A stretch of 35,993 nt of DNA from NCBI GenBank assembly GCA_021783235.1, contig JAJXUD010000047.1, forward strand, positions 1 through 35,993. The letters run 5' to 3'. The first letter of the stretch is position 1; each line of letters begins with the position of its first letter. Source of the DNA: Myxococcales bacterium (GTDB lineage Bacteria > Myxococcota > Myxococcia > Myxococcales > JAKAPL01). The notes beneath the pieces are model-generated. The model had not been told where the DNA came from and did not search any database. It worked only from the letters and a program-made list of their open reading frames with translations. A program made the translations under genes and the position numbers. Shown here piece by piece: positions 1 through 35,993 of this stretch.

Positions 1-135
1 GGGGGCCGCGCTGGGGGCCGCGCTGGGGGCCGGGGCGGGGGCCGCTGGAGCGGCGGTCGGGGCGGCGGGCTTCTGCGCCTGTGCAGCGGCCGGCGCCTGG
101 GCGAGGGCGATCAGGAGGACCGAGAGGGGGCTCAT
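1..135 (-). CDS. Ala/Pro-rich secreted protein, N-terminal fragment
   Basis: Read from the ATG at 135, the first 45 codons give an N-terminus beginning MSPLSVLLIALAQAPAAAQA. This is a short hydrophobic signal-like segment, followed by a low-complexity Ala/Pro stretch with repeated APSA units. At the DNA level these are a 12-15 bp GC-rich repeat at positions 1-45. The gene runs off the window edge, so its mature domain is not visible. Myxobacterial envelope proteins often have such an Ala/Pro linker after the signal peptide (family knowledge), so an exported or periplasmic protein is the likely reading. The function cannot be assigned. Confidence 0.55.
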   Translation of the reverse strand, partial: MSPLSVLLIALAQAPAAAQAQKPAAPTAAPAAPAPAPSAAPSAAP

Positions 136-230
136 GGGCGCGCATCCTAGAGCCGCGCCCAGGCGGCGGCAAGGACGACGGGCGCTCCCTGGGCAGCGAG
201 CGCCTCGCGCCCTCGCCGACGGATCGGGCG

Positions 231-620
231 CTAGAAAGAGAGGGCCAGCGCTGCCCCGCCGGGCGCGGGGGCCAGGCTCAGGCCGTGCGTCGGTTTTGGC
301 AGTAGGGCATGGCTCAGGAGGAGGGCGAAGCCGCCCGCCAGCACGGTGCCTCCCACCGCGGTGAGCCCCTCGCCCCAGGCGAGCGTGCGCTGCGCGACCG
401 AGAGCTGGGCCGCGAGCGGCGAGGCCCCGGCGCCGGTGGTCCCGACGAGCTGGTGGGTGCCCTGGAGGATGACCACGAGCCCGGCGATCTCGGCGGCCCC
501 GCCGAGGGCGACCGCGGTCCAGCCGGTGGGGATCATCCAGGCGTGCGGGTCGACCTGGGCCCGGGCGGGGAGGGCGAAGAGGCAGAGGGCGGCGAGGAGC
601 GGGAGGAGGAGCCGTTGCAT
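231..620 (-). CDS. small exported/membrane protein, hypothetical
   Basis: A 129-residue protein starts with a clear signal peptide (MQRLLLPLLAALCLFALPARA, cleavage after ALPARA). A hydrophobic segment follows at about residues 33-52 (TGWTAVALGGAAEIAGLVV). A second one, rich in Gly/Ala/Leu, lies near residues 85-108. The ATG at 620 is chosen because it places the signal peptide exactly at the N-terminus. Longer readings through this frame would cross the divergent promoter region and run antisense to the epimerase gene. No family is recognised. It is transcribed away from the epimerase at 756 and lies upstream of the fragment at 1-135 on the same strand, with which it could be co-transcribed (95-bp gap). 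Confidence 0.65.
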   Translation of the reverse strand: MQRLLLPLLAALCLFALPARAQVDPHAWMIPTGWTAVALGGAAEIAGLVVILQGTHQLVGTTGAGASPLAAQLSVAQRTLAWGEGLTAVGGTVLAGGFALLLSHALLPKPTHGLSLAPAPGGAALALSF

Positions 621-647
621 AGCCGGAAAGCTCGATCTCGGCGCGGC

Positions 648-692
648 CCGGGGCAAGCGCCCCGGCGGCCGAGGCGGGCCTCGGGGCCCGCC
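648..692. other. two GC-rich hairpins in a divergent intergenic region
   Basis: The 135-bp spacer between divergent genes holds two perfect inverted repeats. The first is CCGGGGC (648-654) pairing with GCCCCGG (659-665) around a 4-nt loop. The second is GGCGGGCC (673-680) pairing with GGCCCGCC (685-692) around TCGG. Neither is followed by a T-run on either strand. They may be regulatory or protein-binding structures, or only a by-product of the base composition. Confidence 0.35.
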
Positions 693-755
693 CGGGGCGA
701 TTGCGCGTCGGCGCCGTTTCCTGCTATTGCGAGCCGCCTCTCCCCGCCCGAGCCC

Positions 756-1658
756 ATGCGCATCCTCGTCACCGGAGCCTCTGGTTTCATCGGTCAGCGG
801 CTCCTCGGCCAGCTCGCCGGGGAGCGGCACGAGGTCTGGGCGCTCACGCGCGACTCGCGCCCCGTCACCGGCGCCAGCGCGACGGTGGTGGGCGATCTCG
901 CGCGCGGGCCGATCGACGTCAAGGCGGCCGCGCCGGAGGCCGTGGTGCACCTCGCGGGCGAGCCCGTGGCGGGCCACCGCTGGAGCGGCGAGCGGAAGGC
1001 GCGCATCCGGGACAGCCGCGTCCTCGGCACCCGCCACCTCGCCGAGTCGCTCGCGAGCCTCGCCGTGCCGCCGAGCGTCGCCGTGGTGGCGTCGGGCGTC
1101 GGCTACTACGGCGACCGGGGTGACGAGCTCCTCACCGAGACCTCGGCGAAGGGCGAGGGCTTCCTCGCGGACGTCTGCGAGGCCTGGGAGGCCGAGGCCG
1201 AGAAGCTCCTCCCCGCCGGCCGGGTCGTCTCGCTGCGGCTCGGCTTCGTCCTCGGCAAGCGCGGCGGCGGCCTGCCGCCGCTCGCCCGGCCGTTCCGCCT
1301 CTTCGCGGGCGGCCCCATCGGCGGCGGCCGGCAGTGGATGTCGTGGATTCACCTCGACGACGTCTGCGGGCTCGTCCGCCACGCGCTCGCCCGGGACGAC
1401 GCGCGCGGGCCCGTGAACGCCGTCGGCCCCGAGCCGCTGCGCAACCGCGACGTGGCGAAGCTCGTCGGGCGGATCCTCGGCCGGCCCTCGTTTCTGCCCG
1501 TGCCCGCGCCGGCCTTGCGGCTCCTCTTGGGCTCGCAGATGGCGCGGGAGCTCTTGCTCGCGAGCCAGCGGGTGCTGCCCGAGCGGGCGCGCGCGCTCGG
1601 CTACGAGTTCCTCTTCCCAGACCCCGAGGCCGCCTTCCGGGCCGCCCTCGAGGAGTGA
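756..1658 (+). CDS. TIGR01777-family SDR epimerase (YfcH-like)
   Basis: This is a 300-residue NAD(P)-binding Rossmann protein of the extended SDR class. The start MRILVTGASGFIGQRLL carries the GxxGxxG nucleotide-binding loop at residues 7-13. LAGEPVAGHRW, VASGVGYYGDRGDE and MSWIHLDDV are hallmarks of the TIGR01777 family, which includes E. coli YfcH and proteins annotated as cell-division inhibitor SulA-like. The full length matches the family norm of about 300. The physiological substrate is not established for this family. The ATG at 756 is chosen because it begins directly at the Rossmann strand; the upstream extension is arginine-rich and runs through the divergent promoter. The stop is 3 nt before the next gene, so the two are probably co-transcribed. 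Confidence 0.88.
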   Translation: MRILVTGASGFIGQRLLGQLAGERHEVWALTRDSRPVTGASATVVGDLARGPIDVKAAAPEAVVHLAGEPVAGHRWSGERKARIRDSRVLGTRHLAESLASLAVPPSVAVVASGVGYYGDRGDELLTETSAKGEGFLADVCEAWEAEAEKLLPAGRVVSLRLGFVLGKRGGGLPPLARPFRLFAGGPIGGGRQWMSWIHLDDVCGLVRHALARDDARGPVNAVGPEPLRNRDVAKLVGRILGRPSFLPVPAPALRLLLGSQMARELLLASQRVLPERARALGYEFLFPDPEAAFRAALEE

Positions 1659-1661
1659 CCC

Positions 1662-3041
1662 ATGGACACGAAGCCGCTAGAGAGCGCCTTCCGCGCGGCG
1701 GGCAAGCCGCTCTTCCTCGTGGGCGGTGCCGTCCGCGACCGGCTGCGCGGCGTCCCCCACAAGGACGTCGACTTCGCCACCGAGGCGACGCCGCCGCAGA
1801 CGAAGGAGATCCTGCGCAAGGCGGGCTACCCCGCCATCCCCATCGGCGAGGCCTTCGGCACCATCGCGACGCTCCTCCCGGACGCGAGCGGCGAGAAGCG
1901 GCAGGTCGAGATCACGACCTTCCGCACCGCCGAGAGCTACCGGCGCGGCAGCCGCCACCCCGCGGTGACCTTCGGCCACTCGATCGAGCAGGACCTCGCC
2001 CGGCGCGACTTCACCATCAACGCGATGGCGCTCCGCGACGACGGGGAGATCGTCGACCCGTTCGGCGGCAGGGCCGACCTCGAGCGGAAGCTCCTCCGGA
2101 CGCCCTCGCCGGCCGTCGAGATCTTCGGCGAGGATCCCTTGCGGATGCTGCGGGCGGCCCGCTTCGTCTCGCAGCTCGGCTTCACCCCCTCGCCCGAGGT
2201 CAGCGCGGCCATGGAGGAGCGAGCGGCCGACATCCTCACCGTCTCGCGCGAGCGCTGGAAGCAGGAGCTCGACAAGCTGCTCGTCGGCGAGGCCGCGGCG
2301 GCGGGGCTCGCCTTCGCCGCCCAGACGCGGCTGCTCTCGTTCCTCCTCCCCGAGCTGCACGCGATGCTCCTGATGACCGGCCGCTCCCAGGGGCGCTACC
2401 ACAGCAAGGACATCTGGGAGCACACGCTCAAGGTGGTCGAGAACGCGCCGCGCCGCGCGCCGGTGCGCTGGGCCGCGCTCTTGCACGACGTCGCGAAGCC
2501 GCAGACCCGGACCGAGGCGGAGGGCGAGGTCCACTTCCTCCACCACGCCGAGCTCGGCGCCGAGATGTTCGACGGCATCGCCGAGCGGCTCCGCTTCGGC
2601 CGCGAGGAGCGCAAGCGGATCCGCTTCCTCGTCTTCGCGCACCTGCGGCCGAACCTCTACCAGAAGGGCTGGAGCGACAGCGCCGTGCGCCGCCTCGCCG
2701 AGGACGCGGGCGACTGGCTCGAGGACCTGCTCGCCCTCAGCCGCGCCGACGTGACCTCGTCGAACCCGAACCGGGTCGCGCGAGCGCTCGAGAGCGTGGG
2801 CGACCTCGAGCGGCGCATCGAGGGGCTGCGGACGGCGGCGGCGCTCTTGCCGAAGCTGCCGCCGGGGCTCGGCACCCGCATCTCCGAGGAGCTCCGGGTG
2901 CCGCTCGGCCCCGAGATCGGCCGGCTGCGCGACGTGCTCCTCGAGGCCATCCGCGACGGCAAGCTCGAGAGCAGCCAGCCGCCCGAGGTCTACCTCGAGT
3001 ACCTGAAGGCCCGCCGCGCCGAGGCCGCGAAGGCGGGCTGA
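1662..3041 (+). CDS. CCA-adding enzyme / poly(A) polymerase family protein with HD domain
   Basis: This 459-residue class II nucleotidyltransferase would add CCA to tRNA 3' ends or, less likely, A-tails to RNA. The head domain has LVGGAVRDRLRG (19-30) and the catalytic DVD (35-37). RRDFTINAMA (114-123) and EDPLRMLRAARF (158-168) are the neck and base-recognition motifs shared by CCA and PcnB enzymes. A C-terminal HD hydrolase-like domain follows, with WEHTLKVV and LLHDVAKP (His275-Asp276). Bacterial CCA enzymes with HD domains often also have phosphatase or phosphodiesterase activity (family knowledge). Motifs alone do not separate CCA-adding from poly(A)-adding or A-adding members, so no symbol is given. 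The start ATG lies 3 nt after the epimerase stop, implying translational coupling. Confidence 0.85.
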   Translation: MDTKPLESAFRAAGKPLFLVGGAVRDRLRGVPHKDVDFATEATPPQTKEILRKAGYPAIPIGEAFGTIATLLPDASGEKRQVEITTFRTAESYRRGSRHPAVTFGHSIEQDLARRDFTINAMALRDDGEIVDPFGGRADLERKLLRTPSPAVEIFGEDPLRMLRAARFVSQLGFTPSPEVSAAMEERAADILTVSRERWKQELDKLLVGEAAAAGLAFAAQTRLLSFLLPELHAMLLMTGRSQGRYHSKDIWEHTLKVVENAPRRAPVRWAALLHDVAKPQTRTEAEGEVHFLHHAELGAEMFDGIAERLRFGREERKRIRFLVFAHLRPNLYQKGWSDSAVRRLAEDAGDWLEDLLALSRADVTSSNPNRVARALESVGDLERRIEGLRTAAALLPKLPPGLGTRISEELRVPLGPEIGRLRDVLLEAIRDGKLESSQPPEVYLEYLKARRAEAAKAG

Positions 3042-3104
3042 CGGGCGGGAAGCATCCGGCCGAAGCGGGGCTTGGCGGGTCGGCGCGTTCATGCCTGAAT
3101 CGGG

Positions 3105-4079
3105 GTGAACGTGCGCTCCAGTCTCGTGCCAGCTCTCCTCGTCGCCGTCGCTGGCTGCACGCCCCGGAACCCTCCGAATTGCGTCGACGGGACATTCTCT
3201 TGTCCGCCAGGCCGTCCGTACTGCGGGAGCGGTCCCGGCGACGGCTGCTCCTGCCCTCGAAGCCTCGACTGCGTGAACGGGGTGTGCCTTGCCGACGGCG
3301 GCTGCGGTCCTTGCCAGAGCAACGCGGACTGTCCTCGGTCGGCCAACTACTCGTCGAGCTGCCACGCAGACGGACACTGCGGCGATTGCACATCGAGCTC
3401 CGACTGCGACCCTTCGGAGACCTGCGAGGCCGGGAGGTGCTTCTCTGCCTGTGGGAGCGTGGACGACTGCTGGGTCGATGACAGCATCGTCCAGGCCGAG
3501 GGGCAGGATGCCGCCGCGGCGCTGGTCAATCGCTTGGGATGCGTCATCTGGCAGCCACAGAACTTCGCCATCACGAGCTGCGAGGGTGGAGCCACTTGGC
3601 TGTTCCTGTGTAGCCCGTGCGTCCCGGCGTCTTGCCAGAGAGGGCAGAGCTGCGTCGCGGGGAGCTGCGCCTGCTCATCCGAGTCCGATTGCATCGAAGG
3701 CCAGACCTGCGTAGACGGGATCTGCGGCTGGAGGTGCCAGGCCGATCCCGACTGCGGTTGCGGGCGGGTATGCCAGCGCGGCTTCTGCGAGCCTCCCTGC
3801 GCGTCCGACGCCGACTGCAAGCGACTCCCCATCGGGGCGCCGACCTGCGACTCGACGGGACATTGCCAGCTTTGCGTTCGAGACGGCGACTGCCCGGGGA
3901 GGCAGCGCTGCTATTCGAACGGCTGCGTCGAGCCTTGCCAGGTCGACAACGGGTGCTGGAACGGTCCCTCGGCCTGCACGTCGACCGGGCGATGCGAGGG
4001 CTGCACCTTTCCGCTCGGCCCGCCGGCCGAGAGCCCGCCCATCGCCTGCGCCGCCGACGGGGGCCTCGACGGGGGTTAG
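3105..4079 (+). CDS. Cys-rich repeat lipoprotein
   Basis: This 324-residue exported protein has a lipoprotein signal (LVPALLVAVAGC, lipidated Cys18). The body is packed with cysteines in repeats of the form DC-x5-C-x2-G-x-C, for example DCDPSETCEAGRC and DCIEGQTCVDGIC. This disulfide-rich, EGF/Dickkopf-like pattern is common in myxobacterial surface proteins. A central stretch near residues 125-170 (AEGQDAAAALVNRLGC) breaks the repeat. The start is GTG at 3105: an upstream ATG at 3091 hits a stop after five codons, and the GTG gives the signal peptide directly. Codon use is visibly less GC3-biased than in the flanking enzymes, which suggests relaxed constraint or a different origin. No enzymatic domain is seen. 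A surface or adhesive role is inference. Confidence 0.72.
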   Translation: MNVRSSLVPALLVAVAGCTPRNPPNCVDGTFSCPPGRPYCGSGPGDGCSCPRSLDCVNGVCLADGGCGPCQSNADCPRSANYSSSCHADGHCGDCTSSSDCDPSETCEAGRCFSACGSVDDCWVDDSIVQAEGQDAAAALVNRLGCVIWQPQNFAITSCEGGATWLFLCSPCVPASCQRGQSCVAGSCACSSESDCIEGQTCVDGICGWRCQADPDCGCGRVCQRGFCEPPCASDADCKRLPIGAPTCDSTGHCQLCVRDGDCPGRQRCYSNGCVEPCQVDNGCWNGPSACTSTGRCEGCTFPLGPPAESPPIACAADGGLDGG

Positions 4080-4115
4080 GTCCGAGCGGGCGCGTCCTTG
4101 TGCCCCAAGGCTTCG

Positions 4116-4634
4116 TCAGGCCGGCTGCGCCGCCGCCTCGGCGAGCGCGCGCTCCTCGAGCTTGATTCGCCCGCGGAGCAGCCAGAGGTTCGCGGGAAAG
4201 AAGATCGCGAGGCTCCTCGGCGCGCCGAGCAGGAGCGGGATGAGGAGAAACTCGAGCGAGACGATGAGGTAGTTCGGGTGGCGGAGCCAGCGGTAGGGCC
4301 CCCGGCGCACGAGCGGGCTCCCGGGGACGGTGACGATCCGCACGTTCCAGCGCCTCCCGAGCGACGCGATGCAAGAGAGCCGGCAGAGCTCGAGCGAGAG
4401 GAGAGAGGCGAGCAGGGCGAGCTGGACGCCGTCGAGCCTGACCGGCCGTCTCCTCGACTCGAGCCAGAGCGCCGGGAGGAAGAGCCCGTGCATGAGCGCG
4501 ATGGGCCAGAAGCGCTCGGGGAATCGCTCGCGGCCCCCTTCGGCCAGGGCGAGCCGGAGATTCCGGCGGGAGAGCCAGAGCTCGAAGAGGCGCTGGCCGC
4601 CGAGGATCGCGACGATCGAGCCGGCCGGGATCAA
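4116..4634 (-). CDS. isoprenylcysteine carboxyl methyltransferase-like protein (BpsB/YpbQ-like)
   Basis: This integral membrane methyltransferase is about 172 residues long. The motif RRGPYRWLRHPNYL is the SAM-binding signature of the ICMT family, and several hydrophobic segments surround it (LLASLLSLELCRL, YLIVSLEFLLIPLLL). Length and context fit Bacillus YpbQ/BpsB, which methylates alkylpyrones made by the type III PKS encoded beside it (established for Bacillus). The start is a TTG at 4634 overlapping the PKS stop as TTGA. It gives MIPAGSIVAILGGQRLFELW, the usual N-terminus for this family. A start 32 codons upstream would only add a Gly/Arg-rich shadow of the PKS C-terminus. Predicted role: O-methylation of the PKS product in the inner membrane. 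Confidence 0.82.
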   Translation of the reverse strand: MIPAGSIVAILGGQRLFELWLSRRNLRLALAEGGRERFPERFWPIALMHGLFLPALWLESRRRPVRLDGVQLALLASLLSLELCRLSCIASLGRRWNVRIVTVPGSPLVRRGPYRWLRHPNYLIVSLEFLLIPLLLGAPRSLAIFFPANLWLLRGRIKLEERALAEAAAQPA

Positions 4635-5680
4635 CGGACGTCCGAGACGAGCAGGAGCTCGGCGGAGAAGCCGGGACCGAAGGCCGAGAGCAGCCCCTGG
4701 CCCCCGTGGATCCCCTGGCCCGCGAGCCACCTCTCGAGGACGAGGAGGACCGACACCGAGGAGACGTTGCCGTGATCCCGCAACACCTCGGCCGTCAGCG
4801 CCAGATCCTCGTCCGTGAGTTGCAGCGCCTGCTGGTAGGCGTCGATGACCCGCGCCCCGCCCGGGTGGGTTAGGTAGAACTGGAAGCGCTCGAGCTTCGC
4901 CTCGCGCCGCAGCTCCGCCGCCAGCGCGGGCAGCTCCCGCTTCACGATCGCGGGGAGCTTCGGCGAGAGCACGAGCCCGAGCCCCTCGTCGACGACGTTC
5001 CAGCCCATGACCTGGTAGCTGTCCGGGAAGAGGTGGGAGCGCGTGCGGAGGATCTCGGCTCCCGTCCGGCCGGTCGCGTCCCCCGCCACGAGCGCGGCCG
5101 CCGCGCCGTCGGCGAAGAGGGAGGCGGCGACGACGTTCCGCTTGGTGGCGTCGGCGTCGACCAGGGTCAAGCTGCAGGTCTCGAGCGCGACGACGAGCGT
5201 GAGGCTCTCGGGGAAGGCGCGGCAGAACTCGAAGGCGCGCCCGAGGCCCGCGGCCCCGCCCGCGCAGCCGAGGCCCCAGATCGGCACGCGGATGGTGCTG
5301 GGGCGGAGCCCGAGCTCGTTGATCAGGTACGCGTCGGGGGTCGGCGCCGCGATCCCCGTCGAGGAGACCCAGAGGACGCGATCGATCTCGCGAGGCGCGA
5401 CGTCGGCGCGCGCGAGGCAGCGCCGGGCCGCCTCGCGCGCCAGCGCGCCCCCCTCGTCCAGGTAGATTCGGCTCCGCTCGACGGTCGTCCGTGGGCGGGC
5501 GTACCAGTCGAGCGGCCGCATGAGCTGCCGCCGCTCGATCCGGGAGTGGTCGAAGATGCGGAGGGTCTCTTCGAGGTCGGGGAGCCGCTCGGCGAAGAGG
5601 GAGGCCGTCGCCTGGCGAAGCTCCGCTTGGGAGTAGACGTGCTCCGGGAGGGCGGAGGCCGCTCCCACGATGGTCGGCAT
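4631..5680 (-). CDS. type III polyketide synthase (chalcone synthase-like)
   Basis: This 349-residue homodimer-type ketosynthase condenses a fatty-acyl or aromatic starter with malonyl-CoA. The catalytic triad is intact: Cys139 in WGLGCAGGAAG, His272 in YLTHPGGARVID, and Asn305 in DHGNVSS. The closing GFGPG-type loop appears as FGPGFSAELLLV (334-345). Its size matches bacterial BpsA/PKS18-type enzymes. It lies immediately upstream of, and overlaps by 4 nt, the membrane methyltransferase gene. By analogy with BpsA-BpsB the pair probably makes methylated alkyl-pyrones or resorcinols, which are membrane-associated lipids. The starter chain length cannot be read from the sequence. Preceded by an 80-bp spacer from the HTH-like gene on the same strand. 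Confidence 0.9.
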   Translation of the reverse strand: MPTIVGAASALPEHVYSQAELRQATASLFAERLPDLEETLRIFDHSRIERRQLMRPLDWYARPRTTVERSRIYLDEGGALAREAARRCLARADVAPREIDRVLWVSSTGIAAPTPDAYLINELGLRPSTIRVPIWGLGCAGGAAGLGRAFEFCRAFPESLTLVVALETCSLTLVDADATKRNVVAASLFADGAAAALVAGDATGRTGAEILRTRSHLFPDSYQVMGWNVVDEGLGLVLSPKLPAIVKRELPALAAELRREAKLERFQFYLTHPGGARVIDAYQQALQLTDEDLALTAEVLRDHGNVSSVSVLLVLERWLAGQGIHGGQGLLSAFGPGFSAELLLVSDVR

Positions 5681-5760
5681 CCCGGCAACGTGGGTTTGGG
5701 GCGGCTCGCCGGCAACGGTTCCATCTGGGGGCGAAGCGAACGAGGGGTGACCTCTCGCAG

Positions 5761-6252
5761 TTACCCGGCCCTCTTCGCCCTCGCCCCCCCGGCGGCGCGG
5801 GAGCCGGGCCGCGAGAGCTGGCCCGCGAGCGCCTTCGGGTCGGCCCCGAGTTCGGCCGCGCGCCCGAGGGCCGCCGCCACCGCCGGGCGGACGGCCCCCG
5901 GCGGGAGCTGCATGGCGTCGGCGGCGGCGAGCAGGACCGACTCGGCGTGCAGCCGGAGGGTCCCGCCCTCGCCCGGCGCGGCCGTCGAAGGGGCCGGGGT
6001 CGCGGCCGCGGCCGGGGCCTCGATCCCGAGCAGCTCGAGGCTCGTGAACGAGGCCGTCGCCAGCTCGCGCGCCATCGCGGGGTTCACCGCGTGGAGAGAC
6101 CGGATGAGCGGCGCGGCGTACATCGGCCCCGGCAGGCCGTGGTGGCGCTGCACGGTCCGCAGCCCGAGGCCGCAGAGCTGGCCGAGCGCCCGATAGCCGA
6201 GGTGGAGCTCGCGACAGGCCTCTTGGACCAGCGCTTCGAAGCTGCGTGGCAT
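5761..6252 (-). CDS. small HTH-like protein, hypothetical
   Basis: The product has 163 residues. The N-terminal half is helical, with a helix-turn-helix-like stretch GYRALGQLCGLGLRTVQRHHG at about residues 19-39. An Ala/Pro linker follows near 78-93, then a C-terminal helical segment (AESVLLAAADAMQLPPGAVRPAVAAALGRAAELG) ending in a basic tail. I do not recognise a named family. DNA binding is inferred from the HTH-like helices and basic tail. The start at 6252 is fixed by a textbook GGAGGT 7 nt upstream. The reading frame stays open through the 21-bp array upstream, but the Shine-Dalgarno argues that this array is not translated as part of the protein. It is divergent from dusB and followed on the same strand by the PKS pair. 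Confidence 0.6.
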   Translation of the reverse strand: MPRSFEALVQEACRELHLGYRALGQLCGLGLRTVQRHHGLPGPMYAAPLIRSLHAVNPAMARELATASFTSLELLGIEAPAAAATPAPSTAAPGEGGTLRLHAESVLLAAADAMQLPPGAVRPAVAAALGRAAELGADPKALAGQLSRPGSRAAGGARAKRAG

Positions 6253-6259
6253 GGTGGGG

Positions 6260-6265
6260 ACCTCC
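6260..6265 (-). promoter_or_regulatory. Shine-Dalgarno GGAGGT that fixes the start at 6252
   Basis: On the minus strand GGAGGT is followed by CCCCACC and then ATG, an ideal 7-nt spacing. It decides between the short 163-residue protein and a reading that would extend more than 160 codons into the repeat array. Confidence 0.7.
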
Positions 6266-6313
6266 GCCGCGCGGCTGGATCTCCGGCGCGCCGGCGCGAG
6301 GCTAGCAGAAGGC

Positions 6314-6691
6314 GGGCTGCGCCGCCATCGGTGGCTGGAGTGGCGTCGATCCGAGCTCGTGCGCCGCCAGCTGGGGCGGTGGTGACGGCGAGGCTGGCTC
6401 GATCGCCGCCTGCATCGGTTGCCTTGGCGGCGAGCGTGGCTCGATCGCCGCCATGGGGCCTTCGATCGGCGGCGTGCGAGGCTCGATCGCCGCCGATCGA
6501 GCCGCGCGCGCCGCCTGGCCAGGCTCGCGAGGCCGCCAGCGACCCTCGCGCGCCGCCGATCGATCCTGGTGAGGCCGCCAGCGCCCCTCGCGCGCCGCCG
6601 ATCGATCCTCGCGAGGCCGCCAGCGAGCCTCGTGCGCCGCCAGTCGAGCCGCGTCGGACCCTTGGCGAATCTCGTGCGCCGCCGCGCGACG
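6314..6691. repeat. 21-bp phased degenerate tandem array, about 18 units
   Basis: Units repeat at an exact 21-bp step from 6314 to 6691 with no phase slip. The anchor CTCGnGCGCCGCC recurs at 6356, 6398, 6440, 6482, 6545, 6587, 6629 and 6671. Related but degenerate versions fill the intermediate steps (for example 6461, 6503, 6524, 6608). In the middle, even and odd units alternate (GCCGCCAGCG versus GCCGCCGATCGATC), giving a 42-bp higher-order period. All frames stay largely open because 21 is a multiple of 3. The array lies between the divergent HTH-like gene and dusB. There are no unique spacers, so it is not CRISPR. A phased protein-binding array or a decayed heptad-repeat coding segment are the alternatives. 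Confidence 0.8.
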
Positions 6692-6877
6692 CCATGGCGG
6701 CCGGCCAAGCGAGTCGAGTTCTTTCGAGCCGCGCCCATGAGTAGCGGCGTGGTCGGGATGGTCTTCGGCTCCGGGGAAAGAGCCGGTCGCGGCGACGTCG
6801 CGAGGGAGATCCCGTTCTCTTCTCCCTGAGCGCGGCCGCTTCGCCGGGCCTTCGCCCCCGTGGTAAGAGACGGCCCG

Positions 6878-7951
6878 ATGCTCCGGCTCGGCCCGTACGT
6901 GCTGCGAAACCGCTGGATCCTCGCCCCCATGGCCGGGGTCAGCGAGCGGCCGTTCCGCGTCATCGCGCAGCGGCTCGGCGCGGCGCTCTGCCCGACCGAG
7001 CTCGTCTCGAGCGCGGGGCTCGTGCGGGCGAGCGCGCGGACGCGGAAGTACCTGCGGCGCGACCCGGCGGAGCAGCCCTTCGTCGTGCAGCTCTTCGGCG
7101 GCGACCCCGCGCAGATGGCCGAGGCCGCGGCGATGGCGCGCGACGCGGGCGCGGACGCGATCGACGTCAACATGGGCTGCCCCGTCCCCAAGGTGACGAA
7201 GAACGGCGCCGGCTCGGCGCTCCTCTGCCAGCCCGAGCGCGCCGCGGAGATCGTGCGCGCGGTGGCCACGGCCGGGCTGCCCGTCACCGCGAAGATCCGC
7301 TCGGGCTGGGACCAGAGCCGCATCAACGCCGTCGAGGTGGCGCAGGCGCTCGAGGCCGCCGGCGCCGCCTGGGTGGCGATCCACGCCCGCAGCCGGGCGC
7401 AGGGCTACGCGGGGCGGGCCGACTGGTCGCTCATCGCGAAGGTGAAGGCCGCGGTCCAGATCCCCGTCGTGGGCAACGGCGACGTGACGACCCCCGAGGC
7501 GGGGCGGCGGATGGTCGAGGAGACCGGCTGCGACGGCGTGATGATCGGCCGCGGCGCGCTCGGCAATCCCTGGATCTTCCGCGAGCTGTGCGGGGGGCCG
7601 CCGCCCACGGCCGAGGAGCGGCGCGAGCTCGTCCGCGGCCACTTCGACGCCCAGCTCGACTTCGTCGCGGAGACGGCGGGGGAGGGGGCTCGGGCGGCCG
7701 GCGGAGGGGCGGGGGGGCCGCGCGCGAGCGCGAGCCTTCAGGGCGTGCGCCAGTTCCGCAAGCAGCTGCTCTGGTACGCGCACGGCCTGCGCGGCGCCTC
7801 CGCCTTCCGGCAGCGCGCCGTGACCCTGGACGACCCGCGCGAGGTCCGCGCCGCCATCGACGCGTTCTTCGGCGGCGAGGGGAGCGAGCGCGAGGAGCTC
7901 CCGGGGGGCGAGCCCGAGCTCGACCTCGACCTGCGCGGCGCCCTGGGCTGA
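6878..7951 (+). CDS. dusB: tRNA-dihydrouridine synthase B
   Basis: This 357-residue flavoenzyme reduces specific uridines in the tRNA D-loop to dihydrouridine using FMN and NADPH. The N-terminal TIM barrel begins with WILAPMAGVSERPFR. The catalytic cysteine is Cys101 in DVNMGCPVPKVTKNGAGSALL. FMN-phosphate-binding motifs follow (IPVVGNGDVTTPE and DGVMIGRGALGNPWIF). These motifs fit DusB/Nifr3 better than DusA or DusC. An unusual Gly/Ala/Arg-rich insert (AGEGARAAGGGAGGPRASA) sits before the C-terminal helical RNA-binding domain, followed by an acidic tail. The ATG at 6878 starts just before the barrel; a GTG at 6860 would add six residues. The gene converges on the sigma-54 activator, with 16 nt between stops. 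Confidence 0.92.
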   Translation: MLRLGPYVLRNRWILAPMAGVSERPFRVIAQRLGAALCPTELVSSAGLVRASARTRKYLRRDPAEQPFVVQLFGGDPAQMAEAAAMARDAGADAIDVNMGCPVPKVTKNGAGSALLCQPERAAEIVRAVATAGLPVTAKIRSGWDQSRINAVEVAQALEAAGAAWVAIHARSRAQGYAGRADWSLIAKVKAAVQIPVVGNGDVTTPEAGRRMVEETGCDGVMIGRGALGNPWIFRELCGGPPPTAEERRELVRGHFDAQLDFVAETAGEGARAAGGGAGGPRASASLQGVRQFRKQLLWYAHGLRGASAFRQRAVTLDDPREVRAAIDAFFGGEGSEREELPGGEPELDLDLRGALG

Positions 7952-7967
7952 GGGGCCTCCGAGCGGG

Positions 7968-8945
<978 letters not shown>

Positions 8946-8957
8946 GGCAGAGTCTAG

Positions 8958-8992
8958 TGCCGATTCGGCAGGGGACGCAAGCCGATCTGGCG
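8958..8992. promoter_or_regulatory. candidate upstream activator sites: paired dyads 22 bp apart
   Basis: TGCCGATTCGGCA at 8958-8970 is a perfect 6+1+6 dyad. AGCCGATCTGGCG at 8980-8992 matches it at 9 of 13 positions, with centres 22 bp apart, about two helical turns. They lie about 116 and 94 bp upstream of the predicted sigma-54 start, a usual distance for enhancer-binding proteins. They also lie just upstream of the activator's own ATG, which would allow autoregulation. An additional palindrome GCGGCGCGCCGC sits at 8992-9003. Assignment to the adjacent activator is inference. Confidence 0.5.
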
Positions 8993-9053
8993 CGGCGCGC
9001 CGCTTCGGCCGCCTGATCTCGCGCGGTTCCGCTCGAACGGGCGGCCTTCGGGT

Positions 9054-9069
9054 TGGCGCGGTCGATGCA
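9054..9069 (+). promoter_or_regulatory. sigma-54 (-24/-12) promoter of the Ehr operon
   Basis: TGGCGCGGTCGATGCA matches the consensus TGGCACG-N4-TTGCA at 10 of 12 specified positions. The invariant GG (9055-9056) and GC (9067-9068) have the required 10 nt between them. Predicted transcription start is near 9080, leaving a leader of about 50 nt before the ATG at 9130, which has an AGGAGAAGC Shine-Dalgarno. A PspF-like activator gene is adjacent and divergent. Confidence 0.72.
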
Positions 9070-9129
9070 AAGGAACGCCGGGTCACGTTTGTCCGGCCCT
9101 GGGGTCGTGCGTCCAGGCAGAGGAGAAGC

Positions 9130-9837
9130 ATGCAGCTGACGGTGCGGGAGACGGCCTCCTACCTGAACGTCTCCGAGAAGACCATCTACCGCTGGATCCG
9201 GACCGGCGAGCTGCCGGCCTACCGCGTCCACGATCAGTACCGCTTCAACCGGGTGGAGATCCTCGAGTGGGCGGCGGCGAAGCGGATCAACGTCTCGCCG
9301 GACATCTTCGTGGAGCCCGAGAGCGTCGGTCGGCCGCTGCCGAGCCTCGCCGAGGCCTTCCGCACGGGCGGGATCCACTACCGGGTCGGCGGCGAGACCA
9401 AGGAGGAGATCCTCCGCGCCGTCGTCGGCCTCCTGCCCACGCCGGAGGGGCTCGACCGCGAGTTTCTCCTGCGCATGCTGCTCGCGCGCGAGGCGCTCGG
9501 AACGACGGCCCTCGGGCAGGGCATCGCGATCCCCCATCCCCGCAGCCCGATCGTCCTGCCGGGCAGTCGCCCGAGCATCGCGGTCTGCTTCCTCGACCAC
9601 CCCGCGGACTTCGGGGCGCTCGACGGCGAGCCGGTCCACACGCTCCTCGTGATGTCGAGCCCGTCGATCAGGGTCCACCTCCACCTCCTCGCCCGGATCG
9701 CCTGGGCGCTGCGCGGCGAGGGCGTCAGGGCCGCGCTCGCGGCGCGGGCCGATCGCGAGCGGCTGCTCGCGGAGATCGAGCGCGTCGAGCTGGACTCGCC
9801 CGCGCTGCGCCCCCCGGCCGCGCCTCCGGAAGAATAG
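9130..9837 (+). CDS. fused excisionase-type HTH and PTS EIIA (PtsN-like) protein
   Basis: This 235-residue two-domain protein starts with a MerR/excisionase-like HTH at residues 1-52 (LTVRETASYLNVSEKTIYRWIRTGELPAYRV, then FNRVEILEWA). A PTS EIIA domain of the fructose/nitrogen class occupies about residues 70-225. The phosphorylatable histidine is His136 in GQGIAIPHPR. The domain's conserved LDGEPVHTLLVMSSPS and HLHLLARIAW are intact. The likely role is a phosphorylation-responsive regulator or adaptor tying complex expression or activity to PTS/energy state (inference). It is the first gene after the sigma-54 promoter, and its stop TAG abuts the ATG of the HyfB-like gene. No EIIB/EIIC genes are nearby, so sugar transport is unlikely. 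The start is supported by AGGAG just upstream. Confidence 0.87.
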   Translation: MQLTVRETASYLNVSEKTIYRWIRTGELPAYRVHDQYRFNRVEILEWAAAKRINVSPDIFVEPESVGRPLPSLAEAFRTGGIHYRVGGETKEEILRAVVGLLPTPEGLDREFLLRMLLAREALGTTALGQGIAIPHPRSPIVLPGSRPSIAVCFLDHPADFGALDGEPVHTLLVMSSPSIRVHLHLLARIAWALRGEGVRAALAARADRERLLAEIERVELDSPALRPPAAPPEE

Positions 9838-11844
9838 ATGACGCTCTTTCTCCTCGCCGAAGCCGTCCTCGTCGGGGGCGGCGCGGTGGCGTTCGCCGCG
9901 AGCGCCCGGCCGGGCCTCGCCCTGCGCCTCGGCAGCCTCGCCGGCGCGCTGGGATCGGCGCTCGGGCTCTGGGCGGCGCTCGGTGCGCTCGTCGCGCCCG
10001 GCCCCGTCCGGCTGACGATCGAGGGCTTCGGCGCGGCCGGGGCGATCCCGCTGCGGCTCGACGGGCTCGCCGCGTTCTTCCAGCTCCCGGTCTTCGCGCT
10101 CGGCGGCCTCGGCGCCGTCTACGGCCTCGGCTACCTGCGCCACGCCGGGCCGCGGCGCTCGCTCGGCGCCTTCATCCTCGCCTACGACCTCCTCGTCGCG
10201 TCCATGGCGCTCGTCACCGTCGCGGACGGCAGCCTCGTCTTCCTGTTCGGCTGGGAGCTGATGTCGATCTCCTCCTACGTCCTCGTGACCTTCGAGCACG
10301 AGGACGCCCGGGTTCGAGCGGCGGGCCGCATCTACCTCTTCGCCTCGCAGCTCGGCGCCGCCTGCCTCTTCGGCCTGTTTCTCGCGCTCGGCCAGCGCGC
10401 CGGCGGCCTCGACTTCGAGCGGCTCGCGGCGCTGCGGGCCGACGTGGGGCTGCGCGCCTGGCCCTTCGTCGCGCTCGCCGTCGCGGGCTTCGGCGCGAAG
10501 GCGGGCCTCGTTCCGATCCACGTCTGGCTGCCCGAGGCCCACCCGGCCGCCCCGAGCCACGTCTCGGCCCTCATGTCGGGGGCGATGACCGCGATCGGGA
10601 TCTACGGCCTCGTCCGGCTGCTCTGGTTCCTGCCGCCTCCGCCGGTCGCCCTGGGCCTCTTCTTCGCCGCCGTCGGCCTCGGCGGCGCGCTCTTCGCCAT
10701 CGCCCAGGCGATCGGCGAGCGCGACGTCAAGCGGCTGCTCGCCTACTCGACCGTCGAGAACGTCGGCATCGTGGCGCTCGCGCTGGGCGCCGGCCTCGTC
10801 GGCCTCTCCGAGAACGCGCCCGCGCTCTCCGCCCTGGCCTTCACGGGCGCGCTGCTCCACGTCTGGAACCACGCGCTCGCGAAGGGGCTCTTGTTCATGG
10901 GGGCGGGAGCGCTCGCGCAGGCGGCGGGGACGCGCGACGCCGAGCGGATGGGGGGTCTCATCGCCCGGCTCCCGCGGACGGCCTCCCTCTTCATCCTCGG
11001 CGCGGTGGCCCTCGCCGGGCTGCCCCCGCTGAACGGCTTCGTCTCGGAGTGGCTCCTCTACCTCGGCCTCTTCGACGCCGCGGCGGGGCTCCCGCGGGCC
11101 CTCTCGGGCGCGGCCGCGCTCGGGGGCGTCGGGCTCGCCGCCACCGGCGCGTTCGCCGCCATCGCCTTCACGCGCCTCTGCGGCGTCGCGCTGCTCGGAC
11201 AGCCGAGGAGCGAGGCGGCCGCGCGCGCCCGGGAGCCGTCGCCGCTGATGATCGCGCCGATGGCCATCGCCGCCGCGGGCTGCCTCGCCATCGCCCTCGC
11301 TCCAATGCCCTTCGTCCGCCTGATCGCGCCCGTCGCGGCGGCGCTCGCGGGCGTTCCAGCGACGGCGCTCGCGGCGGGGCTCGGGCCGGGCCGGGCCGCC
11401 CTCTCGGGACCTCTGCCGGCGCTGGCCCTCGCGCTCCTGCTCGGCGCGTCGGCGCTCCTCGCGCTGCGATTCCTCCTCGGCCGGCGGGCCGAGCGGCGCC
11501 TCGGCGCCACCTGGGGCTGCGGCTACCCCGCGCCGACCGCCCGCATGCAGTACGGCGCGGCCTCCTTCTCCCAGCTCGCCCTCGAGGCCACGCTCCCGCG
11601 GGCGCTCCGGCCGGCCCGCGTCGAGACGCCGCCGGAGGGGCCGTTCCCCGCCCGCGCCGCGCTGCGCACCGAGCCCTCCGATCCGGCGATGCAGCGGCTC
11701 TTCGCGCCGCTCTTCGCGGCCACCGCCGCCCGCTTCACCCGCCTGCGGGCCCTCCAGGCCGGGCGGCTCGACGTCCAGCTCGTCTATCCGCTCGTCGTGA
11801 TCCTCGCCCTCGCGGCGCTCCTCTGGATCGGCCCGTGGAGCTGA
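9838..11844 (+). CDS. hyfB: HyfB/NuoL-like antiporter subunit 1 of Ehr complex
   Basis: This polytopic inner-membrane protein of 668 residues has roughly 14-16 transmembrane helices. It belongs to the Mrp/NuoL/HyfB ion-translocating family. Key charged residues of the channel are visible: Glu in FLFGWELMSISSYVL (TM5), Lys in GFGAKAGLVPIHVWLPEAHPAAPSH (TM7), and Lys in NHALAKGLLFMGAG (TM8). The C-terminal extension carries ATWGCGYPAPTARMQY followed by a hydrophilic stretch and a last TM helix (YPLVVILALAALLWI). This layout is typical of HyfB/HycC. It would conduct protons or sodium coupled to the peripheral arm. Its stop overlaps the next start by 10 nt. Confidence 0.88.
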   Translation: MTLFLLAEAVLVGGGAVAFAASARPGLALRLGSLAGALGSALGLWAALGALVAPGPVRLTIEGFGAAGAIPLRLDGLAAFFQLPVFALGGLGAVYGLGYLRHAGPRRSLGAFILAYDLLVASMALVTVADGSLVFLFGWELMSISSYVLVTFEHEDARVRAAGRIYLFASQLGAACLFGLFLALGQRAGGLDFERLAALRADVGLRAWPFVALAVAGFGAKAGLVPIHVWLPEAHPAAPSHVSALMSGAMTAIGIYGLVRLLWFLPPPPVALGLFFAAVGLGGALFAIAQAIGERDVKRLLAYSTVENVGIVALALGAGLVGLSENAPALSALAFTGALLHVWNHALAKGLLFMGAGALAQAAGTRDAERMGGLIARLPRTASLFILGAVALAGLPPLNGFVSEWLLYLGLFDAAAGLPRALSGAAALGGVGLAATGAFAAIAFTRLCGVALLGQPRSEAAARAREPSPLMIAPMAIAAAGCLAIALAPMPFVRLIAPVAAALAGVPATALAAGLGPGRAALSGPLPALALALLLGASALLALRFLLGRRAERRLGATWGCGYPAPTARMQYGAASFSQLALEATLPRALRPARVETPPEGPFPARAALRTEPSDPAMQRLFAPLFAATAARFTRLRALQAGRLDVQLVYPLVVILALAALLWIGPWS

Positions 11845-13799
11845 CCCTCGGCCTCGCGGGGGCGGCCGTCGCGCTCGCGTCCGCGAGCGGCCTTCTGGGC
11901 TTCGCCTTCGAACGGCCGGCCGCCCAGCGGATCGCCGCCGCCTCGATGGGCACGGGCGCCGCCTGCGCCTTCGCCGCCGCGGGGCGGGCCTTCGCCTCCG
12001 GGGTCCCGGCGACCATGACCTTCGCCGGCTGGCTCGGCGGCGCCACGCTGCGGCTCGACGGGCTCTCCGCCCTCTTCCTCCTCCCGGTCTTCGCCATCGG
12101 CGCCCTCGCCTCCCTCTATGGCGTCGGCTACTACCCGGTGGCCGAGCTTCGCGGGAAGGCCCGCCGCTGGCAGCTCTTCCACGGCGTCGCCATCGCGGGG
12201 ATGGGGCTGCTCTTGCTCGCCGACGACGCGCTCGTCTTCCTCGTCGCCTGGGAGGCGATGGCGCTCGCGAGCTTCGCGCTCGTGCTCGTCGAGGACGAGC
12301 GGGCAGAGGCCCAGAGGGCGGCGTTCGTCTACCTGGCCGCGACCCACGTGGCGACCCTCGCCCTCTTCGGACTCTTCGCGCTGCTCGCGCGGCCTTCGGG
12401 CTCGTTCTCGTTCGCGTCGCTGGCCGGCGAGCTGCCGGGCTCCCCCTGGCTCCTCGCCCTCCTCGGGCTCGGCTTCGGGGTGAAGGCCGGCGCGATGCCG
12501 CTGCACTTCTGGCTGCCCGACGCCCACGCCGCCGCGCCGAGCCACGTCTCGGCGCTCCTGTCGGGCGTCGTGCTCAAGATGGGCGTCTACGGCCTCTTGC
12601 GGCTGAGCGGGCTCCTCGAGACGCCGGCGAGCTGGGGCTGGGTCGTGCTCGCGGCCGGAGCCACCTCGGCGCTCCTCGGCGTCGTCTTCGCGCTCGCCCA
12701 GCACGATCTCAAGCGGCTGCTCGCCTACCACAGCGTCGAGAACATCGGGATCATCCTCATGGGCGTCGGGCTCGCGCTCCTCGGCCGGACGTACGGCGAG
12801 GGCGCGCTCGTGGCGCTCGGGCTCGGCGGCGCCATCTTCCACGTCCTGAACCACGCGACCTTCAAGTCGCTGCTCTTCTTCGGCGCGGGCGCGGTCCAGC
12901 ACGCGACCGGAAGCCGGCAGCTCGACCGGCTGGGCGGCCTCGCGCGCCGCATGCCCGTGACGGCGCTCTGCTTCCTCGTGGGCGCCGCCGCCATCAGCGG
13001 GCTCCCTCCGCTGAACGGCTTCGCGAGCGAGCTCCTCCTCTACCTCGGCTTCGGCCGTGCGCTCCTGGGCCGCTCGGCGATCGCCTTCGCCGGGCTCGCC
13101 GCGGCGGCGCTGGCGCTCGTCGGAGGGCTCGCCGCCGCCTGCTTCGCGAAGGCCTTCGGCGTGATCTTTCTCGGCTCGCCGCGCGGGCCCGCCGCGGCCG
13201 AGGCGCACGAGGCCAAGGCGACCATGCGGCTCTCGATGGCGATCCTCGCCGCGGCCTGCGCACTCCTCGGCCTCTTCCCGAGCCTGATCCGAGGCGCGCT
13301 CCGCTCGGCCGTGCTCGCCTGGGACCGGCGGCCCGGGGCGCCGCCGGCGGCCTGGGCGGCGCCGTCGGCCGCGCTCGGCTGGCTCGGCGTCGTCGGGCCG
13401 CTGCTCCTCGCCGCGGCGCTGCTCGCCTGGGCGATCCGTAGGGCCGCCGGCCGCGCGCCGTCGCCCACGGTGGCGACCTGGGGCTGCGGCTACCCCGCCC
13501 CGACTCCGCGGATGCAGTACACGAGCAGCTCGTTCGCCGATCTCCTCCTTCGCGCGCTGCCTTGGCCGATCGTGCGCCACGAGCGCTCGGAGCTCTCGGC
13601 CGCGCCGTTCCCGGCCCGTGGCTCCTTCTCGAGCCACGCCGAGGATCCGGTCCTCGACGTCGGCCTCGCGGCGGCCGCCCACGCGTTCGGCGCCGGGGCG
13701 CGCCAGCTCCGGCGCGCCCAGCGCCCCTCGCTCCACGCGAACGTCCTCGTGCTCCTGCTCGTCCTCGTCTCCCTGCTCGCCTGGAGGCTCCGCTGGTGA
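11835..13799 (+). CDS. hyfB: HyfB/NuoL-like antiporter subunit 2 of Ehr complex (tandem paralogue)
   Basis: This 654-residue polytopic membrane protein is paralogous to the preceding gene along its whole length. Channel residues: Glu in FLVAWEAMALASFAL, Lys in GFGVKAGAMPLHFWLPDAHAAAPSH, and Lys in NHATFKSLLFFGAG. It shares the C-terminal module TWGCGYPAPTPRMQY, then APFPARGSF, then a terminal TM helix. The start is GTG at 11835, inside the end of the upstream gene. This gives VELTLGLAGAAVALA, aligned with the start of the first copy. Together with the HyfF-like subunit the complex would have three antiporter-type channels. The end overlaps the next gene by GTGA. Confidence 0.87.
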   Translation: MELTLGLAGAAVALASASGLLGFAFERPAAQRIAAASMGTGAACAFAAAGRAFASGVPATMTFAGWLGGATLRLDGLSALFLLPVFAIGALASLYGVGYYPVAELRGKARRWQLFHGVAIAGMGLLLLADDALVFLVAWEAMALASFALVLVEDERAEAQRAAFVYLAATHVATLALFGLFALLARPSGSFSFASLAGELPGSPWLLALLGLGFGVKAGAMPLHFWLPDAHAAAPSHVSALLSGVVLKMGVYGLLRLSGLLETPASWGWVVLAAGATSALLGVVFALAQHDLKRLLAYHSVENIGIILMGVGLALLGRTYGEGALVALGLGGAIFHVLNHATFKSLLFFGAGAVQHATGSRQLDRLGGLARRMPVTALCFLVGAAAISGLPPLNGFASELLLYLGFGRALLGRSAIAFAGLAAAALALVGGLAAACFAKAFGVIFLGSPRGPAAAEAHEAKATMRLSMAILAAACALLGLFPSLIRGALRSAVLAWDRRPGAPPAAWAAPSAALGWLGVVGPLLLAAALLAWAIRRAAGRAPSPTVATWGCGYPAPTPRMQYTSSSFADLLLRALPWPIVRHERSELSAAPFPARGSFSSHAEDPVLDVGLAAAAHAFGAGARQLRRAQRPSLHANVLVLLLVLVSLLAWRLRW

Positions 13800-14707
13800 T
13801 CCCCGTCGCCCTCGCTCTCGCCCACGCCGCGCTCGCGCTCCTCTGGCCGCCGCTCCTCCTCGGCCTCATCGGCCGCGTGAAGGCCCGGCTCGCGGGGCGC
13901 GTGGGGCCGCCGCTCGTCCAGCCGTACCGCGACCTCCGGAAGCTCCTCCAGAAGGGCTCGGTCTACAGCCGCACGACCAGCTGGCTCTTCCGCGCCGGGC
14001 CCGTCGTCGGCCTGGCCGCGGTCCTCTGCGCCCTGCTGATCTTGCCCGTGGGAGGACGCCCCGGGCCGCTCTCGTTCCCCGGGGACTTCGTCGCCCTGGT
14101 CTACCTGCTCGGCGTCGCGCGCTTCTTCACGGTGCTCGCGGCCCTCGACACGGGCTCGTCGTTCGAGGGGATGGGCGCCGCCCGGGAGGTCACCTTCTCG
14201 AGCCTCGCCGAGCCGGGCCTCTTCTTCTGCCTCCTCGCGCTCGGGCGCATGGCCTCCGGCTGGAGCCTCTCGCGGATGATCTCGCTCGCCCCGGCGAGCC
14301 CGGGGGCGGGGCCGGCGCTCGTCCTCGTCGGGGTCGCCCTCCTCGTCATCGCCCTCGCCGAGAACGCCCGCATCCCGGTCGACGATCCCGCGACTCACCT
14401 CGAGCTGACGATGATCCACGAGGTCATGGTCCTCGATCACGGCGGGCCGGATCTCGCGCTCATCTCCTACGGCGCCGCGCTGAAGCTCTTCGTCTTCCTC
14501 GCCCTGATCGCGGGGCTCGCCCTGCCGCCGGGCCTCGTCGATCCCGGGCTGCGCCTCGTCGCCTTCGCCGCTCTCACCGCCGCCCTCGCCGTCGCGATCG
14601 GGCTCGTCGAGTCGCTGATGGCGCGGCTGCGCCTCGTCAACGTGCCGCAGCTCCTCGTCGGGGCGGCGGTCCTCTCGGGCTTCGGCCTGATCCTGGTTCT
14701 CCGGTGA
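13796..14707 (+). CDS. hyfC: HyfC/HycD (NuoH-like) membrane anchor subunit
   Basis: The product has 303 residues and about eight transmembrane helices, in the NuoH/HyfC/HycD family. This subunit joins the peripheral Fe-S arm to the antiporter modules. Family signatures: KARLAGRVGPPLVQPYRDLRKLLQKGSVYS after the first helix, the acidic loop ENARIPVDDPATHLELTMIHEVMVLDHGGPDLAL, and a final hydrophobic pair of helices. The conserved Glu/Asp loop is the region thought to transmit coupling in complex I relatives. The GTG start overlaps the upstream TGA as GTGA, placing the initiation codon exactly before the first helix. Confidence 0.9.
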   Translation: MIPVALALAHAALALLWPPLLLGLIGRVKARLAGRVGPPLVQPYRDLRKLLQKGSVYSRTTSWLFRAGPVVGLAAVLCALLILPVGGRPGPLSFPGDFVALVYLLGVARFFTVLAALDTGSSFEGMGAAREVTFSSLAEPGLFFCLLALGRMASGWSLSRMISLAPASPGAGPALVLVGVALLVIALAENARIPVDDPATHLELTMIHEVMVLDHGGPDLALISYGAALKLFVFLALIAGLALPPGLVDPGLRLVAFAALTAALAVAIGLVESLMARLRLVNVPQLLVGAAVLSGFGLILVLR

Positions 14708-14712
14708 CGCCC

Positions 14713-15372
14713 ATGCCCGAAGCCGCCATCCGCCTCGTCGACGTGCTCCTCATCCTGATCGTGCTGCTCGATCTCTTCGCCCTGGGCACGAGCCGGATCA
14801 ACGCCATCATCCGCGCGGTCGCGCTCGAGGGCGCGCTGCTCGCCGCCCTGCCGCTCGCGATCGAGGGGGGCCACGGGCTCGGGTCGGTGGCGATCCTCCT
14901 CGCCGCGGGGACGCTCGTCATCAAGGCCATCGTCGTGCCGCGGATGATGCTCTGGGCCATCCGGGAGGCGTCCATCCGGCGGGAGGTCGACCCGCTGCTC
15001 GGCTTCGTGCCGTCGCTCATGCTCGCCGGGGTCGGCATCGGCCTCTCGTTCGCCCTGGCCCGGCAGCTCCCGCTGCGGGGCCTCGGCGCGGCCACCTACC
15101 TGGTCCCCGCCGCGCTCTCGTCCGTCTTCTGCGGGCTGCTCCTCATCGTCACCCGCAAGAAGGCGATCACGCAGGTGGCCGGCTTCCTCGTCCTCGAGAA
15201 CGGGGTCTACCTCGTCGGCCTCCTGCTCGCCTCGGTCATGCCGTGGATGGTCGAGGCGGGGGTGCTGCTCGACCTGTTCGCGGCGATCTTCGTGATGGGA
15301 ATCGTCATCTACCACATCAACCGCGAGTTCTCGTCGATCGACACGGCGAAGCTCACCTCGCTGAAGGACTGA
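14713..15372 (+). CDS. hyfE: HyfE-like (NuoK-related) membrane subunit
   Basis: This hydrophobic protein of 219 residues is very close to E. coli HyfE in length. Visible helices include VLLILIVLLDLFALG, VAILLAAGTLVIKAIVVPRMM (with a membrane Lys), and the NuoK-like C-terminal part ITQVAGFLVLENGVYLVGLLLA with its buried Glu. The C-terminus is MGIVIYHINREFSSIDTAKL, matching the HyfE family ending. The ATG at 14713 is chosen. A GTG at 14704, overlapping the previous stop as GTGA like other junctions here, is equally possible and adds three residues. It supplies the NuoK/NuoJ-equivalent part of the membrane arm. Confidence 0.85.
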   Translation: MPEAAIRLVDVLLILIVLLDLFALGTSRINAIIRAVALEGALLAALPLAIEGGHGLGSVAILLAAGTLVIKAIVVPRMMLWAIREASIRREVDPLLGFVPSLMLAGVGIGLSFALARQLPLRGLGAATYLVPAALSSVFCGLLLIVTRKKAITQVAGFLVLENGVYLVGLLLASVMPWMVEAGVLLDLFAAIFVMGIVIYHINREFSSIDTAKLTSLKD

Positions 15373-15373
15373 C

Positions 15374-16801
15374 ATGCTCTGGTCGCTCGTCCTCTCGCCG
15401 TTCGCCCTCGCCGCCCTCGCGGCGGTCGCTCCGGGGGCGGGCCGGCGCCGGCCGCTCCTCCTCCTCGCGGGAGCGCTCCTCCACGCCGGCGGAGTCGCCT
15501 GGATCTGGATCGCGCCGCCGGAGCCGACGCGCTGGCTCGCCGCCGATCCGCTCGGCAAGATCGTCCTCACCACCGCCTCCACGCTCTTTCTCGCCTGCGC
15601 GATCTACGCGCAGGGCTACCTGCGGAGGCGCGAGGACCGGGACGACCGGGTCTTCGTGGCCGGCCTCTTGGCCTTCCTCGGGGCGATGACCCTCGCCGCG
15701 CTGGCGCAGCACCTCGGTCTGCTCTGGATCGCGATCGAGGCGACGACGCTCGCGAGCGCGCCGCTCGTCTACTTCGAACACGACGCCCGCTCCCTCGAGG
15801 CCACCTGGAAGTACCTCCTCATCTGCTCGGTCGGCATCGCGCTGGCGCTCCTCGGCACCTTTCTCATCGCGCTCGCGGCGACGAACGGCGAGCCGCCGGT
15901 GCGCTCGCTCATGCTCGCCGACCTGCGGGCCGGCGCGGCGGGGCTCTCGCCCCCGTGGCTCGAGGCGGCCTTCGTCTTCATCCTCGTCGGCTACGGGACG
16001 AAGATGGGGCTCGCCCCGCTCCACTCCTGGAAGCCGGACGCCTACGGCGAGGCGCCGGCGGTCGTGGGCGCCCTCTTGTCGGGCGCGCTGACGAACTGCG
16101 CCTTCCTCGGCATCCTCCGGCCGCTCGGGATCCTGCGCGCGGCCGGCCACGCCGGCTTCGCGCTCGAGGCGCTCGTGGTCATGGGCCTCTTCTCGATGGC
16201 GCTGGCGGCGGTCTTCGTCGTGGGGCAGCGCGACTTCAAGCGGATGCTCGCCTACTCGAGCGTCGAGCAGATGGGCGTCCTGGCGTTCGGCGTGGGGATC
16301 GGGGGGCCCGCGCTCGCCTTCGCGATGTTCCACATCGTCAACAACGGCCTCGCGAAGGGCGTGCTCTTCCTCTCGGCGGGCAACATCCACCGCTCGTTCG
16401 GGAGCAAGCGGATCGAGGTCGTCCGAGGCGCGGCCCGGCGGCTCCCGCTCTCGGGCCCGCTCTTCTTGCTCGGCTTCTTCGCCGTCACCGGCTCGCCGCC
16501 GTTCGGCCCCTTCTTCTCGGAGTTCGGCATCCTGAACGGCGCGTTCGGCGCCGGCCGCTTCCTCGCGGGCGGCCTCTTCCTGGGCCTCCTCGCGATCGTC
16601 TTCATCGGCATGTCCGTGACCGTCCTGCACGTCGTCCAGGGCGATCCCGAGGGGGCTCCCGAGATCGCGGGCATGGGGGACAGCTGGCTCACCGCCGCGC
16701 CGCCGCTCGTCCTGCTCGTGGCGGTCGCCTGGCTCGGCCTCTTTCTGCCCGGGCCGATCCACCGCCTCTTCCTGTCGGCGGCCACGGCGCTCGGAGGGTG
16801 A
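15374..16801 (+). CDS. hyfF: HyfF/NuoM-N-like antiporter subunit of Ehr complex
   Basis: This polytopic protein of 475 residues is shorter than the two HyfB-like subunits and lacks their C-terminal extension, as expected for HyfF. Channel residues: Glu in LLWIAIEATTLASAPLVYFEHD, Lys in GYGTKMGLAPLHSWKPDAYGEAPA, and Lys in NNGLAKGVLFLSAGN. The HyfF-specific sequence around the TM7 lysine distinguishes it from NuoL. The motif RDFKRMLAYSSVEQMGV is also present. It is the third putative ion channel in the operon. The start ATG follows the upstream stop by one nucleotide, and its end overlaps a possible GTG start of the next gene. Confidence 0.9.
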   Translation: MLWSLVLSPFALAALAAVAPGAGRRRPLLLLAGALLHAGGVAWIWIAPPEPTRWLAADPLGKIVLTTASTLFLACAIYAQGYLRRREDRDDRVFVAGLLAFLGAMTLAALAQHLGLLWIAIEATTLASAPLVYFEHDARSLEATWKYLLICSVGIALALLGTFLIALAATNGEPPVRSLMLADLRAGAAGLSPPWLEAAFVFILVGYGTKMGLAPLHSWKPDAYGEAPAVVGALLSGALTNCAFLGILRPLGILRAAGHAGFALEALVVMGLFSMALAAVFVVGQRDFKRMLAYSSVEQMGVLAFGVGIGGPALAFAMFHIVNNGLAKGVLFLSAGNIHRSFGSKRIEVVRGAARRLPLSGPLFLLGFFAVTGSPPFGPFFSEFGILNGAFGAGRFLAGGLFLGLLAIVFIGMSVTVLHVVQGDPEGAPEIAGMGDSWLTAAPPLVLLVAVAWLGLFLPGPIHRLFLSAATALGG

Positions 16802-16806
16802 CGACC

Positions 16807-18291
16807 ATGCTCGAACTCACCAACGCCACCGCCGTCTCCCGCCGAGAGATCCCGGCGCTGGCCGCCGACGCCTTCCGATCCGCGCTCGGGGATGCGCTGC
16901 GGGGCGGCGCGCGGCTCGGCGCCCTCTTCGGGCGCGAGGGGGCCGCCGGCGAGGCGATCCTGACCGCCGTCGTGAACGACGACGGCGTCGGCGCCTCCCG
17001 GGTCGTCGAGGCCCGCGTGCGCGGCGGCTACCCGTCGCTGACCTCCGAGTGGCCGGAGGCGCAGGCGTTCGAGCGCGAGCTCTTCGAGGAGACGGGCGTC
17101 GTCCCCGAGGGCCACCCCTGGCTCAAGCCGCTTCGCTTCCCGCCGCGGCCGGGGGGGGAGGGCGCGGCGTCGATCCCGGGCGCCTACCCCTACTTCGCGG
17201 TGGAGGGCGAGGAGGTCCACGAGGTCGCGGTCGGGCCGGTCCACGCCGGCGTCATCGAGCCCGGCCATTTCCGCTTCCAGTGCCACGGCGAGCGGGTCCT
17301 CCACCTCGAGATCCAGCTCGGCTGGCAGCACCGGGGCGTCGAGGAGCTCCTGCGGGGCGGGCCGACGAAGCGGACCCTCTCGATCGTGGAGACCATCGCG
17401 GGCGACACGACCATCGGCCACGCGATTGCCCACTGCGAGCTTCTCGAGGCGCTCTCGGGCGGGGTCGCTCCGCCGCGCGCGCAGGCGCTGCGCGGGGTCG
17501 CGCTCGAGCTCGAGCGGCTCGCGAACCACGTGGGCGACCTCGGGGCGCTCGCGGGCGACGTCGGTTTCCTGCCGTCGGCGTCGTTCCTCGGCCGGCTGCG
17601 CGCGGAGTTTTTGAACGCGACGGCGGAGATCTGCGGGAGCCGCTTCGGCCGCGGCCTCCTCGTGCCCGGCGGGGTGCGCTTCGACGTCGGAAGCGAGGCC
17701 GCCGCGGCGCTCGCGGTCCGGGTGGAGAAGGCCGTTCGGAGCGTGCAGGCCGCCGCCGACCTGTTCTTCGACGCGCCCTCCGTGCGCGGCAGGACCGACG
17801 GGGTGGGCGTCGTCGCCCCGGCGCTCGCCGCGAGCCTCGGGCTCGTCGGGCCTGCGGCGCGCGCCTGTGGCCTCGCGCGCGACGTCCGCCGCGACCACCC
17901 GTCGGGCATCTACCGCTTCGCCTACCTCCCGGCCGTCCTGGCACAGCACGGCGACGTCTTCTCCCGGGCCTGGATTCGCCTCCTCGAGGCCGAGCGGAGC
18001 GCGGCGTTCGTGGCCCAGCAGCTTCGCTCGCTCCCCGGGGGGCCCGTGCGGGTGGCGCTGGGCAGCCTGGCGCCGGATCGGCTCGCGCTCTCGCTCGTCG
18101 AGGGCTGGCGCGGCGAGATCTGCCACGTGGCGCTGACCGGCGCGGACGGCCGCTTCGAGCGCTACGACGTCACCGACCCCTCCGTCCACAACTGGCTCGG
18201 CCTCGCCATGGCGCTCCGGGGCGAGCAGATCTCGGACTTCCCGCTCTGCAACAAGAGCTTCAACCTCTCGTACGCCGGACACGACCTCTAG
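16807..18291 (+). CDS. HyfG/HycE-like (NuoC-NuoD fusion) subunit lacking NiFe ligands; Ehr large subunit
   Basis: This 494-residue protein fuses an N-terminal NuoC/30-kDa-like domain (about 1-130) to a NuoD/49-kDa-like domain (about 135-494). EVAVGPVHAGVIEPGHFRF and LGWQHRGVEELL are shared by NuoD and HycE. In true group 4 hydrogenases the next segment is ERICGIC, and the C-terminus has a DPCxxC pair; together these bind Ni and Fe. Here the first pair is ETIAGDTTIGHA (195-206), with no cysteines. The C-terminus FPLCNKSFNLSYAGHD has only Cys481. It therefore should not bind a NiFe centre, the defining feature of Ehr complexes. The natural substrate is unknown. The ATG at 16807 is preferred; GTG at 16798 is the alternative. 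Confidence 0.88.
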   Translation: MLELTNATAVSRREIPALAADAFRSALGDALRGGARLGALFGREGAAGEAILTAVVNDDGVGASRVVEARVRGGYPSLTSEWPEAQAFERELFEETGVVPEGHPWLKPLRFPPRPGGEGAASIPGAYPYFAVEGEEVHEVAVGPVHAGVIEPGHFRFQCHGERVLHLEIQLGWQHRGVEELLRGGPTKRTLSIVETIAGDTTIGHAIAHCELLEALSGGVAPPRAQALRGVALELERLANHVGDLGALAGDVGFLPSASFLGRLRAEFLNATAEICGSRFGRGLLVPGGVRFDVGSEAAAALAVRVEKAVRSVQAAADLFFDAPSVRGRTDGVGVVAPALAASLGLVGPAARACGLARDVRRDHPSGIYRFAYLPAVLAQHGDVFSRAWIRLLEAERSAAFVAQQLRSLPGGPVRVALGSLAPDRLALSLVEGWRGEICHVALTGADGRFERYDVTDPSVHNWLGLAMALRGEQISDFPLCNKSFNLSYAGHDL

Positions 18292-18301
18292 AGGACCGCC
18301 C

Positions 18302-19156
18302 ATGTCCCTCCTCGACATCCTCCGCGTCCGCGCCCGCGAGGGGCGCCAGACCGTCGCCTACCCGGACGGACCGGTGAAGCTTCCGGAGCGCTTCCGCGGC
18401 CGTCCGACCCTCGACGCGAGCCGCTGCCCCGACGGCTGCGAGCGCTGCGCGGAGGCGTGCCCCACGGACGCCGTCGGACCGCTCGGAGCCGGGGCGGGTG
18501 GCGTCGGCCTCGACCTAGGCCGCTGCCTCTTCTGCGCCGATTGCGTCGAGGCCTGCCCCGAGGGGGCGATCGCGTTCACGCGGGACTTCAGGCTCGCGGC
18601 GCGGACGCGCGGCGCGCTCGTCGTCCAGCGCGACGAGGCGCTGCTCGCCGAGGCGCTCGGACAGAAGCTTCGCGAGCTCTTCGGCCGATCGCTCAAGCTG
18701 CGAGAGGTCTGCGCCGGCGGCTGCAACGGCTGCGAGGCGGAGCTGAACGCCTGCGGCAACATCCAGTTCGACATGGGGCGCTTCGGCATCCAGTGGGTCG
18801 CCTCGCCGCGCCACGCCGACGGCCTCGTCCTCACGGGGCCGGTCACCGAGAACATGCGCGACGCCCTGCTTCGGACCTACGAGGCCATCCCCGCGCCGAA
18901 GCTCGTCATCGCGGTGGGCGCCTGCGCCATCAGCGGCGGCCCCTTTCGCGGCAGTCCCGCCGTGCGGGACGGCGTCGGCGACCTGCTGCCGGTCGATCTC
19001 TGGCTGCCCGGCTGCCCGCCGCACCCGCTGACGTTCCTCGACGGCGTCCTCCGGCTCCTCGGGCGCGTGCAGGGGGGGCGCGAGGCCGAGATCGTGCGGC
19101 TGCCCCAGGCGACCAGCGAGAGCCGGGCCGCCGCCGGGGCGCTGAAAGGGCGCTGA
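18302..19156 (+). CDS. fused 8Fe ferredoxin-HyfI/NuoB-like electron transfer subunit
   Basis: This 284-residue peripheral subunit joins a HyfH-like two-cluster ferredoxin domain to a HyfI/HycG/NuoB-like small subunit. Cluster 1 ligands are Cys42, 46, 49 and 53, with spacing CxxxCxxCxxxCP, one residue longer than the standard first gap. Cluster 2 is standard (Cys75, 78, 81, 85). The small-subunit proximal cluster is CNGCEAEL (Cys141, Cys144) with VGACAISGG (Cys208) and LPGCPPHP (Cys238). Together they form a wire of three [4Fe-4S] clusters from a soluble donor such as ferredoxin to the interface with the NuoD-like subunit. An ATG with spacing of about 8 nt after the upstream stop is used. It is the last gene of the operon. 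Confidence 0.9.
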   Translation: MSLLDILRVRAREGRQTVAYPDGPVKLPERFRGRPTLDASRCPDGCERCAEACPTDAVGPLGAGAGGVGLDLGRCLFCADCVEACPEGAIAFTRDFRLAARTRGALVVQRDEALLAEALGQKLRELFGRSLKLREVCAGGCNGCEAELNACGNIQFDMGRFGIQWVASPRHADGLVLTGPVTENMRDALLRTYEAIPAPKLVIAVGACAISGGPFRGSPAVRDGVGDLLPVDLWLPGCPPHPLTFLDGVLRLLGRVQGGREAEIVRLPQATSESRAAAGALKGR

Positions 19157-19195
19157 AGAGCGGAGGGTCCCCTCGCGCCTCCCGAAAAGGAGATG

Positions 19196-19214
19196 GCCCC
19201 GTTCTCCGGGGCTT
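19196..19214 (+). terminator. possible terminator after the Ehr operon
   Basis: GCCCCG (19196-19201) pairs with CGGGGC (19207-19212) around TTCTC, extendable by a G-T pair, and is followed by only a short TT. It lies 40 nt after the operon's last stop. The weak T-tract keeps confidence low. Confidence 0.4.
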
Positions 19215-19246
19215 GCTAGCTTCCCGGCTCCGACTGCTCCGAACCG

Positions 19247-19828
19247 ATGAGGACGCCCATGCCGAGCCGCCTTCGAATCGTCGCCGTTCATGCTCTGGCG
19301 CTCGCCGCCGTCGCCTGCGGCAGGCCGGGAGGGTCGTCCTCGGGCGGCGGAGGGGGCTGCAACGAGCCGGGCGCGAGCGGCAGCGTGATGCTCTCGGGCA
19401 TGGGGCAGACCGCGAACGTCAGCTGCTTTGCCGCGGTCTACACCGCGGGATCGCCGCAGTCGGAGCTGGACGTCTTCAGCGACGTGCCCTCGGGCCTCGA
19501 CTCGCCGTCCCTCAAGCTCACCATGGCCGTGGGGCAGGGCTGCAGCCCCGCGAGCGGCCAGTCGATCTCGCTCGTCCCCCCGGACGGGGGAATCAACCCG
19601 TGCCTCGTCGTCGTCTGCGGCGGCTGGGACGCCGGCAGCTGCGGCAATGTCGGCACGGGGCAGGACGTCGCGGGCAGCGTGATCCTGGACCACTGGAGCA
19701 CGACCCCCGGCGACTCGGTCACGATGCACTTCTCGAGCGACGCCTCGCTCGGCCTCCTCGAGAACCAGGGCGGCTTCCAGCCGCTGAGCGTCAGCGGCAG
19801 CTTCACCGCCCCGGTCAGCGCCCCCTGA
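19247..19828 (+). CDS. small Gly/Ser-rich lipoprotein, hypothetical
   Basis: The protein has 193 residues with a lipoprotein signal peptide (HALALAAVACG, lipidated Cys24 with Ala-Val-Ala before it). A flexible SSSGGGGG linker follows, then a compact domain with several cysteines (GCNEPG, SCFAAVY, GQGCSPAS, PCLVVVCGGW, GSCGN) that could form disulfides. No family is recognised. It would be tethered to an envelope membrane. ATGs at 19247 and 19259 are both usable; the first is taken. It stands alone after the Ehr operon and converges on the exported-protein cluster, with only 7 nt between stops. Confidence 0.68.
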   Translation: MRTPMPSRLRIVAVHALALAAVACGRPGGSSSGGGGGCNEPGASGSVMLSGMGQTANVSCFAAVYTAGSPQSELDVFSDVPSGLDSPSLKLTMAVGQGCSPASGQSISLVPPDGGINPCLVVVCGGWDAGSCGNVGTGQDVAGSVILDHWSTTPGDSVTMHFSSDASLGLLENQGGFQPLSVSGSFTAPVSAP

Positions 19829-19835
19829 CCCCGGC

Positions 19836-22139
19836 TCACGGCTCCATCGCGCAGCCGGCCACCGGGTTGCCGTTGCCGTCCGTGAAGCCGGCGTCGACCG
19901 GGCAGCTCGTGGGCGCGCCGCCGTCCGGGCTGTAGCTCTCGGGGTAGGGGGCGAGCGCCATCCGGATCTGGTACTGCGAGTCGACGTAGCTCGTCCGGTC
20001 GACGCCCACGACCTCGAGGTAGAACTTTCCGCCCTGGAGGAAGCGCTGCTCGAAGCAGAAGCAGCCCTGCGCCCCCGCGGTGACGGTCGCGCTCGTGCCG
20101 TTGTCCGAGAGGCCCCAGACGTCGACGTGGTTCTGGCCGGTGTACCAGCTCGTCACCGGCCCGTCCGTGTAGCCGAGCGGCGCGAGCCCGGCGTAGGGGT
20201 CGGCGCTCGTCATCCCCGGCACCATGACGCAGCTCCCGGTCCCGCCGTCGGAGCCGTCGCAGTACTCCACCGCGAGGCCGAGATCGTAGGGGCGGCTGCC
20301 GCCGGGCCCCGTGTCCTGGATGCTCCAGGAGAGCTCCCAGCTCTGGCCGAGCGCGTCCTGGGTCGGGTCGTAGGGCGGGAAGGCGAGCTCGTAGACGTCG
20401 AGCGACGAGGGGATGGCGTCGTAGTCCTCGGGGCCGTGGACGCCGTAGGGGCCGTTGATCGGGTCCTGGTTCACGAAGAAGCCGTTGCCGACGCTGACCG
20501 CGCCCGTCAGGGTGGTGGCGTTCGCGGGCGGGTTCGGCCAGCTCGCGCCGCCGGGGTCGACCGTGAGCGTCGCCTGCCTCGCGCTCGAGAAGCTGTCGTA
20601 GTAGCCGCCCTGCTTGTCCGGCGTCTCCGACTTCCACTCGATCGTCAGCGTGTAGGGGACGTCGTCGGCCCAGGCCTGCCCCTGGTCCTGGTGGACGAGG
20701 TAGACGTGGCTCATCCCGCCGCCCGGCGGGACCTCGAGCATCCCCTCGAAGTTCGAGAGGGCCGTGAAGTTGGCGGCCTCCTGCCGCGCCGAGGTGAGGC
20801 AGAGCGCCCCGCCGTCGGTCTCGCAGTAGGCGTCGATGAGCCCCTGGATCGACGGCAGGTTCGCCGAGTCGTTCGGGCAGCTGCTCTCGTCGGTCTCGCA
20901 GGCCTGGACCGGGTTCGTTCCCGAGGGAACGCTCACGGGGTCGAGGGCGAGGAGCTGGCGCACCGGCACGCCGGGCAAGGGTGGGAAGCGGCCCGGGCCG
21001 CTCCCCGGCACGAGCTTGTAGTGCAGCCGCGTCGGCGCCCCGTTCGAGGGAAGCTGGACGTCGAACCAGTCCTCGTCCGGGACGTAGGAGAGGCGGCCGG
21101 TCAGGCTCTTCGGCCCCTGGTCGAGGTCGCCCGGGGCGAAGACGACCGGCGTCGCCTGCCCAATCGAGTCGTTCGGCTCGTTCGGATCGACGTCGGGCAT
21201 CAGCTCCACGTTCAGCGTGTAGGTGAGCCGCGTGTCGCCCGGCACCGGGGTCGGGTCGCCCGGCGTGCTCCAGCCGAAGACCTTGATGTCGTAGGTGACG
21301 CCCGCCTGGACGAGTCGCGCCGTCGCGAGGTCGATCGGCACGAAGCGGTTCGGCATGTGCCCCTCGGCGATCACGTGCCCCTGGCCGTCGTCGACGAGGT
21401 AGGTCATGAGGTAAGTGACGGGCGGCGTCAGATCCTGGTTCGGCGCCGTGAGCGAGAGGTAGAGGATCGGCCGGTTCAGCTGCGGGATCGTCAGCTGGAA
21501 CTCGTCCACCCGGTTCGGGGTGGAGAGCACGCCCGTGCCCTTCGCCGTCTGTACGCCGTTCGAGCCGGCCGAGAGCGAGAGCTGCGTCGGCGCCCCAGTG
21601 GGGTTCGGGTCGGGGTCCTGGATCACGTTCACCGTGATCGAGAACGGCGTCCGATCGTCGAAGGCCTGGCCGCTGTCGTCGGTCGCGAGCAGGAAGAGCT
21701 GCGAGCCGCCGGGAGGAGATGGGATCAGGATGCTGACCGGCTGCGGCGCGCCCGCGCCGTGATCGTCGGCCTGCCGCGCGAGGCTCGTCTTCTGGTTCGA
21801 CTGGAGCACGTTGATGGCGAGCTGCACCGGCGTGCCCACCTCCGCGGAGTAGCCCGCCTGGAGCTGGAAGAGCGGGTTCGGCGGCAGCGTGGCCGGCAGG
21901 GTCACCGAGAGCCAGAGCTGCTTCCCCGCGTGGTCGAGGTAGTAGCTCGCCGCCTTGCCGAGCGTGAGCTGACAGGCCGCGCTGGACGTCGCGTCGGCGG
22001 CGCTGTTGCAGATGTCGGGCACGCCGCCCGCGTCGCTTTGGCCGTGGCTCTTCCCGGGGCAGCCCGCGAGCGCGAGGATCAGCAGCCCCTCCGCCGCGAA
22101 GCGGGAGAGGGGCAGGGCGGGAGGTCTTCGAGAGCGCAT
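19836..22139 (-). CDS. large lipoprotein with PPC-like beta domains
   Basis: The product has 767 residues with a lipoprotein signal ending ILALAGC (Cys27). The body appears to be several beta-sandwich domains. The clearest is a bacterial pre-peptidase C-terminal (PPC)-like unit at about 316-380, with DPNEPNDSIGQA and YVPDEDWFDVQLP. Similar but more divergent units appear at about 60-175 (TPFSITVNVIQD), 480-560 (VPYTLTIEWKSE) and the C-terminal third. Disulfide-capable cysteines are scattered (CETDESSC, CFCFEQ). PPC-type domains are common in secreted proteins of myxobacteria; no protease domain is present. It is the last gene of the five-gene exported-protein cluster, 9 nt after the VWA gene. 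A surface structural or binding role is inference. Confidence 0.75.
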   Translation of the reverse strand: MRSRRPPALPLSRFAAEGLLILALAGCPGKSHGQSDAGGVPDICNSAADATSSAACQLTLGKAASYYLDHAGKQLWLSVTLPATLPPNPLFQLQAGYSAEVGTPVQLAINVLQSNQKTSLARQADDHGAGAPQPVSILIPSPPGGSQLFLLATDDSGQAFDDRTPFSITVNVIQDPDPNPTGAPTQLSLSAGSNGVQTAKGTGVLSTPNRVDEFQLTIPQLNRPILYLSLTAPNQDLTPPVTYLMTYLVDDGQGHVIAEGHMPNRFVPIDLATARLVQAGVTYDIKVFGWSTPGDPTPVPGDTRLTYTLNVELMPDVDPNEPNDSIGQATPVVFAPGDLDQGPKSLTGRLSYVPDEDWFDVQLPSNGAPTRLHYKLVPGSGPGRFPPLPGVPVRQLLALDPVSVPSGTNPVQACETDESSCPNDSANLPSIQGLIDAYCETDGGALCLTSARQEAANFTALSNFEGMLEVPPGGGMSHVYLVHQDQGQAWADDVPYTLTIEWKSETPDKQGGYYDSFSSARQATLTVDPGGASWPNPPANATTLTGAVSVGNGFFVNQDPINGPYGVHGPEDYDAIPSSLDVYELAFPPYDPTQDALGQSWELSWSIQDTGPGGSRPYDLGLAVEYCDGSDGGTGSCVMVPGMTSADPYAGLAPLGYTDGPVTSWYTGQNHVDVWGLSDNGTSATVTAGAQGCFCFEQRFLQGGKFYLEVVGVDRTSYVDSQYQIRMALAPYPESYSPDGGAPTSCPVDAGFTDGNGNPVAGCAMEP

Positions 22140-22148
22140 GAGGGGGTC

Positions 22149-23828
22149 CTATTGGGAAGCCGGGCAGCCAGCCGTGAAGTCCGTCGGCTGGACGGTCACC
22201 ACGCCGCCCGCCGGCGACTTGACGCCGGCGACCGGGTAGCGCGCGGAGAGAAGGTGGGCCTGCCGCATCTGCGTCGGCGCGTCGGGGGCGTCGGCGGGCA
22301 CCATCGCGTAGGAGAGGTAGAGGTCGTTGACGCCGGCGCCGCGGCCGGTGTCGAGCGTGTCGGCGAGCAGAACGTTCGAGACGTTGAAGTCGTAGCACTG
22401 CCGCCCCTGTGCGTCGGGCGGGCCCGAGACCGAGAGCTCGTAGCGGTAGGCGATCTCGGAGAGGGTCGCCGCGTCGGCGACGAGCGGGTTCGAGTGAAGC
22501 CGCAGCTCGGTGCCGTTCAAGAGGCCGTCGCTGTCCGGGTCGAAGAGCAGGTCGCGCGTCGTCGGCTGCGTGCCGAGGAGCCACTCGAGCCCGTCGGGGG
22601 CGCCGTCGCCGTCGGTGTCGACGAGCTGCGCGTTCGTGCCGATGAGCATCTCGTCGCAGTCCGAGAGGCCGTCGCAGTCGCTGTCGACGCCGATGAGCGC
22701 CGCCGGGCAGCCAGGGTCGGGCCGGAGCGGGTCCAGGTTCGCGCCGAGCCGGGCGAGCGCCACCTCGAGGCCGTCCGAGAAGCCGTCGCCGTCGGTGTCC
22801 CGCCGCCGGGGGTCGGTACCGATCGCCACCTCCTCGGCGTCGGTGAGCCCGTCGCCGTCGGAGTCCGCGAGGCCGAGCGGGCTGTCGGGGGGGGCCGAGA
22901 GGTTCGCGGCGTAGATCTGCTTGAGCACGAAGGGCCGGCGGAGCTCGCCGAGCGTGAACGAGAGGAAGTTGATCGGCTCGTCGTTCTCGAAGTCGCGGAA
23001 CTGGCCGCCGCCCCAGCTCGCCATGTTGGCGAGCCGCTGGGCGTCCTGGGCGATGATGAGGCCCGGGCAGTTCGGGGTCCCGCCGTCGGCCGGGACGATG
23101 CAGCCGGCGGCCACCGGCGTCGCCGGGTTGAAGACGTGGACAGTGTCGAGCTGCACGCTCTCGACGAGCGCGCCGAGGTCCGCGATCCGCTTGCAGGCGC
23201 CGGGCAGCTCGCCGTCCTCGTCGAACGTCGGCGAGCCGTCCGAGAGGAAGATCGCGTAGTAGCGCGGCGGCGCGGTGGCGCCCGCGTCCGCTCCGCCGTC
23301 CGCGCCCGAGAGGAGGGCGAGCGGGATGTCGCTCGCGATCATCGTGTAGATGTCGTTCAGCGGCTTGATGAAGTCGGTCGACTGGGCGTTGTTCGCCGGG
23401 TTCGTGTACTCGAGCAGCGTCTGCACGAGCGTGTTCATCTGGGACGGCGAGTAGGTCACGAGCTGGTCGAAGCCCGGCGCGCCGCCGTGGGTGAGGTAGG
23501 TGACCGCGGGCCCCGCGAAGACGAGCACCGAGAACCAGACGTTCGGGTCCTGCGGGAAGCTCTGCAGGAGGCTCGCCATCGCCTCGGCGCGCTGACCCTG
23601 CGGGTCCGAGACGATCATGGAGCCGGTGGCGTCCATCGCGAAGATGATCTTGATGGGGCTCACAACGTCGTCGGGGCCGAGCGTGCAGAGCTGGCCCTGC
23701 AGCGCGACCTCTCGGTCGATGGGCGGCGGGGCCGGGCTGCCGAGCTCGTAGAGGTAGCTGCTCGTGCAGGAGGAGCAGGCGAGCCCGAGGAGGGCGAGCC
23801 TGCGGATCACGGCGCGACGCCCGCGCAC
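22149..23828 (-). CDS. VWA-TSP3 lipoprotein A (metal site DATGS) with C-terminal CYDF domain
   Basis: This 559-residue exported protein has a VWA fold at about 57-300, including strand [13 protein letters not shown] and a MIDAS-type DxTGS at 66-70. The second metal-site loop is IFLSDGSP (196-198). TSP3-like calcium repeats ([36 protein letters not shown]) span about 322-450. A C-terminal domain begins with [11 protein letters not shown] and contains NDLYL. The N-terminus has a hydrophobic signal with Cys18 and Cys21; the lipobox is not ideal, so lipidation is likely but not certain. The start region overlaps the upstream paralogue's end by 22 nt, indicating coupled translation. Metal-dependent ligand binding at the cell surface is the inferred role. 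Confidence 0.8.
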
Positions 23829-25792
23829 TGGGTCGCCGTGTCGGTGAGCTGGCCTGCCGGAACGAAGTACGAGGAGCCGTTGGGCTTGTTCAGGGAGAGG
23901 TCGGGCCCCGCGGGCACGCGAAGCTGCGGCGGCGAGTACTCGGCCCAGGCACAGGCGCTCTTCCAGACGCCGTAGTCGGTGGCGAGGGTCGAGGAGGGCG
24001 CCTCGTCGAACCAGATCTTGTAGAGATCGTAGCCGTCGCGCTGCCCGGTGTGCGCCGGCGTCTGCAGCAGCTTCAGGTTGGACACGCTGAAATCATAGCA
24101 GGTGGTGCCGTCCGGCTGCGCCGTCCCCGTGACGTCGTACTGGTAGCCGTCGGTCGTGTAGAGCTGCGCGTCGGCCGTGGTAGGGTCGGTGTTGGCGCGG
24201 AACTCGTCCCAGTCGGAGACGCCGTCGCCGTCGGTGTCCTTCGCCGCGAAGTCGTCGTACTTCGTCGGGTCGAAGCCGTAGCGCGCCTCGAGGCCGTCGG
24301 GCACGCCGTCGCCGTCCGAGTCGACCATGCCCGGGTTCGAGCCGAGGTACGCCTCGGCGTACTGCGAGAGCCCGTCGCCGTCGGTGTCGGCGCAGACGCA
24401 GGCCGGCGCCGGCGGGGGCAGGCAGCCGCGAGCGTCCGGCACGATCGGGTTGAAGCCGTCGGCCTGGTGGCGCACCTCGAAGCCGTCGTCGAAGCAGTCG
24501 CTGTCGGTGTCGGGGTCGAAGGCGCTCGTGCCGATCGTGAAGGAGTTGTCGATCGTGTCGGGCAGCCCGTCGCCGTCGCTGTCGAAGATCCGCCCCGCGG
24601 GAGTCGGCACCGAGGTGAGCGACTGGACGATGAGGTTCTTCATGACGTACGGCGCCGCGAGCGAGGTGTAGTCGAGGCCGCCGAGCGAGAGGTCCTGGAT
24701 CTGGCCGTTCGTGAAGGCCTGGAAGACGCCGTTGCCGAGCTTCGCCATCTGGCCGAGCAGCCACGAGGCCGCCTTGAAGGTCTCCTGCGGGTAGTTCGCC
24801 GGGTTCACTCCCGGCCAGGTGCCGTAGACGTCCTGGCAGATCGTCCCGCACTGCTGCACCGCCGCCTGGTTCAGCAGGAGCACCGTGTCGAGCCGGATGC
24901 TCCCCACGTTGTAGCGGCTCTGCAGCGCGGTGATCTGGTTGATGGCGTCGAAGACCTGGTAGTTCTGGTTCAGGTCGGTCCCGGCCTTGAACCCCGCGAC
25001 ACAGCTGCTGTTCCCGCTGATGAGCGACGTGCTGTTGCTCGCGGCCTGGCAGATGGACGGCAGCTTCGTGCAGTAGTCGCTCTCGTTCTGCCAGGTGAGC
25101 CACGGCTGCTCGGGGGTCGCGTAGTCCTGGGGCGGCAGGTTCGTCGCCGCCGTGCAGCGCGGATAAGGCGTCCCGTCGGTGAGGAAGACGATGACGTAGC
25201 GGGTGCGCGGCAGCTCTTCGGGCGGGCTCGCCGAGATGTCGGCCGAGATGAGCTCGTAGGTGTAGGCGAGCACGCCCTGGTAGTCGGTTCCGTTGCCGAG
25301 CTCCGTCTGCAGTTGGTCGATGAAGGCGTCGGTCGTGCCGTCCGGCGGCGCGAACTGGAGGTTGTTGTTCGGCCAGACGTTCAGGACGTTCGTCTCGAAC
25401 GGGACGATCGCCACCTGCACGTTCGACTGCCCCGCGAACTGCTTGTCGATGAGCTGGTGGATCGCCCGCACGCGCGCCGGCTGGGTCTGGCCCGGCGGGA
25501 AGGTCGAGACGACCTGCGGCATCTCGCAGAAGCCGTTGCCCTGCTGGGAGCCCGGTGGGTCGGAGATGCACATGCTGCCCGACTCGTCGACGATGAAGAC
25601 CACCTTCACCGGGAAGTCGTTCGGGTTCGGCGGATCGGTGCAGACGCGGCCGGTGAGCGTCAGCCGGTCGTCGAGCGCCTGATCCGCGGTCGGCAGCGGC
25701 TCGACGAGCGCGCCCGTGCAGGAGACGAAGAAGGCCGCGAGGAGCGTGAAGCTCCCCGCGGCCTTTCCGCTTGTCGCGATGCGGCTCGGCAT
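23807..25792 (-). CDS. VWA-TSP3 lipoprotein B (metal site DESGS) with C-terminal CYDF domain
   Basis: The product has 661 residues. The VWA domain is at about 60-395: strand [14 protein letters not shown] with a canonical MIDAS DxSGS (69-73), and [10 protein letters not shown] (205-207). It is larger than its neighbour because of a Cys-containing insert ([13 protein letters not shown] to GTICQDVYG). TSP3-like repeats occupy about 404-541 ([45 protein letters not shown]). The C-terminal module starts with [11 protein letters not shown] and contains YDLYK. The ATG at 25792 is chosen because it places a signal sequence ([11 protein letters not shown], candidate lipid Cys25) at the N-terminus. 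A further upstream start would overlap the preceding gene by 68 nt. It starts 4 nt after that gene's stop. Confidence 0.82.
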
Positions 25793-25796
25793 CGGA

Positions 25797-27296
25797 CTAG
25801 GCGAGCTTCCTCCGGCGGAGCACGAGGCCGAGGGCGAGCAGCGCGCCGAAGAGCGAGAAGCCACCCTGGCCCGAGGACGAGCAGCCCGTGCCGCCGGGCC
25901 CGTGCCCGGTCCCGTTCGCCGTCAGGTCGAGCTCGGCGGTGGAGCTGTCCTGCCCCGGGTAGGCCTTGTCGTCGAAGGCCAACCTCGCCGTGAGCTGGAT
26001 CTTGTAGGCGCCGGGGACGTCGGGCGTGAAGACGGGCTCCTGGCCGGGCACGTAGACATACTGCCACATCAGGCTCTCGGAGACCGCGCCCTTCGGGTTC
26101 TGCACCGCCGCCGACGAGCCGTTCGGCGCCGAGAGCACCGTCCAGCTGTAGGTGATGGCCTCGCCCTTGCGGTTCGCCCAGAGCGGCAGCTGCACCTTCG
26201 TCCCGACCGAGACCGTATGCTCGACGCCCGCGCTCACCGCGAAGGTGCCCGTCGGGTCGAGGCACTGGTCGGGCTGGGTCCGGTCGACCACGAAGCAGGC
26301 GTGCGGGTTACAGGCGTCGCCGTACGTCGGGTTGTTCCAGCTGTCGAGCTGGTCGTGGTTCGGCACCATCGGGCAGTTGTCGCCCTTCGCGCTCGGGTCG
26401 ATGACCTGGAAGACCGAGCCGAGCGGCTTGCCCGCGGCGACGCTCACGTCCTTCTTGTCGTTCACGCCGTCGCCGTCCATGTCCGTGTCGCAGACGTCGC
26501 CGATGCCGTTCTGGTTCAGGTCCTTCTGGTCCGGGTTCGCGATGAAGGGGCAGTTGTCGAAGCTGTCGTCGACGCCGTCGCCATCCGTGTCGATCTTGCA
26601 GGTGACGCCCGGGGGCGGGTTCACCGCGAGGTTCTGGCCGGGATCGGCGTACCAGGGGCAGTCGTCCTTGGCGTTCGCGAAGCCGTCGCCGTCGATGTCG
26701 GGGTTGCAGGCGTCGCCGATGAGCTGGCCCGAGGCGTCGGTCGCGATCTTGCCGCAGCCCGCGCTCTGGGCCTTGCAGGTGACCTTCTGGTCCTTGTTCG
26801 GCACGTACGGGCAGTTGTCCCCGCCCTGGCTTGGCGGGATGGCCTCGAAGGCCGAGCCGTTGCCCGAGACGTCCTTCTTGTCCGGCACGCCGTCGCCGTC
26901 GAGGTCGGGGTCGCAGAGGTCGCCGATGCCGTTGCCGTTCGTGTCCTTCTGGTCCGGGTTCGCGATGCGGGCGCAGTTGTCGCAGGCGTCGCCGACGCCG
27001 TCGCCGTCCGTGTCCTTCTGATCCGGGTTCGAGACGAACGGGCAGTTGTCGAGCGCGTCGGGGATGCCGTCGCCGTCGGTGTCGTCCGTGTAGGAGAGCG
27101 TCTTGCCCTGGTCGGTGTATGCGACCCAGACCGAGCAGCCGCAGCCGCAGCCACAGCCGCCGCCCTCCTCCTTGGGGGCGCCACAGTCGGAGCCGAAGCA
27201 CTCCGGGTTGTTGGAGTTCGTCTGAGCCCGGGCGAGCGGCGCCCAGCTCATCGCGACGAGCGCGAGCGCAGTCAGGGGGAGGGTGAACCGGTTCAT
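25797..27296 (-). CDS. secreted TSP3-repeat / PKD-like protein with MYXO-CTERM-like sorting tail
   Basis: The product has 499 residues. A classical signal peptide ([14 protein letters not shown], cleavage before QTNS) is followed by a CGCGCGC cluster, then an extended TSP3 calcium-binding array at about 70-330. Canonical units include [24 protein letters not shown]-type repeats. A PKD/K319-like beta-sandwich follows at about 360-450 ([28 protein letters not shown]). The C-terminus is [15 protein letters not shown], then a hydrophobic helix and RRRK: Cys, membrane span, Arg cluster, as in MYXO-CTERM sorting signals. Processing and surface anchoring by a rhombosortase/myxosortase-type system is therefore predicted. 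A GAGGAG Shine-Dalgarno 6 nt before the ATG at 27296 fixes the start. Confidence 0.82.
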
Positions 27297-27418
27297 GTCT
27301 CTCTCCTCGATGCCCCGCCGTGGGGCTCCCTGCAGATAAAGCAAGACGCTTGCCAGCATCCGATCGCTGTAAGTGGCTGAAAGTGCTGCCGCGGATCCGG
27401 CTCGCGCCGCCGAGTGTG

Positions 27419-27435
27419 GGGTGGGCTCCCCACCC
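27419..27435 (-). terminator. intergenic hairpin after VWA-TSP3 lipoprotein C
   Basis: A perfect 7-bp stem (GGGTGGG 27419-27425, CCCACCC 27429-27435) with a CTC loop lies 20 nt past the stop of the gene ending at 27455 and 123 nt before the next ATG. It has no T-run, so it could be a partial terminator, an mRNA-stabilising element or chance. The 158-nt spacer it sits in is the only large gap in the cluster and may also hold a promoter. Confidence 0.35.
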
Positions 27436-27454
27436 ACGCTGTGGGGTCGAGACC

Positions 27455-29035
27455 TCATGTTCCGGTCTGGAGGTCGGTCGGGGCCACGGCGATGGGGCTC
27501 GCCGGCGAGGGGAGCGCTGGCGGGGCGAAGACGACCTGCTGGATGAGGCTCTGGCCGATCTCGGCGCTCCCGCCGAAGCCCCACTCCGCCATCAGGTAGA
27601 GATCGTTCGTGCCGGCCGCGGTCGTCCCGAAGGGCGGGTTCGGCCGCGCGAGCGTCGCGACGAGGCTCGCGTTGCCGACCGTGAAGTCGTAGCAGGGGCG
27701 GCCGTCCGGCGTCGGCGTGGTCGCGGTGAACGAGGTGAACTGGGCGCGATCGGCGCGAAACGCGAGGTCGGCGCTCTCTGGATCGGTGTGGGTCGTCACC
27801 TCGACCGCGTTCGAGACGCCGTCGCCGTCCTGGTCCTGGTTCCCCTCGGCGACGAGCGGGTTCGTGCCGGAGTGGACCTCGACCAGATCCGAGAGCCCGT
27901 CGCCGTCGGTGTCGGCCGCGCAGGGGTCGGTGCCGAGCACCTTCTCCTCGCAGTCGTTCAGCCGGTCGCCGTCCTCGTCCTGCCCCGGGTCGCAGCCCTC
28001 GATCACGTCGGGCACGAGCGGGTTCATGCCCACCTTCACCTCGACGCCGTCCGAGATGCCGTCGCCGTCGGTGTCGGGGTTCGTGGGATCGGTGCCGATG
28101 GCGAGCTCGTCCGCGTCGGAGAGGCCGTCGCCGTCCGAGTCGACCATGAGCGCTCCGGCGCGCGCGAGGCTGCTCCGGTTCCAGGCGTAGAGCCGGTTCA
28201 GCGTGGGCGCCCCCTCGATCGTGGGCAACGAGAGGCCGTCGAGCGCCTTCTGGAGATCCGCGGCGGCGGTGTCGAGCGGCACCGATCCCGAGGCGCCCGC
28301 GATGGCCGCCACCTGCCCCTGGATCGTCGGGTCGGGCTGCTGGGCCTGGCGGAAGTAGATCGGCAGCACGGTGACCTTGCCTCCGTACTGGGTGGCGAGC
28401 GCCTCGAGCTGCGCGACCTCGTTCTGGAGGAGGCAGATCGAGCAGTCGCCGCTGCCCGCGTCCGGGCAGTCGGGGGCGAGGGCGCCCGCGAAGAGCGGGT
28501 TCGTGCAGGTCTCGTCCTGGGAGGCGACGAGCAGGACGACGTAGTAGTGGGTCCGCTGCACGGTCGCGCGGCAGGAGGTCTGCATGTCGCCCGAGATGAT
28601 GGCGCGGGCGAGGTCGAGCGCGGCCTGGACGCTCACCGGCCCCGACTGCTGCGCCGACTGCGATTGGAACTGGCCGAGCGCGCTGGTGAGATCCGAGCCC
28701 GCGCCGAAGGTCGCGAGCAGCGCGTTCGCGATGGTGTGGTAGGCGACGAGCGCGTAGCGGGTGGAGTCGGTCGGCTCCTTCTGCACGACGTCGGTCACCC
28801 CCTGCAGGATCGCCTGCACGGTGCCGGGGTCCACCGGGGGATTTCCGCCCTCGAGCGCGAAGAGGACCTTGATGGGAAAGCCCGCGCCCGTGGTCAGCGG
28901 GGCGCAGATGGTCCCCTCGAAGACCGCCCGGTCGGGCGGCTCGAGCCCGTTGCCGCTCGTCGCGTAGACCGAGGCGCTCGTGCAGCCGGAGAGGGAGGCG
29001 CAGAGCAGGGAAGGGAGGATCGCGCGCCGCAACAC
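27455..29035 (-). CDS. VWA-TSP3 lipoprotein C with degenerate metal site and CYDF domain
   Basis: The product has 526 residues from a GTG at 29035. This start yields a compact, well-formed lipoprotein signal ([13 protein letters not shown], Cys18). A TTG 12 codons upstream is the alternative. The layout parallels the two VWA paralogues: VWA-like domain, TSP3 repeats ([45 protein letters not shown]), then a C-terminal module starting [11 protein letters not shown] and containing NDLYL. Where the paralogues have DESGS or DATGS, this protein has [11 protein letters not shown]. The MIDAS serines and aspartate are thus lost, and metal-dependent binding is unlikely. It is the first gene of the cluster and divergent from uppS. 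A non-metal scaffold or partner role is inference. Confidence 0.78.
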
Positions 29036-29223
29036 CGGGCGATCGTAGGCCGCGCGGGAGCGGAGGGTCAAGCGGACGCGCTGGGCAGGGTGTGCCCCGA
29101 TCCGTGAGGTGGCGCGCCAGGCTGGCTTCGCCGCCCATCGCCCCGCCCCGGTCGTGCGCGACCAGACGGCCGGCGTCCTCCAGTGGACCCGGGAGGCGTC
29201 CGGCTCTAGACTGCGCGGCCCGA

Positions 29224-29985
29224 ATGGCCTTCGAGAGCGAGCTCCTGGCGCTGCGGCGCGAGGTGATGGAGGCGAGCGTGCCGCGGCACGTCGCCCTCAT
29301 CATGGACGGCAACGGCCGCTGGGCCGAGGCACGCGGGCAGCCGCGCGTCGCGGGCCACCGCGAGGGGAGCGAGTCGGTCCGGGCGGTGACGCGCGAGGCG
29401 CGCCGCGTCGGCGTCGAGGCGCTGACGCTCTACGCCTTCTCGGCGCAGAACTGGGAGCGGCCCGAGGACGAGGTCGAGGCGTTGATGGATCTCTTGCGCG
29501 AGTACCTCCTCAAGGAGCGGGCCGAGCTCTGGGACAACCAGATCCGGCTCCAGGCGGCGGGCGACGTCGAGCGGCTCCCCGAGCGGGTGCTCGGGCCGCT
29601 GCGCGAGCTGTCGGCCCACACCGCCACGCAGCCGACGAAGATGACGCTGACGCTCGCCCTCTCGTACGGCAGCCGCGAGGAGATCGTGCAGGCGGCGCGA
29701 CGCATCGTCGAGGAGGGGCTCGCCGCGAGCCAGATCGACGAGGAGGCCGTCGCCGCGCGCCTCTGGACGGCCGGCCTCCCCGCGCTCGACCTGCTCGTCC
29801 GCACCGGCGGCGAACGGCGCATCTCGAACTTCCTCCTCTGGCAGGCGGCGTACGCCGAGCTCGGCTTCGTCGAGACGTCCTGGCCCGAGTTCCGCGAGCG
29901 CGAGCTGCTCCTCTGCGTCCGCGAGTTCCAGCGGCGCGAACGTCGCTTCGGCAAGACGTCCGCCCAGCTCCGGGGCGAGGTCTAG
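29224..29985 (+). CDS. uppS: undecaprenyl diphosphate synthase (cis-prenyltransferase)
   Basis: This 253-residue enzyme elongates farnesyl diphosphate with isopentenyl diphosphate to C55 undecaprenyl diphosphate, the lipid carrier for peptidoglycan and surface polysaccharides. Motifs: [17 protein letters not shown] with catalytic Asp28, [13 protein letters not shown], and the diphosphate-binding [26 protein letters not shown] replaces the more usual RTSGE. The ATG at 29224 begins about 20 residues before the catalytic motif, the normal family arrangement. It is first in a three-gene operon with cdsA and dxr. frr and pyrH, often upstream in other genomes, are absent; a divergent lipoprotein gene lies there instead. 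Confidence 0.95.
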
Positions 29986-30873
29986 GTGGCGGCGACCGCC
30001 CCCTCGCGAGGACGCAACCTCGCGCTCCGCGTCGTGAGCGCGCTGGTCCTCCTGCCGCTCATCATCTGGCTCATCGTCCTCGGCGGGCGCGCCTTCGCCG
30101 GGCTCGCGGCGCTGGTCGCGGCGATCTGCGCGCAGGAGCTCTACGCGATGACGCTCGGCGACGGCGCCGCCCCGCGCCCTGCGCCGCTGCACCCCATCGC
30201 CTGGGCCGGCGTGCTCCTCGCCGGGGCGACGCCCTTCGCGGCGCTCGATCCCGCGCTCCTCGGCCGGCTCGCGCCCGCCGCCGTCGCGCTCGCGGTCATG
30301 GCCTCGCTCGTCTCGGGCCTCTTCCGCCCGCCCACGCCCGGGAGCGGGGATCGTCCCGAGCTGCGCGGCCTCGCCGAGGATGCGCCGCGGCTCGTCTTCG
30401 GCTGGCTCTACGGCGCGGCCATGCTCGCCCTGCTCGTCCGCATCCGCGAATTCGACCGCGGGCTCTGGTGGGTGATCCTGGTCTGCCTCGTCACCTGGAC
30501 GAACGACACCGGCGCCTACTTCGTCGGCCACGCGCTCGGCCGCCACAAGCTCCTGCCGCGCGTCAGCCCCGGCAAGACCTGGGAGGGCTTCTTCGGCGGA
30601 ATGGCGTTCTCGGTCGCCTCGGCCTTCGTGGTGCGGAAGCTCGGGCTGCCCGGGCTCGGGCCGCTCGACTGCGTCCTGCTCGGCCTCGCCGCGGGCGTCG
30701 TCGGCCCGGTGGGCGACCTCTCCGAGTCGCTCCTCAAGCGCGGCTACGGCGTCAAGGACAGCGGCTTCATCCTGCCGGGGCACGGCGGCCTGCTCGATCG
30801 GATCGACGCCTTGATCTTCAACATCCCTCTCGTCTACCTCTACGCCGTGATCGCGAAGGGACAGGCCTGGTGA
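29986..30873 (+). CDS. cdsA: phosphatidate cytidylyltransferase (CDP-diacylglycerol synthase)
   Basis: This polytopic inner-membrane enzyme of 295 residues makes CDP-diacylglycerol from phosphatidate and CTP, the precursor of all phospholipids. At least seven hydrophobic helices are visible. The family signature is near the C-terminus: SLLKRGYGVKDSGFILPGHGG and then DRIDAL, with the metal-binding Asp residues. TWTNDTGAYFVGHALGRHKL and SPGKTWEGFFGG are further conserved Cds motifs. The GTG start follows the uppS stop with no gap (TAG then GTG). Its end overlaps dxr by 4 nt. Confidence 0.94.
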   Translation: MAATAPSRGRNLALRVVSALVLLPLIIWLIVLGGRAFAGLAALVAAICAQELYAMTLGDGAAPRPAPLHPIAWAGVLLAGATPFAALDPALLGRLAPAAVALAVMASLVSGLFRPPTPGSGDRPELRGLAEDAPRLVFGWLYGAAMLALLVRIREFDRGLWWVILVCLVTWTNDTGAYFVGHALGRHKLLPRVSPGKTWEGFFGGMAFSVASAFVVRKLGLPGLGPLDCVLLGLAAGVVGPVGDLSESLLKRGYGVKDSGFILPGHGGLLDRIDALIFNIPLVYLYAVIAKGQAW

Positions 30874-32033
30874 CCCGGCGGCGAATCGTCGTCCTCGGAT
30901 CCACCGGCTCGGTCGGCAGGCAGGCCCTCGACGTCGTCGCGCGCTTCCCCGACCGCTTCGAGGTCGTCGGCCTCGCCGCGGGGCGGGGCGGGGACGAGCT
31001 CCTCCGCCAGCTGCGCGCCTTCCGGCCCCGGCTCGTCTCGGTCCGAGACGCCGCGGGCGCCGAGCCGCTCCGCGCTGCCCTCGGCGCGGAGGCCCCCGAG
31101 ATCCTCGCGGGCGAGGCCGCGGCCGAGCAGGTCGCGGCGATGGAGGCCGACTTCGTCCTCGCCGCCATCAGCGGCGGCGCCGGCATGCGGCCCACCGCCG
31201 CCGCGCTCGCGAAGGGCAGGGTGGTCGGCCTCGCGAACAAGGAGTCGATGGTGCTCGCGGGCGAGCTGCTCGGCGGCCTCGCGCGCCGGAGCGGCGCGAC
31301 GATCCTGCCCGTGGACAGCGAGCACTCCGCCATCTTCCAGTGCCTCGCCGGCCAGCGGCGCGAGGACGTGCGCCGGCTCGTGCTCACCGCGAGCGGCGGC
31401 CCCTTCTGGGCGCGCCCCCCGGAGGCCTTCGCCCGTGCCACCCCCGAGGAGGCGCTGCGCCACCCGAACTGGTCGATGGGGCCCAAGATCACCATCGACT
31501 CGGCGACGCTCATGAACAAGGCGCTCGAGATCGTCGAGGCGCGCTGGCTCTTCGATCTGCCCGCCGATCGGATCGACGTCCTCGTCCATCCCCAGAGCGT
31601 GGTCCACTCCATGGTGGAGCTGCGCGACGGCTCGGTGCTCGCCCAGCTCGGCAACTCCGACATGCGCGGCCCCATCGCCTGCGCCCTCGGCTGGCCGGAG
31701 CGGCTCCCGCTCGACCTGCCGCCGTTGGACCTCGCCGCCCGGGCCCAGCTCTCGTTCGCCGCCCCCGACGAGGCTCGCTTCCCGGCGACTCGCCTCGCCT
31801 ACCGCGCCCTCGAGAAGGGCGGCAGCGCCCCCGCCGCCCTCTCCGGCGCCGACGAGGCCGCCGTCGCGGCGTTTCTCGCGGGCCGCATCCCGCTGCCGAA
31901 GGTCACCGAGCTCTGCGCCCGCGTCCTCGACGCCCACCTCGCGCGCCCCCTGCGCTCGGTCGAGGAGGCCTGGGAGGCGAGCGAGTCCGGCCGCCGCGCC
32001 GCGGAGGAGCTGGTCGCCGCGGCCGCCGCGTAG
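30870..32033 (+). CDS. dxr: 1-deoxy-D-xylulose-5-phosphate reductoisomerase
   Basis: This 387-residue cytosolic enzyme of the MEP pathway converts DXP to 2-C-methyl-D-erythritol 4-phosphate with NADPH and Mg/Mn. The Rossmann loop VVLGSTGSVGRQAL is at the N-terminus. GLANKESMVLAGE, PVDSEHSAIFQCL, LTASGGPFW, HPNWSMGPKITIDSATLMNKALE and VHPQSVVHSMVE are the standard NADPH, metal and substrate motifs, all intact. The GTG start overlaps the cdsA stop as GTGA. It is last in the operon; rseP, the frequent downstream neighbour, is not here. It supplies isoprenoid precursors used by the product of uppS. Confidence 0.95.
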   Translation: MTRRRIVVLGSTGSVGRQALDVVARFPDRFEVVGLAAGRGGDELLRQLRAFRPRLVSVRDAAGAEPLRAALGAEAPEILAGEAAAEQVAAMEADFVLAAISGGAGMRPTAAALAKGRVVGLANKESMVLAGELLGGLARRSGATILPVDSEHSAIFQCLAGQRREDVRRLVLTASGGPFWARPPEAFARATPEEALRHPNWSMGPKITIDSATLMNKALEIVEARWLFDLPADRIDVLVHPQSVVHSMVELRDGSVLAQLGNSDMRGPIACALGWPERLPLDLPPLDLAARAQLSFAAPDEARFPATRLAYRALEKGGSAPAALSGADEAAVAAFLAGRIPLPKVTELCARVLDAHLARPLRSVEEAWEASESGRRAAEELVAAAAA

Positions 32034-32066
32034 GCGCCGGAGCGAGGGGCCGGTCCCCCCAGGGCG

Positions 32067-32912
32067 TCACCGATCCTTCGCAGGCTCAGGGCCCGCCCCG
32101 AGCGCCTCGTACGCCTCGCGCACCGCGGCCTCGCCATGGCGGCGCTCGAGGCGCCGGATCACGAAGTGGCCGTGGGCCAGCCTCTGGTAGTGGTCGATGA
32201 AGACGTGGTTCACCCAGGCGCCGCCGAGGGCGCCGATCACCGGCACGGCCATCGCCGCGGCGCGCTCGGAGACCGACACGCCGAAGCGCTCGGCGACCTT
32301 CGAGAGGAAGCGCACGATGGCGGGGGCCTCGAGGTCGACCGCTCCGCCGGCCGCGAGGTACCTCGCGGCCTCGGTCACCTCCCTGGCGACGACGGCCCGC
32401 GCTGAAAAGTAGCCCGACTCCCGGGCCCGACCCTGCCGTCCGCCCAGCGCGAAGACCTCCACGCAGGCGAGCCGCCCCTTCGGCTCGGCGAGCTCTTCTC
32501 CCTCGGCCCGTCCGATCGCGGCGATCGATCGGAGCATGAGCGTGGTCGTCAGGGGCAGCTCGAGGGGGAGCCCCTCGAGGCCGAGCAGCCCGCCGGCGCC
32601 GCCCGTCGCGATCACCGCCAGGTCGTGCGTCACGTCGGTCGTCAGCCAGCCTCGGGGATCCCAGCGGCTCGGGGTTCGGCCCTCGCTCGGCAGGGAGCCG
32701 ATGGCGAGCGAGGCCGCCGCGGCGAGGCTCTTCTGGCTGGCCGCGGCGACGAGCTCGCTCGCCTTCGCAGGGAGCTTCGCGAGGGCCCGCTCGATGGGCC
32801 TTCCGGCCAGCTCGAGGACTCGAGCGGCGAGCCCCTCGGTCTCGAGTAGCCGCTTCGCGCCCCAAAGCTCCTCCATCGCCTCGTCCGGCAAGCGACCCGT
32901 CGGAGTGTCCAT
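32067..32912 (-). CDS. EcsC-family protein
   Basis: This 281-residue protein resembles the EcsC family. It has an Ala-rich helical N-terminus, a Gly-rich segment (THDLAVIATGGAGGLLGLEGLPLELPLTTTLMLRSIAAIG), and a C-terminal region ALGGAWVNHVFIDHYQRLAHGHFVIRRLER. The Gly/Leu-rich central stretch and the C-terminal Asn/Asp-His-Tyr motif are the family's best-conserved parts. The biochemical role of EcsC proteins is not settled; Bacillus EcsC belongs to an ABC transporter operon, but most members stand alone, as here. The ATG at 32912 has AGGGAGGAG about 9 nt upstream, favouring it over a longer frame. It converges on dxr and is divergent from the barrel protein at 33081. Confidence 0.78.
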   Translation of the reverse strand: MDTPTGRLPDEAMEELWGAKRLLETEGLAARVLELAGRPIERALAKLPAKASELVAAASQKSLAAAASLAIGSLPSEGRTPSRWDPRGWLTTDVTHDLAVIATGGAGGLLGLEGLPLELPLTTTLMLRSIAAIGRAEGEELAEPKGRLACVEVFALGGRQGRARESGYFSARAVVAREVTEAARYLAAGGAVDLEAPAIVRFLSKVAERFGVSVSERAAAMAVPVIGALGGAWVNHVFIDHYQRLAHGHFVIRRLERRHGEAAVREAYEALGAGPEPAKDR

Positions 32913-33080
32913 CGAGGGCTCCTCCCTGCCGCGACGCGGCTCACGGCGGGAGAAAACAGTACCGGCCGCGCGCGCCCCCAGCAAGCGCGCGCCGTCGCCG
33001 CGAGCCGTGACGAAGAGACGGGGAAGGGCCTCCTCGCTTGTCGCCCCGTCGAGCTGCCCGCTAATCTACGAGATCGAGCG

Positions 33081-33845
33081 ATGGCGCGGCCGGCCCGAAA
33101 GGAGCGACGACCCCCCTGGGGCCGCACGGGGCTCCTCGCCGGTCTCGCGCTCGCGGCGGCTCGCGCGGCGGCCTTCGAGCCCGGGACGTCCCCGCCCCAC
33201 TTCGCCCTCACGATGGAGCTGGGCGGGGGCAACCTGCTCGTGCCTCCTCCGCTCTGGAGCGGGGGCTGCCGTGGCCACGGCAGCCCAACGGCGAACTGTC
33301 CAGGTCAACTTCTGGCGTCGGACACGGCGCCGGGCGCGGCGCTCGCCCCGGGGACGACGGGCGTCGGCGAGATCGGCTTCGGCTTCGGGGGCGCCGTCGG
33401 CCTCACCTCCTGGCTGACCCTCCAGTTCGGGAGCGACCTGATGCTCGGCGTGGGCTCCGCGGGCCCCTCTCCCCCGCTCGCCGCCTCTCCGTCCGGGAGC
33501 AGCTTCTCGTTTGGGCCCGGCACGGTGTGGGATCTGCTGTTCGACCTCCCGATCGATCTGCGCTTTCGCCTGGGCCCCCGCTGGGACCTCTACGGCGGGG
33601 CCGCGCCTGGCGTCGCACTCGCCGGCCTGTCGCAGGCCACCCTGACGACGCCGTCCTCGGGCAGCCGCACCGGTGGCATGGAGGGCAACTGGATCGGCGT
33701 CCTCTGGCGCGCCGGCTTCGATCGTTTCTTCAGCTACCGGCGCAGCGCTCTCGGCGTCCTCGCGGAGGCGGGAGCGGGCGGTCAGATCGGGCTCTTTCTC
33801 ACCTACACGTTCCACTCGGGAGACGCCTTTGAAGTGGTGCCCTGA
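33081..33845 (+). CDS. probable outer-membrane beta-barrel protein
   Basis: The product has 254 residues with a signal peptide (basic start, then LLAGLALAAARAAA, cleavage before FEPG). The remainder alternates polar and hydrophobic residues in strand-like segments rich in Gly and aromatics (GEIGFGFGGAVGLTSWLTLQFGSDLMLG, PIDLRFRLGPRWDLYGGAAPGVALAG, QIGLFLTYTFHSGD). This is the usual look of small outer-membrane barrels with paired strands. There is no C-terminal Phe (it ends FEVVP), so the assignment stays provisional. Two cysteines near residues 63 and 73 could form a loop disulfide. Its 3' end overlaps the following lipoprotein gene by 17 nt, so the two are very likely co-expressed. Confidence 0.65.
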   Translation: MARPARKERRPPWGRTGLLAGLALAAARAAAFEPGTSPPHFALTMELGGGNLLVPPPLWSGGCRGHGSPTANCPGQLLASDTAPGAALAPGTTGVGEIGFGFGGAVGLTSWLTLQFGSDLMLGVGSAGPSPPLAASPSGSSFSFGPGTVWDLLFDLPIDLRFRLGPRWDLYGGAAPGVALAGLSQATLTTPSSGSRTGGMEGNWIGVLWRAGFDRFFSYRRSALGVLAEAGAGGQIGLFLTYTFHSGDAFEVVP

Positions 33846-34698
33846 CGCGCTCGTCGCCCTGCTCGTCTTCGGCGGCGCCAGCGGCTGCTGCGCGGGGACG
33901 TCGGTCTTCATGGGAGACTCTGGCCTCTTCTCCTTCTCGGCGGGGCCGCTGCTCGGCGGCCTCCCCGCGGGATCGCGGGCCGCGGTCGTCCTCTTCCAGG
34001 TGTCATGGGTCCTCTTCGACGAGGACGCGCGCGCGCGCGCGTCTGCCCTCTTCGGCCCGTTCCCCGCGGCCGAGGCGGACGCGCCGCCCGAGCCCATCGA
34101 GCAGCCGGCCGCGGTGTACGCGGCCTTCCGGCTGGGCTTGCAGAGCGGCGGCGTCGGGCTCGCCGCGGACGATCGAGTTCGGGCGCTGCCGGACCTCGCG
34201 GCCCTCGTGCCCGCGCTGCGCGAGCCGAGCCCCTCCTCGCCCGCGCCATGGGCCGACGCGCGGGCGTTCCCGTTCCCGCTCGAGGTGGGCGACGAGGTGC
34301 GCGTCGAGCGGGCCTCCACCGACCCCTTCCGCGCGGGCGCAGGGCCGATGAAGCTGCTCTCTCCCCGCGACTTCCTGAGTGACGAGCTGAGCCCGGTGTC
34401 GCCCCGGATGGGGCGCATGGCCGCCGAGCTCGGCGCCGAAGGGCTCATCGAGGCGGCGCTCGTCCCGATCAGGCAGCTGGTTCGGGACGGGCACGGCCAC
34501 ATCCAGGGTACGTCGACGCGCGTCTTCGCCATGGTCGCGATCTTCGGCCCCGACGGGCGGCGGCGCTTCGAGAACATCTTCGTGTCGAAGCCGATCGATC
34601 CCCACGGGACGAGCTACGACGACTCCGTCCAGGCGCGCGCGGTCGAGTTTGCCCGCCAGCTCGGCGCTCGGGTCGCCCGTGAGGCGTTCTCGGGCTGA
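33829..34698 (+). CDS. lipoprotein, hypothetical, coupled to the barrel gene
   Basis: The product has 289 residues from a TTG at 33829 inside the end of the preceding gene, with GGGAG about 8 nt upstream. This start gives MKWCPDALVALLVFGGASGC, a lipoprotein signal with the lipidation Cys at residue 20. Longer in-frame starts would lie deep inside the barrel gene. The mature part is mixed alpha/beta, with a C-terminal region (ALVPIRQLVRDGHGHIQGTSTRVFAMVAIFGPDG and then a terminal helix AVEFARQLGARVAREAF). That region resembles periplasmic lipoproteins that report on a hydrophilic ligand, but no family is identified. Co-translation with the barrel suggests a two-part outer-membrane assembly (inference). 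Confidence 0.68.
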   Translation: MKWCPDALVALLVFGGASGCCAGTSVFMGDSGLFSFSAGPLLGGLPAGSRAAVVLFQVSWVLFDEDARARASALFGPFPAAEADAPPEPIEQPAAVYAAFRLGLQSGGVGLAADDRVRALPDLAALVPALREPSPSSPAPWADARAFPFPLEVGDEVRVERASTDPFRAGAGPMKLLSPRDFLSDELSPVSPRMGRMAAELGAEGLIEAALVPIRQLVRDGHGHIQGTSTRVFAMVAIFGPDGRRRFENIFVSKPIDPHGTSYDDSVQARAVEFARQLGARVAREAFSG

Positions 34699-34930
34699 GC
34701 GGGGAGGAGGCCGGCCCGATCCTCGTTCCGGGCGACGTAAAGAGCTGAGAACTCATCGCAAATGGGCCGCTCCTCTCGGGTGGCCTCGCGCCCTCCCCCA
34801 CTACAATTGGGAGCATGGCCGGGCTACCCGCCTACATCCTCTACTTCCTACGTGCTGGGACGACCACGACCGGGTCCTGGCCTTACAGGCGCCGAGAACT
34901 GGACAGCCGGTCGGTTTGGGCCAGACTCCA

Positions 34931-35188
34931 TCACGTCGGCGCCTTCCACGACCACCAGGCGTTGTTCCGCGCGGTCGAGGAGCTGCCGCTCCGGTCCGTC
35001 TTGTCGTTCCATGGCTTCCTGGGCAGCCAGGGGACCGCGACGTCCCAGCCCTGCCGCGTCGCCGCTGAGATGCTGCCGCACACGATCGCCGACTCGAGGC
35101 GGTGCTGCCCCGGCGCCACCGGGAGGGTCACGTCGATTCCCGCTTTGAAGCCACCCTCGTGGATGACCGTTCCGTCGAGCAGCAGCAT
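34931..35188 (-). pseudogene. possible remnant of a protein gene
   Basis: On the minus strand the first 40 codons (LLLDGTVIHEGGFKAGIDV, TLPVAPGQHRLESAIVCG) have strong G/C third positions and read like a beta-strand segment of a real protein. After about residue 40 the codon pattern degrades; another frame from about 35081 looks marginally better. No Shine-Dalgarno is seen and a stop lies immediately before the ATG. A decayed or frameshifted gene fragment is the simplest reading, but a short functional gene is not excluded. Confidence 0.28.
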
Positions 35189-35413
35189 CGCCCGGACTTC
35201 TTAATGCTCAAGTAGTTGAGTAGACAGCGAACATCGTGGCAAGCAGGCAACGCCACCGCATGGAACCACCTCATCGGTCTCTCCTGACGAGTTGCCCGCC
35301 GAAGAAGCTACTCAAGCTGCGCCGGTAGCCGCAAGCGCCCGAGCCCCATACGTCCCCCGGTCTTGCCCCTGCCTCGCGACGACTCGCGCGACTCCGGCGT
35401 CCGGGAGCGCTCT

Positions 35414-35581
35414 CCGCACGCGGACTCGTGCTTTCCGCATGCGGAGTCGCCCTCCCCGCACGCGGAGTCGTGCTCCCCGCACGCGGAGTCGTGCTCCCCG
35501 CACGCGGACTCGTGCTCTCCGCACGCGGACTCGCCCTCCGCGCACGTGGAGTCGTCCTCCGCGCACGCGAACTCGTCGTCC
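35414..35581. repeat. 21-bp tandem array, 8 units
   Basis: Eight head-to-tail 21-bp units have the consensus CCGCACGCGGAGTCGTGCTC plus one base. Units 3 and 4 (35456 and 35477) are identical; the others differ at one to several positions, with decay toward the right end. Each unit has a near-palindromic core CCGCAYGCGG; in unit 2 it is the perfect 12-bp TCCGCATGCGGA. Every frame is open because 21 is a multiple of 3. There are no spacers. It shares with the array at 6314-6691 the exact period and the string CTCGTGC. Confidence 0.85.
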
Positions 35582-35857
35582 CGCGCACGCGAACGGAGCC
35601 AGAAAAGCGAGCGGGCGCTCTCGTGGGCTCCGGGCGGTCGATGGTCGGCCGGCCGGGGATCCACGGGTCCCGTGGCCTCGGTGAGGAAGCGCGAGCGACC
35701 GATCCGGACCACGGGGTGCCTCGAAGCGACTGCTCCGCCCGGCGGCGTTGGTGCCGACGGTGGGAGCGTCCGAGCGCTTGGGATGGCCGATCCCCAATGG
35801 GTGCAAGTCTGAAACTGATTGCATCGAAGCCCTCCCTGGCAGAGCGCGACGTCCGCA

Positions 35858-35992
35858 TTACGCGGTCTCTGCAAAGCCTGGCTGCTCGTAACACTTGAGG
35901 CCACGATGCGTGGTCACCACGAGCGGGGTTTCCTGGAAGCTGGCGGCGACCATTCGCCAGCCTCGCTCCCAGCGGTCGCTCTGTTGGAGGCT
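35858..35992 (-). CDS. C-terminal end of a gene running off the window, hypothetical
   Basis: In this minus-strand frame the last 44 codons read as a normal protein end: SLQQSDRWERGWRMVAASF, then QETPLVVTTHRGLKCYEQPG, then FAETA and TAA at 35860-35858. Amino-acid composition is balanced, unlike the Arg/Ala-rich shadow frames nearby. The start lies beyond position 35993. No family can be named from this piece. The 21-bp array lies about 280 bp downstream of its stop. Confidence 0.4.
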   Translation of the reverse strand, partial: SLQQSDRWERGWRMVAASFQETPLVVTTHRGLKCYEQPGFAETA

Positions 35993-35993
35993 T

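Follow-up and report, generated by a model that had tools for sequence, protein, structure and literature searches.

The operon at positions 9838-19156 of the window, the 35,993-nucleotide stretch of Myxococcales DNA analysed here, encodes a complex that certainly belongs to the Ehr (Ech-hydrogenase-related) family and, as its sequences support, cannot be a [NiFe] hydrogenase. Ehr is an already named kind of complex, described earlier from Geobacter and reported as well from comammox Nitrospira, CPR and Margulisbacteria (PMC7894505, PMC10284858, PMC7304191, PMC6349859), and the window holds another member. At a probability of roughly 0.45, it is read here as a ferredoxin-fed, PTS-regulated, ion-pumping oxidoreductase with a non-quinone acceptor; the acceptor would not be H+ at a NiFe site and is probably not a quinone. 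The coupling of a ferredoxin-fed wire to an ion-pumping arm, first proposed in the original prediction, has kept its place as the most likely reading. Relatives are widespread, being encoded in at least 579 stretches of DNA in one scan; in a sample of Myxococcota genomes, about 20% had Ehr.

The ehr operon and its kinship

The gene order HyfB1-HyfB2-HyfC-HyfE-HyfF-HyfG(large)-Fd/HyfI(small), as originally predicted, agrees with both the coordinates and the Pfam and NCBIfam assignments. All seven genes lie on the plus strand. The antiporter-like subunits are HyfB1 (9838..11844; Proton_antipo_M 2e-47), HyfB2 (11835..13799, GTG start; Proton_antipo_M 6e-53) and HyfF (15374..16801; PF00361 2e-46, hydrogenase 4 subunit F 7e-95). 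Between them are a HyfC/NuoH-like membrane anchor (13796..14707; PF00146 7e-29) and a HyfE-like membrane subunit (14713..15372), the latter matching the NCBIfam hydrogenase 4 membrane subunit at 3e-23, a score under the NCBIfam cut-off. The large subunit, EhrL, is a fused NuoC/NuoD (HycE-like) protein of 494 amino acids (16807..18291; Complex1_49kDa 1e-32, FHL HycE 2e-49), and the small subunit, EhrS, joins a dicluster ferredoxin to a HyfI/NuoB-like N2-cluster domain (18302..19156; Fer4, Oxidored_q6) with MbhJ/HycG as its best PDB matches. Antiporter-like, HyfC/HyfE membrane and Fe-S small subunits are therefore combined in one operon, as is characteristic of Ehr. In a FastTree phylogeny, EhrL is placed among the Ehr large subunits and separately from HycE/HyfG, MbhL and NuoD. 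The group that holds every Ehr together with one further locus (L114) has a support of 99; the root of this tree is uncertain because the outgroup branches are long. The window locus resembles known Ehr in its operon plan, its missing NiFe ligands, its Fe-S small subunit and the family's one or two copies of EhrA (HyfB), and it differs by an HTH-EIIA gene at the operon head and a degenerate HyfB1.

A rebuilt pocket in the large subunit

The AlphaFold model of EhrL (pLDDT 88) has the HycE/NuoCD fold, with 7z0s_E as the top PDB fold match (27% identity over 500 columns, TM 0.86), and is of low confidence at the C-terminus (480-494) and in the loop 144-150, segments expected to line the site. In alignment, E195-T-I-A-G-D200 of EhrL falls on RVCGIC of HycE and the C-terminal NLSYAGHDL on DPCYSCTDR, such that the four NiFe ligand columns read A, T, S and G rather than the Cys of a hydrogenase. 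The proposal that ETIAGD at 195-200 replaces the CxxC was therefore correct. Hidden NiFe ligands were also sought, and there are none. Cys is likewise absent from all four columns in 105 of 106 Ehr-type relatives, the remaining one having a single Cys, and this pattern bears out the assignment as Ehr and not as a NiFe hydrogenase. The lone C-terminal Cys481 to which the original prediction drew attention is indeed conserved (96/105), but its position is no NiFe ligand column. The lack of maturation genes, first remarked on for the window, extends to the whole 97% complete genome, where HypD (PF01924) is absent while control profiles did match; proteins of the hydrogenase family PF00374 are missing from the same genome.

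What has taken the place of the metal site is strongly conserved. Among the relatives, G199 and E151 are kept in 105/105 and D200 and N482-K-S-F485 in 104/105; all of these are likewise invariant in a 50-sequence alignment (A3), and D457 is also conserved. The protein stops where a mature hydrogenase ends, in a fixed C-terminal pattern N-K-S-F-N-L-S-Y-x-G-x-D-L. E151 aligns with E21 of MbhL, which has been named as a proton-reduction residue (PMC7684303). The retention of this hydrogenase Glu and the invariant replacement motif had been overlooked previously. Judged by this conservation, the former metal site is a different conserved site and not a dead one. The same evidence contradicts the idea of a decaying, functionless hydrogenase, a scarcely credible account even though a 2026 paper calls the Geobacter Ehr non-functional (PMC13194489) and a lysine is missing in HyfB1: the frames are open, residues are invariant across many phyla, new invariant motifs occupy the old site, and Ehr subunits are produced in Geobacter (PMC7894505).

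Comparison with solved systems helps to place this pocket. Formate hydrogenlyase and hydrogenase 4 (HycE, HyfG; 7z0s) offer the closest solved fold and share the EPGHFR loop and the HyfB/C/E/F order, whereas the window lacks the NiFe ligands, the C-terminal extension, HyfA/HycB/FdhF and HypD and has its dicluster ferredoxin fused to the small subunit. The sulfane sulfur reductase MBS of Pyrococcus (6u8y, PMC7684303) is a ferredoxin-fed relative without NiFe that has two antiporter-like pump subunits and, like EhrL, no quinone residues. However, MbsL retains two of the NiFe Cys and the proximal cluster of MBS has three Cys (PMC7684303), while the window shows no Cys in the NiFe columns and a four-Cys N2 site and so is not an MBS; moreover, Glu21, reported absent in MBS (PMC7684303), has its equivalent in EhrL. 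Complex I (NuoD/NuoB) is similar in architecture and has also lost all four NiFe Cys, but it carries a tandem CC in NuoB where EhrS has the CxxC of hydrogenases, and the complex described here has neither its quinone His/Tyr nor its NADH module.

The last comparison bears on the quinone-like site that the original prediction had offered as one destination for the electrons. The His38 and Tyr87 that hold the quinone headgroup in Thermus NuoD correspond to I150 and G199 in 105/105 aligned relatives, which leaves such a site unsupported. A cut-down complex I acting as an oxidoreductase between ferredoxin, or another low-potential donor, and quinone would fit the complex I architecture, and the HyfC/NuoH subunit could admit quinone. 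Given the Ile and Gly at the headgroup positions, an EPGHFR loop in EhrL that resembles hydrogenases and two separate NuoD-type complex I proteins in the same genome, this role is distinctly unlikely.

The Fe-S wire and the antiporter arm

EhrS of the window carries 12 cluster ligands, eight Cys in the ferredoxin domain (42, 46, 49, 53, 75, 78, 81, 85) and four at the N2 site (141, 144, 208, 238), amounting to the complete wire of three [4Fe-4S] clusters that was originally described. Among 106 relatives, each N2 Cys is retained in 100-101. Rhizobial and Burkholderia-type relatives have no ferredoxin domain, several lineages in all being without it (loci L003, L004, L115, L069, L070, L073 and L080), and the N2 cysteines are gone in some Planctomycetota and Verrucomicrobiota and in one Allomeiothermus copy. 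Since such relatives exist, a complete wire marks the window member and not the family, and electron flow to the site cannot be essential in every member. The loss of N2 cysteines spans at least three lineages. One shared origin of all N2-less small subunits was considered and rejected, since no fewer than 3-4 changes fit the trees; recombination is possible.

Turning to the antiporter arm, the key residues were read from an alignment with E. coli HyfB/D/F and NuoL/M/N. HyfB2 retains all of them (E140, K217, the TM8 Lys K248 and E399). HyfB1 keeps the TM5 E140, TM7 K221 and TM12 E404 but has A252 in place of the TM8 Lys, and HyfF keeps E122, K210 and E383 with an Asn at the TM8 position, as in E. 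coli HyfF. The view that the antiporter residues are intact consequently stands for the TM5 Glu, TM7 Lys and TM12 Glu of all three subunits and for the TM8 Lys of HyfB2, but not for the TM8 Lys of HyfB1 and HyfF. Similarly, three channel subunits are present at this locus as predicted, but their number is not fixed, for a sister genome (G001) has an orthologue of HyfB2 only and lacks HyfB1.

A PTS partner and the proposed working of the complex

An HTH_17 + PTS EIIA gene (9130..9837, plus strand; Pfam HTH_17 5e-17, PTS_EIIA_2 PF00359 3e-19), passed over previously, heads the stretch at 9130. Its EIIA domain is of the Ntr/fructose type, with His136 (GIAIPHPR) as the predicted phospho-acceptor. 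EIIA-HTH genes adjoin Ehr in 43/80 loci from many phyla, the phospho-His is conserved in 42/44, and HTH-EIIA and Ehr co-occur in Myxococcota genomes; among 84 Ehr loci, this is the only widely conserved non-structural neighbour cluster. HPr is encoded in the window's own genome. The protein is a putative PTS-responsive regulator of the ehr operon. Among the papers searched, none was found to link EIIA or the PTS with Ehr or hydrogenase 4; EIIA-HTH beside Ehr and the lineages without N2 cysteines are taken to be new here, with an earlier mention in the literature possible.

On the minus strand at 7968..9131 is a sigma-54-type AAA+ activator with a Fis HTH and no sensor domain (Pfam Sigma54_activat 2e-66 + HTH_8), whose real start is probably Met63, near 8945. 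Homologues of 62-66% identity adjoin Ehr in Anaeromyxobacter-like genomes (L111, L112, L113). Ahead of the operon, TGGCGCGGTCGATGCA (9054-9069, GG-N10-GC) has the fair appearance of a sigma-54 promoter. It is not claimed as one, because chance alone would yield sites of this kind (12 found against 6.6 expected) and relatives do not conserve it.

The recurrence of EIIA as a partner can also be taken to mean that the main role of Ehr is cation/proton transport under PTS control, with EhrL binding a ligand or serving as a mechanical stator and the Fe-S clusters forming a losable redox gate. What stays constant is the antiporter arm together with the EhrL site, while the ferredoxin domain is lost in several lineages and N2 in others that keep the rest intact, and in E. 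coli PtsN, when not phosphorylated, binds to a K+/H+ antiporter and inhibits it (PMC11808508). However, most relatives and the window keep all 12 ligands, where a functionless wire would decay faster, and conservation of the Glu151/Asp200 site speaks for chemistry. In addition, EIIA is here fused to a DNA-binding domain and hence points to expression control instead of direct antiporter binding. The transporter is therefore a somewhat unlikely account, and the fuller version, in which Ehr is PTS-wired, EhrL acts on its ligand and the redox clusters serve as a gate that can be dispensed with and was dropped several times, is a doubtful one. If it were true, the complex I superfamily would include a bacterial branch driven by a non-redox input.

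Another alternative runs the machine backwards, with an ion gradient driving ferredoxin reduction from a donor oxidised at EhrL, possibly in formate metabolism. Such an architecture is reversible in principle and Geobacter Ehr subunits increase on formate (PMC7894505). Nonetheless, this direction is unlikely: no formate dehydrogenase gene could be recognised in the window, and neither that enzyme nor any other oxidoreductase is a conserved neighbour among the 84 loci.

In the favored ferredoxin-fed pump, electrons from reduced ferredoxin would enter EhrS at the two clusters in its ferredoxin domain and, as the conserved ligands suggest, move on to N2. From N2 they would reduce, with proton coupling, a small acceptor in the former NiFe pocket, which has been rebuilt with Glu151, Gly199-Asp200 and the fixed C-terminus at its core. 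This reduction would power the transfer of H+ or Na+ through HyfC/HyfE and two antiporter-like subunits, HyfF and HyfB2, HyfB1 being presumably an extra, partly degenerate subunit. Synteny, domain content and the kept phospho-His suggest that HTH-EIIA ties operon expression to PTS phosphorylation, through which expression is proposed to follow the PEP/pyruvate and nitrogen state. Pyruvate:ferredoxin oxidoreductase is encoded in the window's own genome, and its POR_N domain occurs in 30/32 Myxococcota genomes with Ehr against 43/124 without, an association confounded by anaerobic life style and kinship. Counted against this model are the HyfB1 without its key lysine, the cluster losses in relatives and the weak structural model at the site.

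A PTS regulator that accompanies Ehr across many phyla provides a fresh lead on how these complexes are controlled. Together, the conserved pocket, the missing quinone residues, the PTS partner and the loss of N2 set testable limits on the function of Ehr as an ion pump, and the findings bear on the origin of complex I from hydrogenases.

Operon and genome

The complex encoded within 9130-19156 is, with a probability of about 97%, an Ehr complex, a kind that is already known, and on this point the original prediction was correct in substance. Eight genes form a single, nearly gapless plus-strand operon: HTH-EIIA (9130-9837), HyfB1 (9838-11844), HyfB2 (11835-13799), HyfC (13796-14707), HyfE (14713-15372), HyfF (15374-16801), the large subunit EhrL (16807-18291) and the small subunit EhrS (18302-19156). 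All subunits have strong domain matches except HyfE, whose NCBIfam match (3e-23) falls under that model's cut-off. A sigma-54-type activator lies on the opposite strand (7968-9131, probable start near 8945), and a sigma-54-like promoter match at 9054-9069, 61 bases 5' of the EIIA start, lacks conservation in relatives. Directly after the operon, a predicted lipoprotein of 193 amino acids (19247-19828) has a Cys after its signal stretch and no Pfam match. The minus strand carries a type III polyketide synthase-like gene of the chalcone synthase family (4631-5680) and two large proteins with TSP3 calcium-binding repeats (22149-25864), one also with a VWA-like stretch. The genome (4.58 Mb, 97% complete) encodes two further NuoD-type proteins and falls in the same taxonomic order as a family of 4-5 Mb genomes that we infer to be Anaeromyxobacter-like.

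The large subunit and its former NiFe site

By sequence, EhrL is closest to HycE (7z0s_E, 2e-49), followed by Thermus NuoD and MbhL, and 7z0s_E is the best fold match of its AlphaFold model (pLDDT 88, pTM 0.90). In an alignment of 107 Ehr-type relatives with HycE, HyfG, MbhL, MbsL and NuoD, the window protein has A, T, S and G at the four NiFe ligand columns; one relative (L114) has all four Cys, and at these columns the remaining 106 carry no Cys apart from a single one in L006. EhrL ends in NLSYAGHDL, which coincides exactly with the end of mature HycE, and the extension removed by the maturation protease in hydrogenases is absent. Neither a PF00374 protein nor HypD was found in the 97% complete genome. 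The claims that this is not a NiFe hydrogenase and that the window lacks maturation genes are thus borne out.

L114 (G161:C37, 3921-6420) ends in KSFELCYSCTDR and adjoins all Ehr proteins in the tree with support 99*, where the outgroup branches are long and the root is open. Its position is as expected if Ehr descended from a group 4 hydrogenase; NiFe-type, at the Ehr base and without a C-terminal extension, L114 is a possible link between the two.

Judged by residue conservation, the old NiFe site of EhrL is not dead. Gly199 is present in 105/105 aligned relatives, and Asp200, Asp457 and Asn482-Lys-Ser-Phe485 in 104/105 each. Glu151, His154 and Arg156 match hydrogenases, unlike NuoD. A quinone-like site had been suggested, but 105/105 relatives have Ile (position 150) and Gly (position 199) where NuoD has its quinone residues His38 and Tyr87, which argues against it. 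Cys481 is conserved in 96/105 relatives; since position 490 is Cys in 81/105 and Ala in the window, a metal site built from 481 and 490 is no family rule.

Electron wire and antiporter-like subunits

The predicted complete Fe-S wire holds for the window EhrS (8 ferredoxin and 4 N2 Cys) but not family-wide; since some relatives lack ferredoxin clusters or N2, the full wire belongs to this member rather than to Ehr as such. Cys 42, 46, 49 and 85 are jointly absent in L088 and L090, a clean loss of one ferredoxin cluster, and seven loci (L069, L070, L073, L080, L003, L004, L115) lack both clusters or the entire domain. The N2 Cys are retained in 100-101 of 106 relatives. All four or most are replaced in otherwise well-conserved small subunits of L008 (11516-12325), L054 (11542-12384), L140, L169 (which ends at a contig edge) and, partly, L057, with xxAEE, VGAEA or PGWPP instead, and likewise in the Allomeiothermus plasmid copy L002 (13269-14141). 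Glu and Trp recur at the same positions across these proteins, and no Ehr small subunit besides the N2-less copy was found in genomes G163 and G164. With four changes on the large-subunit tree and three on the small-subunit tree, the losses are apparently several and independent.

The antiporter residues, thought to be intact, are so for TM5 Glu, TM7 Lys and TM12 Glu in HyfB1, HyfB2 and HyfF alike. The TM8 Lys, however, remains only in HyfB2, being Ala252 in HyfB1 and Asn241 in HyfF; E. coli HyfF likewise has Asn there. In G001, the nearest genome, the single HyfB is orthologous to HyfB2 (66% identity) and HyfB1 is absent, while the Anaeromyxobacter-like L111 has both, each with the Lys; HyfB1 is therefore being lost or altered in the window lineage.

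A PTS partner and the proposed mechanism

Blind clustering of all reading frames from 84 loci returned HTH-EIIA as the one widely shared non-structural neighbour (35 loci). Its profile matches 43/80 genome-contig loci, and 37/66 with sufficient upstream sequence, spanning Planctomycetota, Verrucomicrobiota, Myxococcota, Thermodesulfobacteriota, Gemmatimonadota, Fibrobacterota, Spirochaetota and Omnitrophota; the EIIA acceptor His is conserved in 42/44. Among 156 Myxococcota genomes, 32 have Ehr and 21 a full-length EIIA-HTH, and 20 of these 21 have Ehr (Fisher 5e-16, uncorrected for kinship). The two share a contig, ~6-9 kb apart, in 16 Myxococcota genomes. Given three EIIA matches in the 4.6 Mb of the window genome, the probability of adjacency within 20 kb by chance would be near 1%. 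HPr is present in the window genome. Two HPr-family genes also lie beside the Ehr operon without a ferredoxin domain on a Burkholderia multivorans plasmid (L004, 2857-5672), with an enolase at the edge of that stretch. Because unphosphorylated PtsN binds a K+/H+ antiporter (PMC11808508), EIIA control of the antiporter-like complex is plausible, though only by analogy.

As for the donor, genomes with POR_N proteins make up 30/32 of the Ehr+ and 43/124 of the Ehr- set, and those with single-chain PFOR 27/32 and 16/124; the window genome has both. This distribution fits ferredoxin as donor and also general anaerobic life. A ferredoxin-fed, PTS-regulated ion-pumping oxidoreductase with a non-quinone acceptor is a tentative reading, to which we give somewhat less than an even chance. 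To what was known of this kind of complex, the present analysis adds a link to a regulator, a description of what replaces the old NiFe site, evidence that speaks against quinone binding there, and relatives that lack N2.
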